From NCBI GenBank assembly GCA_900318355.1, contig ONKE01000056.1:28313-92312 (forward strand): a stretch of 64,000 bases of DNA, given 5' to 3'. The notes below the pieces were generated by a model. The model was not told where the DNA came from. It saw nothing but the letters and a program-made list of their open reading frames with translations, and did not search any database. The stretch is from an uncultured Bacteroidales bacterium (GTDB lineage: Bacteria; Bacteroidota; Bacteroidia; Bacteroidales; UBA932). This document shows positions 1 through 64,000 of this stretch, piece by piece. Numbering within the stretch: the stretch's first letter is position 1; the number at the start of each line of letters is the position of its first letter. Position numbers and translations under genes: made by a program.

Positions 1-1
1 A

Positions 2-247
2 TTCGGTGGCAATCCGCTGATTAGGCAGGTTCGCGCCAAGCTCGGCCTGAAGGGTGCCGAACTGGACAAGGCGACATCGCTCGCCGGAGACGGGATGGCA
101 GTCGACAAATCCATGATGTATTGGGAAGACTACACCGGCTATCCCGCCCCGATGACCGGATGGCAGATTTATCACCACCCGAACCCGAATGGCGGGCAGG
201 CTATGTTCCGCCAGATTGTCAAGGATCTTCCGGAAATATTTGAATAA
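2..247 (+). CDS. C-terminal fragment of an unidentified protein
   Basis: The reading frame is open from the window edge to a TAA at 245-247 and gives 81 residues of a C-terminus. It is rich in aromatic residues (YWEDYTGY, GWQIYHHPNPNGG) and ends in DLPEIFE. The HPNPNGGQAMF stretch loosely resembles the His-containing block near the end of SGNH/GDSL hydrolases, where a catalytic His sits in an HPN context. That is only a hint, since the N-terminal Ser block lies outside the window. The stop is 16 nt before the start of the nucleoside hydrolase gene, so the two are probably co-transcribed. Function not assigned. Confidence 0.6.
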   Translation, partial: FGGNPLIRQVRAKLGLKGAELDKATSLAGDGMAVDKSMMYWEDYTGYPAPMTGWQIYHHPNPNGGQAMFRQIVKDLPEIFE

Positions 248-263
248 AGTCACCCTTCAAGTG

Positions 264-1283
264 ATGAGAAAGACCATTTTGCTACTTGTTACGGCCATGC
301 TGGCGTTTTCGTGTGCAACGGCGCCGTCCATTCCCCAGATTATTTTCGATACGGACCAGGGAAACGACGTCGATGACGTGCTGGCGCTGGATGTCCTCAA
401 CAAATATGTAGATGAGGGAAAGGTTGACCTCCTGGCCATCCTGCTCAACAAGGAGGGCAGGGGACCGGTGTCGTTCGTTGATCTCATGCAGACGTTCTAC
501 GGCCATCCTGAGGTGCCGATCGGAAAGATTTCAGACGGCAGGTTCGATCCTAACGACAAGTCGGTCAACTATGCCCAGTACGTCGCGGACCTCAAGGACG
601 AGTCGGGAGCGCCTCTTTTCGCCCGTTCCGTAGAGGATCCCGATGCTCTTGAGGAATCCTATCTCCTTTACAGGAAGGTGCTTGCGGGCGCGAAGGACAA
701 ATCCGTTACGATCGTCTCCGTGGGATTTTTCACCAACCTCAAGAGGCTGTATGACTCCCCGGGCGACGCCATATCGCCGCTTTCCGGGCGCGAGCTGGTG
801 TCGAAGAAAGTGAAGGAGCTTGTCGTCGTGGCCGGCGTATTCAGCAATCCCGAGCTGCACGAATATAACGTCTATGTCGACATTCCTTCGGCGAAGACAA
901 TCCTTGAGGAGTGGCCGACCCCGGTCGTCGTGTCTCCGTGGGAACTGGGTATCAACGTCCAGTATCCCGGCGCCAATATCGATACCGACCTGTCATGGGC
1001 TGGGCGGCATCCTCTCGCCGAGGCGTACAAGTGCTATCTCCCTATGCCCTATGACCGTCCGATGTGGGACGACACCGCCGTCGTGTTCGCCGCCGGTGAG
1101 ACTGACTGGTTTACGGTGTCGCCGTATGGCAGCATCGAGGTGACTGACGAAGGCTCGACGTTGTTCCATGAAGACCCGTCCGGAACGCGTCGCTACCTTT
1201 CCGTGACGCCGGAACAGGCCGCCGCGCTGCGGGATTACCTGGTGGCGAAGATCGCCGCCAAACCTGCCTGCTACAGCGAATGA
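264..1283 (+). CDS. nucleoside hydrolase family lipoprotein (IUNH-like)
   Basis: 339 residues from the ATG at 264. That start is preferred over upstream in-frame starts because it gives a clean lipoprotein signal peptide (MRKTILLLVTAMLAFSC, lipobox AFSC). Just after the signal comes FDTDQGNDVDDVLAL, the Asp-rich calcium/ribose-binding motif of inosine-uridine nucleoside hydrolases (DTDxGxDxDD). These enzymes cleave the N-glycosidic bond of nucleosides and release ribose. The lipid anchor places this one in the cell envelope. It is followed 51 bp later by an RpiB-like isomerase, which fits a ribose or nucleoside scavenging role. Some family members in Bacteroidota PULs act on other glycosides, so the substrate is inferred. 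Confidence 0.85.
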   Translation: MRKTILLLVTAMLAFSCATAPSIPQIIFDTDQGNDVDDVLALDVLNKYVDEGKVDLLAILLNKEGRGPVSFVDLMQTFYGHPEVPIGKISDGRFDPNDKSVNYAQYVADLKDESGAPLFARSVEDPDALEESYLLYRKVLAGAKDKSVTIVSVGFFTNLKRLYDSPGDAISPLSGRELVSKKVKELVVVAGVFSNPELHEYNVYVDIPSAKTILEEWPTPVVVSPWELGINVQYPGANIDTDLSWAGRHPLAEAYKCYLPMPYDRPMWDDTAVVFAAGETDWFTVSPYGSIEVTDEGSTLFHEDPSGTRRYLSVTPEQAAALRDYLVAKIAAKPACYSE

Positions 1284-1334
1284 AGGATAATTTATCATGA
1301 ACATATAATCACTTAATTAATTCACACAAAGATT

Positions 1335-1940
1335 ATGAAAACAGTTGCGAACAAAGAGATTCTGATGGCCGCCGATTTCGCCGGCTATCCGTTGAAAGAA
1401 GCAATCAAGGAGTATCTGGAGAAGAAGGGATGGAAAGTGACCGACATCGGCGTCAAGGCTGATTCGGATCCGAACGACACCGAGCTGATGTTCCACCGCA
1501 TCGGTCTTCGCGTCGGCGCGATGATCACCGAAAAGGAATTCGAGCGCGCACTGATTTTCTGCGGCACGGGTATGGGTATCCATATCGCCGCCAGCAAGTG
1601 CCCGGGCGTCCATGCAGGAGTCGTCGAGAGCGTTCCTGCCGCCTTCCGCGCCATCACGGGCAACGGTGTCAATGTCTTGGCTATGGGTGCATTCTACGTA
1701 ACACCCGAACTGGGCAAGCAGTGCGCCGACGCGTTCCTGTACAACGATTTCGGCAGTGGATGGGAATGGTGGCCTGATTTCGACAAGTTCCACCAGATCG
1801 CCATCGACGAGCTGAACGCCTTCAACTACGAGGAGTACAAGGCCAACGGCTTCAAGGTCAAACACCTCGGCGACTGCCACTGTGAGCTGTATGACCGTCC
1901 TGAAGGCTTCTCCAGCATTCCTCTGATGGTCAAACGTTAG
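1335..1940 (+). CDS. RpiB/LacA/LacB family sugar-phosphate isomerase, divergent
   Basis: 201 residues with the RpiB/LacAB fold pattern: an N-terminal strand followed by DFAGYPLKEAIKEYL, then the phosphate/anion loop FCGTGMGIHIAA. Classical RpiB interconverts ribose-5-phosphate and ribulose-5-phosphate. The usual active-site His after the first Asp (SDHAG in RpiB) is Phe here (ADFAG). The later catalytic His region reads RAITGNGVNVLAMG without a His. The Cys before GTGMG is kept. The C-terminus is about 50 residues longer than in typical RpiB (~150 aa). It therefore probably acts on a different aldose/ketose phosphate. The upstream neighbour is the nucleoside hydrolase. Its stop overlaps the 3' end of the convergent regulator by 11 bp. 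Confidence 0.8.
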   Translation: MKTVANKEILMAADFAGYPLKEAIKEYLEKKGWKVTDIGVKADSDPNDTELMFHRIGLRVGAMITEKEFERALIFCGTGMGIHIAASKCPGVHAGVVESVPAAFRAITGNGVNVLAMGAFYVTPELGKQCADAFLYNDFGSGWEWWPDFDKFHQIAIDELNAFNYEEYKANGFKVKHLGDCHCELYDRPEGFSSIPLMVKR

Positions 1941-4791
1941 GGGATTGCATCTGCTGATCCAAGGGCTGGTCCGTAAGACCGGCCCTTTTTTCGTCAGGGA
2001 TTCCGCTCGCCTTCATGTCTTTCGGAGATATGCCGAAATGCTGTTTGAAGGCCTTGGAAAAATAAGAATAGGAGTTGAATCCGGTCTTGTCGGCGATTTC
2101 CGTAAGGGATAGATTTCCTTCCTGAATCAGTGTTGAAGCCATCTTGAACCGGTAATTGCGGATGAAATCTTTCGGAGGCATGCCGGCGAGGCTCTTGACC
2201 CTGTTGAAAAGGGCTGTCCGGCTGAAGCCCATTTCCGTAGCCAGGGTATCGACATTGAAGTCCGGATTGGCAATTTCACGCCGTACCACCTCGTCGAGCT
2301 GCTGCAGGAAATGTCGGTCTCTTTCACTGAGGGCTGTCATGCTCCGTTTGATGATTTCCCCAAGTTCCTTCTCTTTTGCCTGCCGCGCCTGTTCTTCACG
2401 GGCCCGGTTTTTCTTGACTACCGTCAGCGTCATAATGAGGGAGCTGAGGAAAAGGAGCAGCAAGACGATGTATAGGGCAAGCGCGGGCGTTGACACCCAT
2501 GGGGATTTCTTAATCCGGATTCCGAGCTCGGCCGGAGCTATTGACGTTTGACCGTCTTCACCGACGGCCCAGACACGGAAAGTATATTTTCCGCTTGGCA
2601 GGTTGGGGTAGCTGGCGCGCCGGTGTGTTCCGACGGACACGGGCTCCTTGTCCAGCCCTTCCAGCTGGTATCGATAGCTGAGGTTGTTGGACGAGAAATA
2701 ATCAATTCCTGCGTAGTCGATAGTGATGGTCTTCTGCCTATGGTCCAGGACGACTTCCCGGGTGTGGTTGATGTCCCTGGTGAGAAGCCCTGATACATCT
2801 TGGGGTGTCAGGCTCTTGTTGAAGACTTTCAGGTCTTCGATGTTGATCCGTGGCGCATCCGTATTTGCCGGAATATCGGCTGGATGGAAATAGGTTACGC
2901 CATGGTTTCCGCCAAAGAACAGAACCCCGCCAGTCGAGATTCCGCCGGATTTCTCGTGATATTGCTCTCCGGGGAAAAGGCTGCGGAGATTGAATGTGGT
3001 CACCCGCAGCCGGTCCTTGTCCGGGTCGATCCTGACGATTCCGCTGTGGGTGCTTGCCCACATGGTGCCGGTATTGTCTTCCTGGAAACAGAGGACGTTA
3101 TTGCTCGGAAGACCATCTCCTTCAGTCAGGCGGAAATAATTTCCGTCCGCCCCGATGCAGGCCATCCCATGGTAGTAAGACCCCAACCACAGGTTACCTC
3201 GCCGGTCACGGGAGAGGGTGATGCAGTTCCTGGCGATTTCCGCATAGGGCTCCGGAAGGATCAGGGCAGTCGGAGCACCTTTTCCCGGCTCGAAGGTATA
3301 TATGTGGTCTGAATAGACGGAAACGAGCATGGTCCCGTCCTTCTGGAAGATGAATTCCGGAACGTTGCCCGGAATCCGGCAGACCGCCTTGTCCGCCAGC
3401 GCACCGCTTTTTCCGACCTCGTAGAGCCCTGTCCACGTGCCGCACCAGACCGTTCCGTTTTCGGATTCCTTGATGGTACGGACATTTCTGAGCATTGTTT
3501 TCTTCTCAGGGACCAGGCGCTTTCCTTCCACGCGGCCCATCACCAGGCATGATTCAAAAGCTGCCCATATTTTCCCCTTGGAGTCTATCAGGATGGCTTC
3601 CAAAAAATCTTTTCCGCTGGCAGGTGAATCGTTTACGGAGTTCCCATAGAGAAGATTGTCGGAAGAATAGTATGTGTAGCGTCCGTCTTTTTCATAGCGG
3701 AAGATTCCATCGTAGCGTGTCGAAATCCACATTGCACCGTCTTTCCCTGGCACAATCCGGGTGCAGAACTTATTTCGGACGGCATCGTTGAGCGTCTGGT
3801 CCGTACAGAAATAGTCGGACTGCTTCTTTGCGATGAAAAACCCTTTGTCGTAGGTGCCGATCCACACCATGCCGTTTTCGTCAATAAAGCAGCACTGCGC
3901 CTGGGAGGAGCGTTTCGGATTGTAACAGGACGGCTTGTTGTGCTCAAGGCGTTGCGAAAGGATGTTGTAGAGATAGACACCCTGTGTCGATGTGCCGACA
4001 AGAACCTTCATGGGCTCCACCTCGCGGAGGAAATTGATGCCTGTGTGGCTGACGGCCTGTCGCAGCGTCTGAATCCCGGACGGTTCAACGAAAGTCCGGG
4101 TGGTTGGATCGAAGAAGAGGAGACCGTCATCCGTACCCAGCCACCAATTCCGGTCCGGCGCCTGGAAGATGCACGTTACGGTCCTTTTTTGCGGAACGGG
4201 AATCATCTCCCAAACATCGGCATGTGTCCGTGTGCCGATTCCGCTTCCGTTTGTTCCCATCCAAAGTTTCCCGTGGTCGTCCTCCCAGTACACCTTGACA
4301 TCGGTCCCGGGGCGTTGGATGGCGCTTTCACCCGATTCCGGATCATAACGAAGAGCCCCTACGGGGGTTGCCAGCCAAAGATAGCCTTCTGTATCCTGGT
4401 GGATGTCGTAGACGGAATAACCCTCCACGCATCGGATGAACCCTTCGTCTTCCGGATTATAGCGGCATAGGCCGCTGATGGTCCCGACCCAGAGACGGTC
4501 CTGCTGCGATTCGTAGTGCAGCGTGAAGACGAAATCGCTGCTCAGGCTGGCCGGGTCGCCCGGCTCATTGTAGAAATGTTCGAATTCGTAGCCGTTATAT
4601 TTGTTCAGGCCGCCGAGGGTACCGATCCAGATGTGACCGAAACGGTCCTGCGCAAAGGATGTCACATCCAGCAGGGACAGGTGTTCGGACAGCCGTTCTT
4701 CGCGGGATGGCTGCATCGTTTCGGCCGCGAGTGATGCGGCACAGGAAAGGGACAGGAGCAGAAGAAATATGTATTTTTGAGCGGGATGCAT
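1930..4791 (-). CDS. propeller-domain sensor/AraC one-component regulator lacking kinase and receiver
   Basis: 953 residues from the ATG at 4791, chosen because it opens directly on a signal peptide (MHPAQKYIFLLLLSLSCAAS). Periplasmic part: repeated Reg_prop blades such as DRFGHIWIGTLGGLNKYNG and GTMWASTHSGIVRID, then a Y_Y_Y domain (around residues 690-765). One membrane helix follows (about 768-792), then a charged coiled linker (about 793-845), then directly an AraC-type double helix-turn-helix (about 846-930). Hybrid two-component systems of PULs normally carry DHp, HATPase and receiver domains between the membrane helix and AraC domain; none is present. It is divergent from the susC-like gene at 4980 and probably controls it. 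How ligand binding reaches the DNA-binding domain without phosphotransfer is unknown. Confidence 0.9.
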   Translation of the reverse strand: MHPAQKYIFLLLLSLSCAASLAAETMQPSREERLSEHLSLLDVTSFAQDRFGHIWIGTLGGLNKYNGYEFEHFYNEPGDPASLSSDFVFTLHYESQQDRLWVGTISGLCRYNPEDEGFIRCVEGYSVYDIHQDTEGYLWLATPVGALRYDPESGESAIQRPGTDVKVYWEDDHGKLWMGTNGSGIGTRTHADVWEMIPVPQKRTVTCIFQAPDRNWWLGTDDGLLFFDPTTRTFVEPSGIQTLRQAVSHTGINFLREVEPMKVLVGTSTQGVYLYNILSQRLEHNKPSCYNPKRSSQAQCCFIDENGMVWIGTYDKGFFIAKKQSDYFCTDQTLNDAVRNKFCTRIVPGKDGAMWISTRYDGIFRYEKDGRYTYYSSDNLLYGNSVNDSPASGKDFLEAILIDSKGKIWAAFESCLVMGRVEGKRLVPEKKTMLRNVRTIKESENGTVWCGTWTGLYEVGKSGALADKAVCRIPGNVPEFIFQKDGTMLVSVYSDHIYTFEPGKGAPTALILPEPYAEIARNCITLSRDRRGNLWLGSYYHGMACIGADGNYFRLTEGDGLPSNNVLCFQEDNTGTMWASTHSGIVRIDPDKDRLRVTTFNLRSLFPGEQYHEKSGGISTGGVLFFGGNHGVTYFHPADIPANTDAPRINIEDLKVFNKSLTPQDVSGLLTRDINHTREVVLDHRQKTITIDYAGIDYFSSNNLSYRYQLEGLDKEPVSVGTHRRASYPNLPSGKYTFRVWAVGEDGQTSIAPAELGIRIKKSPWVSTPALALYIVLLLLFLSSLIMTLTVVKKNRAREEQARQAKEKELGEIIKRSMTALSERDRHFLQQLDEVVRREIANPDFNVDTLATEMGFSRTALFNRVKSLAGMPPKDFIRNYRFKMASTLIQEGNLSLTEIADKTGFNSYSYFSKAFKQHFGISPKDMKASGIPDEKRAGLTDQPLDQQMQSPNV
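1963..1991 (+). terminator. Rho-independent terminator for the rpiB-like gene
   Basis: GGGCTGGTC (1963-1971) pairs with GACCGGCCC (1977-1985) through a 5-nt loop with one G-U wobble, and is followed by six T residues (1986-1991). It lies 22 bp after the isomerase stop and inside the C-terminal coding region of the opposing regulator gene. Confidence 0.85.
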
Positions 4792-4814
4792 GACTGAAAA
4801 CGTAAATTTGTTCA

Positions 4815-4822
4815 CCAAGATA
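4815..4822 (-). promoter_or_regulatory. possible -7 box of the regulator gene
   Basis: On the minus strand this reads TATCTTGG, one mismatch from the Bacteroidota -7 consensus TAnnTTTG, 23 bp upstream of the regulator start. No clear -33 element. Confidence 0.4.
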
Positions 4823-4849
4823 CAATTATTTTTTATCTCTGATTCCGGC

Positions 4850-4886
4850 CATTTTTAAAAATGTACGAAAGTGCATTTTTTAAAAC
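4850..4886. promoter_or_regulatory. direct repeat, candidate regulator-binding site
   Basis: CATTTTTAAAA (from 4850) and CATTTTTTAAAA (from 4874) are near-identical direct repeats 24 bp apart, placed upstream of the susC -7 box at 4920. AraC-type regulators commonly bind direct repeats about two helical turns apart. A related GTTTTAAAAC palindrome sits at 11476-11485 before the GH71/99-like gene. Confidence 0.4.
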
Positions 4887-4919
4887 AATTTTTGCAAGTA
4901 GAGCCTCCGTTAAAAAAGA

Positions 4920-4927
4920 TATATTTG
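4920..4927 (+). promoter_or_regulatory. -7 box for the first susC-like operon
   Basis: TATATTTG matches TAnnTTTG. A TTTG at 4891-4894 could be the -33 element, but the 25-bp spacing is longer than the usual ~19-20 bp, so activator dependence is plausible. The predicted leader before the ATG at 4980 is about 48 nt. Confidence 0.55.
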
Positions 4928-4979
4928 CATGAAACGATTTAATAGTAATCGACAATTAGCAACCTCAGAACTATTCTTT

Positions 4980-7900
4980 ATGAAAATCAGACTTATCCTA
5001 TTCAGTTGCTTGCTGCTATGGCTTTGGAGCGTGCCGGGTTCCGCCCAGAACGCGGCCGTGAAAGTCATCGGAGCGGTACGCGATGGACAGAACGAGCCCC
5101 TCCAGGGAGCAGTTATCCAGGTGAAGGATTCCCAGCACGGAACCATGTCGGATCGCAACGGGCAGTATTCGCTCGATGTCCCGGCCGGTGACGCGACGCT
5201 GGTGTTTTCCATGCTGGGTTATCAGACTGTCGAGGTCCGTCTCGAAGGCAGGACCCGGGTAGATGTTATCCTGCAGGAAGAGGTGAATACCCTGGAGGAA
5301 ACCGTAGTCGTCGCTTATGGACAGCAAAAGAAAGAGAGTGTCGTTGCGGCCCTTTCGTCCATTTCGGCCGAGGGGCTTGTCCAGACGCCGACGTCCAATC
5401 TGGGCGTGGCGTTGGCCGGCCGTCTTCCGGGTCTGACCGTCCTGCAGCGAAGCGGTGTCCCGGGCGGAGAAAACCTTGAGTTTTACATCCGTGGCCGGAG
5501 CACCATCAACGGCCAGGCCCCGCTTTGCCTGGTTGATGGCGTTGAGCGGGAATTTACCGCCCTCGACCCCCATGAGGTCGCCACGATTACCGTCTTGAAA
5601 GATGCTTCCGCGACGGCTGTTTATGGCGTCCGTGGCGCTAACGGCGTCATCATCGTTACAACCCGCCGCGGCAAATCCGGCAAACCGGTCATCGACGCCA
5701 CCGTCGAGCAGTCGTGGCAAAGTGCGACCAGGCTCCCGGACATGGTCAATGCCTACGACTATGCCGTGTTGCGCAACCAGGTCGAAACACAGAACGGACG
5801 CGTCCCGATTTACGACCAGGAAGCTCTCGAGCATTACCGGACCGGGGACATGCAGGCCCTCTATCCGACCCGTAACATGATCAAGGATTTTATCCGGGAG
5901 GCGTCTCCGATGCAGCGTGTCAATGTCAATGTCAGCGGAGGTACCGAGAGGATCAAATATTTTACGACCGTCGGCTATCTTCATCAGGAAGGTCTGTTCA
6001 AGTCGGAACGCTTCGACGAGTACGATTACGATCCCACCTCAAAGGCCATGCGTGTCAATTTCCGCTCCAACCTGGATGTTGACATAACCAAGCGGCTGCA
6101 TATGGCTCTCAACGTCAGCGGATACATGCAGCGCAAGAACGACCCGGTCATAGTTCCGTTCAATGCCGGTTATCTCAACGATGTCCAGGGCTACTCGGTC
6201 GTCATCGCATCCATCTTTACCACCCCTAACAACTACCATAATGATATTACGCCCGACGGAGGAGTTCTGACCAATTCCCTCAAGGGCGGTAACATCAACA
6301 ATGTCCCTTACGGTATGCTGAACCGTTCCGGCTTCCGCAATACGCAGACCAACCAGGTAACCGCCTCTCTGGGAGTGACGTATGATTTTGATTTCATTAC
6401 TCCGGGCCTTTCCGCAAGGGTGATCGCTTCTTATGATGCGTTTTCGTCCAACCAGCAGGTCCGCCAGCGTACCTACCAGCTGTATGAGGCCTACGCCAAT
6501 CCGGAATCGCCCGACGGTGTGTCTTATCAGCCTACCGGAACGAATGTTGACAGCGCCCTCTCCGACTCGCAGTATCAGGCGTTCAACAACCTGTTCAACA
6601 TCGATGCCTCAGTCAATTACGCCCGCACGTTCGGCAAACATGATGTGACCGGCATGCTGCTGTTCAACAGGTATCAAAGGGTTATCAATATCGAACTGCC
6701 ATACAATTATGTAGGATTTGTCGGCCGGGCGACCTACGCCTATGACCGCCGCCTTCTTGCGGAAATCAACTTCGGCTACAACGGGTCGGAACAGTTCGCC
6801 CCCGGTCACAAGATGGGTTTCTTCCCCTCGGTGTCCCTTGGTTGGGTCCTTTCCGAGGAGAAGTGGATGGCCCCTGTCAAGGACGCTCTTTCTTTCCTTA
6901 AAGTCCGTGCATCTTTCGGCCAGGTCGGCAACGACAACATGAACGGTTCCCGTTTTGCCTTCCTGACGCTCTGGAACGGCAGTTATGAGTCGCAGATCGG
7001 AAATGACCGGCTGACCTGGGAGAAGGCCAACAAGTACAATCTCGGCCTCGAGATCGGCCTGTTCAACATGTTCCGCATCGAGGCGGACGCCTTCTACGAG
7101 CGCCGCAACAATATTCTCATCCCTGCTACGGGCTTGATTCCGACGGGAATGTTCGGAACCGGCGGTGTGGACGTCTCAGGCATGATTCCAAAGATTAATG
7201 CAGGCGTTATCGAAAATGCCGGTTTCGAGATCAGCACGACTTTCCAGAAACAGTTTACCCGTGACATGCGGCTGGATATCCGTCTCAATACGGCCTTTAA
7301 CCGCAATAAGGTGCTTGATACGCGGGAAGTGCTTCTGCCTGAGGATTATGCTTGCCGTCTGCGCAGCACCGGATACCGGCTTGGACAGCCCTTCGGCTAT
7401 GAAGTGGCCGGCTTCTTCAACAGCGAGCAGGACATCGTGGACTGGTTCGACCAGTCCGGACTTGGTGCGCAGCCCAAAGTGGGCGACCTGAAGTACCGGG
7501 ACGAGAACGGCGACGGAATCGTGGATGAAAAGGATGCGGTTCCCGTCGGCGATCCGGAAATCCCGGAATGGAACTTCGGCCTGGCCCTTAGTTTCCAGTG
7601 GAAAGGGATTGACTTCAGCATGATGTGGCAAGGCGTCGCAGGCCGAAGCAACTGGTTCGGCGGACAGTGGGTCTGGGAGAATTACAACTTCAACCAGTGG
7701 CACAAAGAGGCGTGGAGCCAGGAAAGATATGACAGCGGTCAGCGAATCACCTATCCTCGCCTTGATACAAACAGCACGGCGAGCAAAATCGCATCGGACT
7801 TCTGGTACGTTGACGGTGACTATTTCCGCCTGAAAAACATCGAGCTGGGCTACTCCCTCCCCAAGCGGTGGAGCAAGGCAATCAGGGCGGAGAACATCCG

Positions 7901-8033
7901 TTTCTACGTGAACGGACTCAATCTGCTGACCTTCGACAAATACCCGGTCAAATACAAGGATCCGGAGCAGAACAACGAACTCCTGTATCCGGTCTTCAAG
8001 ACTGTCAACATCGGGTTGAACATAACATTCTAA
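4980..8033 (+). CDS. SusC/RagA-type TonB-dependent outer-membrane transporter
   Basis: 1017 residues from the ATG at 4980, preferred over an upstream in-frame ATG at 4929 because it begins a clean signal peptide (MKIRLILFSCLLLWLWSVPGSAQ). Domains in order: a carboxypeptidase-regulatory-like domain (residues ~25-100), a TonB box/plug region (LEETVVVAYGQQKKESVVAALSSI; DGVEREFTALDPHEVATI; LKDASATAVYGVRGANGVI), then a 22-strand barrel ending NIGLNITF. With the SusD partner 6 bp downstream it should form a lidded channel importing oligosaccharides into the periplasm using TonB energy. The glycan is not identifiable from the sequence. Confidence 0.95.
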   Translation: MKIRLILFSCLLLWLWSVPGSAQNAAVKVIGAVRDGQNEPLQGAVIQVKDSQHGTMSDRNGQYSLDVPAGDATLVFSMLGYQTVEVRLEGRTRVDVILQEEVNTLEETVVVAYGQQKKESVVAALSSISAEGLVQTPTSNLGVALAGRLPGLTVLQRSGVPGGENLEFYIRGRSTINGQAPLCLVDGVEREFTALDPHEVATITVLKDASATAVYGVRGANGVIIVTTRRGKSGKPVIDATVEQSWQSATRLPDMVNAYDYAVLRNQVETQNGRVPIYDQEALEHYRTGDMQALYPTRNMIKDFIREASPMQRVNVNVSGGTERIKYFTTVGYLHQEGLFKSERFDEYDYDPTSKAMRVNFRSNLDVDITKRLHMALNVSGYMQRKNDPVIVPFNAGYLNDVQGYSVVIASIFTTPNNYHNDITPDGGVLTNSLKGGNINNVPYGMLNRSGFRNTQTNQVTASLGVTYDFDFITPGLSARVIASYDAFSSNQQVRQRTYQLYEAYANPESPDGVSYQPTGTNVDSALSDSQYQAFNNLFNIDASVNYARTFGKHDVTGMLLFNRYQRVINIELPYNYVGFVGRATYAYDRRLLAEINFGYNGSEQFAPGHKMGFFPSVSLGWVLSEEKWMAPVKDALSFLKVRASFGQVGNDNMNGSRFAFLTLWNGSYESQIGNDRLTWEKANKYNLGLEIGLFNMFRIEADAFYERRNNILIPATGLIPTGMFGTGGVDVSGMIPKINAGVIENAGFEISTTFQKQFTRDMRLDIRLNTAFNRNKVLDTREVLLPEDYACRLRSTGYRLGQPFGYEVAGFFNSEQDIVDWFDQSGLGAQPKVGDLKYRDENGDGIVDEKDAVPVGDPEIPEWNFGLALSFQWKGIDFSMMWQGVAGRSNWFGGQWVWENYNFNQWHKEAWSQERYDSGQRITYPRLDTNSTASKIASDFWYVDGDYFRLKNIELGYSLPKRWSKAIRAENIRFYVNGLNLLTFDKYPVKYKDPEQNNELLYPVFKTVNIGLNITF

Positions 8034-8039
8034 CAAGCG

Positions 8040-9827
8040 ATGATCATGAAGAAGATATATACCATACTGCTGGTTGCCGGCTGCCTTGCATCCCTGGCGG
8101 GCTGTGAAAAAATGCTGGAAAAGACCCCTGACGGGCAGATTACCCTGGACAAGGTCCTGTCCAATTACGCCCGTAGCAAGGGACTTCTGGATGCCGCTTA
8201 CAATGAGATGTACCTGAGCCGGGACGAGATATGCTTCGTCTTCCAGACGGTGGATTGCCTGACGGACAATGCATTCTGGGTGCAGATCTACAATGTCAAC
8301 GACTGGCACAACGGTTCCTTGTCCCTGAGCAATCCATGCATCACGGACCTCTGGGCCAGTCCGATCGAGCAGTTGTGGCCGGATTTCTGGCGCGGCGTCC
8401 GACTGGCCAACAACGCGATCAAATATCTGCCTCAGTCAACGGCCATAAACACTCAGGAGATGCAGACCTGGGTGGCGGAGGCGCGGGTTCTTCGTTGCTG
8501 GTACTACATGAACATCCTCGAGTTCTATGGTCCCATGCCGTGGATTTCCGAACCGTTCGACCCCAACTTTGAAGGCTGGGCCGATATCAAGCGCCCCACC
8601 TACGACGAGATTGCGACGACGATTTCCGACGAACTTATGGATGTCGTCCGTTCAGGCATCCTGCCCAACCGGCAGCCGGGCGCCAACGCTGCGCATGTGA
8701 GCAACGGCGTAGCACTGGCCATCCGGGCGCGGGTCCTGCTCAATAACGCAAGTTTGCTCAATAATCCCGAGCACGACCGTTCCAAGTGGCAGCGCGCCGC
8801 TGATGCCGCACAGGATGTGCTGGACATGTCCGAGTATGACCTGGTGCCCATGTCCGAGTACAAGAACTTGTTCATAGGAGCCTTTACAAAAGAGGTCCCA
8901 GAAATCATCTGGCGCTCGTGGCGCGACAACTCCGATATCAACAACAAGAACGGTGTAGACGTGGGACAGTACCCATATGCCTCGATTACCCATATCTGGA
9001 ACTGCGGCGAGTCGCCGACGCAGGAACTGGTCGATTGCTTCGAGATGACAAACGGCGCTATGCCGGTCACATATGACGATGACACCCACACGAAGGTTAC
9101 CGTAACGCCAGAGGCCGCCGAACTGGGATACAGCGAAGCGCCTGGCGGAGATCCGTATGCCAACCGTGACGCGCGTTTCTATATCGATGTGCTATACAAC
9201 GGAGCGAATTACGGAAAACCGTACAACTGCACTCAAGACTACATTATCGAAACGTTCGTCGGCGGCCGGAACGGCTTTAACGACATCATCTCCCAGGAAA
9301 CGACCAGATCCTGTACCGGCTATTACAGCCGGAAGGACAAGCAGGTGACCTACTGGGGTCCCGGCGGAGCCTGGCAGGGCAACGAGGCTACGCACTGGGT
9401 GCTATTCCGCCTGGCGGAATTCTATCTGAACCGGGCTGAGGCGCTTTGTGAATTGGAAGACTACGACAATGCCTGCAAGATGCTCAACCGGGTCCGCACG
9501 CGTGCCGGCCAGCCGGCTATCGAAGACGTCCCCGGCTTCGAGAAGTCTTATGAATTCCTGATGCCGCGAATCCGTAACGAGCGCCGTGTGGAGCTGTGCA
9601 TGGAAGGCTGGCGTTTCCACGATCAGCGCCGCTGGAAGATCCTCGACCAGACGAACCGTTTGGTGACCGGTATGCGAATTACCCGCGACGATGATGGCGT
9701 GTATCATTACGAACGTCGCAAAATTCGTGATTATCAGTCTTATACGGATAAGTACCTGGTCATGCCGATTCCGCTGAGCGATGCCAAGAAGCTGACTTCG
9801 CTGGAGCAACCGGAGGCCTGGAGATAA
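8040..9827 (+). CDS. SusD/RagB-type glycan-binding lipoprotein
   Basis: 595 residues. The signal peptide ends in the lipobox LAGC (MIMKKIYTILLVAGCLASLAGC; an ATG six bases later at 8046 is an equally good start). The SusD hallmarks are N-terminal helical TPR-like segments (VAEARVLRCWYYMNILEFYGPMPW) and the C-terminal RNERRVELCMEGWRFHDQRRW block, where family members end in a conserved R-x-E-L...RWxDLRRW pattern. It forms the surface lid of the SusC channel encoded just upstream. Co-transcribed with the DUF4998 lipoprotein 15 bp downstream. Confidence 0.95.
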   Translation: MIMKKIYTILLVAGCLASLAGCEKMLEKTPDGQITLDKVLSNYARSKGLLDAAYNEMYLSRDEICFVFQTVDCLTDNAFWVQIYNVNDWHNGSLSLSNPCITDLWASPIEQLWPDFWRGVRLANNAIKYLPQSTAINTQEMQTWVAEARVLRCWYYMNILEFYGPMPWISEPFDPNFEGWADIKRPTYDEIATTISDELMDVVRSGILPNRQPGANAAHVSNGVALAIRARVLLNNASLLNNPEHDRSKWQRAADAAQDVLDMSEYDLVPMSEYKNLFIGAFTKEVPEIIWRSWRDNSDINNKNGVDVGQYPYASITHIWNCGESPTQELVDCFEMTNGAMPVTYDDDTHTKVTVTPEAAELGYSEAPGGDPYANRDARFYIDVLYNGANYGKPYNCTQDYIIETFVGGRNGFNDIISQETTRSCTGYYSRKDKQVTYWGPGGAWQGNEATHWVLFRLAEFYLNRAEALCELEDYDNACKMLNRVRTRAGQPAIEDVPGFEKSYEFLMPRIRNERRVELCMEGWRFHDQRRWKILDQTNRLVTGMRITRDDDGVYHYERRKIRDYQSYTDKYLVMPIPLSDAKKLTSLEQPEAWR

Positions 9828-9842
9828 TCCTTTAAAAGCAAA

Positions 9843-11465
9843 ATGACTATGAAACCGATAAGAATATTGGGTATATCCCTGTTGGTAGTGACGGCGCTGG
9901 CCTCCTGCCGGAAAGAGGAAAAGGTCCTGCCGACGGTCGGCGACCTGGTTGTCTATCCGGGCAACGGCCGTGCCAAGGTCGAATTTGCGGCACCGGAAGG
10001 GGCTGTCGCAGGAAAAGTTTTCTACAACAACGGCGAATTTGCCGAGTTCCGGGTCGACCGTTCCGTCGCTACCCAGAGCGTCATTATAGAAGGACTCAAG
10101 GAAGGAGATCAGATAGTCCGCGTCCTGACTTGGGATGAGCAGAAGGTTACTTCCGATCCCAAGGGGATGCATGTGACCATTTATGGAAAGAACTATGCCG
10201 GCGGTCTCACATCCCGTTTGTTGCTTCATCAGCGCATTCTCTCGAAATATGCGGCCGAATATGAATTCGAGGAGAGCAAGGAAGGAGAAGTGGAAGTCCG
10301 GCTTTACTATGTGGGGCTGGACGGACAGAATAAAACGGCTTCTCTCCGTTCGAACCAGACGATCCTGAAGGTTGAGGACATCGACCTGGATCTCCCTTAT
10401 TCCTTCGCCTCCGTCTATAAGCCGGTCCCGGAGTGCATCGACGAATTCGTTACGGCGCCGGTCGATGCGCGCAGCGCGGCCATGAAGAACTTCGACAAGA
10501 TGATCTGGGAAGCACAGGCCGCCTCCGGTGCAAATCATTCGGCATCCAGCCTGATCGACAATCAGGTGGGGACATATTGGCAGGCCGCCTCGGCTGAACT
10601 GCCCGCCAGCGTAACAATTGACATGCAGCAGGAAAAGATCTTCCAGTCCGTCATCATCAACCAGGCCCGTGAGACGGGCGAGGGCTGTTTCGCCAAACGC
10701 TTCAAGGTGGAAACCAGCCCGGATGGCAATTCCTGGCGGGAACTGCTCAGCGGAAGCCTCAAGGCCAATGCATACCGACAGGAATTCCCGCTGGACGAAG
10801 AACGGAAAGCACGGTATATCAAAGTGACCATAACGGAAGGGCAGGATGCCTCACGTCCCGTGCAACTTGCGGAGATCGACTTGATCAATGATATCAACAA
10901 GAGCGGTGAAAATGGAGACGAGATGCCGAAACTGGTCAACAAGAGGGTTCCGTTCGAGGCGGACGGTTCCGACCGTTTCCCTGCCGTCGGCGTGGGGCGC
11001 TTCCAGCAGGTGACAGGATGGAACCACAATGAAGCGGCAAACATTTCCTGCGACACGGGTTCGAACAATATGATGTGCATTTGGTCCGCCAATGACTGGG
11101 GCTGTCCCAGCGTGGACAATGGCAAGGTATGGCAGACCATTAACCTGCTGGCCGGGTCCTATTCCTTTACGCTCACAGTGTCCAATATGGCAACCCCTGG
11201 CGGCTCGGAGGCATATGCGGTCGTCGCCCCGGGCGGGACGCCGCCGGACATTTTGGCCGTCAAGGCAGGGACATCCGGAGCGTTCGCCGTTCAGCGTATT
11301 GACCAGACCCCTTCGACGGACTACGTCCTGAAATTCGACTTGAACCAGGAAACCCGCATTTCGCTCGGCTATGTTTATTCGACGTATAATTTCATGACTC
11401 TGTCCGGAGGAACCATTCCCTGGAGCGAAGTTTATTTTACGTCATTCGACCTTGTGATGAACTGA
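9843..11465 (+). CDS. surface glycan-binding lipoprotein, DUF4998 + discoidin-like + DUF5013-like
   Basis: 540 residues with lipobox LASC after MTMKPIRILGISLLVVTALASC. The N-terminal ~200 residues resemble the DUF4998 domain of SusE-like position proteins (GNGRAKVEFAAPEGAV...). Residues ~225-350 look like an F5/8-type-C (discoidin) carbohydrate-binding domain (ASSLIDNQVGTYWQA; KRFKVETSPDGNSWREL; ARYIKVTITEG). The last ~170 residues fit a DUF5013-like jelly roll (GWNHNEAANISCDTGSNNMM; GKVWQTINLLAGSYSF). No catalytic signature is visible. It is the third gene of the SusCD operon and probably binds the same glycan at the cell surface. Confidence 0.8.
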   Translation: MTMKPIRILGISLLVVTALASCRKEEKVLPTVGDLVVYPGNGRAKVEFAAPEGAVAGKVFYNNGEFAEFRVDRSVATQSVIIEGLKEGDQIVRVLTWDEQKVTSDPKGMHVTIYGKNYAGGLTSRLLLHQRILSKYAAEYEFEESKEGEVEVRLYYVGLDGQNKTASLRSNQTILKVEDIDLDLPYSFASVYKPVPECIDEFVTAPVDARSAAMKNFDKMIWEAQAASGANHSASSLIDNQVGTYWQAASAELPASVTIDMQQEKIFQSVIINQARETGEGCFAKRFKVETSPDGNSWRELLSGSLKANAYRQEFPLDEERKARYIKVTITEGQDASRPVQLAEIDLINDINKSGENGDEMPKLVNKRVPFEADGSDRFPAVGVGRFQQVTGWNHNEAANISCDTGSNNMMCIWSANDWGCPSVDNGKVWQTINLLAGSYSFTLTVSNMATPGGSEAYAVVAPGGTPPDILAVKAGTSGAFAVQRIDQTPSTDYVLKFDLNQETRISLGYVYSTYNFMTLSGGTIPWSEVYFTSFDLVMN

Positions 11466-11475
11466 TGATGCTTCT

Positions 11476-11485
11476 GTTTTAAAAC
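11476..11485. promoter_or_regulatory. GTTTTAAAAC palindrome upstream of the GH71/99-like gene
   Basis: A perfect 10-bp palindrome about 20 bp before the -7 box at 11506. Its core TTTTAAAAC also occurs in the repeat upstream of the first susC-like gene (4874-4886), which suggests a shared regulator. Weak on its own because it is AT-rich. Confidence 0.3.
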
Positions 11486-11505
11486 GGGTTCTCGTCAATT
11501 ATTTG

Positions 11506-11513
11506 TAGATTTG
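11506..11513 (+). promoter_or_regulatory. -7 box, leaderless configuration
   Basis: TAGATTTG matches TAnnTTTG and ends only 5 nt before the ATG at 11519, so transcription should start at or within 3 nt of the start codon. Confidence 0.6.
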
Positions 11514-11518
11514 CGTTC

Positions 11519-13375
11519 ATGAAAAGAATAATGGTACTTTTTCTTTGTACGCTTTTGTTGGCCTGCTCGGCGCCGGAGTCAGCCCCGTCGCTTCCTCCGG
11601 ATAATAAACCGGATGAATCCCAGGTGCAGACGGAAGTGCTCCCTGTCGTTTCGGCAGACCCGATGAGCTGGGTTGCCCTGGCGCCGGATGGCTCCTGGAT
11701 GGAGGAGTATCCTGCCGAGCATATTGCCAAGACGGTGGGTATCTTCTACTTTCTCTGGCATGGCTGCCACGGATATGACAAATTTGAAAACAATAATTTC
11801 GTCAAATACCCGGGGCCGAACGATATCCACAGCCCCTACAACAACGAGGAAATCTATTCTGCGAATCCCTCCAACCCGCAGTTCGGCGACTTTGACGTTT
11901 TCCACCATTGGGGCGAACCATACCTGGGCTATTACATCGCCGACGATGACTGGGTGTTCCGCAAACATGCGCAGATGTTGTCCGATGCCGGAGTCGACGT
12001 GATCTTCATCGACGCTACCAACGGATTCGACTATTTCGACAACCTTAAAGTCCTGGCCGACGCATTCTTGGAACTGCGGGCTAAGGGCTGCAAGACTCCC
12101 CAGTTTGCCTATTTGTTGAACGTGGGAGCATCGGAGGTCTTCGACCGTCTGTATAATCTGATGTATTCCAAGGACCTTTACAAGGACCTCTGGTTCCAGT
12201 GGGGCGGCAAGCCGCTTATCCTTTGTTATGCTCCGGCCATAGCTTCCCCGGCCATAGCACAGTTCTCTACCCGTATGTCCTGGTTTACCTATAACCTTAA
12301 TTACATGGACCAGTGGTACGACGAGAATGGTGGAGAGGACAAGTTGCCATGGGGCGGCTGGTATCCGCAGAAACCGGGTTATCACGGCGGCGTGATTGAA
12401 TCGGCCTCCGTGATGGCCGCTACGCATCCACTCGACAATATGGGCCGAAGCTTCGATCCGCTGACGTGGACCGAGCCGGATGTCAAAGTGCCCGAAAAGG
12501 GGATTCATTTCAGGGCCCAGTTCGCCAAGGCCATGGAATACAATCCCAAAATGATGTTTTTCACAGGATGGAACGAGTGGGTGGCAATGCGTTACCGTCC
12601 CAGCGCGGACCATAACATGATCGGAATGCCTTCAACGGAATTCGGTTGCTTCTTCGTTGATCATTTCAACCATGAATATAGCCGGGACCTGGAGCCGCTG
12701 CGCGGCGGTTTTGGCGACGCTTACTACTATATGCTGTCGGATTTCTGCCGTAAATTCAAAGGGGCCAAACCTCCTAAAAAGTACAAGGAGTCGGCGAAAA
12801 TCGTCCTGGACGGGAAATGCGACGACTGGGCTGATGTCCAGGCATCCTTTGGAGATGATGTCGGAGATGCCACCTTGCACGACCATGTTGGTTGGGGACG
12901 TATCGGACATCTTGTCAACAACACGGCCCGGAATGATATCTCCCTGTGCAAGGTTGCAACGGACGGAAAGCAACTGTATTTCTATGTCCAGACGGATGGC
13001 GAACTGACCTCGTGCCTTGGAAAGGATTGGATGAAACTCTTCATAGGGGTACATCCGAAAGATCAGCCGGCCTGGGAAGGCTTTGACTTCTGCGTTCAAC
13101 GCCTCCATATCGACGGCGACGCTGTCGCGTTGGAAAAGAGCAAGGGCGGTTTTTCCTGGGAACATATCTGTGACGTGCCGCGCAAAGTCGGCAAGCGATG
13201 CATCGAGTTGTCAATACCGTTGGAGAAACTTGGTATTACCTCAGGTAATTTCACGGTCGATTTCAAGTGGATTGACAACGCTGCTTCAGACGGCGACATC
13301 CAGACATGCCTGTCTGATGGCGATTCCGCCCCGAACGGCCGGTATCGCTACCGCTACATTCATGTCGCGGAGTAG
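11519..13375 (+). CDS. glycoside hydrolase GH71/99-like lipoprotein with C-terminal CBM9-like domain
   Basis: 618 residues with a lipobox (MKRIMVLFLCTLLLAC). From residue ~65 the chain reads as a TIM-barrel of the GH71/GH99/WbsX-like group: VGIFYFLWHGCHGYD, a DAGVDVIFIDATNG strand, and GWNEW at 350-354 (Glu353 a candidate catalytic acid). This group includes endo-alpha-mannanases and related endo-acting enzymes. Residues ~430-615 resemble a CBM9/DOMON-type beta sandwich (KIVLDGKCDDWADV; VDFKWIDNA). The gene follows the SusCD operon by 53 bp but has its own near-leaderless promoter. It should cut an alpha-linked glycan at the cell surface; exact specificity is unknown. Confidence 0.8.
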   Translation: MKRIMVLFLCTLLLACSAPESAPSLPPDNKPDESQVQTEVLPVVSADPMSWVALAPDGSWMEEYPAEHIAKTVGIFYFLWHGCHGYDKFENNNFVKYPGPNDIHSPYNNEEIYSANPSNPQFGDFDVFHHWGEPYLGYYIADDDWVFRKHAQMLSDAGVDVIFIDATNGFDYFDNLKVLADAFLELRAKGCKTPQFAYLLNVGASEVFDRLYNLMYSKDLYKDLWFQWGGKPLILCYAPAIASPAIAQFSTRMSWFTYNLNYMDQWYDENGGEDKLPWGGWYPQKPGYHGGVIESASVMAATHPLDNMGRSFDPLTWTEPDVKVPEKGIHFRAQFAKAMEYNPKMMFFTGWNEWVAMRYRPSADHNMIGMPSTEFGCFFVDHFNHEYSRDLEPLRGGFGDAYYYMLSDFCRKFKGAKPPKKYKESAKIVLDGKCDDWADVQASFGDDVGDATLHDHVGWGRIGHLVNNTARNDISLCKVATDGKQLYFYVQTDGELTSCLGKDWMKLFIGVHPKDQPAWEGFDFCVQRLHIDGDAVALEKSKGGFSWEHICDVPRKVGKRCIELSIPLEKLGITSGNFTVDFKWIDNAASDGDIQTCLSDGDSAPNGRYRYRYIHVAE

Positions 13376-13485
13376 TAAAATTGCAAAAGTGTAAAATCAG
13401 AGTATGAGGCAGCTTGCCGTCAGTGGTTAATTCGAAAGAAAGTGATTTTTATGCGGGCGGAGGCGTGAAAGTGCGGTTTTTTGCT

Positions 13486-13493
13486 TAATTTTG
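13486..13493 (+). promoter_or_regulatory. -7 box of the keto-sugar operon
   Basis: TAATTTTG fits TAnnTTTG. It sits in the 151-bp gap (13376-13526) after the GH71/99-like gene; the rest of that gap shows no other gene. No good -33 element was found. Confidence 0.55.
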
Positions 13494-13495
13494 TA

Positions 13496-13520
13496 ATTCC
13501 GGCATGTTAGAGGCCGGAAT
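13496..13520 (+). promoter_or_regulatory. 5' leader stem-loop before the Tat-signal oxidoreductase
   Basis: ATTCCGGC (13496-13503) and GCCGGAAT (13513-13520) form a perfect 8-bp stem with a 9-nt loop. It starts about where transcription should begin and ends 6 nt before the ATG. It could protect the mRNA 5' end or modulate initiation. Confidence 0.45.
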
Positions 13521-13526
13521 AACACT

Positions 13527-14831
13527 ATGAGCGAAACCAGAAGATCTTTCCTGAAGAAGGCAGGCGCGGGAGTCGCCGCCTTCACGATCCTTCCAAGGCA
13601 CGTCCTCGGTGCCATGGGCAATCCCAAATACGTAGCGCCAAGCGACCAGCTCACCCGCGGCATCATCGGTGTGGGCGGAATCGGCATGAGCGGGCTCCAC
13701 TTCGTCAGCGACGAGCGCTGCCGCCTGGTGTCCGTCTGCGACGTGGACCAGAACCACCTCGACCGCGCAGTCCGCACGGGCAAGGAGCGTTTCGGCGAGC
13801 AGCTGAAGGCCTACCACGACTGGCGCGACCTCGTCCACGACCCCAATGTGGACATAGTCCATATCGCCACCCCGTCCCACTGGCACGGCATCATGGCGGT
13901 TGAAGCGGCACGCGCCGGGAAGGACATCTTCTGCGAAAAGCCTATGACGCGCACCATCGCCGAGGGCGAAAAGGTGGTCAAAGCCGTCCGCGACAACGGC
14001 CGCATCTTCCGTCTTGACACGTGGTTCCGTTTCAAGGACACGTTCTACGGCCTCGGCACCACCGTCGAACCGCTCAAAAAGCTCGTCAGCAGCGGCCTCC
14101 TCGGATGGCCCCTCACCGTCCGCATCAGCGGCGCCACCGGATTCACTTGGAAATTCTTCTGGACCGGGAAGGAAAATCTTGTCCCTCAGCCGGTTCCGAA
14201 GGAGCTCGACTACGATATGTGGCTCGGCCCCGCGCCGTACAAGCCCTACCATCCCCACCGTGTCCACCAGACCTTCCGCGGCTATTGGGACTACGAGAGC
14301 GGCGGACTCGGCGACATGGGACAGCACTACATCGACCCCGTGCAATACATCCTCGGCAAGGACGACACCTATCCCGTGCGGGTAGACGTCGACGCTCCCC
14401 AACAGCATCCTGACGCCGTAGGGACATGGCGCTCGATCACATACACCTACGCCGACGGCTGCCGTATCATTCTCGAAGGCGAAGGCTACGAGAGCAAGGG
14501 CAAGGTCCCTTACATCGAAGGCCCTCTGGGCAAGGTCTACAAGGGATTCGAATGCACCATCCCCAACGTCATGGACAAGATCGCCGAACTCCCCGACCCG
14601 GCTCCGCGCAACACCGACTTCCTCGACTGCGTGAAGAACCGCCGCCATTTCGCCCTTGACGAAATCATCGGCCACCACAGCGCCACGGTCGTCAACATCG
14701 GCGCCTGCGCCCTGCGTCTGGGCCGTAGCCTGGACTTCGATCCGGTCACATGCCGCTTTATCGGCGACGATGCCGCCAACCGCCTTATCGACCAACCTAT
14801 GCGTGCCCCCTGGGCGTCCATGATTCTGTAG
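13527..14831 (+). CDS. Tat-exported Gfo/Idh/MocA family oxidoreductase
   Basis: 434 residues. The N-terminus carries a twin-arginine signal (TRRSFLKKAGAGVAAFTILP), then a Rossmann motif GIIGVGGIGMSG (residues ~45-56) and the family EKP signature in DIFCEKPMTRTIAEGE. The C-terminal half has the Gfo/Idh/MocA alpha/beta domain, with GGLGDMGQHYID as a likely substrate/catalytic block. Tat export allows a folded enzyme with bound NAD(P) to reach the periplasm, as in Zymomonas glucose-fructose oxidoreductase. The next gene encodes a 3-keto-disaccharide hydrolase domain, so this enzyme plausibly oxidises a sugar at C3 outside the cytoplasm. The substrate is inferred. Confidence 0.88.
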   Translation: MSETRRSFLKKAGAGVAAFTILPRHVLGAMGNPKYVAPSDQLTRGIIGVGGIGMSGLHFVSDERCRLVSVCDVDQNHLDRAVRTGKERFGEQLKAYHDWRDLVHDPNVDIVHIATPSHWHGIMAVEAARAGKDIFCEKPMTRTIAEGEKVVKAVRDNGRIFRLDTWFRFKDTFYGLGTTVEPLKKLVSSGLLGWPLTVRISGATGFTWKFFWTGKENLVPQPVPKELDYDMWLGPAPYKPYHPHRVHQTFRGYWDYESGGLGDMGQHYIDPVQYILGKDDTYPVRVDVDAPQQHPDAVGTWRSITYTYADGCRIILEGEGYESKGKVPYIEGPLGKVYKGFECTIPNVMDKIAELPDPAPRNTDFLDCVKNRRHFALDEIIGHHSATVVNIGACALRLGRSLDFDPVTCRFIGDDAANRLIDQPMRAPWASMIL

Positions 14832-14833
14832 CC

Positions 14834-17506
14834 ATGAAAAAGATTGTCACCATTTTCGCCGGCCTCGTCCTTTCCGCCGGCCTCGTTTTCGCCCAGCAGG
14901 ATGCCCGCCAGCGCACCATCGATACCATCGTTGCCGACGCCCTCGCACAGCTGCCCGCCCGTGATGCGGAAGCACGCGTGGAACCTCTTGCCGACCTTGC
15001 CAAATGGGCGCCCGTGTCCGTGCCGCAGACGGCGAAGCTTCTTCCCCAGTCCCTGGCAGAATATGCCCTGGACGGCCTTGTAACCTATGTTTCCGACAAA
15101 TTAGACCGCAAGGCCGCCGTTGCCGAGGGGCTTCGCCGCGCCATCGCCGAAGCTCCCGCCTCCAACAAGCAGTTCCTGCTGGCCTGTCTGAGCCGTATTG
15201 CCGGCCCCGCCGACATCGATTGCCTCAGCGCCTGCGCGGCCGACCCCGCCCTTGCATCCACGGCCATCGGTACGCTTGTCGCCATTCCCGAGGCCGAAGA
15301 TGCCATCATGGCCCTGATTGGCAAAGGCGAAGCCGACCACTCCCTTCTGGCTTCCGCCGCCGCCAAATGCGGTTTGCGTCAGGCCGAGCCCGTGCTCCTG
15401 TCGTGGAATGCCGAGCCCGGTGTCCTCGAGGCGCTTGGCGTAATCGGCAGCGAAGCTTCCGCGCCGGTCCTCAAGGCGCAGTCGCCTGTCGACTATGCCC
15501 GTCTGCTTCAGACACTTGCCGCAGATGGAAAGACGGCCGTCGCGCTTAAAGGCGCCAAAGAGCTCGTAAAGAGCGAAAATGCCGCCATCCGCACCGCCGC
15601 GACCAATCTCCTCCTCAGCGCGCAGCCCTCCAAGAAGGCCCTGCCGCTGGTCGACAAGATCATTGCCGACCCCGACCGCAGCTACCGCGTCGCGTGCCTC
15701 TCCGAGGCTGGTAAAGTGCTTGGAGCAGAGGCTGTTGCCTCCCGCGCCTCCAAGCGGTTCAAGAAGCTTTCTCCCGAGGCTGCAGGCGACGTCCTTTATT
15801 GGGCCGGTTGCAACGGCGTGATGGGAGAAACCGTCCGCGCCGAAGCCCTTGCCGGCTCGGAAGACGCCATCGAGGCGGCAGGACGCCTTGGCCAGACCGA
15901 TGTCCTTCTCGGCCTTGCCGCAGAGGGCAACAAGGCTGCATACAAAGCCCTTGAGCGTATCCCCGGCGATATCCGTCCGGAACTTCTCAAATATGCCGAG
16001 GCCAATCCCGGCAATGAAAACCTTCTCGCCCTTGCGGGCAGTCGCCGTCTGACCGACCTGGCCCCTCAGGCCATCGAGATGGTCAAATCCGACGACGCGT
16101 CGGTCAAAGCAGCCGGCCTCCGCGTGCTTCCTGCCCTTTGCGACGCCAAGGTTGCCGCTCCCGTAGCCGCGTTGCTGGACGATGCCTCCGGAAGCGACGT
16201 CGCAGCCCTGCAACAGGCCTATTCCAACGCAATCCGCAACCTGGACGGCGCCGGTCAATATTCCGAGGCAGCCGCCCGCATCCGCACCGCCGTCAATCCC
16301 GAGAGGTTCTATCCCGCCCTGGCCCAGAGCGGTTCCGCCGATGCCGTGGCCAAGCTTGCAGCCAACGCGGCCCGTCCCGAGGCCCGTCAGGCGCTGATGG
16401 CAATCGACAACCCCTCCGCGGCTCCCGAGCTGCTGCGCCTGAGCAAGACCGCCCCGGAAAAGAACGCCCTGCTCAGCCGTTACGTCGAGCTGGTAAGCAC
16501 TTATGAATCAGACCTTGACAAGCGCCGCGTCGATATCGCCAACGCCCTTTCCCGCAGCGATGACGCCGACTTCCGCGGCAAGGCTCTTGGTGCTGTCGCC
16601 AAGATCCCCACGATGAAGGCCTTCCTCCTCGCCGGCAAATATCTCGACAGCAACGCCGCCTATCCTGCGGCTGCTGCCGTGCGTACGATTGCGGCCAAGA
16701 CCAACGAGGAAATCGACTACGCCCGCTACAAGGAATATCTCGAAAAGGCCAAGGCCATCTATGCCGCCCGCGGCGGTGCCGACGACGGCTATTCCATCGA
16801 CCAGATCAACGGCCTTCTCGCCGACGCCGAGCCTTCGCCGATATTCGTCCTTCCCGCCGACGAGGCCGCCCAGGGTTTTGAAATCCTCTTCGACGGCACC
16901 AACCTCGACAAGTGGCAGGGCGACAAGGAAGGCTACACTCCCGTCAACGGGGCAATCTACGTGTCGGCCGGCTATGGCGCCACCGGCAACCTCTACACCA
17001 TCAAGGAATACCGCAACTTCGTCTTCCGCTTCGAGTTCTGCTTCGTGCGCGAAGGCATCAACAACGGCGTCGGTATCCGCACCCCGATGGGCGTAGATGC
17101 CGCATTCGATGCCATGTGCGAGTGCCAGATCCTCGACCACGACGCCCCGATGTACGCCGGCCTGCACGACTACCAGGTCCATGGCTCCGCCTACGGTATC
17201 GTCCCTGCGAAACGCTTGGTCCACAAGCCTTTGGGCGAATGGTCCACCGAGGAAATCCGCGTTGAGGGCGACCGCATCAAGTGCACCGTCAACGGCGAGG
17301 TCATCCTCGATGCCGACCTGCGCAAGGCCTGCAAGGGACATGCTGTCGCTCCCGACGGAAGCAACCACAATCCCTACATGATCGACGGCCGCAACCACCC
17401 CGGTCTCTTCCGCGAGCGTGGCTACATCTCCTTCTGCGGCCACGGCGACGGTCTGAAACTGCGTAACATCCGTGTACTTGATCTCGAAAAGAAAAAGAAG
17501 AAATAG
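14834..17506 (+). CDS. secreted HEAT-repeat protein fused to a 3-keto-disaccharide hydrolase (DUF1080) domain
   Basis: 890 residues from the ATG at 14834, which begins a signal peptide (MKKIVTIFAGLVLSAGLVFAQ) and lies 2 nt after the upstream stop. Residues ~30-660 are Ala-rich helical repeats of HEAT/armadillo type (units such as LACLSRIAGPADIDCLSACA). Residues ~682-885 are a DUF1080 domain (Pfam: 3-keto-disaccharide hydrolase) with a LamG-like fold: FEILFDGTNLDKWQG, NGVGIRTP, ECQILDHDAP, YISFCGHGDGLKLRNIRV. The domain cleaves or eliminates glycosides carrying a 3-keto group. The repeats may serve as a scaffold for a partner enzyme. It ends with a lysine-rich tail just before the next gene. 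Confidence 0.85.
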   Translation: MKKIVTIFAGLVLSAGLVFAQQDARQRTIDTIVADALAQLPARDAEARVEPLADLAKWAPVSVPQTAKLLPQSLAEYALDGLVTYVSDKLDRKAAVAEGLRRAIAEAPASNKQFLLACLSRIAGPADIDCLSACAADPALASTAIGTLVAIPEAEDAIMALIGKGEADHSLLASAAAKCGLRQAEPVLLSWNAEPGVLEALGVIGSEASAPVLKAQSPVDYARLLQTLAADGKTAVALKGAKELVKSENAAIRTAATNLLLSAQPSKKALPLVDKIIADPDRSYRVACLSEAGKVLGAEAVASRASKRFKKLSPEAAGDVLYWAGCNGVMGETVRAEALAGSEDAIEAAGRLGQTDVLLGLAAEGNKAAYKALERIPGDIRPELLKYAEANPGNENLLALAGSRRLTDLAPQAIEMVKSDDASVKAAGLRVLPALCDAKVAAPVAALLDDASGSDVAALQQAYSNAIRNLDGAGQYSEAAARIRTAVNPERFYPALAQSGSADAVAKLAANAARPEARQALMAIDNPSAAPELLRLSKTAPEKNALLSRYVELVSTYESDLDKRRVDIANALSRSDDADFRGKALGAVAKIPTMKAFLLAGKYLDSNAAYPAAAAVRTIAAKTNEEIDYARYKEYLEKAKAIYAARGGADDGYSIDQINGLLADAEPSPIFVLPADEAAQGFEILFDGTNLDKWQGDKEGYTPVNGAIYVSAGYGATGNLYTIKEYRNFVFRFEFCFVREGINNGVGIRTPMGVDAAFDAMCECQILDHDAPMYAGLHDYQVHGSAYGIVPAKRLVHKPLGEWSTEEIRVEGDRIKCTVNGEVILDADLRKACKGHAVAPDGSNHNPYMIDGRNHPGLFRERGYISFCGHGDGLKLRNIRVLDLEKKKKK

Positions 17507-17509
17507 CCT

Positions 17510-18706
17510 ATGGAACGACTGCGGCTGGTTGTTTTCGGCCTGGGCAACCGGGCGCGCAAGTACTTGAGCTATCTTGACATGCATCCGAAAGAGGCGGTCC
17601 TGGCGGCCGTCATCGAGCCGGATAAGTTTAATCGCGCCTGGGCACGCCGCCGCTACGGAGTGCCCGGTGCCGCGTGTTTTGCCGACGCTGAAAGTTTCTT
17701 CAGCAGCGGAATAGAGGTCGACGCCGCCATAGTCGCTTCTCCCGACCGCGTCCATTATTCCCAGATGCGGGGGCTCCTTGCAATGAAATGCCCCGCGCTC
17801 CTGGAAAAGCCGGCGGCATGTACGTGGGAAGAATGCCAGGAGCTGGAGAGGCTCGCCGCCGGCATCCCGGTGGGCATATGCTATGTCATGCGCTTCCACC
17901 CTTACTACCGTAGGATCAAGGATATAATTGATTCCGAGGAGCTTGGTCGCGTCGTTTCGGTCGAGCATACGGAGTTCATAGGCCCCGACCGCATGGGACA
18001 CACCTACGTCCGCGGCCACTGGTCCAAGGCGGAAGAAAGCGCCCCGATATTCCTTTCCAAATGCTGCCACGACGTGGATATGCTCCTGTGGCTTCTTGGC
18101 GGCAAGGCGAGCGAAATACGCTCCGAAGGCAGCCTGTCGTTTTTCTGCCCGTCCAATGCGCCCGCAGGCAGCACGGCCCGTTGCATCGACTGCCCGATGG
18201 AGCAGGTGTGCCGCTATAGCGCGGTCGACCTTTATCGCCGTCGCCGCGAATGGACCGGAAGTTTCGTGATTCCCGACGGCCAGACGCTTTCCGACGTTGT
18301 GGAGCGCGAGCTGACCGAGGGCCGCTTCGGCCGCTGCGTGTTCCATTGCGACAACGACGTTTTCGACCGCCAGACCGTTTCGTTCCGGCTCGGCGACATC
18401 CCCGTCGTGATGAAGATGGACGGAATAACCCCGCGTGAAGGCCGCGTGAGCATCTTCCGCTGCGAAAAGGGCACGATAGAGGCCCGCGAAACGGAAATCC
18501 TCATCCAGGGCGCAAACGGCAGGCGGGAAGACTTCACCGAGGCCTCACGGCTTCCGCTCCACGCCTATGCCGACCATGCCGTGGTCGAAGACTTTTTCCG
18601 GGCCATCCGCGAAGGCGGCCGCCCGTCTGCCCCCCTTGACGAAGCGCTCGAAAGCCACAGGGTGTGTTTCGTGGCGCAGGAATGCAACAAATCCGACAGA
18701 CAATGA
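17510..18706 (+). CDS. cytoplasmic Gfo/Idh/MocA family oxidoreductase with Cys cluster
   Basis: 398 residues without a signal peptide. It has a nucleotide-binding N-terminus (VVFGLGNRARKY), the family EKP motif (LLEKPAACTWEE), and a C-terminal domain with KCCHDVDMLLWLLGG, in which His and Asp occupy the usual catalytic block. An insert has four cysteines, C213, C225, C228 and C234 (ARCIDCPMEQVC), with metal-site-like spacing. It follows the hydrolase by 3 nt and overlaps the MFS gene by ATGA. In context it could reduce imported 3-keto sugar back to the ordinary hexose, the counterpart of the exported oxidoreductase. That direction is inferred from gene order. Confidence 0.85.
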   Translation: MERLRLVVFGLGNRARKYLSYLDMHPKEAVLAAVIEPDKFNRAWARRRYGVPGAACFADAESFFSSGIEVDAAIVASPDRVHYSQMRGLLAMKCPALLEKPAACTWEECQELERLAAGIPVGICYVMRFHPYYRRIKDIIDSEELGRVVSVEHTEFIGPDRMGHTYVRGHWSKAEESAPIFLSKCCHDVDMLLWLLGGKASEIRSEGSLSFFCPSNAPAGSTARCIDCPMEQVCRYSAVDLYRRRREWTGSFVIPDGQTLSDVVERELTEGRFGRCVFHCDNDVFDRQTVSFRLGDIPVVMKMDGITPREGRVSIFRCEKGTIEARETEILIQGANGRREDFTEASRLPLHAYADHAVVEDFFRAIREGGRPSAPLDEALESHRVCFVAQECNKSDRQ

Positions 18707-19944
18707 GAAAGACAAATCTTTGGTTCCTGGCCCTTGTGGCCGCCATGGGAGGCTTCCTGTTCGGCTACGACACGGCCGTTGTCAGCGGAGCCGAGCAGCA
18801 GATCCAGCAGGCCTTTTCGCTTTCCCCGTCTCTTCACGGCTGGGTGATGAGTTCCGCCCTATGGGGAACGGTGCTCGGAGCCCTGTTCGGAGGCCGTATT
18901 ACCGACCGCTTTGGCCGCAAGCCCACGCTCTCGGTCATCGGCATCCTTTATCTGGTGTCGGCGCTGTGGAGCGCCCTCGCCACGGGTCCCGCCACCCTTA
19001 TTGCAGCCCGCTTCATCGGCGGACTCGCGGTAGGTTGCTCCTCCACCGCCGCGCCCGTCTACATCGCCGAGATTTCCCCTGCGGAAAAACGCGGCCTGAT
19101 GACGGCTATTTTCCAGCTGGATGTCGTGCTGGGTATGTGCGCCTCGCAGCTTGTCAACCTCCTTATCGGCACCGAAGGCGGCCCCGACATGTGGCGCTGG
19201 ATGCTTGGTGCAGAGGCGGTTCCGGCACTGCTTTTCGCCGTGCTGTGCCCCTTCCTCATCGAGTCTCCCCGCTGGCTGGCCGAGCGTGACGCCCTGCGCG
19301 CCGGAGCCTCTCCGTCGAGAGCAGTTTTCTTCTGCAAAGCCAATCTCAAGCCTATCCTGCTGGCGATTTCGGTGGCGTTTTTCAATCAGCTTTCAGGCAT
19401 CAACGCCGTCATGTATTTCATGAAGCGCATCTACATGATGGCAGGCTTCAGCGACCAGACGGCCCTGTCTCTGGTAGCCCTGACGGGCGTTTTCAACGCG
19501 ATTGGCACCATAATCGGGATGAACCTCATCGACCGCCTCGGCCGGAAGACCCTGCTCATAATCGGCGGCATCGGCTACGTGGTTTCGCTGCTTGCGTGTA
19601 CGATAGCCTTCCATGCGGGCGCCGGCGTCGTCGCCACGGCGGGCGTCATCCTCTTCATCATCTCGCATGCCGTCGGTCAGGGCGCCGTTATCTGGGTCAT
19701 CATGGCCGAAATCTTCCCCACGGCGGTTCGGGCACAGGGGCAGTCGCTGGGCGCATTTACCCATTGGGTCCTTTCCGCGTTCATCACCCTGGTGTTCCCC
19801 ATCGCCGCTGCGAAATTCCTTCCTGAAGTGATCTTCGGTTTCTTCCTCGTCATGATGGTGCTCCACCTTCTCTGGGCGATCTTCCTCGTTCCCGAGACCA
19901 AGGGCCGCCAGCTGGAAGAAATGTCCAATATCTGGAAACGATGA
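18703..19944 (+). CDS. MFS sugar transporter (sugar porter subfamily)
   Basis: 413 residues from the ATG at 18703, which overlaps the upstream stop (ATGA). Sugar-porter signatures are clear: GFLFGYDTAVVSGAEQQI in helix 1, RITDRFGRKPTL between helices 2 and 3, PVYIAEISPAEKRG after helix 4, ESPRWLAE after helix 6, FFNQLSGINAVMYF in helix 7 and PETKGRQLEEM at the end. Twelve helices are expected. The central loop after ESPRWL is shorter than in XylE-like proteins (~490 aa). Placed between keto-sugar enzymes, it most likely imports the released mono- or keto-saccharide. Confidence 0.92.
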   Translation: MRKTNLWFLALVAAMGGFLFGYDTAVVSGAEQQIQQAFSLSPSLHGWVMSSALWGTVLGALFGGRITDRFGRKPTLSVIGILYLVSALWSALATGPATLIAARFIGGLAVGCSSTAAPVYIAEISPAEKRGLMTAIFQLDVVLGMCASQLVNLLIGTEGGPDMWRWMLGAEAVPALLFAVLCPFLIESPRWLAERDALRAGASPSRAVFFCKANLKPILLAISVAFFNQLSGINAVMYFMKRIYMMAGFSDQTALSLVALTGVFNAIGTIIGMNLIDRLGRKTLLIIGGIGYVVSLLACTIAFHAGAGVVATAGVILFIISHAVGQGAVIWVIMAEIFPTAVRAQGQSLGAFTHWVLSAFITLVFPIAAAKFLPEVIFGFFLVMMVLHLLWAIFLVPETKGRQLEEMSNIWKR

Positions 19945-20453
19945 AGCGCATCGTACTGATTGTCATTCTGGCCCTGTTTTCCCTTGCAGGGTATGCCCAG
20001 GACCATATTTCGTTCCAGGGCGTACCGCTGTGCGGCAACGTCGACGACTGCATCCGGGCCCTCCGCAAGCAGAAATTCAAGCCGGCCGGCCCGTCCCAGC
20101 TACGTGGGAAATACCGTGGCGACGAAGTCACGCTGACCCTCGGCACTTCGCCATCTACGGGGGAGGTCTGCCTGCTCGTAGTCGCCTATCCGCGGGCAGC
20201 ATCATGGCAGGCGCTCAAGAACCAGTACGACACTTCGTTGATGATGCTGTCGGCCGAATACGGACAGCCGTCCCTCAAGAAAGAGGCATTCGACTATCCT
20301 TACTCCGAAAAGGACGGACTGCGCGCCCTGGAATACGGGAAATGCCATTTCACGGCAGTGTGGACCGTCCCTGCCGGCGAGATTACAGCATCCATGGCCC
20401 AGGACGGCAGGCTGCAGGTTTTCTTCTCCGACAAGTCCGGGATGAAGCAATGA
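19941..20453 (+). CDS. small secreted protein of unknown function
   Basis: 170 residues. The signal peptide is MKRIVLIVILALFSLAGYAQ, cleaved after AQ. The mature part begins DHISFQGVPLCGNVDDCIRALRKQKF and has a mixed alpha/beta look, with no catalytic motif recognised. Proteins of this style (a secreted domain opening on 'F.G.PL.G....F...L...GF') are common in Bacteroidales and usually unannotated. The ATG overlaps the MFS stop, and its own stop overlaps the next ATG, so translation is coupled within the operon. Function unknown. Confidence 0.75.
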   Translation: MKRIVLIVILALFSLAGYAQDHISFQGVPLCGNVDDCIRALRKQKFKPAGPSQLRGKYRGDEVTLTLGTSPSTGEVCLLVVAYPRAASWQALKNQYDTSLMMLSAEYGQPSLKKEAFDYPYSEKDGLRALEYGKCHFTAVWTVPAGEITASMAQDGRLQVFFSDKSGMKQ

Positions 20454-21016
20454 AAGCGCTGTTCATCCACGGTCTTGCCTCTTCCGGGGCCTACAAGATG
20501 GCCTCGACCCTTCGCATACTGCTTCACTGCGAGGTAATCGCCCCTGACGTGCCCATCGAGCCCGGCGCCGCCATGAAACTCCTGCATGATATATGTGCTT
20601 CGGAGCGGCCCGACATCATCGTGGGGCTGTCCCTGGGCGGTTTCATGGCCCAGAAACTTCGCGGCTTCCGCAAGGTGCTGGTCAATCCCGACCTGCATCC
20701 CTCGCGCCTCCTTTCCACGATGAAAGGCCGGGTGAAATACCTTTCCCCGCGCGCTGACGGAGCCGAAGATTTCCTCATTACGGACGAGATTTGCGCCGGT
20801 TATAAATTGCTGGAAGACGGCGAGTTCATCGGGTTGGACGAGGCTGAGCGCTCGATAACCCGCGGCTGCTTTGCGACGGAGGACGAAATGGTCCGCTGCG
20901 GCGACGAATTCGAGCTCCACTATCCCGGGCAGGGCGTCCGCTATCCCGGCCGCCATCTGCCTGACTATCCTGCGACTAAGGCATATATCCTGCCCGTAAT
21001 CCAGTCCCTGCTATGA
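20450..21016 (+). CDS. YqiA-like alpha/beta-hydrolase (UPF0227 type)
   Basis: 188 residues starting at the ATGA overlap at 20450. The start MKALFIHGLASSGAYKMAS gives the oxyanion HG motif. IVGLSLGGFMAQKL contains the nucleophile elbow GLSLGG (Ser in GxSxG). The C-terminal YPGRHLPDY region supplies a His consistent with a compact alpha/beta-hydrolase triad. It resembles the small cytoplasmic esterases of the YqiA/UPF0227 group. The physiological substrate is unknown. The same frame is open further upstream, but the overlap and the motif at the N-terminus fix this start. Confidence 0.75.
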   Translation: MKALFIHGLASSGAYKMASTLRILLHCEVIAPDVPIEPGAAMKLLHDICASERPDIIVGLSLGGFMAQKLRGFRKVLVNPDLHPSRLLSTMKGRVKYLSPRADGAEDFLITDEICAGYKLLEDGEFIGLDEAERSITRGCFATEDEMVRCGDEFELHYPGQGVRYPGRHLPDYPATKAYILPVIQSLL

Positions 21017-21990
21017 AAAGCCTGAGCTACCCCTCGACCGACCCCCACCTTAATATGGCCATGGACGAATTTGTCCTGGAGGGGCTTCGGCTGGACGAGC
21101 CGGTCTTCGTCCTCTGGCAAAATGCCCCTTCCGTCATTATCGGCCTGAGCCAGAATGCTTTCGCCGAGGTGAACCTGCCTTATCTGGAAGAGCATGGCAT
21201 CGCCCTGGCGCGGAGGGTGACTGGTGGCGGCGCAGTCTATCACGACCTCGGCAATCTCAACTACACCATCGCAGGCCGTTCCCGCGACCTCGAGCGCGAC
21301 TATCCGGCCTATGTGACCATGGTTGCGGATGCGCTGCGCAGGCTTGGCGTCCCGGCCGAGGTGTCGGGCCGCAACGACATTCTCGTTGAAGGGCGGAAAT
21401 GCTCCGGCTACGCGAAAAGGGTGTGGAAGGACCGTCTGATGATTCACGGCACGCTGATGTACGATGTTGATTTGGAGGTGCTTACCAGCGCTCTGGCCGT
21501 ACCGGGGAGCAAGCTCTCAAGCGCCGGCGTGACTTCGGTCCGCAGCAGGGTCGCCAACCTTAAGGAATTCCTCCCGGGCCTGCCGGATATAGGGGCGTTC
21601 CGTGCCGCACTGGGAGAAATCCTGTCCTGCGGCGACGGGCCGATAACCCTGACAGCCGGGCAACTTGACGCCGTCCGGCGCGATGCCGACGAAAAATTCC
21701 GCACCTGGGAATGGATCTACGGGCGTTCGCCGAGAGGGGAGTTCAGCGTAAGGAAAAAATTCGCCTGCGGCACCGTGGAGGCCACATTTTCCGTCGACCA
21801 CGGCCTGATCCGCGGCCTTAGCTTCGGGGGCGACTACCTTGGCAACATGCCGGCAGACGGCCTCGCCTCGCGTCTTGAAGGGGTGAGAGCCGACCGGGAG
21901 AGCCTGACAAAGGCCTGCGAGGGTTGTGAGCGCTATTTCGACGGCATGAGTCCGGAAGATCTGGCCGGACTTATCAATAATCGTCTTTGA
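21013..21990 (+). CDS. lplA: lipoate-protein ligase A
   Basis: 325 residues. LplA motifs are present in order: NMAMDEFVL near the N-terminus, VIIGLSQNAFAEVN, RRVTGGGAVYHDLGNLNYT (adenylate/lipoate binding), GRNDILVEGRKCSGYAKR carrying the active-site Lys, and HGTLMYDVDL. A C-terminal accessory domain is also present (FSVRKKFACGTVEATF). It activates lipoate with ATP and attaches it to lipoyl domains of 2-oxoacid dehydrogenases or the glycine cleavage H protein. It starts with an ATGA overlap with the esterase gene, and its 3' end overlaps the convergent serine hydrolase gene by 17 bp. Confidence 0.93.
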   Translation: MKSLSYPSTDPHLNMAMDEFVLEGLRLDEPVFVLWQNAPSVIIGLSQNAFAEVNLPYLEEHGIALARRVTGGGAVYHDLGNLNYTIAGRSRDLERDYPAYVTMVADALRRLGVPAEVSGRNDILVEGRKCSGYAKRVWKDRLMIHGTLMYDVDLEVLTSALAVPGSKLSSAGVTSVRSRVANLKEFLPGLPDIGAFRAALGEILSCGDGPITLTAGQLDAVRRDADEKFRTWEWIYGRSPRGEFSVRKKFACGTVEATFSVDHGLIRGLSFGGDYLGNMPADGLASRLEGVRADRESLTKACEGCERYFDGMSPEDLAGLINNRL

Positions 21991-23509
21991 CGACCGACAT
22001 CGATTCGGCGAGGGTCGTCATCATTGCCGCGTCGTTCGAGGAATAACGGGAATTGCAGAGTATTACGCCGTTTACTCCGTTCTTGCCGCGGACCCAGAAT
22101 GCCGCCGTGCCGGCAAGGTTGCCGGTGTGCCAAGTCGCGACATTGCCGAGGGTGTAGTGGCCAACCTGCCAGCCGTAACCATATCCGACGGCGGTTGAGG
22201 TGGTTCTGTTGGCGTACATGGTGTTGAGCCATTCATGCGACAGGATGTCGGGGACGGCCGTTCCGTAGTCGACTGCCAGCATGATCTTCATCAGGTCGGT
22301 CGGCGTTGCGATGATACCTCCGCAGGCCGCGGCGACTTCCATGTTGTTGTCGTAGGGATAGGCGTTGTTCTGGGAATAGAAGATGCATTCGTTGTCCCGC
22401 TTGTCGCTCTTTGCGGTCTTGGAGACCCAGATGTCGCTGACCCCGGCCTTGGCCGCGACCTCCTTGAGGTAGCTTTCGAAGCTCTTGCCGCTCGCCGCCT
22501 CGATTACCTGTCCGAGGATGCAGAAACCCGTGTTGAAATAGCTGTAGCTCGTGCCCGGGGTTGACGGAGAGACGTTTTTCACCAGATATTCCACGCGCTG
22601 CTGGAGGGTCTTGTTCCTGTAGTTGACGTTCCAGGAGAAAGCGGGGTCGTCTCCGGCGAGGGTGTTGTTCCAGCCCGAGAGGTGGGAGAGGAGGTGCTTG
22701 ACCATTATGTCGTCCACCCTTGCTGCGTGGGTGCCGGGGTAGAGGCTGGCGAGGATTCCGCCCGGCGCGAAGACCTTGTCGTCGAGGCTGAGCTTCCCGT
22801 CCTGGCAAAGCGACATTATGCAAATAGCTGTGAGGCTTTTACTTACGCTCGCAAGGCGGAAGAGGTGTCTGTCGGTGCAGGGGACCGGGTTCTGGAATTC
22901 GGCTTCCGCCAGGCCGTAGCTTCCGACGTAGACTATCTTCTCGTCCTTGGTTATGGCCATGCCCACGGCCGGCAGGTTGCTGCCTTCCATGAAGTCATAG
23001 ACCTTTTCGTCTATTTCGACGTTGCCGGTCCTGACGAGGAGGAGGTAGTCTTTGCGGTGCTCGCCGTCTTCGGCCTCGACGGTAAGGGTCTTGTTGGCGG
23101 CAAGGTCGATGGCGGTGCTTGCGTTCACCAGCGTCTGCCCGCCCACGATGGCCTTGGCTTTCTTGCTTACGGCGAAGAACGGCACGATGGCGCTCAGGTC
23201 GGACCCTTCGGGGAATGTGGCCATTATGAGGTTTATCCCCTTGATATTCCTTATTTTAACAACGGGCGCCACGGAGAGGCCGGGGTTGATGGAGACGGGG
23301 AATTTGAGGGATGTGAGATCGCATTTGTCGGATTTCGGGCCGGTGGGTTCGGGTTCCGGTTCGGGCTCGGGTTCAGACCCGGGCGTCGGTTTCGGATCGA
23401 CTTCTTCGGACGGTTCGAAAGGGACGGGATCCTGCGTGTCAAGGTCGGGCCGGCAACCCTGGGTCAGCGCAAAAAACAGCAGCGCGATGATGCTTAATCG
23501 CTTTTTCAT
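21974..23509 (-). CDS. serine hydrolase lipoprotein, beta-lactamase class C/esterase family
   Basis: 511 residues. It has a lipobox (TQGC), then an acidic Pro-rich spacer of repeated Pro-Glu (residues ~45-55), then an Ig-like/DUF5018-type domain (about 62-160), then a penicillin-binding-protein-like hydrolase from ~165. Catalytic motifs: S221-V-S-K224 (SxxK), YSYFNTG (YxN) and WHTGNLAG (HTG, the KTG equivalent). Such enzymes act as esterases, D-aminopeptidases or carboxypeptidases; classical beta-lactamase activity is not implied. It follows the region-3 PUL on the same strand but has its own promoter. The substrate may be an ester on the glycan or peptidoglycan. Confidence 0.88.
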   Translation of the reverse strand: MKKRLSIIALLFFALTQGCRPDLDTQDPVPFEPSEEVDPKPTPGSEPEPEPEPEPTGPKSDKCDLTSLKFPVSINPGLSVAPVVKIRNIKGINLIMATFPEGSDLSAIVPFFAVSKKAKAIVGGQTLVNASTAIDLAANKTLTVEAEDGEHRKDYLLLVRTGNVEIDEKVYDFMEGSNLPAVGMAITKDEKIVYVGSYGLAEAEFQNPVPCTDRHLFRLASVSKSLTAICIMSLCQDGKLSLDDKVFAPGGILASLYPGTHAARVDDIMVKHLLSHLSGWNNTLAGDDPAFSWNVNYRNKTLQQRVEYLVKNVSPSTPGTSYSYFNTGFCILGQVIEAASGKSFESYLKEVAAKAGVSDIWVSKTAKSDKRDNECIFYSQNNAYPYDNNMEVAAACGGIIATPTDLMKIMLAVDYGTAVPDILSHEWLNTMYANRTTSTAVGYGYGWQVGHYTLGNVATWHTGNLAGTAAFWVRGKNGVNGVILCNSRYSSNDAAMMTTLAESMSVVKDDY

Positions 23510-23536
23510 AGAGTCATTGCCATGGTTTGGACAATG

Positions 23537-23568
23537 CGAATATAGCGATTATTGGCTTTTTCTGCAAA
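23537..23568 (-). promoter_or_regulatory. promoter of the serine hydrolase gene
   Basis: On the minus strand TTTG (23565-23568), a 20-bp spacer and TATATTCG (23537-23544) approximate the Bacteroidota TTTG/TAnnTTTG promoter, with one mismatch in the -7 box. The predicted leader is about 20-25 nt. Confidence 0.6.
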
Positions 23569-23576
23569 CTTTCGGT

Positions 23577-25295
23577 TCAGTCGCAATAGGCAATCACTTT
23601 GCCGTCTTCGGTGAGGAACACCTTTCCGCGCTGCATGATGCGGGTGCCGGCGGGGATTTCATAGAGGAGCACCGCTTTTCCGGCCGGGATGGTGACGGTG
23701 CAGTCTCCGGTCTTTCCATTGGCGGCATAGTCGCATGCGACGCCGTCCAGCAGGTCATATGCCTGTTTGCCCTCAGGCTTGTATGTGACCGTTTTGTCTT
23801 CGTCGTAAGGATTGTACAGCAGATGGCAGGGGAACGGCCGGGCGGCATAGAAATCCGTCACGTTGCAGTCGAGCGAAAGGATGCATTCAACATCCGTCGT
23901 GGAGATGATTGCGCCGAAGATACCGATGGGAGAGGTGCTGTAGAGGCTGAACATCGTCTGGGGCGGCATGCCGCTCGTCCATGACGGTCCGTCTCCCTCG
24001 GCGACCGGCACGGCGGAAATCTTGCCGTACCTGTCGGTCTTGCGCAGTCCTTCGTAGCCGATAATGTTGCCTGTCAGGTTCTTAAGCTCCGGGCAGGCCT
24101 GGTGGTCGTCGTCGATTTCCAGCGGGAAAAACAGCCTGGAGGCGTTGGCGTTGTTGAGCATCCATTTGCCGATGGCGGTGGCCAGTGAAGGGTCATATTT
24201 TACCATCGGAACCAGCGGCCAGGCCATTTCGTAGCAGTTCATCTGGAAGGCGTAGCCACCGCCGTCGGTGATGCTGCCCTGGAGGCCGTGGACGTCGTAA
24301 TCGCCCCAGCGCTCACAGACAACGCCCCATCCCCAGCGGCCGCGGGAGCCGTCGAAGGACCATTTCAGGATCTTCGGCACGTCGTAGGCCGTCCCTGCGG
24401 TTGCATTGAGATAGGCGGCGCAGTAGGCGCCGAACGGCATCAGGATTTCATAGAACCGGCTCTGCGACTGGCTGCTCAGCACGTCCATCGCGTGGATTGC
24501 GCGGTCACGGTAGCGGCTGTCTCCGAACTTGTTGTAGGCCTGCAGCAGCACGTAGGCATGGCCGGCGGCGGCATCCTCCTGAGCGGGAATATTGGTCTTG
24601 AACCCGTGCAGGGAGTAGTAGTTGAAGAAGGTGTAGCTGTAGTTGTCGCCCATGGTCTCGTCGGCTTTCGCAAACTGGTCGGCGATTGAACGCTGGATTT
24701 CATCCGCCCCTTCCACGCCCGGGAAAAGGTCGCATACCCCGTAGTAGAGCAGGTTGGGCAGGACGTTGTACCACCAGTCGCCTGCGAAGCCCGTCGTGTT
24801 GTTGAGCATGATGTTCCACTTCGTATTGCGTGAGAAGTAGTTCTGCAGCATCTTGGGGTAGTTGTAGCCGTCCTGGGACGTCTTGTCGATGCCCACCAGG
24901 CCGGCGCCCATGACGGCGGCGATGGTGTTGATGCCCTCATGGCTGCCGCCTCCGCCCTGTCGCGGGTCGCCGACGGTGGTCTTCAGTCCGAAGGTCTCCT
25001 GGTCGACATTCTGGCGGGTGTTGTCGATCCAAATGAGCGGACGTACATCGTCCTTGGTGTTCCAGTCGAAGACGTAGGAGTCATAGTCCAGCGCTTTCTG
25101 CCTCCAGGGCAGCATCTTGTAGGGCTGGGGGAGGTTGGGCATATTGTCGATGCGGGGGATGGACACCTGTTTGACCGGGAATCCGAGCAACGCGTCGAAT
25201 ACGGGCTCCTCCTCGTTTCCACCGGTGATATCCCGGTTGTTGTTGCAGCCGTACAGGCAGCCTGCGACGGCCAGCAGGACCATGAATCTTTTCAT
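23577..25295 (-). CDS. large lipoprotein of unrecognised family (paralogue B)
   Basis: 572 residues. Lipobox LYGC after MKRFMVLLAVAGCLYGC. It is strongly similar along its length to the product at 30930-32627. Shared blocks include WRQKALD, DQETFGL, GIDKTSQDGYN, QNYF, FPGVEGADEIQR, SRFYEILMPFG, WGDYDVHGLQGS, AWPLVPMVKY, IGKWMLNNANA and YNPYDEDKTVTY. The helical, Trp/Tyr-rich centre followed by a C-terminal beta-rich part looks like an (alpha/alpha) toroid plus beta sandwich, as in several glycosidases and polysaccharide lyases. Acidic candidates (EDAAAGHA, WGDYD) are conserved in both copies. I cannot place it in a named family. It is the last gene of the GH130/SusCD operon. Confidence 0.8.
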   Translation of the reverse strand: MKRFMVLLAVAGCLYGCNNNRDITGGNEEEPVFDALLGFPVKQVSIPRIDNMPNLPQPYKMLPWRQKALDYDSYVFDWNTKDDVRPLIWIDNTRQNVDQETFGLKTTVGDPRQGGGGSHEGINTIAAVMGAGLVGIDKTSQDGYNYPKMLQNYFSRNTKWNIMLNNTTGFAGDWWYNVLPNLLYYGVCDLFPGVEGADEIQRSIADQFAKADETMGDNYSYTFFNYYSLHGFKTNIPAQEDAAAGHAYVLLQAYNKFGDSRYRDRAIHAMDVLSSQSQSRFYEILMPFGAYCAAYLNATAGTAYDVPKILKWSFDGSRGRWGWGVVCERWGDYDVHGLQGSITDGGGYAFQMNCYEMAWPLVPMVKYDPSLATAIGKWMLNNANASRLFFPLEIDDDHQACPELKNLTGNIIGYEGLRKTDRYGKISAVPVAEGDGPSWTSGMPPQTMFSLYSTSPIGIFGAIISTTDVECILSLDCNVTDFYAARPFPCHLLYNPYDEDKTVTYKPEGKQAYDLLDGVACDYAANGKTGDCTVTIPAGKAVLLYEIPAGTRIMQRGKVFLTEDGKVIAYCD

Positions 25296-25316
25296 AACTG
25301 ACGGGAAAATTGGAAA

Positions 25317-25342
25317 CCGGCGGCAGGATCAGCCGCCGCCGG
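25317..25342 (-). promoter_or_regulatory. intercistronic stem-loop
   Basis: In the 63-bp gap between the LamG lipoprotein and paralogue B, CCGGCGGC (25317-25324) and GCCGCCGG (25335-25342) form a perfect GC-rich 8-bp stem with a 10-nt loop. Only a short T-rich stretch follows on the minus strand. It may be an mRNA processing or stability element, or a partial terminator. Confidence 0.5.
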
Positions 25343-25358
25343 CTTAATTGGGCAGAAA

Positions 25359-26432
25359 TTACTTCTGGTCGTTGTAGAGTTTGCTAATCTGACCCTGGGA
25401 AAGGGCGACGCTGTAGACTGCAAGTTCGTCGATGGCGCCATGGAAATAAGCATCCCACTTTGCGATTTCGGCGTTGTCGGTGCCACGCTTCATGCCGATG
25501 GTCTCGTCGGAACCGATGGCCAGTTCGACAATCTCGGTCCTGTCACTTGCGATGGGAGCGATCTTGGTGCCTGCACCGTGCTTCTCCTTCGTGCCGTCCA
25601 TATGGGCGTTGCCAGCCCAGGTCTTGGTCAGTTCGCCGTTGACATAGAATTTGACCTCACCGGTCTCGTTGGTCCAGGTGACTACAAGGTGATCCCAGCG
25701 GCCAACTGCGACGGAAGCATCGTGCTCGTTGTCCATATCGGAGCAACCGTTGTTCGTAGTGAAGGTGAAGAACGGTTTGCCGCCGTCCTGGGTCTGGAAC
25801 TTCCAAACATGCCAGCTGTCGAGGGAAACGATGTAGTTGGAGGCGCGGAGCTCGTCGGGCTTGACCCAGCAAGCGATGGAGATTGCGCCGAGGCCGGTCA
25901 GGGCGTTGGCATCGTAGTCGGCGATGGAAAGGTGGGAAGCATCGGCGAAATGGAGGGCCTTGCCAACCTTGCCGTCGACGAACTCGGGGAGTTTGGTCTC
26001 AGGGAATATTTCCTCGGCGCCCTTCTGGAACTTGGCGGTCCACTGGTTCTTGCCGGTGGTCTTGAGCTCGGTGCCCTCACCTTCGTCGAAGCTGAGCTTG
26101 AAGATGGTGTCGGCGGTCTTGATGGCGTCGACTGCAGACTCCTTGAAAGTCGTGATAGCGTCGCCCAGACGGGAAACGAGGCTGGCCACGGAAGCGGCGG
26201 AAGTTGCCTGATCCACTGCACCTTCGACTGCGGTGATGGTCTTGTTGAATTCGTCGATGGCGGCCTGAGGATAGGTCGTGGTGCTGGCACCCTGGACGAG
26301 GGTCTTGGCCTGGGCGATCAGCGCGGTCAGTTCGGTCTTGTCGACGCTGCCGTTGTCCTTTGTGCCTTCGGGCTTGCAACCAATGGCGAGAATCGCGATG
26401 GCGGCAAAAGCAATTGCAAAAATTTTTTTCAT
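25359..26432 (-). CDS. LamG/concanavalin-like surface lipoprotein
   Basis: 357 residues with a lipobox (MKKIFAIAFAAIAILAIGC). The first ~100 mature residues are a helical bundle of FIVAR-like character (DKTELTALIAQAKTLVQGAST...YPQAAIDEFNKTITAVEGAVDQATS). Residues ~110-355 form a LamG-type jelly roll: FKLSFDEGEGTELKTT, GKALHFADASHLSI, ISIACWVKPDE, RWDHLVVTWTNETGEVKFYVNGEL, GAIDELAVYSVALSQGQI. It sits after SusD, in the position of SusE/surface glycan-binding proteins, and probably holds the glycan at the cell surface. No catalytic residues recognised. Confidence 0.85.
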   Translation of the reverse strand: MKKIFAIAFAAIAILAIGCKPEGTKDNGSVDKTELTALIAQAKTLVQGASTTTYPQAAIDEFNKTITAVEGAVDQATSAASVASLVSRLGDAITTFKESAVDAIKTADTIFKLSFDEGEGTELKTTGKNQWTAKFQKGAEEIFPETKLPEFVDGKVGKALHFADASHLSIADYDANALTGLGAISIACWVKPDELRASNYIVSLDSWHVWKFQTQDGGKPFFTFTTNNGCSDMDNEHDASVAVGRWDHLVVTWTNETGEVKFYVNGELTKTWAGNAHMDGTKEKHGAGTKIAPIASDRTEIVELAIGSDETIGMKRGTDNAEIAKWDAYFHGAIDELAVYSVALSQGQISKLYNDQK

Positions 26433-26490
26433 TGCGTTTGTTTGGTTAATGGTTAATGAATAAGTATTTGGTTTTGATTTTAGTAATACC

Positions 26491-27876
26491 TTATTTGAGG
26501 GCCGCGTTGGCTTCCGTTTCGCTCTGCGGAATCGGGAAATAGTAGCGGTCGGACGGCCAGCAGGCGGAGCCCAGGGCAGCCACGGCGTAGTCCTTTCCGT
26601 AGCGCATCACGTCGAAGAAACGGTGGAACTCGAATCCGAGTTCGCGGCGGCGCTCCTTGCGGATGGCTTCGCGCAGATCGGCCTGGTTGTCGGCCTTGAC
26701 CTTGCCCAGTCCGGCACGCTGGCGCACGAGATCCAGCGCGTCGGCGGCGCCTGCGCCACCCGTCTCGTTGAGGGCCTCTGCCTTGAGGAGCAGCACTTCG
26801 GCATAGCGGATGCGATGCTGCGGGACCATGGTCTGGCTCTTGGCGATGTCTTCGGTCTTGTCGGTGTCGTATTTCTTCACGAGATAGCCTGTGACGTTGC
26901 CCCAGGCGGCCTGGAAGGTCGTTCCGTTGAACCAGGGTTGGCCGTCGCGGCCAATGGAGGCGTCGAGTCGCACGTCACCGTCCTCGTCGAAGCAGTCGAC
27001 GAAGGACTGGGTCGGCTGGTTGAAGTGATAGCCGCCTTCTTCCGAGAAGGGGGAGAACCAGACGTTGAGGTTGTTGCCGCGGGAGGCGGTCTTCGTGTTC
27101 ATGTAACGGATGGCGAACAGGCTTTCAACGCTGTTCTCGCCGCCCTCCTTGAACAGGTCGGCGTAGTTCGGCTCCAGGTCGAAGCCGTCATTGTTGTTCT
27201 CCAGCGAAGTGATGGCAGCGAGGGCCTCCTCGTACTTGCCCTGGAAAACCTTGCTCTTGGCCAGCAGGGCGTAGGCGGCGCCGCGTCCGACCCGTCCGCC
27301 GTTGCCCTTGGGAAGTCCTGCGGCGGCCTCGGTCAGGTCGCGGTCGATCTGGGCATAGATGTCGGCGACGGGGGAAAGACCCACGTGAATGGCCGCGGAA
27401 GTGTTCTGCGTGCGCGTTTTCAGCGGCACCTGGCCGAAAATGTTGACCAGATTGAAATAGGAATAGGCGCGGAGGAACTTCGCTTCGCCGATGAGGCGGG
27501 CTTTCGTCGTCTCGTTGATCTCCATGCCCGAGATTCCGTCGATTGCGTTGTTGGCGCGGGCGATGGTCTCGTAGGTGCTCTTCCAGAACTGGTCGAGGGA
27601 TCCGTTGTCGCTCGTTGCGATAAACTGGTCTATTTCACCAATCTGCGGCTGGTCGCCGTCGTCGCCGCCCTTGACGGAGTCGTCGGACGCAACGTCGCCG
27701 AAAATCCACAGCACGTTGTCGTAAAGGGAGTTGTAGATGGCGTTGACCGCCAGTTCCGCCTTGCTCTCAGAGGTATAGTAGTTTTCGGCCGTGTAGCCGC
27801 CCTTGAGCGTCTCATCCAGGAAGTTGCAGGATACTGCAGCCAGGACTGACAGAAGGAGTGTAATCGTCTTTTTCAT
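26491..27876 (-). CDS. SusD/RagB-type glycan-binding lipoprotein
   Basis: 461 residues, shorter than the other two SusDs in the window. Signal peptide and lipobox VSC (MKKTITLLLSVLAAVSC). SusD features include NAIDGISG...RLIGEAKFLRAYSYFNLVNIFGQVPL in the N-terminal TPR-like part and RKERRRELGFEFHRFFDVMRYGKD near the C-terminus, the conserved RxxELxxExxRxxDLxR block. The start is 4 nt after the susC-like stop. It partners with the SusC encoded upstream. Confidence 0.95.
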   Translation of the reverse strand: MKKTITLLLSVLAAVSCNFLDETLKGGYTAENYYTSESKAELAVNAIYNSLYDNVLWIFGDVASDDSVKGGDDGDQPQIGEIDQFIATSDNGSLDQFWKSTYETIARANNAIDGISGMEINETTKARLIGEAKFLRAYSYFNLVNIFGQVPLKTRTQNTSAAIHVGLSPVADIYAQIDRDLTEAAAGLPKGNGGRVGRGAAYALLAKSKVFQGKYEEALAAITSLENNNDGFDLEPNYADLFKEGGENSVESLFAIRYMNTKTASRGNNLNVWFSPFSEEGGYHFNQPTQSFVDCFDEDGDVRLDASIGRDGQPWFNGTTFQAAWGNVTGYLVKKYDTDKTEDIAKSQTMVPQHRIRYAEVLLLKAEALNETGGAGAADALDLVRQRAGLGKVKADNQADLREAIRKERRRELGFEFHRFFDVMRYGKDYAVAALGSACWPSDRYYFPIPQSETEANAALK

Positions 27877-27880
27877 AACC

Positions 27881-30800
27881 TTAGAAAGTTAAGTTGATAC
27901 CCAGGGTCACGCTCTTTGCGACAGGGTAGTTGCCCCAGTCGATGCCGTTGGCACGGTCGCCTTCGGAGGTGGAGTTGGCGTTGACGGTCATTTCCGGGTC
28001 AAGGCCGGTGTAACCGGTGAAGGTCAGCAGGTTGTTGCCGGCGATGTAGGCCCGCAGGTGGGAGATTTTCCAGGCTTCGGGCAGCTTGAAGGTGTAGCCG
28101 AGCTGGATGTTCTTCAGACGCACGTAGCTGCCGTCCTCGAGGAAGCGGGTGGAAACCTTGCGGTTGTTGGGCGAGCTCCAGGAGGCGCGGGGCTGGGTTG
28201 TGGACGGGTTGGAGGGCGTCCAGTGCTCGTTGTAGTAGCGGAGCGTGGCCGGGAAGCCGCGGTAGAAGCCTTCCGAGTCGTTCAGGTACTGGACGTAGAT
28301 CTTCTGTCCGAATGCGCCCTGGAAGAACATGGAGGCGTCGAAGCCCTTCCAGTTGAACGCCAGGTTGAGTCCTGCGGTGAAGGTCGGGATGGCGCTGCCG
28401 ACGAAGGTGCGGTCCTTTTCGTTGATGACGCCGTCTTCGCAGACATCGGCATATTTCACGTCGCCGGGAACGACGTTTTTGCCCTGGTTGGCCGCGAGGA
28501 GGATTTCCGTCTCGTTCTGGAAGATTCCGTCCATCTTGTACATGTAGAAGGAACCGATAGGATGGCCGACTTCGGTGCGGGTGGCGTTGACTCCGTCATT
28601 GACCAGACCGCCGACCATCGGGGAGACGAGGCTCAGGACTTCGTTGTGGAGGTAGCCGCCGTTGAGGGTAACGTCGAAGCCCCAGTCGCGGAACTGACGG
28701 CGGTAGAAGATTTCCAGGTCGACGCCGGCGTTGAGCACGCTGCCGTTGTTGACCCATGCCGGGGCCGTGCGGCCGACGGATGACGGGAGGGATTCCTGCA
28801 CCAGCATGTCGTCGGTCACTTTGTAGTAACCGTCGATGGATGCGCCCAGGGAGCCGTCCAGCACTTCGAGGTCGATACCGGCGTTGAGCTGGCGGGAAGT
28901 CTCCCACTTGAGTTCGGCGTTGCCGAGGGTTGTCTGGGCATAGCCGTCCACGGCACTGCCGCCGAAGGTATACCAATATTTGCCGGAATAGCGGTCAGAA
29001 TAGGCGTAGAGGCCGATATTCTGGTTGCCGATGGCACCGTAACCGGCGCGCAGCTTGAGTTTGCTCAGCCAGGATACATCCTTGAGGAATTCTTCCTGCT
29101 CCATGTTCCAGCCGGCGGATACCGAGTAGAAGGTGCCCCAGCGGTTGCCTTTGCTGAAGCGGGACGAGCCGTCTTCGCGGAGGATGGCCGAAACGTAGTA
29201 TTTTCCGTCGAAGTTGTAGTTGGCGTTGAGGAAGAAGGACAGGAGCGCGGAGGCGTTTTCGCCGGTGTTGGCGTTGAGCGTGCCATCTCCGAGGCCGATG
29301 TAGAGGAGGTCGGGGTCGTTGCTGGCGAACTTCTCGTTGCTGGCGTCCTGGATGCGCTCGTGGTTGCGGATGGCTTCGGCGCCCACGAGGTAGTTGATGT
29401 GGTGGCGGCCGGCCTCGATCGAGTGGTTGAAGGTCGAGTTGACCGTCCAGTTCGCGTTTTCATTGTTGCGGACCGTCAGGCTGTTGGTCGCGTTGATGCG
29501 GTCGTCGGTACCCCATGTACGGTGGAAGACGCGGAAATCGTTGTTGCGGTAGTCCAGACCGAAGGTCGTCTTCCAGAAGATGTTCTTGGTGAAGTTGATA
29601 ATCACGTTGCCGGTGGCGAGCAGGGACTTGGTCCTGTTGGTCCTGTCGGTGTATTCGGCCAGTCCTTCAGGGCTGTAGCCGTTGCCGAAGAAGGAGTTGT
29701 AGAGGGAGTTGCCGTAGTATTCGGACGGGGAATCGACGTAGTTGCCATCGGCGTCATAGACTGGGATGGCAGGGTTGCGGAACAGTGCATAACGCACGAC
29801 GCTGCCGCCCTGGTCGTTGTTGTAGCCGTCGCCGGAGGAGGCGAGGAGGCGGTTGTTGGCCAGCGAGCCGTTGACGTTGAGGCTGACCTTCAGCCAGTCC
29901 TTGACCTGAGAGGAGATGCTGGCGCGGACACCCGCACGGTTGTAGTCGGAGTGCTTGATGATACCGTCCTGGCCGAAGTAGTTGGCCGAAACCAGATACT
30001 GGGTCTTGCCGTTGCCGCCGCTCACGGAGAGCTCGTGCTGATGGATGGGGGCGACGCGGAAGATTTCCTCCAGGTGGTTGACGTCGGCGAAATCCTTGAG
30101 GTATTCGCCTTCGATGAGCTGACGCTTGATGGCGGAGGCGGCATTGTCGGCCACGGTCGCTTCGTTGTACAGCTCGATATACTGCTGGGTGTTGGTCATC
30201 TTCGGCAGCCTGCCGTGGAACTGGACGCCCGCCTGCATGTTGTAGGAGACGTGGGCGCTGCCGTCCTTGCCGGTCTTGGTCGTGATGAGCACGACGCCGT
30301 TGGTGGCGCGGGAGCCGTAGATGGCGGCAGAGGAGGCGTCTTTCAGGACGGAGATTTCCTCGATGTCGCTGGCGGCCAGAGTGTTGAGGGCGCCTTCCAC
30401 CGGGATGCCGTCAACGATGTAGAGAGGTTCGTTGCTCGAGGAGATGGAGCCCGTACCGCGGACGCGGACGGAGATGCCTGCACCCGGAGCACCGGTCTCG
30501 GAGGTGACGTTGACACCGGCGATGCGGCCCTGAAGCGACTGCTGGACAGAGGCTACCGGTACCTTTTCGAGCTTGTCGCCGCCGACCTTGCTGACGGCGC
30601 CGAGCACATCGCGGCGTTTCATTACGGAATAACCGACCACCACCACTTCGTCAAGGAAGGCGGTGTCTTCTTCGAGAGCGGCGTCGATGACTCCCGACCC
30701 GGTCACGGGCTTGGTGACGGACTTGTAGCCTACGTATTCGAATACAAGGTTTTTGCCCTCCGGGACGACAATCTCGTAGCGGCCGCTAAGATCGGTGGCG

Positions 30801-30946
30801 GCGCCGACGGAAGTACCTTCCGCATAGACGCTTACGCCGATCAGAGTTTCCCCGGTCGAGGCATCGGTGACGGTGCCGGTGACACGGTTCTGCGCCAGGG
30901 CGAGGCCGCCCCAAAGCAGAAGCAGGATACTAATAGCTCTTTTCAT
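27881..30946 (-). CDS. SusC/RagA-type TonB-dependent outer-membrane transporter
   Basis: 1021 residues with signal peptide MKRAISILLLLWGGLALAQ, a carboxypeptidase-regulatory-like domain (residues ~20-95), the plug motif LDEVVVVGYSVMKRRDVLGAVSKV, and RVRGTGSISSSNEPLYIVDG...LKDASSAAIYGSRATNGVV, then a long beta barrel ending VTLGINLTF. Its start lies within the 3' end of the upstream lipoprotein gene (17-bp overlap), so the two are co-transcribed and probably translationally coupled. It imports the oligosaccharides captured by the SusD and LamG lipoproteins encoded downstream. Confidence 0.95.
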   Translation of the reverse strand: MKRAISILLLLWGGLALAQNRVTGTVTDASTGETLIGVSVYAEGTSVGAATDLSGRYEIVVPEGKNLVFEYVGYKSVTKPVTGSGVIDAALEEDTAFLDEVVVVGYSVMKRRDVLGAVSKVGGDKLEKVPVASVQQSLQGRIAGVNVTSETGAPGAGISVRVRGTGSISSSNEPLYIVDGIPVEGALNTLAASDIEEISVLKDASSAAIYGSRATNGVVLITTKTGKDGSAHVSYNMQAGVQFHGRLPKMTNTQQYIELYNEATVADNAASAIKRQLIEGEYLKDFADVNHLEEIFRVAPIHQHELSVSGGNGKTQYLVSANYFGQDGIIKHSDYNRAGVRASISSQVKDWLKVSLNVNGSLANNRLLASSGDGYNNDQGGSVVRYALFRNPAIPVYDADGNYVDSPSEYYGNSLYNSFFGNGYSPEGLAEYTDRTNRTKSLLATGNVIINFTKNIFWKTTFGLDYRNNDFRVFHRTWGTDDRINATNSLTVRNNENANWTVNSTFNHSIEAGRHHINYLVGAEAIRNHERIQDASNEKFASNDPDLLYIGLGDGTLNANTGENASALLSFFLNANYNFDGKYYVSAILREDGSSRFSKGNRWGTFYSVSAGWNMEQEEFLKDVSWLSKLKLRAGYGAIGNQNIGLYAYSDRYSGKYWYTFGGSAVDGYAQTTLGNAELKWETSRQLNAGIDLEVLDGSLGASIDGYYKVTDDMLVQESLPSSVGRTAPAWVNNGSVLNAGVDLEIFYRRQFRDWGFDVTLNGGYLHNEVLSLVSPMVGGLVNDGVNATRTEVGHPIGSFYMYKMDGIFQNETEILLAANQGKNVVPGDVKYADVCEDGVINEKDRTFVGSAIPTFTAGLNLAFNWKGFDASMFFQGAFGQKIYVQYLNDSEGFYRGFPATLRYYNEHWTPSNPSTTQPRASWSSPNNRKVSTRFLEDGSYVRLKNIQLGYTFKLPEAWKISHLRAYIAGNNLLTFTGYTGLDPEMTVNANSTSEGDRANGIDWGNYPVAKSVTLGINLTF

Positions 30947-32627
30947 ACAGGATAGTATTGTCTTTTATTGTTTTTCCGGCCGGGACCTCGGCGGTCAGCA
31001 CGGCTGCGTCGGCCGGGACGGTGATTGTGCAGGTTCCTTCCGCTCCCTTGGCCAGATACTGCCCGGAGACGATGTCGATGATGTCGCAAACGCCTTGTCC
31101 ACAGGTGTATGTGACAGTCTTGGCCTCGTCGTAGGGGTTGTAGTAAAGATAGGCGGGATACGGTTTGGAGGCATAGAAGTCCGTGGCGTGGCAGTCCAGG
31201 CGGAGGATGCCTTCGACGTCGGTCGTGGAGACGATGGCTCCGAGGATGCCAACGGCCGAGGTGCTGTAGACGCTGAACATGCTCTCCGGCGGATTCTTCT
31301 CGTTCCATAGCGGGCCGTCACCCAGGGCTACCGGATGGACGCCTTCATGCTCCTTGGGATTGAAGCGGAAGTCTTCGTAGCGGAGGCCTTCGTATGCGAT
31401 GATGGAGTTGGTGTAGTCCTGCATGCCGGGCAGGCACTGGTGCTTGTCGGGCAGCTGGTCGGGGAAGAACAGGCGGCAGGCGTTGACGTTGTTGAGCATC
31501 CATTTGCCTATTGCCCTTGCGAACTGAGGCTGATACTTCACCATGGGGACGAAAGGCCATGCAACGTCGATGCTGTTCATCAGGAAAGCGAAGCCGCCGT
31601 GGTCGATCAGGCTGCCCTGGAGGCCGCTGATGTCGTAGTCGCCCCACTTTCCGGCGGTGATGCCCCAGCCGTTGCGTCCGTCAGGAGCGGTGCAGCCGTC
31701 GAATACCCAGTCCAGCATTTTCGCTATGTCGAAAGAACATCCCTGCTCGGCGTTGAGCCTTGCCGCGGTGTAGATGCCCATCGGCAGGAGAATCTCGTAG
31801 AAACGGCTTTCCTTCTGGCCCTCAAGTGCTTTGAGGGCGGAAATCGCGTGATCGAGGTATTTCTTGTCGCCGAACTTGCGGAATGCGCTGTAGAGCACCC
31901 ATGCGTGGCCGCCTGCGGCGTCCTGCTGCTTGGGAATCCAGTTGTTGCAGCCCTTCATCTGAGCGTAGTCGAAATAGGTGAAGTCGTAGTTGCCGGCCAG
32001 GACGGAGTCGGCCTTGGCGAACTGCTCGGCCACCGTGCGCTGGATTTCCTCGGCTCCGTCCACGCCCGGGAAAATGTCGCTGACGGCGTAGAAGAGGATG
32101 TTGGGATAGACGTCGTACCACCAGTCACGGCCGTAACCGCCGCCCAGCAGAGCCACTTCGGGGCAGGTGTTGTTCATGACGATGTTCCAGCCGTTGTCGG
32201 TGTTGAAGTAGTTCTGGGCCATCTTCACCCAGTTGTAGCCGTTCTGGTCGGTCTTGTCTATGCCGCAGAGTCCGGCTCCCAGGAGGGTGTGGAGGATGCA
32301 GAGGCTTTCGTGGAATTCCCCGCCGTTGACGTCGGGACCTTGACGGGCGTCCTTCATCGCGGTGTAGAGCCCGAAGGTCTGCTGGTCGATGTTCCTGCGG
32401 GAATCGTCCAGCCAGATGACGGGACCGGCCGGGAGCTTGGAGTCGAAGTCGAATGCATAGGCGTCGAAATCAAGGGCCTTCTGCCTCCAGTCCAGGATTT
32501 TGAGCGGCTGCGGGAGGGACGGCATCATTTCCACCCTGGCGATGTCCTGCTGCGGGACGGGCTGTCCTTCATACCGGCCGCTGCAGGCGACTGCGAGCAG
32601 GGCCGAAAGAATAATCAGGCGTTTCAT
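30930..32627 (-). CDS. large lipoprotein of unrecognised family (paralogue A)
   Basis: 565 residues with a short lipoprotein signal (MKRLIILSALLAVAC). It is co-linear with the 23577-25295 product: DWRQKALDFDAYAFDFDSK, IWLDDSRRNIDQQTFGLYT, GIDKTDQNGYNWVKMAQNYF, SDIFPGVDGAEEIQR, SRFYEILLPMG, KWGDYDISGLQGS, AWPFVPMVKYQP, IGKWMLNNVNACRLFFP. Pattern and length fit a helical toroid plus C-terminal beta domain. The start overlaps the MFS stop by 4 nt and the end overlaps susC by 17 bp, so it is the central gene of the PUL. The most likely role is cleavage or binding of the PUL glycan at the cell envelope. No family recognised. Confidence 0.8.
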   Translation of the reverse strand: MKRLIILSALLAVACSGRYEGQPVPQQDIARVEMMPSLPQPLKILDWRQKALDFDAYAFDFDSKLPAGPVIWLDDSRRNIDQQTFGLYTAMKDARQGPDVNGGEFHESLCILHTLLGAGLCGIDKTDQNGYNWVKMAQNYFNTDNGWNIVMNNTCPEVALLGGGYGRDWWYDVYPNILFYAVSDIFPGVDGAEEIQRTVAEQFAKADSVLAGNYDFTYFDYAQMKGCNNWIPKQQDAAGGHAWVLYSAFRKFGDKKYLDHAISALKALEGQKESRFYEILLPMGIYTAARLNAEQGCSFDIAKMLDWVFDGCTAPDGRNGWGITAGKWGDYDISGLQGSLIDHGGFAFLMNSIDVAWPFVPMVKYQPQFARAIGKWMLNNVNACRLFFPDQLPDKHQCLPGMQDYTNSIIAYEGLRYEDFRFNPKEHEGVHPVALGDGPLWNEKNPPESMFSVYSTSAVGILGAIVSTTDVEGILRLDCHATDFYASKPYPAYLYYNPYDEAKTVTYTCGQGVCDIIDIVSGQYLAKGAEGTCTITVPADAAVLTAEVPAGKTIKDNTILYEKSY

Positions 32628-33880
32628 TTGCTGTATTTGGTATCGATGTCCTTGACAATGGATTTGGCCAGCGGCAGGGAGAGCAGCTGGATGGCCGCCA
32701 CGATCAGCACGGCGTACCTTACGGCGATGTCGGCCCCGCCCTCGCCAAAGGCGAATGCGATGACGATGAAGAGCAGCATGCCGAATGCGCGCCCTGCGAA
32801 AAGCCCCACCTCGTGACTCATTATATAGGTGTATTCCTCGCGGCCCTCGAGCACTTTGACCGCGTCGATGGTCTTCATCATCGTCGGGAAATAGGCCAGG
32901 TCGTGGAGCGGCTGGAACATGACGTTGCAGATGATGAACGTCAGGGCGCCGGCGGCGGAGAAGAGGATGCTGCTGACCAGGGCGCCGATGAAAAATACCA
33001 GCAGACCCACTCCGAAGATGGCCATCCTGTGCTTGGGCTTGGAGATGCGTCCGAGGATATAGACGACGATGGCGGTAAGGGCGCCGCTGAGGCCCTGGAT
33101 AAGGCCCAGGGAGCCTTCATTGCCGATAAACTTGAAGATCAGGATGGTCGGGATGGTGACGATGAAGCCCTGCACCATGCCCTTCAGCCCGGCAAGGGTA
33201 AGCATCTTCTGCCAAAGGCGGTGGAAACGCAGGTGGAAGTAATTCTTGCTTTCCGGAGTGCGGAAATTGCCCCGCGAGAGTACCATGCAGGCCGCTACGC
33301 TGATGATAAGCGCGAGGATCGTCAGGAACTGGTAGCCGTTGTCCACGGAGAGTTCGTGTCCGAACAGGGTGTGGGTTCCGGTGAACTGGATGATGAGGCC
33401 GGCGGCTACGGGAATCACGATGTTCCAGATCGTAAAGAACAGGGACTCAAGGCCGAAGAAATAGTTGCGCCCGTCGTCGGTGGTCGAATACAGGGTCAGC
33501 AGGTAGCGGTTGGTCCAGAAAAAGCCGGTGGCAAGGCCGATGAAAAGCCCTGCGAGGCAGATTACCGCCGTCGACGGGTTTTTCAGGAACATCAGGACGA
33601 TAAGCGAGACGGACGAAATCAGGATACCGAAACCATACAGCTGCACGGACTTGAAATACTTCATCAGCAGGCCGTTGCCTATCGCGGAAAGGACGATGCC
33701 GATGTACATGCACAGCTGAAAGGCGATGAGGATGGTGAAATTGTTGCCCGTGGTCCTCAGGACATACGCGCCCGCGAAAATATTGATAAGGGGCAGCACC
33801 ATCGCGAACAGCAGGTTCGTGATGAGCAGGGTCTTGACGTTGAGCGGCTGCGACAGGAAAAACTTGAATTCCTTGAACAT
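32624..33880 (-). CDS. MFS transporter, probable disaccharide/glycoside importer
   Basis: 418 residues, about 12 hydrophobic segments, no signal peptide. It starts MFKEFKFFLSQPLNVKTLLITNLLFAMVLPLINIFAGAYVL. It lacks the sugar-porter signatures seen in the MFS protein at 18703, so it belongs to another branch, similar in layout to carriers that accompany GH130 genes in Bacteroides. It lies 3 nt after the GH130 gene and overlaps the next gene by ATGA. The neighbour suggests it brings a mannoside across the inner membrane for intracellular cleavage by GH130. The substrate is inferred from context. Confidence 0.85.
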   Translation of the reverse strand: MFKEFKFFLSQPLNVKTLLITNLLFAMVLPLINIFAGAYVLRTTGNNFTILIAFQLCMYIGIVLSAIGNGLLMKYFKSVQLYGFGILISSVSLIVLMFLKNPSTAVICLAGLFIGLATGFFWTNRYLLTLYSTTDDGRNYFFGLESLFFTIWNIVIPVAAGLIIQFTGTHTLFGHELSVDNGYQFLTILALIISVAACMVLSRGNFRTPESKNYFHLRFHRLWQKMLTLAGLKGMVQGFIVTIPTILIFKFIGNEGSLGLIQGLSGALTAIVVYILGRISKPKHRMAIFGVGLLVFFIGALVSSILFSAAGALTFIICNVMFQPLHDLAYFPTMMKTIDAVKVLEGREEYTYIMSHEVGLFAGRAFGMLLFIVIAFAFGEGGADIAVRYAVLIVAAIQLLSLPLAKSIVKDIDTKYSK

Positions 33881-33883
33881 GGC

Positions 33884-34927
33884 TTACAGGGTGTTGAGGA
33901 TTTCCCGCACGGAGAGCTGGGCGCTGCAGATTACCTCGTCGCTGGCTCCGTAGAACATCTGGATGGTGTCGGCGTCTTTCATGTAGTAGCCGTTGGTGAA
34001 GACCACGTTGCCGAAGAATCCGGTCTTTTCGTAGTCCGCAATGGGTTCCATGATGGGCTCTTTGCTGCGGGCCAGGACCTTGGTCGGGTCGTCGAGGTCG
34101 AGGAGAAGGGCACCGAGGCAGTAGCGGTTCTCGTGATTGGCGCCATGGTAGATTTCCAGCCAGCCTTCCGGGGTGCGGATAGGTGCGGCGCCGGCTCCGA
34201 TGCGGGCACTGTCCCAGCTGCCGGGGCGCGTCGTGGCAATGCATATATGCCTGCCCCAGTGTATGCGGTCGGGCGATTCGGCGACCCAGATGTAGTTGCC
34301 ACCGAGCTCAGGGCTGCTGGGGCGGTGGAACGCATAGTATTTCCCGCCGATCTTCTCTTCGAAAAGGGCGCAGTCCTTGTTGTGGGGCGGGAAAATCATG
34401 CCCTCGCGGTCCAGGGTCTTGAAGTCGCGGGTCCCGATGAGGCCGACTCCGACGGCGACGGGGGAAACTTCGGTAAATGTAAGGAAATATCCGTCTTCCA
34501 TGGTGGCGACGCGGCAGTCCTCAATGCCGAAGGATTCCTGCGGTCCCTCGCCGAAGATGGGCCTGACGGCCGGATCTTCCACGAAATGGACGTCGTCGTC
34601 GCTGCAGACGGGACGGAGGTAAGATAGGGTTGTGAGATAGTTCTGGCCCTTGTAGCCGATTACGCGCGGGTCGGAGGCGTCGAGCTGAGGGTCGTTCTTG
34701 TCGAAGGACAGGACCTTGATCTCGCCTGATTCATTATATACGGGAAAACTGATGACGCCTTCCTGTTGGACGGGCCTTTCCGCTACGCGCAGAAGGAGCC
34801 AGGTCTTGCCGTTCATCCGGAAAACTCCGGGGTTCAGAAGGCACGTAATCTCCATTCCGGGGATGCACGGCTTAAGGTCGGCCGGACGGAGAATGGGGTT
34901 CGCGGGGTTGCGTTTTGCGATGTCCAT
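33884..34927 (-). CDS. GH130 family glycoside phosphorylase/hydrolase
   Basis: 347 residues with no signal peptide, so cytoplasmic. It has the five-bladed GH130 propeller pattern: NPILRPADL at the start, LLLRVAERPVQ, SDPRVIGYKGQNYLTTLSY, GIEDCRVATMEDGYFLTFTEVS (E136-D137-C138-R139 where many members have EDPR), YYAFHRPSS, WDSARIGAGAAPIRTPEGWLEIYHGA and GFFGNVVFTNG. GH130 enzymes act on beta-mannosides, usually by phosphorolysis to mannose-1-phosphate; a few are hydrolases. The cytoplasmic location and adjacent MFS gene favour phosphorolysis of an imported mannosyl disaccharide. It is the first gene of the operon. Confidence 0.9.
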   Translation of the reverse strand: MDIAKRNPANPILRPADLKPCIPGMEITCLLNPGVFRMNGKTWLLLRVAERPVQQEGVISFPVYNESGEIKVLSFDKNDPQLDASDPRVIGYKGQNYLTTLSYLRPVCSDDDVHFVEDPAVRPIFGEGPQESFGIEDCRVATMEDGYFLTFTEVSPVAVGVGLIGTRDFKTLDREGMIFPPHNKDCALFEEKIGGKYYAFHRPSSPELGGNYIWVAESPDRIHWGRHICIATTRPGSWDSARIGAGAAPIRTPEGWLEIYHGANHENRYCLGALLLDLDDPTKVLARSKEPIMEPIADYEKTGFFGNVVFTNGYYMKDADTIQMFYGASDEVICSAQLSVREILNTL

Positions 34928-34949
34928 TGGCTATGTGTTTTAGTTTTCG

Positions 34950-34957
34950 CAAAATTA
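34950..34957 (-). promoter_or_regulatory. -7 box of the GH130/SusCD operon
   Basis: TAATTTTG on the minus strand, 22 bp upstream of the GH130 ATG. No convincing -33 element, which fits a promoter dependent on the divergent AraC-type regulator. Confidence 0.55.
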
Positions 34958-34978
34958 TCGTTTCGCGCCCGCTAAATG

Positions 34979-35008
34979 GTATACATTCCCTTCAATTAAG
35001 TGTACATA
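34979..35008. promoter_or_regulatory. 21-bp-spaced direct repeat, candidate AraC-type operator
   Basis: GTATACATT (34979-34987) and GTGTACATA (35000-35008) are direct repeats exactly 21 bp apart, between the two divergent promoters. AraC-family proteins contact half-sites in direct orientation about 21 bp (two helical turns) apart, so this is a good candidate for the hybrid regulator encoded at 35062. Confidence 0.5.
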
Positions 35009-35032
35009 TTTTTCGATTTTGCAATTTTTGTA

Positions 35033-35040
35033 TAACTTTG
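35033..35040 (+). promoter_or_regulatory. -7 box of the hybrid regulator gene
   Basis: TAACTTTG matches TAnnTTTG. A TTTC ending at 35013 lies 19 bp upstream as a possible -33 element. The predicted leader is about 15-20 nt before the ATG at 35062. Confidence 0.6.
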
Positions 35041-35061
35041 TGCGTAAATTACAACGTTTTT

Positions 35062-38000
35062 ATGAGGAAACTGTCCGTTCTGCTGTTTTTCCTGCTCGCT
35101 CCCCTTAGCCTGTCCGCCCAGACGGGAGATGTTGAGTTTCTCACCAGTTCCGACGGCCTTTCCAACAGTTCGGTCAACGTTGTTTTCCAAGACTCGCGCG
35201 GCCTCATGTGGTTCGGCACCTGGGACGGTCTCAACAGTTGGAACGGACGCAATTTCTCAGTGTGGAAATACTCCGCCGGCGACCCCCGCTCCATAAGCGG
35301 GAACGTCGTTCGCGACATCCGTGAAGACTCCGTCGGCCGCCTCTGGGTGTGCACCGACCGCGGCGTCGACAGGTTCGACTCCGCAACCGGCCGCTTCGAA
35401 CGTTTCTTTTCCGAAAAGTCCTACACCCAAGGCGGAGAGCAGCCGTTTTCCATGTATCTTGACTCGACGGGCGTGTATGTCTTCGTCGACAGGTCCGGAC
35501 TCTATTCGCTCGCCGGCGGACGTTTCGGTAAATTGCTCGACAGCGACCTGAATGTCAGGAGGTTCCGCATGGACGGCGACGTGCCGGTCTTTCTCGATAA
35601 GGGCGGAAATATCTATCGCGGCGATACCCGGGTCCCTTCCGACCCCGTCCTGGACCGCTTCAAAGGCAACAACGACTGCTTCGACGACGGAATGACCATG
35701 TACGAAGCCAGGGGCGACGGGCTTCATGCCGGGGGCGTAACCTTGCTCGGCGGTGTCCCCGTGCTTTCAGTCTACAAAGGCACTCAGGATATCCTCTGGG
35801 CAGGAACGGACATGCGCGGCGTCGCCATGATAAAGCCCGACGGGCAGATATTCTTCTCCACTCGGGATGTCTTCGGAGGCAGCGCCGTTCGTTGTTTCAG
35901 CGAAGACGCGGAATCCGGACGTATTCTGGTCGGGACGAAAGGGTCCGGCCTGTTCCTGTTTTCCTCCGAGGGCGAAGTGGTAAGGCATGTCACCGCCGGC
36001 GACCGTCTGCTGTCCAACTCCGTTTATTGCATGGCCGACGACGGACAGACCCTCTGGATGGGCACCGACGGCACCGGACTCAACTATATTGAAAAGCCCG
36101 GCTCGGTCATCCGTCGTCTGGAGGTCCCCGACTCGTTGCGCGCCATGACTCCCTCGTCGGTCTACGACATCCTCCCACGCGGACGCGACACCCTGTGGCT
36201 AGGTACTGCCGGCGGCGGCCTCATGCGCATCACCCTGAAAGGCCACACGATGATCTCCGCAAGGCGTTACGACGCATCCGTGCTTGGAAGCAACGTCGTC
36301 TATTCCGTCATCGACGGCAAGGACTCCACTCTTTGGATAGGTACGCGCGGCGGCGGAGTACGGCGGCTCCATCTTGACGACGACACCGTGGAGGCAATCC
36401 CCTCGGAGTACGATGTCCTCTCGCTCCTGCTTGGCGACGACGGTTCCGTCTGGGCAGGCACAAGCGCCGGTCTGGAACTAATCGGCGCGGAAGGCCTGCG
36501 ACGCCGCTACACCGAACGTGACGGACTGCCGAACAACACGATACACGGCATAGTTCCGGACGACTACGGCAGCCTGTGGGTCAGCACCAACAGGGGCCTC
36601 GCGCTGCTTGATGCCAAGACCGGGGAAATAATCTCCTTCGATGCCACGGACGGCCTGCAGGACAATGAATTTTCCGACGGGGCATATTATCGCAGCCCGA
36701 CTTCGGGCCTGATCTGGTTCGGCGGTATCCGCGGTTTCAGCCGCCTGGACCCACGCCAGTCCCGTGACAGCGGCTATTTTCCGCCCCTTCTTCTGGATTC
36801 ATTCCATCTTGAGAACAAGCCGGCTCCGCTTCAGGAACATCTTCGCGGCGGCAGTCTGACTCTCCGGCATGGCCCGGGTTCTTTCAGCTTCCGCTTCATC
36901 CCGTTGGACTACATCAATTCGCGGCGCTGCGAGCTGCAATACAAATTGGATGGTTTCAATGCGGACTGGGTCCGTCTGGGCACGTCTTCGACCATAGTCT
37001 TTTCCAACCTTCGGCCCGGCAGATATACCCTCAGGGTAAAATGTTCGTCTTCGTCCCGCCAGTGGCTCGAAGAGGGCTATGTCCTCCCGATAAGGATATT
37101 GCCCCATTGGTGGGAAAGCCCCGTGGCCTTCTTCTTCTATATATTGCTGATCGTAGGTATCCTTCAGGCCGTCGTAAAGTTTTTCCGCGACAGGGAAGAG
37201 GCCCGCAAGACGCAGGAAATCACGCGGGCGCGGCTCAAGTTCTACAGCGACATGGGCTATGAATTCTCCAATGCGCTCACGCTGATGCAGGGGCCCGGCG
37301 AGCGCCTGCAGAAAGGGCGCCTGTCGTCCGACCAGAGGCAGTATCTGGAAACCATCGAGGCCGGTTCGGACCGAATGCATACACTTGTCAAACAGTTGAT
37401 TGCGGCAGTGGACGACATCCCGGTCCCGACCGTTCCGGAGCAGCGGGCTGTCCGCCGTGAAAACGACAGCCTCCAGCCCGAAATGCTGCAGGATGCCGAC
37501 CTCCTCATTGTCGGGGACGACGCCGGCATACGCGCATTCATCGGTGCGCTGATGTCCTACCGCTTCAATATCATCGAGTCGCAATCCGGCAATGATGCTA
37601 TCGGCAAGATGCAGGCGTACTCGCCCTCGCTGGTCATATGCGACATGCGGCTGGGCGACATGGACGGCATGGAGTTCGTGACACGGGTGAGAGCAGAACG
37701 CATCCTGCGCCATATTCCCGTGATTATGCTGTCGGCCTCCGACTCGGTCGACCGTCACATCGAGGCCCTGGAAAAGGGTGCCGACGCCTATATTCCCAAG
37801 CCCATCAACCCCCGCTACCTGACGGCCGTCTCCGAAAGCCTGCTCGGCCGCGGAAAGGTCAACAGGGAATATGGCGGTTCCGCTCGCGCCTCGGTTCAGG
37901 AGCTGGCCCACAAGACGGTCAAGAATGAGGACAAGGCCCTGATTGTCATGGTGTCGGATATCATCATCCGCAACATTGACAACAGCGCCCTCTCGGCCGA

Positions 38001-38256
38001 AGACGTTGCCCGCGAGGCTGCGCTCAGCAAGATGCAGCTTTACCGCAAGCTGAAGTCCCTTGTCGGAATGTCGCCGACCGAATTCATCCGCAGCATCCGC
38101 CTGGAAAATGCCCTGAAGCTGCTCAAGACCTCGAACAAGACGGTCCAGGAAATCATGTACGCCTGCGGATTCGCCAACAAGGCCTATTTCTACAGGGAGT
38201 TCCAGAAAAAATTCGGGGTGACCCCGAAGCAATACCGCGACCGGCAGCAGCGTTGA
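35062..38256 (+). CDS. hybrid two-component-like regulator with degenerate kinase core
   Basis: 1064 residues from the ATG at 35062, which opens on a signal peptide ([20 protein letters not shown]). A periplasmic Reg_prop propeller ([19 protein letters not shown] and similar blades) is followed by a Y_Y_Y domain and a membrane helix at about 683-705. A DHp-like helix follows, but the phospho-acceptor position in the usual SHEFRTPL motif is Tyr733 ([10 protein letters not shown]). No HATPase domain follows: after ~75 residues a receiver begins ([11 protein letters not shown]), with Asp861 ([11 protein letters not shown]) and Lys913 (IPKPIN) intact. The AraC HTH occupies ~965-1060. It should sense the PUL glycan and activate the divergent operon, but it cannot autophosphorylate in the ordinary way. 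Confidence 0.9.
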
Positions 38257-38281
38257 TTCTTGCGGAAAATCCTTATCTTTG
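38253..38281 (+). promoter_or_regulatory. lepA promoter, leaderless configuration
   Basis: TTG at 38253-38255, 18-bp spacer, TATCTTTG at 38274-38281. The -7 box ends 6 nt before the ATG at 38288, so the mRNA probably begins within a few nt of the start codon. The -33 element overlaps the regulator stop codon. Confidence 0.65.
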
Positions 38282-38287
38282 CAAATT

Positions 38288-40075
38288 ATGAAGCACATTC
38301 GCAATTTCTGCATCATCGCGCATATTGACCATGGCAAGAGCACCCTGGCCGACCGCCTGCTGGAACTTACCAAGACCCTGAGCGACCGCGACATGGAAAA
38401 CCAGGTGCTCGACGACATGGACCTCGAAAAGGAAAAGGGCATCACCATCAAGAGCCACGCCATCCAGATGGAATACCTCTACCATGGTGAAAAATACCTC
38501 CTTAACCTTATCGACACTCCCGGGCACGTGGACTTTTCCTACGAGGTGTCCCGTTCCATCGCATCCTGCGAGGGGGCGCTGCTGGTCGTGGATGCCTCCC
38601 AGGGCATTCAGGCCCAGACCATCTCCAACCTCTACCAGGCCATCGACCATGGTCTGGAGATCATCCCGGTGCTCAACAAGATAGACATGGATTCGGCCCG
38701 TCCCGAGGTCGTGACCGACGAGGTGTGCGACCTGCTTGGATGCAACCCCGAAGATGTATATAAGGTATCCGCCCGCACGGGCGAAGGCGTTGCGCCTCTT
38801 CTGGACGCTATCGTCGAGAAGATTCCCGCCCCGCAGGGCGACCCCCAGGCCCCCCTCCAGGCCCTCATCTTCGATTCGGTGTTCAATTCCTTCCGCGGCA
38901 TCATAGCCTATTTCAAGGTCAAGAACGGTTCCATCCGCAAGGGCGACAAAGTCAAGTTCTTCAACACCGGGATGGAATACGAAGCTGACGAAGTCGGAGT
39001 GCTGAAACTGCGTCTGCAGCCCACTGAGGAGGTATCCTGCGGCGACGTGGGCTACATTATATCCGGCATCAAGTCGGCCGCCGAAGTCAAGGTCGGCGAC
39101 ACAATCACTCATGTTGCAAGGCCTTGCAGCGAGGCCATCGCCGGGTTCGAGGAAGTGAAGCCGATGCTTTTCGCCGGCATGTACCCCGTCCAGGCCGACC
39201 GCTACGAAGACCTCCGCGCCACGCTCGAAAAGTTCCAGCTCAACGACGCCTCCTTCGTCTATGAGCCGGAAAGCTCCCTTGCCCTGGGCTTCGGCTTCCG
39301 CTGCGGCTTCCTCGGCCTTCTCCACATGGAAATCGTCCAGGAACGTCTCTTCCGCGAGTTTGCGATGGACGTCATAACCACCGTCCCCAACGTCTCCTAC
39401 AAGGTCTACACGACAAAAGGGGAGTGCCTCGACGTACACAACCCTTCGGGTCTTCCCGCTCCCACCCTCATCGACCATATCGAAGAGCCCTATATCCGTG
39501 CCCAGATCATCACCAACACCGAATTCTACGGCCCGGTGATGAAGCTCTGCATCGATAAGCGCGGCACCCTCATCGGCCAGCACTACATCACCTCCGACCG
39601 CGTGGAGCTGACCTACGAGATGCCCCTGTCGGAGATCGTATTCGATTTCTACGACAAACTCAAGTCCATCTCAAAGGGCTATGCCTCATTTGATTACCAT
39701 ATCAAAGGCTATCGCCCGGCGCGGCTTGTCAAGCTCGACATCCTCCTCAACGGCGACCCTGCCGACGCCCTGTCCACCCTCATCCACGAGGACCATGCCT
39801 ACGACTTCGGCCGCAAGATTTGCCTCAAGCTCAAGGACCTTATCCCGCGCCAGCAGTTCGACATAGCCATCCAGGCCGCCATCGGCGCGAAGATCATCGC
39901 CCGCGAGACCGTCCGCCAGGTGCGTAAAGACGTGACTGCCAAGTGCTACGGCGGCGATATCACCCGTAAGCGCAAGCTCCTCGAAAAGCAGAAGGAAGGC
40001 AAGAAGCGCATGCGGCAGATCGGTACCGTGCAGGTGCCCCAGAGCGCCTTCATGGCAGTCCTCAAACTCGATTGA
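38288..40075 (+). CDS. lepA: elongation factor 4 (LepA)
   Basis: 595 residues from the ATG at 38288 (a TTG nine bases earlier is in frame but lies in the promoter). GTPase motifs: AHIDHGKST (G1), KGITIKSH (G2), DTPGHVDF (G3), NKID (G4). Then come the EF-G-like domains and the LepA-specific C-terminal domain ending [16 protein letters not shown], with QLRQVRKDV-like and [17 protein letters not shown] blocks. LepA is a ribosome-associated GTPase affecting translation initiation or back-translocation. It is first in an operon with a glycosyltransferase 4 nt downstream and menA. Length is normal. Confidence 0.97.
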
Positions 40076-40079
40076 CGCC

Positions 40080-40907
40080 ATGATGCAGGTTGCTGTCCTC
40101 CTTACCGTTTTCAACCGGCGTGAAAAGACTCTCGCCTGTCTGGACGAGGTATTCCGTCAGGCCGACGCCCTTAAGGCCCTCGAGCAATATTCCTTCAAGG
40201 TGTGGATGACGGACGACGGTTGCACGGACGGCACTCCGGAGGCGGTTCGCCAGCGTTATCCTCATGTCAACATCCTCCAGGGTGGAAATCTCTATTGGAA
40301 CCGCGGCATGCGTCTGGCCTGGGACGCCGCCTCGGCCGAAGATCCCGACTTCTACCTTTGGATAAACGACGACACGATGCTGCGTGACGGCGCGCTGGCA
40401 GTTCTTCTGGAGACGTCTACCTTCCTCCGCCACAAGGCCATTGTCGTTGGCACGGCGGCCGGTGCCGAGGGTGCCCTGAGCTACGGCGGACGGGCCAAAT
40501 CCGACAAAATCGTCGAGCCCGACCCCGACATCCCCGTATCGTGCTGGACCTTCAACGGCAACCTTGTACTGGTGCCTCGCGCCGTATGGAAGGTGCTCGG
40601 CAACCTCGACCCCGGCTATTCCCACAGCTACGGCGACTTCGACTATGGCGTGCGTGCCGTCAAGGCGGGGATCACCCGTGCCGTCGCTCCCGGCGTTCTG
40701 GCCGACTGCCCGCGCAATCCCGGCGTTGAGCCGTGGCGCTCGTCGTCGCAGCCGCTTGCCCGCCGTTATAAATTCCTGCTCAGCCCCAAGGGCCGTCCGC
40801 CCAGGGAGCAGTTCCGTTACGATGTGCGCAGTTCGGGCTTTTTCTGGGCTGTCGCCCATATGATTTCCATCAACTTCAAAGTGCTTTTCCCCAAACGCGA
40901 TGCGTAG
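40080..40907 (+). CDS. family 2 glycosyltransferase
   Basis: 275 residues, no signal peptide. The GT-A fold is seen from LLTVFNRREKTLACLDEV, the nucleotide-sugar block MTDDGCTDGTPEAV, GGNLYWNRGMRLAW and the DxD-like INDDTMLRDGAL, with SYGDFDYGVRAVKAG near the acceptor site. Such enzymes transfer sugars to cell-envelope polysaccharides; the rhamnosyltransferase-like NLYWNRG block is common in O-antigen or capsule enzymes. It lies 4 nt after lepA, and its end overlaps menA by 8 nt, although no other envelope glycan genes are adjacent. Acceptor unknown. Confidence 0.88.
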   Translation: MMQVAVLLTVFNRREKTLACLDEVFRQADALKALEQYSFKVWMTDDGCTDGTPEAVRQRYPHVNILQGGNLYWNRGMRLAWDAASAEDPDFYLWINDDTMLRDGALAVLLETSTFLRHKAIVVGTAAGAEGALSYGGRAKSDKIVEPDPDIPVSCWTFNGNLVLVPRAVWKVLGNLDPGYSHSYGDFDYGVRAVKAGITRAVAPGVLADCPRNPGVEPWRSSSQPLARRYKFLLSPKGRPPREQFRYDVRSSGFFWAVAHMISINFKVLFPKRDA

Positions 40908-41808
40908 AATAAAGGCAGCTTTGCGCTCCATGCGCCTCCGCACCCTTCCGCTGTCCCTGGCGGGAGTGTTGCTGGGCATCCTGCTGGCCACGTCCGATTT
41001 TCAGGTCAGCCTAGTCGCGGCATTGCTAATAATGCTCACGACGGTCAATCTCCAGATACTTTCCAACCTGTGCAACGAGCTCGGAGACGTGCTCCACGGC
41101 ACCGACAGGGCCGACCGGCAGGGGCCGCAGTACGGGCTCAACGGCGGCGAGCTGTCGATTGGCGGAATGAAATGGCTGATAGGCATTTTCGTAGTCCTGT
41201 GCATCGCCTCGGGCCTCGCGATGATTTGGGCGTCGTTCGGTACGCTGCTGTCGCTTGAGGCCATCTGCCTGATGATGCTCGGCGCCGCTGCGATTGGCGG
41301 AGCGATGAAATACACCCTCGGCCGCAACCCCTACGGCTACAGGGGGCTGGGCGACGTCTACGTTTTCCTGTTTTTCGGCCTCGTGGCTGTGCTGGGAAGC
41401 TATTTCGTGGCGGCCCACACCATAGATTCATGGTGGCTCATACTGCCCGCCTGCGGCATGGGTTTCTTCAGTATGGGAGTTCTGAATGTCAATAATATAC
41501 GCGACATGAAGTCCGACGCGGCAACTCGCGTCACCGTGGCCATCCGCCTCGGCCTCCGCGGCGCACGCATCTACCAGACGGCCCTGATAGTCGCCGGGTG
41601 GGCCTGCATGCTGGCCTATTGCTTGTTGAGGATTTTCGACCCGTGGCACTATCTGTTCGTGCTCACGCTGCCGCTTTACGTGATTCACCTCCGCGGAGTC
41701 TGGACCCGTGAAGACCGCGCCCTCGACCCCATGCTCCCGCTGCTGGTCATTTCCACCTTCGCCCTGTCGCTGCTGATGGGACTGGGCTTCGTTGTGTTCC
41801 TACTGTAG
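40900..41808 (+). CDS. menA: 1,4-dihydroxy-2-naphthoate polyprenyltransferase
   Basis: 302 residues with about eight or nine membrane helices. UbiA-superfamily aspartate motifs: NLCNELGDVLHGTDRADR (NxxxDxxxxxxD type) and NVNNIRDMKSDAATR (second Asp-rich loop). RLRTLPLSLAGVLLG at the start is typical of MenA. It attaches the polyprenyl tail to 1,4-dihydroxy-2-naphthoate in menaquinone synthesis. The next gene, on the opposite strand and overlapping by 9 bp, encodes the methyltransferase of the following step. Confidence 0.93.
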   Translation: MRRIKAALRSMRLRTLPLSLAGVLLGILLATSDFQVSLVAALLIMLTTVNLQILSNLCNELGDVLHGTDRADRQGPQYGLNGGELSIGGMKWLIGIFVVLCIASGLAMIWASFGTLLSLEAICLMMLGAAAIGGAMKYTLGRNPYGYRGLGDVYVFLFFGLVAVLGSYFVAAHTIDSWWLILPACGMGFFSMGVLNVNNIRDMKSDAATRVTVAIRLGLRGARIYQTALIVAGWACMLAYCLLRIFDPWHYLFVLTLPLYVIHLRGVWTREDRALDPMLPLLVISTFALSLLMGLGFVVFLL

Positions 41809-42513
41809 TTTCTCGCCGCAATACATCCGGCATATGCCAAAGGTGAAGGCCTTGTGGCGGACGTTGGCGTAGCCGCAATCCTTGAGCGTGGCCATGAAGG
41901 CTTTCCTGCCCGGAAACTTCGTCACGCTGGCCGGAAGATAGTTGTAGGCCGCCTTGTCGCCGGAAATGCCGCCGCCGATTTTCGGCAGGATGTGGAGGAA
42001 ATAGAGATTGTAGGCCCAGCGGATCAGGCGGTTTTCGGGGACGGATAGTTCGAGGATTACGAGTTTCCCCCCTGGCCGCAGGACGCGGAGCATTTCGCGC
42101 AGCCCTTTCTCGCGGTTTTCGAAGTTCCGTATCCCGAAGGCGATGGTCACCCGGTCGAAGCTCCCGTCCGGGAATGGTAGCGCCTCGCCGTCGCCTTGCC
42201 GAGCCTCGATGCGGCTCTCCAGGCCCTCCTCGGCCACTTTCTTCCGCATCACTTCCAGCATCCCCTCCGACAGGTCCACTCCCGTGACGCGGCTGCCCGG
42301 AACCCCTTTGGCTATGGCGATGGAGAAGTCTCCGGTCCCGCATGCCAGGTCCAGGACGTCGATTTCCTCCTCCCGGCCCGGTGCGGCTGCGATTTCCCCA
42401 AGCGCCCTGCGGCGCCAGCTTTTGTCCACATCAAGGGACATTATGTGATTCAGTCTGTCATAGTCGCCGGCGATGTTGTCGAACATTTGCCGGACCTGTT
42501 CCTTTTTCGGCAT
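41800..42513 (-). CDS. ubiE: demethylmenaquinone methyltransferase (MenG/UbiE)
   Basis: 237 residues. UbiE/COQ5 signatures: VRQMFDNIAGDYDRLNHIMSL, the SAM-binding loop VLDLACGTGDFSIA, DGEALPFPDGSFDRVTIAFGIRNFENREKGLREMLRVLRPGGKLVILEL and YNYLPASVTKFPGRKAF. It methylates demethylmenaquinone, the last step of menaquinone synthesis. It is convergent with menA and has its own promoter at 42537-42567. Confidence 0.95.
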   Translation of the reverse strand: MPKKEQVRQMFDNIAGDYDRLNHIMSLDVDKSWRRRALGEIAAAPGREEEIDVLDLACGTGDFSIAIAKGVPGSRVTGVDLSEGMLEVMRKKVAEEGLESRIEARQGDGEALPFPDGSFDRVTIAFGIRNFENREKGLREMLRVLRPGGKLVILELSVPENRLIRWAYNLYFLHILPKIGGGISGDKAAYNYLPASVTKFPGRKAFMATLKDCGYANVRHKAFTFGICRMYCGEKLQ

Positions 42514-42536
42514 GGGCCTGTGTTTTTCCTTGTCTG

Positions 42537-42567
42537 CAAAGTTAGCAAGAAATCAGGGTTATTGAAA
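42537..42567 (-). promoter_or_regulatory. ubiE promoter
   Basis: On the minus strand TTTC (42564-42567), a 19-bp spacer and TAACTTTG (42537-42544). The predicted leader before the ATG at 42513 is about 18-20 nt. Confidence 0.65.
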
Positions 42568-42637
42568 GTTGCTCTTTTCTGAGCATTCGATTTTACTCCT
42601 AAGGGACAAAAAGTTCCTAAAATGGAATATTTTAGCT

Positions 42638-42781
42638 GTTCCAATGGCACAGACCTTGCAGTATGTTCAACCGAATAGTTTTTTCATAGGTTAAGTTTTA
42701 GGTTAGAATTGGAACGGCTTGCGTTGTGAAACGCGAGCCGTTCGTCTATATATACGGCTGCAGCCGCCAGCGCTTCGCGCT
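42638..42781 (+). promoter_or_regulatory. structured intergenic region with alternative pairings
   Basis: The 327-bp gap between ubiE and the secreted-protein gene holds no ORF of interest but much potential structure. A 14-bp stem at 42712-42743 pairs GAACGGCTTGCGTT with AACGCGAGCCGTTC (one G-U, loop GTGA). CGGCTGCAGCCG at 42755-42766 is a perfect palindrome. AGCGC-TTC-GCGCT at 42769-42781 is a tight hairpin. GTTCCAAT (42638-42645) could also pair with ATTGGAAC (42708-42715), which shares GAAC with the 14-bp stem, so the two folds exclude each other. No T-tract follows. It could be a small RNA or a cis element; strand of transcription is unknown. Confidence 0.4.
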
Positions 42782-42827
42782 AAACACACTTGGCAACATC
42801 TCACGAAACGCATATAAAAAAATTTGC

Positions 42828-42835
42828 TATCTTTG
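42828..42835 (+). promoter_or_regulatory. -7 box, leaderless configuration
   Basis: TATCTTTG ends 5 nt before the ATG at 42841. No clear -33 element was found. Confidence 0.55.
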
Positions 42836-42840
42836 TGGGC

Positions 42841-43446
42841 ATGAAGGCAAAATGGATTATCGCCTGCATACTTGCGGGTTTCATGATACATACTCCAATG
42901 AAAGCACAAGAGCTTGTAAAAGGACTGGACCAGAGCCAGTCGTTCACGGCATCGTCAGACGCCATTTTCACCTTTCAGGCCTATGGGAAGACGTTCCGCG
43001 CCATATCGCTTTGGTACGGCAGTTCGGTAGTCGTCGCAGTTGAAGAAGCCGGTCTCGGACGGGCCATCGTCTATGAAGCCGGCAAGCCGCGCGGAGCCGA
43101 ATCGAGTTCCCCCAGGATAGGTTTCACCGGCGATTCGGAGAGCAAGACCAACCGCTATCAGATTGGTACGCACGACTTTACCAACAATGGCCAGGCCGAA
43201 CTCGTAATCGCCGTCAGCGACGGGTCCGACGGCCTTGGAGTCTATGTATTTGCCTTTGGCGGCACCTCGTGGTCTCCTGTCGGCGAAATGGTGACAGAGC
43301 ATAAAGGCATCGGCGGCTGCCGCATCTTCCGCCAGGCCCTCACCATGAAAGGCCGGGACAACGTCCTCTACTCCTGGACCTGCCACGGCTCCACCTTCGA
43401 CTTCCTCTCCAGCGACCACTCCGACAACCCTCAGCTGCTCTATTAG
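42841..43446 (+). CDS. secreted protein of unknown function
   Basis: 201 residues from the ATG at 42841, which begins a signal peptide (MKAKWIIACILAGFMIHTPMKAQ). This start is supported by the -7 box 5 nt upstream. The mature protein is beta-rich (AIFTFQAYGKTFRAISLWYGSSVVVAVE; AELVIAVSDGSDGLGVYVFAFGG), with two Cys in its C-terminal part. No family recognised. A VCBS/FG-GAP-like reading of DFTNNGQAELVIAV is possible, since this resembles a single 'D.N.DG..D.v.' repeat, but only one copy is seen. It is convergent with miaA, overlapping by about 4 bp. Confidence 0.7.
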   Translation: MKAKWIIACILAGFMIHTPMKAQELVKGLDQSQSFTASSDAIFTFQAYGKTFRAISLWYGSSVVVAVEEAGLGRAIVYEAGKPRGAESSSPRIGFTGDSESKTNRYQIGTHDFTNNGQAELVIAVSDGSDGLGVYVFAFGGTSWSPVGEMVTEHKGIGGCRIFRQALTMKGRDNVLYSWTCHGSTFDFLSSDHSDNPQLLY

Positions 43447-44309
43447 ATTTCGACCCAGCGGACGGAAGGGTCGCGGCGCCACCAGGAAAGCTGTTTCTTG
43501 GCATAGTGGCGGGTGTTGGTCTGTATGCGCCCGATGGCCTCGTCGAGCGACATTTCGCCGTCGTGGTCGAGCCATTCGAAGATTTCCCGGTAGCCGACCG
43601 TCTTGAGAGCCGTGCAGTCGCGAAGCGGCAGAAGCCCGCGGACTTCGTCGACCAGGCCGTCGTCAATCATCTGCAGGACGCGCCGGTCGATGCGGGCATA
43701 AAGTGCCTCTCGCGGCCGCCAGAGGCAGATTTTCTCAATTTCAAACGACCTTTGTTTAGGGGCGGACAGTTTGAAGGAAGTAAAGCTCCTGCCCGAGAGC
43801 AGGCACACTTCCAGGGCCCTCAGCACCCGTGCCGGATTGGCTATGTCGATGGTGTCGTAGGCCTCGGGGTCGAGCCTTCGCAAATCCATCCGAAGCGATT
43901 CCACCCCCTCGGCGGCAAGTCGCGCGGCCAGTTCGCTCCGTAGCTGCTCGTCGGCCGGCGGGACAGCGTCCAGTCCATTGCAGACGGCGTCGATGTAAAA
44001 ACCTGATCCGCCGCACATTACCAAGGTCTCATGCCCCCGGGCAAACAGATCCTCGATGAGCGCGATGGCGTCGAGCTCATACATCCCCGCGGTGTAGAGT
44101 TCGCGCACGGAGCGGGTCTGGATGAAATAGTGGGGGACGGCAGCGAGTTCCTCGGGGGAGGGAACGGCGGTGCCGATGGTCATTTCTTTGTAGAATTGCC
44201 TTGAGTCACAGTTGATTACGGGAGATCCGCAGCGCAGTGCCAAGTCGATGGCGTAGGCGGTCTTGCCTACACCGGTGGGACCAGTGACTATGACCAGTCG
44301 CCGGCCCAC
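43443..44309 (-). CDS. miaA: tRNA dimethylallyltransferase (MiaA)
   Basis: 288 residues, slightly short for MiaA (~300-315). P-loop VTGPTGVGKTAYAIDLA, NCDSRQFYKEMTIGTA (the DSxQxY substrate block), VMCGGSGFYIDAVCNGLD, IANPARVLRALEV and the C-terminal NTRHYAKKQLSWWRRD typical of the family. It transfers dimethylallyl to A37 of tRNAs reading UNN codons. It starts 3 nt after the stop of the pRiA4b-type gene and is probably co-transcribed with it. Confidence 0.95.
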   Translation of the reverse strand: MGRRLVIVTGPTGVGKTAYAIDLALRCGSPVINCDSRQFYKEMTIGTAVPSPEELAAVPHYFIQTRSVRELYTAGMYELDAIALIEDLFARGHETLVMCGGSGFYIDAVCNGLDAVPPADEQLRSELAARLAAEGVESLRMDLRRLDPEAYDTIDIANPARVLRALEVCLLSGRSFTSFKLSAPKQRSFEIEKICLWRPREALYARIDRRVLQMIDDGLVDEVRGLLPLRDCTALKTVGYREIFEWLDHDGEMSLDEAIGRIQTNTRHYAKKQLSWWRRDPSVRWVEI

Positions 44310-44312
44310 CTG

Positions 44313-44891
44313 CTATTCGTTTTCGTCGTAGATGATTTCCTCTTCCTCGCGGTCGTCGTCTGGATCGTCGTCCTCGTCTTCGTCGTCTAAGTCATCATCG
44401 TCGAACTCGTCGTCTCCGTCGCTGTCCTTCAGCCAGATAGGCTCATGGTGCTGGGGGTGTTTCTGGTCTTCCGGAAGGTCTTCGTAGGCGACATATCCGT
44501 TTTCGAACTCGACCGGGTTCGGGCCCTTGGTCTCCACCAGCGCGGGGTAGGTCAGCTTCGGGTTGGCTTCCACCTCGCCTTCGCAGGTGATGATGACGCT
44601 CTTGCGGCTGACTACATCGTAGAAATATTGGAAAGAGACGATGCCTTTGTCAACGGTGTCGGCCAGGGTCACGTCGTCGACCGTGCCGTAGCCGAGGTCG
44701 AACAGCGAGTAACGTGCAACCAGCCCGCCTGCGGCGTCCAGCGCCTTGAACTGGAACAACTGGTCCTGCGGGAAGTCCAGCTCGTCCCGGATTATCTTAT
44801 GGAAGGTGTATAACGTGGTGGTGGACTTCAATTCGTACACGCGTGCGAATCCCTTCAGTCCTGCGAGTGAAATCCTGTACCTTAGAAGCAT
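44313..44891 (-). CDS. plasmid pRiA4b ORF-3-like family protein with acidic tail
   Basis: 192 residues from the ATG at 44891. This start is chosen because a -7 box lies 27 bp upstream and the frame further upstream is antisense to yigZ. Residues 1-~145 match the pRiA4b ORF-3 fold (YELKSTTTLYTFHKIIRDELDFPQDQLFQF; VEFENGYVAYEDLPEDQKHP). Databases often call this family 'IS1096 passenger TnpR', but nothing here suggests a mobile element. The last ~45 residues are almost entirely Asp/Glu. Function unknown; cytoplasmic. It precedes miaA by 3 nt. Confidence 0.8.
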   Translation of the reverse strand: MLLRYRISLAGLKGFARVYELKSTTTLYTFHKIIRDELDFPQDQLFQFKALDAAGGLVARYSLFDLGYGTVDDVTLADTVDKGIVSFQYFYDVVSRKSVIITCEGEVEANPKLTYPALVETKGPNPVEFENGYVAYEDLPEDQKHPQHHEPIWLKDSDGDDEFDDDDLDDEDEDDDPDDDREEEEIIYDENE

Positions 44892-44918
44892 AAGTGTCGT
44901 AAATTCATTTTCTACGGC

Positions 44919-44926
44919 CAAAGGTA
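44919..44926 (-). promoter_or_regulatory. -7 box of the pRiA4b-type gene/miaA operon
   Basis: TACCTTTG on the minus strand matches TAnnTTTG. It lies 27 bp before the ATG at 44891. Confidence 0.55.
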
Positions 44927-44967
44927 AGGATTTTTTCCATACAATGACTACAAAAAACACCTTCCGG

Positions 44968-44998
44968 TTGGAAAAAACCGCGATTTTCCGTAATTTCG
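44968..44998 (+). promoter_or_regulatory. yigZ promoter
   Basis: TTG (44968-44970), 20-bp spacer, TAATTTCG (44991-44998), one mismatch from the -7 consensus. The predicted start of transcription lies within 10 nt of the ATG at 45009. Confidence 0.5.
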
Positions 44999-45008
44999 TC
45001 ACGTGGAC

Positions 45009-45605
45009 ATGACCGACACATACAAAAGCATCCAGGCTCCCTCCGAGGGCCTGTTCAAGGACAACGGCAGCCGTTTCATCGCCGGAGCATATCCCGTCGA
45101 GACCGAAGCGGAGGTGAAAACGATCCTCGAAGGCCTCAGAAAGCAATATCACGACGCCCGCCACCACTGCTACGCCTATCGCCTCGGCCACCGCGGCGAC
45201 GTCTTCCGCGCCAACGACGACGGCGAACCTTCCGGAAGCGCCGGCCGCCCCATCCTCGGCCAGATCGACTCCCGCGCCCTGAGCGACATTCTCGTGGTGG
45301 TGACCCGATATTTCGGCGGCATCAAGCTGGGCATCCCCGGTCTCATCCGGGCCTATAAGACGTCCACCGCCGACGCCCTCGACAGCGCCGTGGTCGTGAC
45401 CAAGACCGCCTGCCGCCATTTCCTCCTGAAGTTTGACTATCTGGACATGAACGGCGTCATGAAGGTGCTCAAGGATATGGACCTCCCGCAGCGGGCCCAG
45501 TCGTTCGCTCAGGACTGTTCGCTTGAGACATCGGTCCCGCTTTCGGCAGTTGAAGATTTCCTCAAAAGACTGCCGGATGCTTGCATATCGGAAGAAATAA
45601 ACTAA
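45009..45605 (+). CDS. yigZ: YigZ/IMPACT family protein
   Basis: 198 residues from the ATG at 45009; a GTG two codons upstream (45003) is an alternative. IMPACT-family features: [11 protein letters not shown] near the start, the signature [11 protein letters not shown]...[21 protein letters not shown], then [23 protein letters not shown], and a C-terminal domain with the DUF1949/EF-G domain V-like fold ([15 protein letters not shown]). The exact role is unclear; the family is linked to translation control. It precedes serC, whose promoter lies in its 3' end. Confidence 0.92.
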
Positions 45606-45610
45606 TTTTG
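45581..45610 (+). promoter_or_regulatory. serC promoter, leaderless configuration
   Basis: TTG (45581-45583), 19-bp spacer, TAATTTTG (45603-45610). The box overlaps the yigZ stop codon and ends 5 nt before the serC ATG at 45616. Confidence 0.7.
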
Positions 45611-45615
45611 CATAT

Positions 45616-46689
45616 ATGAAAAAGGTTCATGTATTCAATGCCGGCCCCTGCGCGCTGCCGCAGGTCGCCATCGACAACGCCATAGCGGCGCTCAAGGATT
45701 TTGCAGGGACGGGTATCCCCGTCATCAGCGTTTCCCACCGCACGAAAGAGTGGGAAGCCGTCATGGATGAATGCCGCGCCCTGTGGCACGAGCTGCTCAA
45801 TATTCCCGACACCCACGAAGTGATATTCCTCGGCGGAGGTGCGAGCCTGCAGTTCCTCTATGTGGCGATGAACTTCCTCGAGAAGAAAGCCGCCTATCTC
45901 GACACCGGCGTCTGGGCCCACAAGGCCCTCAAGGAGGCTGCCGGCCTGGGAGACGCCTATGCGATCGCATCTTCCAAAGACCGCAACTACACCTATATCC
46001 CCAAGGAATTCGAAATCCCCACGGACCTCGACTATCTCCACATCACCACCAACAACACCATCTATGGCACGGAAATCAGTGAAGACTGGGACTGCCCCGT
46101 TCCGCTGATCGCCGACATGTCGTCCGACATCATGTCCCGCCCGGTGGACGTGTCCAAATACGACCTCATCTACGGCGGCGCCCAGAAGAATGTCGGTCCT
46201 GCCGGCGTCATCTTCGCCATTGTCCGCAAGGACGCCCTCGGCCGCGTGAGCCGCTACATCCCCACGATGCTCGACTACCGCACCCATCTTGACAAGGGTT
46301 CGATGTTCAACACCCCGCCGGTGTTCCCCATTTTCGTGATGAACGAGACTCTCAAGTGGCTTAAGGGCATCGGAGGCGTCGAGGCCATCGAGAAAATCAA
46401 TAAGAAGAAAGCCGAGCTCCTCTATGCTGAAATCGACCGCAGCCCCCTGTTCGTCGGCACAGCCGAAAAGGAAGACCGCTCGCTGATGAACGTCTGCTTC
46501 GTGATGGCCCCCGGCTGCGAAGCGCTTCAGGACGAGTTCCTTGCCTTTGCCAAGGAGCGCGGGATGGTCGGCATCAAAGGCCACCGCAGCGTGGGCGGAT
46601 TCCGCGCATCGCTCTACAACGCATGCCCCCTCGAGGACGTTGAAGCCCTTGTCGCATGCATGCAGGAATTTGAGGAGAAAAAGAAATGA
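45616..46689 (+). CDS. serC: phosphoserine aminotransferase
   Basis: 357 residues. SerC signatures: [14 protein letters not shown] at the N-terminus, [38 protein letters not shown], and the PLP-lysine block [20 protein letters not shown], ending with [27 protein letters not shown]. It converts 3-phosphohydroxypyruvate and glutamate to phosphoserine. The ATG of serA overlaps its stop, giving a serine biosynthesis operon. Confidence 0.96.
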
Positions 46690-47609
46690 AGGTACTGATT
46701 GCAACCCAGAAGCCGTTTTCGGCTGCGGCTGTCGCCCTTATCCGCGGCGAACTTGAAAAAGCCGGTCACGAAGTGGCCATGCTCGAGAAATATGAAGGCC
46801 AGGCCGACCTCGAAGCCGCTGTCGCCGATGCCGAAGGCCTCATCATCCGTTCCGACAAGGTGACAGCCGACGTAATCGCCGCCGCTCCGAAGCTTCGCAT
46901 CGTCGTCCGTGCCGGCGCAGGCTATGACAACGTCGACCTCGAAGCCGCCACCGCCCGTCGCATCGTGGTCATGAACACCCCCGGCCAAAACGCCAACGCC
47001 GTCGCCGAGCTCGCCGTCGGCATGATGATCTTCATGGCCCGCACCCAGTTCACTCCCGCCACTGGAAGTGAAATCCAGGGCAAACGCATCGGCATCCAGG
47101 CCTTTGGCAACGTCGGTCGCCTCGTCGGTCAGAAAGCCGCGGCCCTCGGCATGGAGGTCATGGCCATCGACCCGTTCATCCCCGCGGAAAAGATCGTGGA
47201 AGGCGGCGCCAAGCCGGCATCCTCTCTGGAGGAGCTCTATGCCAGCTGCGACTACGTTTCCATCCACATCCCCGCCACTCCGCAGACCGTCCGATCCATC
47301 GGCTACGACCTTATCACCCGCATGCCGAAAGGCGCCTGCCTGGTCAACACCGCCCGCAAGGAAGTAATTGACGAAGAGGGACTTGAAAAGGCCCTGGAGG
47401 CTCGTCCCGACCTGAAATACGTCACCGACGTGATGCCCGACAACTACGCCGCCCTGCGTGAGAAATTCGGGCTCCGCGTCTTTGCCACACCCAAGAAGAT
47501 GGGCGCCCAGACGGCCGAGGCCAACCGCAACGCCGGCGTAGCCGCCGCCCGCCAGATCGCCGCCTTCTTCGCCGACGGCACCACCCGCTTCCAGGTCAAT
47601 CCTTTCTGA
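46686..47609 (+). CDS. serA: D-3-phosphoglycerate dehydrogenase
   Basis: 307 residues, the short form without regulatory ACT domain. D-2-hydroxyacid dehydrogenase features: [42 protein letters not shown], the nucleotide site [11 protein letters not shown] (Ala where the first Gly of GxGxxG is common), and [13 protein letters not shown] containing the catalytic Arg and Glu. The usual catalytic His in TPHxG is absent: the segment reads [13 protein letters not shown], with Lys270-Lys271. Similar PKKMG segments are, from memory, usual in Bacteroidota SerA, so this is probably a lineage variant and not inactivation. It catalyses the first step of serine synthesis and is coupled to serC by an ATGA overlap. 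Confidence 0.92.
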
Positions 47610-47684
47610 GAATCTGCCAAGTTTACAGGCAATATACGTAAATAACTGAAGGCGAGCTGGTCGCTTGATCCGCAACGACAAAAA

Positions 47685-47704
47685 AGATGTGCATAACGAC
47701 ATCT
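47685..47704 (+). promoter_or_regulatory. small stem-loop before the barrel-like lipoprotein gene
   Basis: AGATGT (47685-47690) pairs with ACATCT (47699-47704), loop of 8 nt, ending 4 nt before the possible ATG at 47709. It could modulate initiation. The 99-bp gap shows no clear TAnnTTTG promoter. Confidence 0.3.
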
Positions 47705-47708
47705 GCGA

Positions 47709-48941
47709 ATGATACTCAGACAGCTTCTTATCCGTCGTAATGTTATTACCCACATGGCAATCGCCCTTGTGGGTATCCTTATGCTCTCCGCTTGCGACCG
47801 TAGCGAACCCGACCGTCAATACTTTTTCCTTAACGCACATCACGCCCTATATAATGAACCGGTTATATGGGAGACTTTCGGCCCTCAGGACACCTGTCGT
47901 TTATCGATTGGGGACGCTATTCTGATATATCTTTTCGAGCATCCGATTACTGATTACAAGCCTGTTCTGGAAAAGCATTTCTCGCTGGCCGAGGAACATC
48001 GTATCCCGGTTCTCGTAGAGATGGATCCCATTTCTTTCATGAATGATGCGCCGGAGCTCTGGAACTGGTTCGACCCCTCGCTTCCCGGCTATAATCCGGA
48101 CAACAGGGAAAATGTCGAATGGTACGACTGGGGCAGCGAACACGCGGTGCGCATAGGGTGGCTGAACTGGGGACGCCAAATTCGGCTCCGCCCCATGATA
48201 AACCTTTTCAGCCCTGACTACCAGTCGGCGGTCCGTGAAAGGGTTGATTCGATAATGACTTGGACGTCAGCATGGTATAAATCACTTCCGAAAAAAGACA
48301 GATGGCTGTTGTGCGGAGTCAAGATTACCGGTGAACTTGCATTCGGCATAAACAACTGGTACTACCCTGACGGCAACAGCTATGCGGACAAGGATCCTTC
48401 AGAAGATCCGACGACAAGCATCCAGCTGGATGTCCTGCCGGACAGGACCGCAGCGCAGATAGGATATGCCGCCCTGACTTATATGGGGAGGAAAAATTCC
48501 GGTGAGGTTACGGCTGAGGATATCTATGCCATCGAAAAGGAATATGCCAGATTCATTGCCGATTTGGTTCAAGGCTACGGCATTCCCCGTGAGCGGCTTT
48601 TCTCTCATGCCGGGGGTCGCCACGGAGATTTGGACGCCGCAATTCAGCCGGGAACCTGTCCTTCATGGACTTTCTACTGGGAAGAGGCCATGGACCCGGG
48701 AGTCATGCCTCAGATAACAGATTATCTTCCGCTCTCAGATGCACCATATTGGGGGTGCGCGGAGTGGAACATAGGCGATCAGCCCAGATCCGGTTGGGAA
48801 GAGGCCCTTGAAAATACATTCTCCATCCCTCGCTGCCGATTCGCCACCCTTTTTAATTTCGATTTCATCTACCGTCCTGACTCCACCGGCCGGATTCGTC
48901 CTAATCCTAACGCAGTCGCCGCCCTGAAGGCAAGGATGTAG
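47709..48941 (+). CDS. lipoprotein with glycosidase-like barrel, family not recognised
   Basis: 410 residues from the ATG at 47709; an ATG at 47754 would give a shorter signal. Signal peptide with lipobox LSAC. The mature part begins YFFLNAHHALYNEPVIW and has alternating strand/helix segments like a TIM barrel. Two acidic blocks stand in the right order for a clan GH-A type enzyme: ITGELAFGINNWYYP (Glu about residue 212) and GCAEWNIGD (Glu about residue 360). It resembles beta-galactosidase-like GH42/GH5-type proteins only in outline. It lies at the head of the GH3/GH78 region. I infer a glycan-active surface protein; this is not proven. Confidence 0.7.
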   Translation: MILRQLLIRRNVITHMAIALVGILMLSACDRSEPDRQYFFLNAHHALYNEPVIWETFGPQDTCRLSIGDAILIYLFEHPITDYKPVLEKHFSLAEEHRIPVLVEMDPISFMNDAPELWNWFDPSLPGYNPDNRENVEWYDWGSEHAVRIGWLNWGRQIRLRPMINLFSPDYQSAVRERVDSIMTWTSAWYKSLPKKDRWLLCGVKITGELAFGINNWYYPDGNSYADKDPSEDPTTSIQLDVLPDRTAAQIGYAALTYMGRKNSGEVTAEDIYAIEKEYARFIADLVQGYGIPRERLFSHAGGRHGDLDAAIQPGTCPSWTFYWEEAMDPGVMPQITDYLPLSDAPYWGCAEWNIGDQPRSGWEEALENTFSIPRCRFATLFNFDFIYRPDSTGRIRPNPNAVAALKARM

Positions 48942-48949
48942 TATATTCG
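48942..48949 (+). promoter_or_regulatory. possible -7 box before the FNT-like gene
   Basis: TATATTCG, one mismatch from TAnnTTTG, immediately after the stop of the barrel-like lipoprotein gene and 25 bp before the GTG at 48975. Confidence 0.45.
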
Positions 48950-48974
48950 CAAACATAGGTTAAAAAGCATCCAA

Positions 48975-49556
48975 GTGAACAGACAGTCCCTATTTGCCGG
49001 TATTCTGATTGGGCTGGGAGCCTGCGGATACCTCGCTCTCGGCGGTTTGCCGGGGGCCGTAATATTCGCCTTCGGGCTTATCGGCGTCGTGCTCTCCGGC
49101 ATGCCGCTTTACACCGGCCGTGCGGGCATTATGAATGATATCCCGGCCCTTGCCGGAATATGGTTCTTCAACGTCCTTGGCTGCATTCTCCTTGGGCTGC
49201 TTGTTCTCGCCCTGGGAGGCGAATTGGCCCAGCGTGCCCAGACCGCGGTCGCGGCCAGACTTGCTCAAGGACCGTGGCGCAGCTTCCTTCGCGCGGTCGG
49301 TTGCGGGCTGATTATCGACATTGCGGTATGGCTCTACCGAACCACGAAATCGGTCCTACCGGTTCTGTTCGGAGTGCCTCTCTTTATCGTCTGCGGCTTC
49401 TACCACAGCATCGCAGACGTCGTTTATCTTGTTGGCGCCGGAAAGTGGAGCAACGATATCCTCTGGTACTATCCGGTCATAGTTATCGGCAACTACGTCG
49501 GCTGCAACATCCGCAGAATCGTCCTTGAGCTCGGCGTCCACCCCGATAACAACTAA
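48975..49556 (+). CDS. short formate/nitrite transporter (FNT)-like membrane protein
   Basis: 193 residues with a GTG start. Hydrophobic throughout, about six helices. Several blocks follow the FNT pattern in order: AVIFAFGLIGVVLSGMPLYTGR (FNT GLxxVVLTGAELFTGN), WFFNVLGCILLG, AVGCGLIIDIAVWLYR (CNWLVCLAVW), FIVCGFYHSIADVVYL (GFEHSVANM, including the central His) and YPVIVIGNYVGCNIRR. FNT channels carry formate, nitrite or lactate with a proton. This copy is much shorter than usual (~260-280 aa), with the N-terminal helix nearly at the start codon. It is placed between glycan genes. Confidence 0.6.
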   Translation: MNRQSLFAGILIGLGACGYLALGGLPGAVIFAFGLIGVVLSGMPLYTGRAGIMNDIPALAGIWFFNVLGCILLGLLVLALGGELAQRAQTAVAARLAQGPWRSFLRAVGCGLIIDIAVWLYRTTKSVLPVLFGVPLFIVCGFYHSIADVVYLVGAGKWSNDILWYYPVIVIGNYVGCNIRRIVLELGVHPDNN

Positions 49557-49584
49557 CCTTTCCACTCGCACTAATCTCCCGGAT

Positions 49585-51678
49585 ATGAAGAAGTTTGTTT
49601 TGCTTCTGTTGCTGGCATGTCCCGCTGCCATGGCTCAGAGTCCTGCGGATTCTTCCAGGGTTGCAGCCATAGTTTCTTCCCTTACGCTCGAAGAGAAAGC
49701 CGCACTGATGAAATTCGACAGTCCGTCGGTCCCGCGGCTGGGGATCCCCAAGTATAACTGGTGGAATGAGGCACTTCACGGAGTTGCACGGGCTGGCGAA
49801 GCTACGATGTTCCCCATGCCGGTCGGGATGGCGGCATCGTTTGATGATGCGCTTCTCTATCAAGTGTTTACGGCGATAAGCGACGAAGCGCGTATCAAAA
49901 ATAGGATTTCCCGCTCCGAGGACCCTGAAGCTGATAAATGGTACAAGGGCTTGACATTCTGGACGCCGAACATCAATATTTTCCGTGACCCGCGTTGGGG
50001 ACGCGGAATGGAAACATATGGCGAAGACCCCTATCTTACAGGTCGCCTGGGGGCCGTAGTCGTAAGGGGCCTTCAGGGAGATGACGGTACGAAACTTCAT
50101 GCCTGTGCCAAGCATTTTGCCGTGCATTCCGGGCCCGAATCGCTGCGCCACCGCTTTGATGTGGATGTGTCCGAACGGGATTTATGGGAAACATATCTTC
50201 CCGCCTTCAAAAGCCTGGTTGATGCAGGTGTCAAGGAAGTGATGTTTGCTTATAATTCCTTCCGCGGTGAGCCTTGCGGTGCGTCCGTGCACCTGTTGCA
50301 AGATATCTTAAGGGAAGAATGGGGATATGATGGGATCATACTCAGTGATTGCGGAGCGGTGGATGATTTCTATCAGCCTCACGGACATCACTATGCAAGC
50401 AGCGCTGCCGAAGCCGCTGCGGCCTGCGTACACGCAGGAGGTCAGCTTGAGTGCGGATGGTCTTTCCCGGCATTGCCGGAGGCTGTCCGGGCCGGTCTTA
50501 TTACCGAGAAAGACCTTGATTCCGCCGTCAGTAAACTGTTGTTGGAACGCATCAGCCTGGGCGAATTGGATAATCGCTCACGATGGGACGTCATTCCTCG
50601 GGAGAAACTCTGTTGCGAAGAGCATAGGGAACTGTCGCTCAAGATGGCGAGAGAGAGTATTGTATTGCTGAAAAATGACGGTATCCTGCCTTTGACGGAA
50701 GGGGAAAAAGTGGCTTTGGTCGGGCCCAATGCCGCCGATTCCGTGATGTTGTGGGGAAATTATTACGGAACCCCACGTCACACCGTTACGCTTCTTGAGG
50801 CACTGAAAAAACGTTTCCCTGATCTTTGTTATGTCCCCGGCTGCCCATTGGTTGTGGGTGAAAATAATATAGAGGAACTCCTGTCCTCGCTTGAAGATTT
50901 CAGAACCGTTGTTTTTGCCGGAGGGATATCCCCCTCTGTCGAGGGAGAAGAGCTGCCAGTGGATATTCCCGGCTTCTCCGGCGGTGACAGGACCGGCATC
51001 GAACTGCCCCAAGTCCAGCGAGAGACAATCTCAGCCCTGGTTGCGGCAGGTAAAAGAGTTGTTCTGGTCTGCTTCAGTGGCAGCGCCATCGCTTTGGAAT
51101 CCGAAGCGGATAATTGTGCGGCCATACTCCAGGCATGGTATCCGGGACAGGAAGGAGGAACGGCAGTCGCCGAGATACTCTCCGGGGAAGTCAATCCATC
51201 CGGTAAATTGCCTGTGACTTTTTATCGTAACACCTTGCAATTACCTGCATTCGAGGATTATAGCATGTCCGGCAGAACATACCGCTTCATGTCGGATGCT
51301 CCATTATATCCCTTTGGATACGGCCTGAGCTATACGACTTTCAGATTTGGCAAAGCCCGGGTGCGTCGCGGCTGGTTCGGCCGCGGAGACCGTCTGGTCG
51401 TCCGTGTCCGCAATACCGGACGGTATGACGGGGATGAAATTGTACAGCTTTATGTGCGTCGTCCCGATGATCCTTCCGGCCCGGTAAAAAGCCTTCGCGG
51501 CTATGCTCGCCTCCATATCAAGGCCGGTCGGAGCCGTCGGGTCGTTATCCCATTGACTGATGAGACTTTCCTTTGGTGGTCCGAATCTGAGGGGCGCATG
51601 GTTCCTTCTCGGAAGGGGTGTATCCTTATGGTGGGCAATAGTTCGGATGCAGAGTCCCTCCAAGAGATAAGTTCCTGA
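49585..51678 (+). CDS. GH3 family glycoside hydrolase (beta-xylosidase/beta-glucosidase-like)
   Basis: 698 residues from the ATG at 49585, opening a signal peptide (MKKFVLLLLLACPAAMAQ); export to the periplasm is likely. N-terminal GH3 barrel: PKYNWWNEALHGVAR, TFWTPNINIFRDPRWGRGMETYGEDPYLTG, ACAKHFAVHSGPE, and the nucleophile Asp255 in IILSDCGAVDDF. The C-terminal alpha/beta sandwich carries GEELPVDIPGFSGGDRTGIELP and a fibronectin-III-like end (VRVRNTGRYDGDEIVQLYV). The WWNEALHG block is characteristic of beta-xylosidase/alpha-arabinofuranosidase-like GH3. It lies 28 bp after the FNT-like gene. Confidence 0.93.
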   Translation: MKKFVLLLLLACPAAMAQSPADSSRVAAIVSSLTLEEKAALMKFDSPSVPRLGIPKYNWWNEALHGVARAGEATMFPMPVGMAASFDDALLYQVFTAISDEARIKNRISRSEDPEADKWYKGLTFWTPNINIFRDPRWGRGMETYGEDPYLTGRLGAVVVRGLQGDDGTKLHACAKHFAVHSGPESLRHRFDVDVSERDLWETYLPAFKSLVDAGVKEVMFAYNSFRGEPCGASVHLLQDILREEWGYDGIILSDCGAVDDFYQPHGHHYASSAAEAAAACVHAGGQLECGWSFPALPEAVRAGLITEKDLDSAVSKLLLERISLGELDNRSRWDVIPREKLCCEEHRELSLKMARESIVLLKNDGILPLTEGEKVALVGPNAADSVMLWGNYYGTPRHTVTLLEALKKRFPDLCYVPGCPLVVGENNIEELLSSLEDFRTVVFAGGISPSVEGEELPVDIPGFSGGDRTGIELPQVQRETISALVAAGKRVVLVCFSGSAIALESEADNCAAILQAWYPGQEGGTAVAEILSGEVNPSGKLPVTFYRNTLQLPAFEDYSMSGRTYRFMSDAPLYPFGYGLSYTTFRFGKARVRRGWFGRGDRLVVRVRNTGRYDGDEIVQLYVRRPDDPSGPVKSLRGYARLHIKAGRSRRVVIPLTDETFLWWSESEGRMVPSRKGCILMVGNSSDAESLQEISS

Positions 51679-51700
51679 TTTACAGAAGTAGCAACATTAT

Positions 51701-51755
51701 TTGTCATCAGTATGGTAATTTTCTGACAAGGTCATTTTTTAATGTATCATTGTCA
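51701..51755. promoter_or_regulatory. TTGTCA repeats upstream of the rhamnosidase operon
   Basis: TTGTCA at 51701, its inverted copy TGACAA at 51724-51729, and a further TTGTCA at 51750, all within the 127-bp AT-rich gap before the GH78-type gene. Candidate operator for the AraC regulator encoded at 54385. Confidence 0.35.
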
Positions 51756-51787
51756 AAAATTTAATACTGGAACGTTTTTTATGTTGC

Positions 51788-51795
51788 TATTTTTG
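51788..51795 (+). promoter_or_regulatory. -7 box of the rhamnosidase/SusCD operon
   Basis: TATTTTTG fits TAnnTTTG and ends 10 nt before the ATG at 51806, giving a leader of under 10 nt. No good -33 element, consistent with activator dependence. Confidence 0.5.
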
Positions 51796-51805
51796 TATCG
51801 GTCCG

Positions 51806-54382
51806 ATGTCAAATTGTGATAATAATTTGTTTTACAACTTGTCTTTTATAGTCAGGTTGCTACTGCTTACTCTGTTGTTGTCATGCTCTTCCCCTCGAAT
51901 AGGATCACTCCGCGTAGAATGGACCGACGAGCCTCTTGGCGTGGATACAAAGCGCCCCCGCTTTACTTGGGCATATGAAGGCGGATATAATCAGTCGGGC
52001 TTCGAAATAAAAGTTGAAGATCTGTCCGACGGCAAGACTTGGACCTCCGGTCCGCGTCGTGGCTCCCAAATGTATTTCCAGCCGGAAGCGGAAATTCCGA
52101 TCAAGGCGATGAAGAGATATCGTTGGGAAATAGTTTCGACAGATGAAAAAGGCAGGTGCCTGAGCGCTCATTCTTTTTTTGAGTCGGGGCCGATGACACC
52201 GAACGACTGGCTGGGCGTTTGGATCAGCGACGGGAAGGCGATGGACAGTCATGCCGCACCGGTGTTGCGAAAGCATTTCCGTTGCCCGGAAGACCTTCAG
52301 GAGGCACGTTTATACTTCAGCGCCGCAGCGTATGCCGATATTTCCATAAACGGAAAAGAGCTTGACATCTCGTCTCTTAATCCCGCTTATACGTTTTACG
52401 ACAAGAGGAATCTTTTTGCCGCGATAGACGTAACCCGGTTTCTTGAAAGCGGGACGTACAACGAGATTACGGCTGTTCTCGGCTGTGGTTTCTTCAACGT
52501 AATCGTCCCGACGGCCGTGTGGAGGTTTGACCGTGCTTCGTGGCGCGGCCGGCCGAGAATGATAGCCCAGCTGCTTATCCGTCACAAAGACGGCAGGGAA
52601 TATATAGTGGCTACCGATCCCACCTGGCTGGCGCTGGCGGGTTCCGGGTCCAATCCTTTTCTCGGCGACAATATTTACGCGGGAGATACATTCGATAATC
52701 GCCTTGCCATTACGGACAGCCTCCAGTGGAAGGCGGCTTGCCGCGTTGATGCGCCTTCTCCATTGTTGGAAGCGCAATATATGCCGTTGAACAGGTCGGA
52801 GAAAACGCTGGAAGGGAAAATACGTTCAATCGGAGATACATTGTTCGTCTGCTCATGGAATGAGAATATATCAGGGTTGACATCCTTCCATGTCATAGGC
52901 CGGGCCGGTACCAAAATAACCGTCGCTCATGGTGAGCGGCTTGATTCCACCGGCCGCCTGACTGTTTCACATATGGATGAGCACTTCCGTCCTTCACCGG
53001 GGTATGCCTTTCAGACAGATACATACATTCTTCGGGAAGGGGAAAATGATATTGGCGGACGCTTCTCATACCATGGATTCCAATATGCGGAAATTCATGC
53101 CGACAGCCCTGTGACGGTTTCCAGGGCCGAGGCTGATTTCATTCATACGGATTTCAGCCAAACAGGCAGTTTCAAGTCTTCGGACCCGGAGCTGGATGCC
53201 GTGCGTGATGTGGTCCTGCGGTCATATAAGTCTAATTTCATGGGCATCCCGACTGACTGTCCGCAACGTGAAAAGAACGGCTGGACAGCCGACGCGCATA
53301 TCAGTTGCGAGATCGGATTGCTTAATTTTGACGTCGCCTCGTCTTATTTGAAGTGGATTGACGATCTGTGCGACAGCCAATTGCCTGACGGGCGCATCCC
53401 CGCCATCGTGCCTACTCACGGGTGGGGATTCGGCTTCGGTCCGGTATGGGATGCCGCGTTGTTCATAATTCCCGAGACCCTGTATTATTATACGGGAGAC
53501 TTGAGGGCTGTCCGCCGCGTGTATCCGGCGTGCGAACGCTATCTCGCATGGTTGGAAACCTGTCTGACCGATGATGGTATAATTACTTATGGATTAGGGG
53601 ATTGGTGTCCATGGGAGACGAAAACGCCCAATGATTATACTTCCACGTGCTACTACTATCTGATGAACCGGACGATGGCCCGTTTTGCAGCGCTCCTGAA
53701 TCATTATGATGCGGCGTATTCGCGTAAGGCCGAAGATGTCCGCAGGATTATCAATGACCGATGGTTCGACCCGATAAGGGCTTCATATTCAAATGGATCA
53801 CAGTGCGCGCTTGGCTTGGCGTTATATCTTGACCTGCCGCCGGAAGAGCGAAAGGCAGACGTGGCTTCGACTTTGTCAAAGGCAGTTGCCGCGGCCGGTG
53901 GTCATCTTGACTATGGTATGATAGGCAGCAAGGTGGTCTTGCGCTCCCTAAGCCGTTATGGATATGTTGACCAGGCGTATGGGCTTGTCAAGGCTGATGC
54001 ACCTTCTCCTGCAGCGTGGGTTCGCAACGGCTACACCACGTCGCTTGAGCAGTGGGTGATAAAGAAAGACATGTCACTGTCCCAGAATCATGTTTTCCTT
54101 GGTGATGTCGCCGCGTGGATGACTTCCGATCTGGCCGGCATCAGGCCGGATCCGATGGCCCCAGGATTCAGTCACGTATTGATCGAGCCTCATTTTCCTG
54201 CCGGATTGGACAAAGTTGAATCAAGTTATAAGAGTGTTTCCGGAACCATTGCCGTGAAGTGGGTCAGACGGGGGCGGCATATCCGTCTCCGCGTTAAAAT
54301 CCCAGGAAACGTTACCGCCGCTATCAGCGCGGAAGGCCTGACGGCGGAAGTTGGACCGGGGATACACCGATTTGTTTTATAA
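51806..54382 (+). CDS. GH78-type alpha-L-rhamnosidase lipoprotein
   Basis: 858 residues with a lipobox (LLLSC) after a long N-terminal region. Domains: an Ig-like N-terminal domain (LRVEWTDEPLGVDTKRPRFTWAYE), a Bac_rhamnosid_N beta sandwich (RLYFSAAAYADISINGKEL), a concanavalin-like domain, and the (alpha/alpha)6 catalytic domain around GIPTDCPQREKNGWTADAHISCE, the GH78 signature with the catalytic Glu/Asp pair. A C-terminal sandwich follows (LDKVESSYKSVSGTIAVKW). It cleaves terminal alpha-L-rhamnose. The base composition is visibly more AT-rich than the 38-47 kb housekeeping block. Confidence 0.93.
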   Translation: MSNCDNNLFYNLSFIVRLLLLTLLLSCSSPRIGSLRVEWTDEPLGVDTKRPRFTWAYEGGYNQSGFEIKVEDLSDGKTWTSGPRRGSQMYFQPEAEIPIKAMKRYRWEIVSTDEKGRCLSAHSFFESGPMTPNDWLGVWISDGKAMDSHAAPVLRKHFRCPEDLQEARLYFSAAAYADISINGKELDISSLNPAYTFYDKRNLFAAIDVTRFLESGTYNEITAVLGCGFFNVIVPTAVWRFDRASWRGRPRMIAQLLIRHKDGREYIVATDPTWLALAGSGSNPFLGDNIYAGDTFDNRLAITDSLQWKAACRVDAPSPLLEAQYMPLNRSEKTLEGKIRSIGDTLFVCSWNENISGLTSFHVIGRAGTKITVAHGERLDSTGRLTVSHMDEHFRPSPGYAFQTDTYILREGENDIGGRFSYHGFQYAEIHADSPVTVSRAEADFIHTDFSQTGSFKSSDPELDAVRDVVLRSYKSNFMGIPTDCPQREKNGWTADAHISCEIGLLNFDVASSYLKWIDDLCDSQLPDGRIPAIVPTHGWGFGFGPVWDAALFIIPETLYYYTGDLRAVRRVYPACERYLAWLETCLTDDGIITYGLGDWCPWETKTPNDYTSTCYYYLMNRTMARFAALLNHYDAAYSRKAEDVRRIINDRWFDPIRASYSNGSQCALGLALYLDLPPEERKADVASTLSKAVAAAGGHLDYGMIGSKVVLRSLSRYGYVDQAYGLVKADAPSPAAWVRNGYTTSLEQWVIKKDMSLSQNHVFLGDVAAWMTSDLAGIRPDPMAPGFSHVLIEPHFPAGLDKVESSYKSVSGTIAVKWVRRGRHIRLRVKIPGNVTAAISAEGLTAEVGPGIHRFVL

Positions 54383-54384
54383 TC

Positions 54385-55278
54385 ATGCCCAAAGGAGTAT
54401 TACTAACATCGAACGAGACTGACCAGAAATGGGGGCTGACTGCGAATTTCGCAGTCATGCTGGACACGTATCCCGGAGATGAGTACCCGCCTTCATATCC
54501 GAAGAGCAAGTACCAGTTCTCCCCGGACATGGGGCGCGTGTTGACTGAATATCAGCTCACTTTCATAGCGAAAGGCCGTGGCGTATTCGCATGTGAAGCG
54601 TGTGGTCGTGACAGGCAGATGGAATTGACCGAAGGTTGTGTTTTCATTCTGTTTCCGGGAGAGTGGCACAGCTATCGGCCGGATCCCGAGACCGGTTGGA
54701 CCGAATACAGTATCGGCTTCAACGGGTCGTATATGGATTCGTTGGTCGCCAATCATTTTCTGTCGAAAGACCGTCCGATTTTGAAAGTGAAGGGAAGTGA
54801 AAACATGCGGCAGATGTTTACGGCTGCCGTTGAGGCGGCGTTTTCGCAGCACCGCGGATACCAGCAGCTGATTGCCGGGACGCTCTACCATATTCTCGGC
54901 ACCGCATATTACCATGAGTGTAACAAGGATTACAGCTCCCCGGATATTGTTGAGAAGATGAACATGGCCAAGAATATCATCGAAGGCGAATTTGCGACCA
55001 TTACGCCGCCGGAGTTGTCTGAGCGCCTGAACATGGGCTATTCGAATTTCCGTCGCCTGTTCAAGGAGTATACGGGTTTCTCTCCGGCCAAATACATCAT
55101 CGAGATGAGGATACTCAAGGCAAAAGAGCTGTTGTCCTTCACCACTCAAACGGTCAAGGAAGTCTCATTTTCAATCGGGATGGAGAATTATGATTATTTC
55201 AGCGTGATGTTTCACGCCCGCACGGGATATACCCCGTCGGATTATCGTGCATATACACGTGGGCAATTTCACATATAG
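54385..55278 (+). CDS. AraC-family transcriptional regulator
   Basis: 297 residues, cytoplasmic. The N-terminal cupin-like sensor (LTFIAKGRGVFACEACGRDRQMELTEGCVFILFPGEWHSYRPD, the typical 'PGxWHxY' sugar-binding jelly roll) is followed by a C-terminal double HTH: ELSERLNMGYSNFRRLFKEYTGFSPAKYI and VKEVSFSIGMENYDYFSVMFHARTGYTPSDYRAY. It resembles RhaS/RhaR-type regulators in layout. It lies 2 nt after the rhamnosidase gene and 15 nt before susC, so it is part of the operon it presumably activates, giving positive feedback. Confidence 0.9.
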   Translation: MPKGVLLTSNETDQKWGLTANFAVMLDTYPGDEYPPSYPKSKYQFSPDMGRVLTEYQLTFIAKGRGVFACEACGRDRQMELTEGCVFILFPGEWHSYRPDPETGWTEYSIGFNGSYMDSLVANHFLSKDRPILKVKGSENMRQMFTAAVEAAFSQHRGYQQLIAGTLYHILGTAYYHECNKDYSSPDIVEKMNMAKNIIEGEFATITPPELSERLNMGYSNFRRLFKEYTGFSPAKYIIEMRILKAKELLSFTTQTVKEVSFSIGMENYDYFSVMFHARTGYTPSDYRAYTRGQFHI

Positions 55279-55293
55279 TTAAAAGGGAATGAT

Positions 55294-58200
55294 ATGAAGA
55301 TTGTTTCAAGCAACTGCATGAAGAAACTCCTGCTGCTCATGGCCGGGGTTGTTTTCCTATCATTGTCGGTGGCCCTGGGGCAGGACGGAAGGCGGATTCG
55401 CGGCCTGGTGACCGATCCGTCCGGTGCTCCGGTTATCGGCGCGGGAGTGTTGATTGACGGGACAACATCCGGAACGACTACCGACATGGAGGGACGTTTC
55501 GTACTCGACCTGCGCACTTCGGCCGACGTCAGCTTGTCGGTCAGCGCTCTGGGCTATCGGGACAAGATCGTGAAAGTCGGCGCAGACCAGCAGGATGTCA
55601 GGATTGTCGTAGAAGAAAACATGACCACCTTGGACGACGTCATCGTCGTGGCCTACGGAAAGCAAAAACGCGCTTCATTGACTGGTGCGATTTCTTCCGT
55701 TACGTCCGATGCGATCAAGGAAACCCGCAACGAGAATGTAGTCAATTCACTTGCGGGAAAAATGGCGGGTGTCCGGGTGGTTCAGACTTCGGGCGAGCCG
55801 GGCTCCTTCGCATCCAGCATCAACATTCGTGGCATGGGCGCCCCGCTGGTTATTATCGACGGTGTGCCGCGCGATAACATGGAACGTCTTGACGCCAATG
55901 AAATTGAAAGTATCTCTACCTTGAAGGATGCTTCTGCCGCCATTTATGGCATGCGCGCGTCCAATGGCGTCATCCTCATAACGACGAAGCGAGGCCGTGA
56001 GGGTGCGTCACATATTGAGTATGAGGGCTATGCCGGTTTTTCTATGCCCATAAACACTCCTGACGGCTTAAATGGCTGGCAGTACATGGAGATTACCAAC
56101 GAAAACAACATCATGCGCGGTTCCATGGCGCCGGGGAAGTTTATCTATCCGCTCGAGGAGATTGAAAAATATCGTAACGGGCTGAAGGATGATACCCAGT
56201 GGTGGAGAATCAACAACAATAAGTATTCTCCGCAGACCTCGCACACGCTCAGCATATCAGGCGGTACGGAAAAGGTGCAATACTTTGCCAATGTCGCCTA
56301 CATGAGCCAGCAGGGTATTTATTCCACGGGCGACTTGAATTACAATCGCTTCAACCTCAGGTCCAATATCTCCGCCCAGGTGACGCGCAGTCTCAAGGCC
56401 GACCTGCTCCTGAGCGGAATGATGGACACGAAGAACAGTCCATACTACGATACGGAGATTTTCTACCGTTCGGCATGGGTGGAACGGCCGGTCGATGCGG
56501 CCTATGCCAATTATACCCGGCCCTATATGCAGAATATCGCCCAGGGCTACAACCCGCTTGCGATAACCGATGCTGATATTTCCGGATACAAGCGCCATCG
56601 CCAGAAACTGTTCCAGGCCACCGGCACTTTAACTTGGACCGTGCCATGGGTCAAGGGCCTGGAAGCCAAGGCTTCTTATTCTTACGACTATACGAACTGG
56701 GAGAACAAGGAGCTTAAAAAATCCTACACCCTCTACACCTACAGCCTTGATACCAATGAATTTATCCCTTCCGTCTACGGCGGTAAGGATGATGATCCGG
56801 ATTTGAATTCCATCCGCCGCTCCACGCGGTTCAGCCAGAATACCCTGCTGCAGGCGTCATTGAACTTCGACCGCACATTCGGCAAGCATCACGTTGCAGC
56901 GCTGGCGTTATATGAAGAGCAGACTACCGATATGGATAACTTCTATGCACAGCGGTTCATAGAAATGACATCTCTCGGAGAACTTTCCAATGGCATCAGC
57001 GACGGTCAGGTGGGCTTTATGGATACGTCGTACTATTCATCCGGAACGCGGCCGGCGGACCAGAGCGGCTTATGGCAAATAGCCAGCAAGTCGGTCGTAG
57101 GGCGGTTCAACTATGATTATTCGGAAAGATATTATGTCGAGGCGGCATTCCGGTATGACGGTTCGTCGAAGTTTGCAAAGGGACATCAGTGGGGCCTCTT
57201 CCCGAGCGTGAGCGCCGGCTGGCGAATCAGTGAAGAACCATGGATGCAGGGCACTCGCGGCTGGCTTGACAACCTCAAGGTCAGGGCGTCATGGGGTGAG
57301 GCGGGAGATGACTCCACAGCCAACTTCCAATATGTCGAAGGATACGAATATGGCTCCGGCAGCATCGACTGGTGGCCGGTCCTCTGGGACGGCAAGGATG
57401 TCAATATCATCCGTATCCTGGCCACGCCGAATGAAAACCTGACATGGATTCGAACCCGGACGGCCAACATCGGCATAGATGCCGATTTCTGGAATGGCAA
57501 ACTCGGCATAGAGTTCGACGTGTTCCAGCGCGATCGTTCCGGGAAGCCTGCCACCCGCAACGTTACGATACCGGATTGGCTTGGTCAAAGTCTTGCCCAA
57601 GAGAATCTTAATTCCGACCGGACGCGTGGAGTTGATATGACAATCCGTCACCGCAATCATTTCGGGGACTTCCATTACGGGATTACCGGGAATATCGCTT
57701 TCTCCCGTCTGATGAACATATATGTCGAGCATACGGATTATGGAACCCAGTACTTGAACTGGAAGAATAACTCCGAGAACCGGTATAATGACATCTGGTG
57801 GGGCTATGACTATGCCGGTCAGTTCCAGAATTACGAGCAGATATGGTCCTGGCCTATTATGGACAGCCTCGGCAACCATGAACTCAAGCCCGGTGACTAC
57901 AGTTACTATGACTGGAACGAGGATGGGGTTATCGATAGTGGCGACTCACACCCGATTGCATTCGGCGCCCAGACGACCCCGGTTCTATACTACGGCTTCA
58001 CCATCGACATGCAGTGGAAAGGAATCGATCTGGCAGCGGTCTTCCAGGGAGGAGCATTCAACAGCGTCAAGTACGACTGGTACCTCGCCACGCCGTTTAT
58101 CTATGATAAGAACGGTCCGAATTTCTTCTACGACCGATGGCATATGGCCGATCCGGCAGCGGATCCGCTGGACCCGCGAACCGAGTGGATTCCCGGATAT

Positions 58201-58494
58201 TTGCCGACGACCAGTCAGGGCTCTCCGGCAATGAACCTGAATGTGTCGAATTCACGGGCTTCGTTGCGAGATGCCAGCTATCTTCGTCTAAAGTCCCTGG
58301 AAATCGGATACACCTTCCCTAAGGCGTGGATGAGCAAAGTCAGGATCAGCAGCTTGCGCGTGTTCGCAAACGCTTACAACCTGCTGACATTCACTTCTTT
58401 GAAGTACTTGGACCCTGAACATCCGTCATCCGGCTATGGGACGACGTATCCGCTCATAATGACGACCAACTTTGGCGTAAACATTAAATTCTAA
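55294..58494 (+). CDS. SusC/RagA-type TonB-dependent outer-membrane transporter
   Basis: 1066 residues from the ATG at 55294; an ATG at 55318 (MKKLLLLMAGVVFLSLSVALG) gives a tighter signal peptide and may be the true start. Carboxypeptidase-regulatory-like domain, then LDDVIVVAYGKQKRASLTGAISSV, INIRGMGAPLVIIDGVPRDNMERLDANEIESISTLKDASAAIYGMRASNGVILITTKRG, then a barrel ending NFGVNIKF. It should import the oligosaccharide of the rhamnose-related locus with the SusD encoded 4 nt downstream. Confidence 0.95.
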   Translation: MKIVSSNCMKKLLLLMAGVVFLSLSVALGQDGRRIRGLVTDPSGAPVIGAGVLIDGTTSGTTTDMEGRFVLDLRTSADVSLSVSALGYRDKIVKVGADQQDVRIVVEENMTTLDDVIVVAYGKQKRASLTGAISSVTSDAIKETRNENVVNSLAGKMAGVRVVQTSGEPGSFASSINIRGMGAPLVIIDGVPRDNMERLDANEIESISTLKDASAAIYGMRASNGVILITTKRGREGASHIEYEGYAGFSMPINTPDGLNGWQYMEITNENNIMRGSMAPGKFIYPLEEIEKYRNGLKDDTQWWRINNNKYSPQTSHTLSISGGTEKVQYFANVAYMSQQGIYSTGDLNYNRFNLRSNISAQVTRSLKADLLLSGMMDTKNSPYYDTEIFYRSAWVERPVDAAYANYTRPYMQNIAQGYNPLAITDADISGYKRHRQKLFQATGTLTWTVPWVKGLEAKASYSYDYTNWENKELKKSYTLYTYSLDTNEFIPSVYGGKDDDPDLNSIRRSTRFSQNTLLQASLNFDRTFGKHHVAALALYEEQTTDMDNFYAQRFIEMTSLGELSNGISDGQVGFMDTSYYSSGTRPADQSGLWQIASKSVVGRFNYDYSERYYVEAAFRYDGSSKFAKGHQWGLFPSVSAGWRISEEPWMQGTRGWLDNLKVRASWGEAGDDSTANFQYVEGYEYGSGSIDWWPVLWDGKDVNIIRILATPNENLTWIRTRTANIGIDADFWNGKLGIEFDVFQRDRSGKPATRNVTIPDWLGQSLAQENLNSDRTRGVDMTIRHRNHFGDFHYGITGNIAFSRLMNIYVEHTDYGTQYLNWKNNSENRYNDIWWGYDYAGQFQNYEQIWSWPIMDSLGNHELKPGDYSYYDWNEDGVIDSGDSHPIAFGAQTTPVLYYGFTIDMQWKGIDLAAVFQGGAFNSVKYDWYLATPFIYDKNGPNFFYDRWHMADPAADPLDPRTEWIPGYLPTTSQGSPAMNLNVSNSRASLRDASYLRLKSLEIGYTFPKAWMSKVRISSLRVFANAYNLLTFTSLKYLDPEHPSSGYGTTYPLIMTTNFGVNIKF

Positions 58495-58498
58495 GGTT

Positions 58499-60382
58499 AT
58501 GAGGAACACGAGAATATTGCTTTGTCTGATTGTGGCGAGCCTGGTATCGGCAGGCCTGAATGCCTGTGCGAACCTGGACATCGAACCTACAAAAAACCTC
58601 AGGGGAGATCAGGTGTTTACCAATGAGGTCGGAATCACCGCAGATCTTGCGACTCTTTATTCCAACCTGCCTATAGCAGCCCATAATGCTGACCTTTGGG
58701 GTGGCCTGAGGGGCGGCGAATACCCGTTCTCCATTTGGAATAATCCAAGCATGGTGACCGGCGAAACGGAATGTATCCCGCTGCGGGTGGCTTTGACGCC
58801 GAAATCTTGCAACGGGGGAATGCTTTCCTACTGGGATTATTCGGCCGTCCGTCTATGCAACCTCTCCATACGTGATATTATAGCCAATAAGGATAAGTTC
58901 GCAGGCGAAGAAGACGTCTATAATCATTGGCTGGGTGAAGCTTATTTCTGCCGGGCGTTCATTTATTTCGGCATGGTCCGGAGCTACGGCGGCGTGCCGA
59001 TCGTGTCCGAACCTGCCACGTATACTGATATGACGGAGGAAGAGCTTTACAAAGAACGCAATACGGAAAAGGAATGCTATGATTTTATAGCCGAAGATTT
59101 GGACCGGGCTTATGAACTCATGGGCCCTTCTGAGCTGAACGGAGGTCGCGCCAATAAGTATATAGCCGCCGCACTGAAAGCCAGGGTAATGCTTACCGCT
59201 GCAAGCGAAGCCAAGTTCGGAAAGGTTCAGCTTGATGGGCTGGTCGGTATTCCGGCAATCTATGCAAAAGATTATTATAAGGCTGCTTACGATGCTGCAT
59301 GCAAGGCGATGGACAACGGCGGCAGATATGAACTCTATCAGCGCTATAACGACGGCACCCGCGAGGGTATGATCAAGAATTTCTGGAATATTTTCATAGA
59401 TGAGACCGCCGCCAACAAAGAGCGTATGCTGATCAAGGAGTACGATGCCGGCGTAGCCAATCCCCGTCCGGAAAACTGGACCTGCCAGCAGTTGCCTTAC
59501 CATTATTCGATGGTTACCGATTCCGGGGAGCTGTCTCCGACCACGGAGTGGATCGAACTTTTCGATGACGTCGACGGCAATCCATTTACCTTGGAGGTTG
59601 GCACGTCCGAGAATCCGATACGTTACGATAAGACCATCGACCTGTTTGCAAAGGCGCAGCCCCGTCTTCTGGGCTCGATACTGGTCCCCGGCGCAGAAAT
59701 TCCCGGACGCACAAACGGCGGCGAGCAGGCTATCTTCGAAGTCCGCAAGGGTATTTACGACAGCTATCCGGACGGAAAGGTCTGGGAATCTGCCTCTTTC
59801 GATGAAAAGCACCCCAGCGGCATGGCCATCCAGGGTTGGTGCGGTATGGGCAGCCAGATGACCAACGGAAACGGTTGCCTGGTATGGAAGTGGGTCGACC
59901 CGGACGGTACTCCTCAGTTCTGGGCCGGCGGCGTGGACTGGATTGAGATTCGATATGCGGAAGTGCTGCTGTCAAAGGCAGAGGCTGCGATCAACCTGAT
60001 CGGTGAAGAAGTCGGAGGAAAGATTGTCGCAATGGAAGACGCCCTTGAGCCGGTCAATGAAATCCGCCGCCGTGCCGGTACGGCCGAGTTGAAGACGGTT
60101 GACGAAGAAAGGATTATTCGCGAAAGGCGTTGCGAACTTGCCTTCGAGAACAGGATTTTCTGGGATCTGAAGCGCTGGCGAAAGTACGAAGATACGATAC
60201 AGAACAAGACATTCCATGCCCTGTGTCCATACTATGTTGCGGATGAAGGGAAGTATATCTTTAAATTGATGGAACGTTCAGAAATCCGTTTCACATACGA
60301 CGCCAAGTCATACTATGCGCCGATTTCCTCGAGCGTCATAGCAAAGAGCGGAGGCGCCATCAAGCAAAATCCCGGTTATTAA
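58499..60382 (+). CDS. SusD/RagB-type glycan-binding lipoprotein
   Basis: 627 residues with a lipoprotein signal (MRNTRILLCLIVASLVSAGLNAC). SusD blocks: HWLGEAYFCRAFIYFGMVRSYGGVPIV in the N-terminal half, IRYAEVLLSKAEAAINLIGEE, and IRERRCELAFENRIFWDLKRWRKYED near the end (conserved R-x-x-E-L...W-D-L-x-R-W). It is the surface lid of the upstream SusC. A DUF3823 lipoprotein gene follows after 10 nt. Confidence 0.95.
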   Translation: MRNTRILLCLIVASLVSAGLNACANLDIEPTKNLRGDQVFTNEVGITADLATLYSNLPIAAHNADLWGGLRGGEYPFSIWNNPSMVTGETECIPLRVALTPKSCNGGMLSYWDYSAVRLCNLSIRDIIANKDKFAGEEDVYNHWLGEAYFCRAFIYFGMVRSYGGVPIVSEPATYTDMTEEELYKERNTEKECYDFIAEDLDRAYELMGPSELNGGRANKYIAAALKARVMLTAASEAKFGKVQLDGLVGIPAIYAKDYYKAAYDAACKAMDNGGRYELYQRYNDGTREGMIKNFWNIFIDETAANKERMLIKEYDAGVANPRPENWTCQQLPYHYSMVTDSGELSPTTEWIELFDDVDGNPFTLEVGTSENPIRYDKTIDLFAKAQPRLLGSILVPGAEIPGRTNGGEQAIFEVRKGIYDSYPDGKVWESASFDEKHPSGMAIQGWCGMGSQMTNGNGCLVWKWVDPDGTPQFWAGGVDWIEIRYAEVLLSKAEAAINLIGEEVGGKIVAMEDALEPVNEIRRRAGTAELKTVDEERIIRERRCELAFENRIFWDLKRWRKYEDTIQNKTFHALCPYYVADEGKYIFKLMERSEIRFTYDAKSYYAPISSSVIAKSGGAIKQNPGY

Positions 60383-60392
60383 TCGACAGAAC

Positions 60393-61079
60393 ATGGATAT
60401 GAAAAAGATTATACTGATTCTCGGGGTTTTTGCCCTGCTATATTCGTGCAAGACAGATACTTATCCCATGCCGTCGGAAACCCTGACGGGAGCCCTTGTG
60501 CTGGAAGACGGGAGTCCGCTCCTGACCGAGCAGCCGAATGGTTTCCGCATTCAGCTCAACGAAGTGGTGGGTGGTAAGATTTCAGATTTGCCGCAGTATT
60601 TCTGGGGTAAACCCGATGGAACGTTCAATAATTCCAAGATTTTCAGGGGCGATTATGTCGTTCAGCCTGTCGAAGGCGCGTTTTTCCCCGTCGATCCCGT
60701 CGAAATAAGGATAGAAGGGACGACTCGGTTGACTTTCGAGGTGGTTCCGTTCCTTGACATCATGGCCGACGTGACCAACAGCGGAGCCGACCTCGTGGTG
60801 AGGTATCGCATCCGTAAGGCTCAAGGTGCCGGCAAGGTGACGACTGCCCGAGTCCTGCTTTCCAAATGGAACCCCAATGTCGGGATGAACAGGATCGACC
60901 AGGAAGTGGTCCGCGACCTGTCGGCTGTGGATGACGGAGTAATTTCATCGACAACTTACACGGACCGCATACAGGATTGTCTGGAATCCGGAGTGACCTA
61001 CTATGTGCGCGTGGCCGCGTTGTCGGTCAATACTGCCGGCAGGTATAATTTTTCAGAAGTAGTCAAACTTGAGATGTAG
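60393..61079 (+). CDS. DUF3823-type SusCD-associated lipoprotein
   Basis: 228 residues with lipobox YSC (MDMKKIILILGVFALLYSC). It fits the DUF3823 pattern: ETLTGALVLEDGSPLLTEQPNGFRIQLNEV, KPDGTFNNSKIFRGDYVVQPVEGAFFPVDPVEIRI, TFEVVPFLDI, and a second Ig-like beta domain (VRYRIRKAQGAGKVTTARVLLSKWNP; GVTYYVRVAALSVNTAGRYNFSEVV). Proteins of this family sit immediately after SusD in many Bacteroidota loci and are thought to bind glycans. No enzymatic motif. Confidence 0.88.
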   Translation: MDMKKIILILGVFALLYSCKTDTYPMPSETLTGALVLEDGSPLLTEQPNGFRIQLNEVVGGKISDLPQYFWGKPDGTFNNSKIFRGDYVVQPVEGAFFPVDPVEIRIEGTTRLTFEVVPFLDIMADVTNSGADLVVRYRIRKAQGAGKVTTARVLLSKWNPNVGMNRIDQEVVRDLSAVDDGVISSTTYTDRIQDCLESGVTYYVRVAALSVNTAGRYNFSEVVKLEM

Positions 61080-61081
61080 CC

Positions 61082-62077
61082 ATGAGAAAGTTCATCAGTT
61101 TTTCTGCGGCTGCCATTTTCCTGCTCGCCGCCTGCAACGAACCATACGACCCCATCGGGCGGAACCGCCCTGCTCCGGTGCTGCTGATTTCCCCTCTTGA
61201 ACTGGCCTTCGACGGCGATGGCGGCAGTCTGGTCAGTAATATCTCGACCAATGCTGAGAGCATAACGATAGGTGATCTTCCGGAATGGATAGAAGATGTC
61301 ACGGTGTCGGAAGACCTTGCTTCGGTAACGGTTACCACATCGGCCAACAATGCGTCTTCCGAGCCCCGTCGCGGGACCGTGCGCCTGATCTGCGCCTCCG
61401 GCGACAACTCTGCCACGCAGTACATGCGCGTCTATCAGGCAGGCAAAGGATGCAATATCGCCTTTACGCCTTTCTCCGGAAAAAACTACCCTTCCGGATG
61501 GACGGCCGAGGACCAGAACACCTTGTCTATCGGCAACGGTTATGTGTCGATCAAATCCGATGACGTTCCGGGCTATATCTATACCTGCAATACAGAGTTC
61601 GACCCCTCGGCCGTGCGCTACTATTTCTCCGTCGACATGAAGATGAGCGGTGAAGGCGGGGTGAAACTCTATGTCAACGACAACCCTCTGCAAGTCGTCG
61701 AGATCTATCTGGGTTACAACGCTGCTGCAAATCGCGGCGGTATCTGGGTGAAAAACGGTGAAACATGGTACGCCATGGACGATGGCGTCATTGGCAGTGG
61801 AGCCTGCGATAACCAGTATGGCGAGATGGTTCCCCTGGCCGACCCTTCCGAGCGTGATGATTGGTGGAGGCTTGTAGTCTTTACCACTGAAACGGCCCCC
61901 AATCAGCCTGTAGTCCAGGTTCAGTCGCTGCGCACGTTTAACGGGGAAGTACTGCCGTTGGGCGTATGTTACTCCCGTAAATTTTCTTTTGCAAAGGCGA
62001 CGGCCGGTCGCGTGGCCCTTTGGGGACGCAACTATGAGAGCCAGTTCAGGAACTTCCTTCTTTCTTATCAGAAATAA
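61082..62077 (+). CDS. BACON-domain lipoprotein
   Basis: 331 residues with lipobox LAAC (MRKFISFSAAAIFLLAAC). Residues ~35-120 resemble a BACON domain (LLISPLELAFDGDGGSLVSNISTNAESITIGDLPEWIEDVTVS; EPRRGTVRLICASGDNSATQYMRVYQAG). The rest is a beta-rich, LamG/lectin-like domain (NTLSIGNGYVSIKSDDVPGYIYTCNTEFDPSAVRYYFSVDMKMSGEGGVKLYVND). It lies 2 nt after the DUF3823 gene. A surface glycan-binding role is inferred; its C-terminal half has a look similar to that of the next gene product. Confidence 0.8.
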   Translation: MRKFISFSAAAIFLLAACNEPYDPIGRNRPAPVLLISPLELAFDGDGGSLVSNISTNAESITIGDLPEWIEDVTVSEDLASVTVTTSANNASSEPRRGTVRLICASGDNSATQYMRVYQAGKGCNIAFTPFSGKNYPSGWTAEDQNTLSIGNGYVSIKSDDVPGYIYTCNTEFDPSAVRYYFSVDMKMSGEGGVKLYVNDNPLQVVEIYLGYNAAANRGGIWVKNGETWYAMDDGVIGSGACDNQYGEMVPLADPSERDDWWRLVVFTTETAPNQPVVQVQSLRTFNGEVLPLGVCYSRKFSFAKATAGRVALWGRNYESQFRNFLLSYQK

Positions 62078-62091
62078 CCATCAAAAAATCC

Positions 62092-63849
62092 ATGTATATG
62101 AGGAAAACCATTATGTTCTGTTTGACAGCCATGGCGATAGCTTCGGTTGTCTCTTGTAACAAGGATGCGAATGGCAATGGCAACAATCCAGGTGGCGGCG
62201 GTTCTTCGACCGTTACGTTCAACGCCACATTGCCAGCCTATACTGGCGGCCCGCAGGTCGCATGGGCGGCCGGTGATGAAATAGCCGTATTCTCCGGTAC
62301 GCAGAAAGTGATCATGCAGGCTGCCGCAGCCGGTGCTACCGCTACATTCAGCGGTGAACCGGGTGCCTCTCCTTACTATGCCGTATCACCGGCTTCCGCC
62401 GCTTCGGCAATCACCGGCTCTTCGGTCAGCATTACCGTCCCGGACAAGCAGAAGGCTGTCAAGGACGGCATCAGTCCTGAGGCCAATATCGCTGTTGCAG
62501 CCGCCTCCGGAACGGACCTGGTCTTCAAAAACGCCCTGTCCCTTCTCAAGGTTACGCTGGTTTCCGACAATAACATCAAATCGGTGACTGTCACCTCCAA
62601 GGGGGATGACAATCTGGCCGGCACCGCTACGATCGACGTGACCCGCAACAAAGTTGCCGCAGTGGACGGCAAGACCACGGTAGTCCTTTCCTCCGAGACC
62701 TTCATGGAAAAAGGTACTTACTATATTGCGGTAATTCCGGCTACTTTCGTTGACGGACTGGATATCACCGTCGCAGATGAGTTCGGCCGCGTGTTCTCCA
62801 CGGTATCAGAGGAATTCATCAGCGCAAAGGTGGGTGCCGTCCTGGACCTTGGAAATGTTGATGAGGGCGCGACCTTCGCCACCCCGACCATCCTTTCAAC
62901 ACCTTACGATTTGGGCTTCAAGGGCGATGGCGAAACGCTTCAGGCCAGTGTGGCCTCGGCCTTTACCGGCACTCCTGAAATTGTCGCTCCCGCCTGGCTG
63001 ACCGCTTCTGTCAACGGTGCGACCATTTCACTGACTGCTACCGGCAACACGGACAAGAATGCCCGTTACGCAAAAGTCGAAATTGAAGGTGTCACGGCCG
63101 CCGGTCCGGCACGCGTTGTCATTCCGGTCGCACAGGCTGCCGCCGGGATGAAAATAGCCTATGACAGTTTCTCCGGTCCGACGCTTGACGACAACTGGAA
63201 GGGCAATAAATCCCGTGCTGAGGTTGAATATGGAAACGGTTACCTCCAGGTCGTCGGTACAGGCGACTATGCCACATCCAATCCTCTGTTCTGGTATGGT
63301 GACAAGGTCCGTCTCAAATACAAGGGGGATGATTGCAACAATTGGATCTGCACAATTGACTGTTCAACCGGAAGCGCCGGCCTTTGGATGTTCAACCAGC
63401 ATGGTTATGAGGGCGAGACGTATGACTTCAAGTCCACTCAGAGCTATTGTTGCTTCCTTCCGTTTACGTCCGATGAGACCACCGGCGGATTCTATTGCTT
63501 CAACTCGGTGTCTGCTAATGCAATGGATAACTGGTCATCAATCCACGGTGACAAAATATCAGAATGGGTCCGTCTGGAGTTGACAAACATCGATCGCGCT
63601 TCTGAAAGGGGAGCCGACGAGCAGCTCGCTCACGAGATTCATGGCACCTGGGCGGCGGCTCACGTTTATAATCTCAAGGAAGAGAATGGTGTACTGGTCA
63701 AGGACAAACTACTATTCACCAAGGAACTTTGGTGGTGGAATGACAACCCGAAACTTGGATCCGAATATTGTTATTTTGGCGTGTTCGCCAAGGACCCGGG
63801 TCAGACCAAGATACGGAACTTTACCCTGCAATTTACAGATAACCAATAA
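62092..63849 (+). CDS. fimbrillin-like/BACON/lectin-like multidomain lipoprotein
   Basis: 585 residues; lipobox VSC followed by an Asn/Gly-rich spacer. Residues ~40-260 match the fimbrillin-like (Mfa/FimA-related) pattern: TVTFNATLPAY...VAWAAGDEIAVFSGTQ, PYYAVSPASAA, FKNALSLLKVTL, GTYYIAVIPATFVDGLDITVADEFGRVFS. Residues ~270-360 look like a BACON-type sandwich (YDLGFKGDGETLQASVASAFTGTPEIVAPAWLTASV). The remainder is a Trp/Gly-rich LamG-like domain (YDSFSGPTLDDNWKGNKSRAEVEYGNGYLQVVGTG). Last full gene of the operon in this window. Probably a surface glycan-binding protein and not a pilus subunit. Confidence 0.75.
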   Translation: MYMRKTIMFCLTAMAIASVVSCNKDANGNGNNPGGGGSSTVTFNATLPAYTGGPQVAWAAGDEIAVFSGTQKVIMQAAAAGATATFSGEPGASPYYAVSPASAASAITGSSVSITVPDKQKAVKDGISPEANIAVAAASGTDLVFKNALSLLKVTLVSDNNIKSVTVTSKGDDNLAGTATIDVTRNKVAAVDGKTTVVLSSETFMEKGTYYIAVIPATFVDGLDITVADEFGRVFSTVSEEFISAKVGAVLDLGNVDEGATFATPTILSTPYDLGFKGDGETLQASVASAFTGTPEIVAPAWLTASVNGATISLTATGNTDKNARYAKVEIEGVTAAGPARVVIPVAQAAAGMKIAYDSFSGPTLDDNWKGNKSRAEVEYGNGYLQVVGTGDYATSNPLFWYGDKVRLKYKGDDCNNWICTIDCSTGSAGLWMFNQHGYEGETYDFKSTQSYCCFLPFTSDETTGGFYCFNSVSANAMDNWSSIHGDKISEWVRLELTNIDRASERGADEQLAHEIHGTWAAAHVYNLKEENGVLVKDKLLFTKELWWWNDNPKLGSEYCYFGVFAKDPGQTKIRNFTLQFTDNQ

Positions 63850-63873
63850 TATCCACACTAAAAAACCAAAAAA

Positions 63874-64000
63874 ATGAAAAAACAATTTTTCCTGATGATT
63901 GCTGCGGCAGCCTTCTTCCTGACGGGTTGCAACAGCGTCGATCTCTCTCCGCTCGAGAAGCGGATCGCAGAGCTTGAGGGAAAGGTGAATGCCATTGAGA
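63874..64000 (+). CDS. N-terminal fragment of a lipoprotein
   Basis: ATG at 63874; 42 codons are visible before the window ends. Lipoprotein signal MKKQFFLMIAAAAFFLTGC, then SVDLSPLEKRIAELEGKVNAIE, a heptad-like sequence suggesting a coiled-coil spacer after the lipid anchor. It continues the SusCD operon 24 bp after the previous gene. The rest lies outside the window. Confidence 0.75.
   Translation, partial: MKKQFFLMIAAAAFFLTGCNSVDLSPLEKRIAELEGKVNAIE

What the first reader, a model, noticed from the sequence alone, without database searches (positions are those of the whole stretch)
13486..21990. Candidate oxidation-assisted glycoside utilization operon coupled to lipoate ligase
Seen: a Tat-signal Gfo/Idh/MocA oxidoreductase, a secreted DUF1080 (3-keto-disaccharide hydrolase) fusion, a cytoplasmic Gfo/Idh/MocA enzyme and a sugar-porter MFS lie in order with 2-3 nt gaps and then ATGA overlaps. 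Two unknown/esterase genes and lplA continue in the same way. Known: Gfo/Idh/MocA enzymes can oxidise sugars at C3, DUF1080 acts on 3-keto glycosides, and Tat can export NAD(P)-loaded enzymes. Inference: the cell oxidises a disaccharide outside the cytoplasm, splits it without a classical glycosidase, imports the products and re-reduces them. Related gene sets exist in Bacteroides; this gene complement, with HEAT fusion, YqiA-like esterase and lplA, may be a distinct version.
Basis: partly seen in the sequence, partly recalled or inferred. Interest (0 to 1): 0.75.

Follow-up and report, generated by a model that had tools for sequence, protein, structure and literature searches.

The report
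Undescribed oxidise-then-cleave sugar gene pair

Summary
The seven genes are exactly where reported, with 2 and 3 nt gaps and four ATGA overlaps. The core is real: a Tat-exported Gfo/Idh/MocA enzyme (A) and a secreted alpha-solenoid/PF06439 fusion (B). Of the 80 best A loci kept from 553 relatives, 78 have B directly downstream. Four of the 80 abut a canonical BT2158/BT2157 3-keto operon; in four a GH109-type gene is directly upstream. PF06439 structures are titled 3-keto-glycoside hydratase or eliminase/hydratase, so elimination plus hydration is likelier than plain hydrolysis. The cytoplasmic Gfo (C) follows B in 19 of 80. It is fold-closest to GH188 glycosidases and shares their KCCH motif, but fails other GH188 residues and has eight invariant cysteines. 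The MFS (D) is linked only here and in the nearest relative. Coupling to lipoate ligase is not supported: in that relative the 170-aa/esterase/lplA block lies about 31 kb from A-D beside lepA, and no other locus examined links it to A-B. The genome has a canonical BT2158/BT2157 locus elsewhere. I file A-B(-C) as a new variant of the known redox-glycosidase kind; substrate, activity and redox balance are untested.

The parts
13486..13493 (+). Bacteroides-type -7 promoter-like box (TAnnTTTG; motif recalled), ending 33 nt before A
   Evidence: box within 120 nt upstream in 30 of 80 stretches (79 loci + window; L097 dropped, too short) against 4.8 expected by mononucleotide shuffling
13527..14831 (+). 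A: Tat-signal Gfo/Idh/MocA oxidoreductase (PF19051); predicted exported glycoside C3 dehydrogenase
   Evidence: invariant K138, D263, H267 in 10 of 10
14834..17506 (+). B: Sec-type leader (by eye), alpha-solenoid (HEAT-like, about residues 29-663) and C-terminal PF06439 (residues 681-881); predicted 3-keto-glycoside eliminase/hydratase
17510..18706 (+). C: cysteine-rich Gfo/Idh/MocA enzyme without a visible leader; GH188-like fold and KCCH motif
18703..19944 (+). D: sugar-porter MFS; linked to A-C only here and in G014 among loci examined
19941..20453 (+). E: 170-aa protein with a leader-like start and no known family; not part of the conserved unit
20450..21016 (+). F: small alpha/beta hydrolase (UPF0227); precedes lplA in 4 of 29 other genomes' lplA loci, not seen with A-B elsewhere
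21013..21990 (+). G: ordinary lipoate-protein ligase lplA
   Evidence: TIGR00545 above cut-off

Best explanation
A and B form a conserved exported two-step device of Bacteroidota. A, folded with its nicotinamide cofactor and exported by Tat, oxidises the C3 hydroxyl of a glycoside outside the cytoplasm. The PF06439 domain of B then cleaves the 3-keto glycoside by beta-elimination and hydrates the product; its HEAT-like solenoid is probably a docking or positioning arm. Where present, C acts in the cytoplasm as an NAD-dependent sugar C3 redox enzyme on an imported product or a related glycoside. In this lineage D is probably the importer. Shown here: gene content, conservation, Tat signal, predicted folds, conserved catalytic-type residues, and linkage to known 3-keto operons. 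Inferred: all reactions, the substrate, the role of the solenoid, and how the exported cofactor is re-oxidised. E-F-G (lplA) is a separate unit that stands next to A-D in this lineage only, as far as was examined.
For: A-B adjacent and co-directional in 78 of 80 kept loci, in 8 of 8 other same-genus B orthologs, and B-like sequence downstream of A in 8 of 9 further genomes from a 247-genome phylum sample. BT2158-like + BT2157-like + TIM genes abut A-B(-C) in 4 of 80 (L102, L133, L135, L152); those four dehydrogenases pass the NF058561 cut-off. A GH109-like gene is directly upstream in 4 of 80 and a tandem-PF06439 gene flanks in 17 of 80 (Pfam-checked for L156, and for L130, L133, L114). A aligns to 8tdf/8tdh over the EKP and the FRGxWD..GxLGDMxxH motifs, and those chains are the BT2158 type. 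The B domain matches 3-keto-2-hydroxy-glucal hydratases AL2 and BT2 and eliminase/hydratase 8rr2/9fbe. TatC present. C is fold-closest to NAD-dependent glycoside hydrolases, with a glucuronide-3-dehydrogenase also high.
Against: A is far below the BT2158-family cut-off (149.6 against 750). B shares only about 24% identity with the characterised hydratases. No substrate evidence. The solenoid of B is poorly conserved: most same-genus orthologs lack about 100 residues of it and distant ones are 29-30% identical overall, which speaks against a strictly conserved docking surface. C is not seen in 61 of 80 loci, and C relatives occur in 2 of 18 same-genus genomes (G022, G023) without a B ortholog, so it is not obligatory. 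L151 and L181 keep A without a detectable B; in L177 only the end domain, and in L180 and L182 no end domain, was matched. With the few queries used, most A-B loci show no SusC/D hit and none shows the D-type MFS.
Confidence: 0.62

Rival explanations
1. A-B is a deglycosylation or salvage device for plant or microbial small-molecule glycosides (aglycone removal, detoxification), not a nutritional disaccharide pathway.
For: SusC/D pairs were found upstream on the same strand in only 7 of 80 loci (L100, L148, L149, L154-L156, L162, three SusC and three SusD queries, so a lower bound). A promoter-like box precedes A in 30 of 80 stretches. In some same-genus genomes the neighbours look by eye like ribosomal protein and uvrC genes (names recalled). 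BT2158 itself is needed for glucosinolate as well as disaccharide metabolism (PMC11300592, passages).
Against: 4 of 80 loci abut BT2158-family operons, and 6 Parabacteroides loci have SusC/D upstream within 10 kb.
Confidence: 0.2
2. The PF06439 domain of B is only a carbohydrate-binding module and A is the sole enzyme (a C3 epimerase or ping-pong oxidoreductase like glucose-fructose oxidoreductase).
For: PF06439 regions have also been annotated as CBM66 (PMC5673643, passages read). B is large and mostly solenoid.
Against: Residues in the E-x-Q-x-x-D and H-G motifs shared with the BT2157-like protein (window B E763, Q765, D768, H870) are invariant in the 11-row B alignment, and E763, Q765 and H870 also in the 30-row one. 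Structures of relatives are titled as enzymes. The terminal domain is the most conserved part of B.
Confidence: 0.12
3. The full A-G set is one functional operon in which lipoate ligase and the esterase serve the glycoside pathway.
For: Continuous ATGA overlaps through D/E, E/F and F/G.
Against: In the nearest relative E-F-G is about 31 kb from A-D, next to lepA, with a TAnnTTTG box before E read by eye. No E, F or G hit at 1e-6 in the 80 A-B loci. An lplA match occurs in 31 of 37 same-genus genomes, a B ortholog in 9 of 37. The D/E overlap can arise because E's own ATGA supplies D's stop; G014's D ends differently, in TAA.
Confidence: 0.04

Closest known systems
Bacteroides thetaiotaomicron BT2157-BT2158 (3-keto / redox glycosidase) system and Alistipes AL2
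   Same: Exported Gfo/Idh/MocA glycoside 3-dehydrogenase plus secreted PF06439 protein; A shares the EKP and FRGxWD..GxLGDMxxH motifs with BT2158-type structures
   Different: A carries a strong PF19051 domain and scores 149.6 against the 750-bit family cut-off; B is a large solenoid fusion; no TIM-barrel partner among the scanned window neighbours; the genome holds a BT2158-family/BT2157-like/TIM locus separately
GH188 NAD+-dependent sulfoquinovosidases (8qc2-8qc8)
   Same: C has this fold as best match, the KCCH motif, and equivalents of Lys107, His193 and Arg166
   Different: Glu189, Tyr136 and Lys172 equivalents are Ser, Phe and Val in the window; C has eight cysteines invariant over 21 relatives
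GH109 NAD-dependent glycosidases
   Same: Gfo/Idh/MocA enzymes; the one in L156 has a twin-arginine leader (by eye); such a gene lies directly upstream of A-B in 4 of 80 loci
   Different: Neither A nor C matched PF21252, the GH109 C-terminal domain, at E<=0.01
Zymomonas glucose-fructose oxidoreductase
   Same: Recalled: Tat-exported Gfo enzyme with a tightly bound cofactor; a model for how A could work without a soluble NAD pool
   Different: Recalled: no cleavage partner

Membership tests
BT2158-family glycoside 3-dehydrogenase (NF058561) | Score above curated cut-off (750 bits) | tested here: not met
   A scores 149.6; P. distasonis ortholog 139.8
BT2158-family glycoside 3-dehydrogenase (NF058561) | Export signal and Gfo-type Lys/Asp/His (roles recalled) | tested here: met
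   Tat signal; K138, D263, H267 in 10 of 10
PF19051 GFO_IDH_MocA_C2 | Score above gathering cut-off | tested here: met
   454.5 against 23.3
PF06439 3-keto-glycoside eliminase/hydratase | Domain above cut-off and same fold | tested here: met
   105.8 against 26.8; Foldseek 8v31, 3osd, 8rr2
PF06439 3-keto-glycoside eliminase/hydratase | Enzyme activity on 3-keto glycosides | not testable with these tools
   Needs protein
HEAT/ARM solenoid proteins | Alpha-solenoid of helical pairs | tested here: met
   Model pLDDT 91, helices residues 29-663; Foldseek HEAT-type matches; Pfam HEAT_2 in ortholog L156 but not in the window protein
GH188 sulfoquinovosidase | Lys107 and His193 at C3-OH | tested here: met
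   K100 and H187, 21 of 21 (residue roles PMC10755693, passages)
GH188 sulfoquinovosidase | Glu189, Tyr136 and sulfonate-binding Lys172 | tested here: not met
   Ser183, Phe129, Val167 in the window; Tyr is present at 129 in 12 of 21 relatives, Val167 in 21 of 21; sulfonate site said to be conserved in almost all GH188 (PMC11465081, passages); His321 not covered by the alignment
BT2159-family disaccharide 3-dehydrogenase (NF058563) | C above cut-off (650) | tested here: not met
   No match listed for C at E<=0.01; C relative in L126 37.7
Polysaccharide utilisation locus | Co-transcribed SusC/SusD | tested here: inconclusive
   A SusC/D locus lies upstream (4929-13375) but 151 nt with a promoter-like box separate it; A-D lies beside a different SusC/D locus in G014
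Lipoate-protein ligase (TIGR00545) | Score above cut-off | tested here: met
   328.3 against 280; an ordinary ligase

The most novel reading that the evidence does not exclude
A-B-C is an undescribed branch of redox glycoside cleavage. A HEAT arm docks the exported, cofactor-loaded dehydrogenase onto an eliminase/hydratase so that the reactive 3-keto glycoside is channelled. C founds a cysteine-cluster (metal or Fe-S bearing) NAD-dependent glycosidase family related to GH188.
Probability: 0.14. Interest if true: 0.75.

Novelty: new variant of a known kind. Interest (0 to 1): 0.5.

Why it matters
Redox (non-Koshland) glycoside cleavage was tied to genes only recently (recalled). This adds a conserved gene pair found in many gut Bacteroidales and some other Bacteroidota, with a solenoid-fused cleavage enzyme and, in about a quarter of the loci examined, a cysteine-rich partner. 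Because named strains of Parabacteroides and Alistipes carry it, the substrate question can be tested genetically in cultured bacteria.

Tried and rejected
Rejected: the lplA/esterase coupling. Rejected: C as a BT2159-type reductase (no NF058563 match) and C as a GH188 member (residue tests). Rejected: A as a plain BT2158-family member (cut-off). Led nowhere: a paper search on PDB codes (none of the 15 listed of 21 found is on this topic by title). Broad lyase searches (25 of 319 listed; 4 listed) showed no paper on this pair; listings seen only. The 618-aa neighbour (11519-13375) has no Pfam, NCBIfam or PDB match. The VIA-align library was not available. The local PF06439 domain count had one misplaced seed (a HEAT stretch), so its apparent extra domain at residues about 430-660 is an artefact and is not used. 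Statement on print: no paper describing the HEAT-PF06439/Tat-Gfo pair appeared in the listings of searches; the library holds only open-licence papers, and the 2024 paper on this chemistry (recalled, not read) was not among the hits. Papers: passages only were read of PMC11300592, PMC9007349, PMC10755693, PMC11465081 and PMC5673643.

Full report
What is there. Seven ORFs, here A-G, lie in order on the + strand at the reported coordinates. Junctions are 2 nt (A/B), 3 nt (B/C) and four ATGA overlaps. The window lies in a 2.3 Mb, 77-contig genome, 91% complete. The one soft point is 'HEAT': Pfam does not call it in the window protein at E<=0.01. The AlphaFold model of B (30-sequence alignment, mean pLDDT 91, pTM 0.58) is helical over about residues 29-663, then a beta domain. 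Foldseek finds PF06439 structures for the end domain and, lower down, HEAT-type solenoid proteins. Pfam finds HEAT_2 plus two PF06439 stretches in the P. distasonis ortholog.

Conservation of the core. Among 36 other same-genus genomes, 8 carry a clear B ortholog (bits above 500). In all 8 it is adjacent to A at 77-93% identity, A being cut by the contig end in G014. Most titles are gut or rumen Bacteroidales; one says Akkermansia (L114) and one Clostridiales (L130). B lies directly downstream on the same strand in 78 of 80, cut by the contig end or frame-split in a few. L094 ends inside A; L151 (P. chinchillae) has A without B. In a 247-genome Bacteroidota sample, 10 including this one have A at E<=1e-80. 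Of the other 9, 8 have B-like sequence downstream: in L177 only the end domain matched, and in L180 and L182 no end domain matched. L181 has none. A twin-arginine pair is present in 75 of 80 and RK in 5. TatC is encoded in this genome. A TAnnTTTG box lies within 120 nt upstream of A in 30 of 80 stretches (79 loci plus the window; L097 dropped for lack of upstream sequence) against 4.8 in mononucleotide shuffles.

What the core does. A matches the structures 8tdf/8tdh over both the nicotinamide half and the FRGxWD..GxLGDMxxH motif. These two chains are the BT2158 type, because the BT2158-family protein of this same genome (834 bits, above the 750 cut-off) matches them at 835 and 833 bits. A itself is far below that cut-off (149.6), so it is a relative, not a member. 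K138, D263 and H267 are invariant in 10 of 10. The B end domain resembles structures titled 3-keto-2-hydroxy-glucal hydratase (AL2, BT2) and 3-keto-glycoside eliminase/hydratase, at about 24% identity. This makes elimination plus hydration more likely than direct hydrolysis. In the 11-row B alignment E763, Q765, D768, H783 and H870 are invariant; in the 30-row one E763, Q765, H783 and H870 are. The E-x-Q and H-G motifs are shared with the BT2157-like protein. The solenoid is far less conserved, and most same-genus orthologs lack about 100 of its residues. The strongest functional hint is context. In 4 of 80 loci a BT2158-like, BT2157-like and TIM set abuts A-B or A-B-C (L102, L133, L135, L152), and all four dehydrogenases pass the family cut-off. 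In 4 of 80 a GH109-like gene is directly upstream, and in 17 of 80 a tandem-PF06439 gene flanks the unit, 15 of them upstream on the same strand (Pfam checks of representatives).

C. A C-family Gfo lies downstream of B in 19 of 80 loci, within about 230 nt in 17 of them. Of the 61 without it, 2 lack B and 9 have under 1.3 kb of contig left. It is also found without a B ortholog in G022 and G023, 2 of the 18 same-genus genomes given to (B). Its model (pLDDT 87) is fold-closest to GH188 NAD-dependent glycoside hydrolases, with a phthalate-diol dehydrogenase, other Gfo enzymes and a glucuronide-3-dehydrogenase close behind. From the phmmer alignment and the residue roles in PMC10755693 (passages read), Lys107, His193 and Arg166 correspond to K100, H187 and R161, each 21 of 21. 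Glu189, Tyr136 and Lys172 correspond to S183, F129 and V167 (Tyr at 129 in 12 of 21). I counted this mapping by hand, taking chain index minus 13 as paper numbering, which fits Lys107, Glu189, Tyr136 and His193. So C has that style of fold and part of its active site but is not a GH188 member by the features tested. Eight cysteines (124, 186, 225, 228, 234, 276, 280, 386) are invariant in 21 of 21; a metal or Fe-S site is possible but not shown.

D to G. D is adjacent to C only here and in G014 (92% identity); of 18 same-genus genomes given to, 7 have a D match at E<=1e-40, but apart from this genome and G014 only at 37-41% identity. An lplA match occurs in 31 of 37 same-genus genomes. In the 29 lplA loci of other genomes examined, each with up to 1.5 kb of flank (one further hit, in G011, had no locus), the esterase F precedes lplA in 4 and the 170-aa E only in G014; none shows A-D. 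In G014, E-F-G lies divergently next to lepA (98%), the glycosyltransferase (81%) and UbiA (81%) genes that stand at 38279-41808 in the window. On its other side it is convergent with the SusC/D locus that precedes A in the window (91-96% for SusC, SusD and the 618-aa protein), and D is about 31 kb away. A TAnnTTTG box before E was read by eye. A-D there sits beside a different regulator/SusC/D locus. In the window D's stop TGA is part of E's ATGA, while G014's D ends in TAA after different last codons. This fits a rearrangement that fused D's end to E's start. Which arrangement is ancestral within the G000/G014 pair is not settled; outside the pair no linkage was seen. Misassembly of this draft genome cannot be fully excluded.

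Against this reading. The substrate is unknown. With the SusC, SusD and MFS queries used, only 7 of 80 A-B loci show SusC/D upstream on the same strand and none shows a D-type MFS, so the unit may serve glycoside salvage rather than a dedicated disaccharide pathway. The route of cofactor re-oxidation outside the cytoplasm is unexplained; a ping-pong cycle as in glucose-fructose oxidoreductase (recalled) is one option.

Compared with what is known. BT2158 is described as a periplasmic glycoside 3-dehydrogenase, and its deletion mutant does not grow on trehalose, leucrose or palatinose (PMC11300592, passages). BT2157 is described as a 3-ketotrehalose hydrolase of the DUF1080 family (PMC9007349, passages). 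The chemistry is therefore known. The A-B pair, its solenoid fusion and the C family did not appear in the paper listings seen. I file it as a new variant of the redox-glycosidase kind.

Noticed in passing
window 11519-13375 (+): 618-aa protein with a leader-like start, ending a SusC/D locus, with no Pfam, NCBIfam or PDB match; 91% identical homolog in G014 and 26-32% homologs in other loci.
   Followed up: partly
window 26491-38256: SusC/D locus with MFS and GH130 mannooligosaccharide phosphorylase genes, 30930-32627 without Pfam match, and a hybrid two-component regulator; it stands between lplA and lepA here, whereas in G014 E-F-G directly adjoins lepA.
   Followed up: partly
window 49525-63849: GH3, GH78-type rhamnosidase, AraC regulator and SusC/D genes.
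   Followed up: no
L038 895-3234 and L002 2197-3084 (G000:C38): BT2158-family dehydrogenase (834 bits), BT2157-like PF06439 protein and a TIM-barrel-type gene in the same genome, outside the window.
   Followed up: yes
C family, alignment A3: Eight cysteines invariant over 21 sequences in a Gfo/Idh/MocA enzyme, including CxxCx5C and Cx3C.
   Followed up: partly
L156 3334-14737, P. distasonis: SusC/D, GH109, A and B in a row, a cultured host for testing the pair.
   Followed up: partly
L151 10001-11257, P. chinchillae: A without B although the contig continues; possible gene loss.
   Followed up: no
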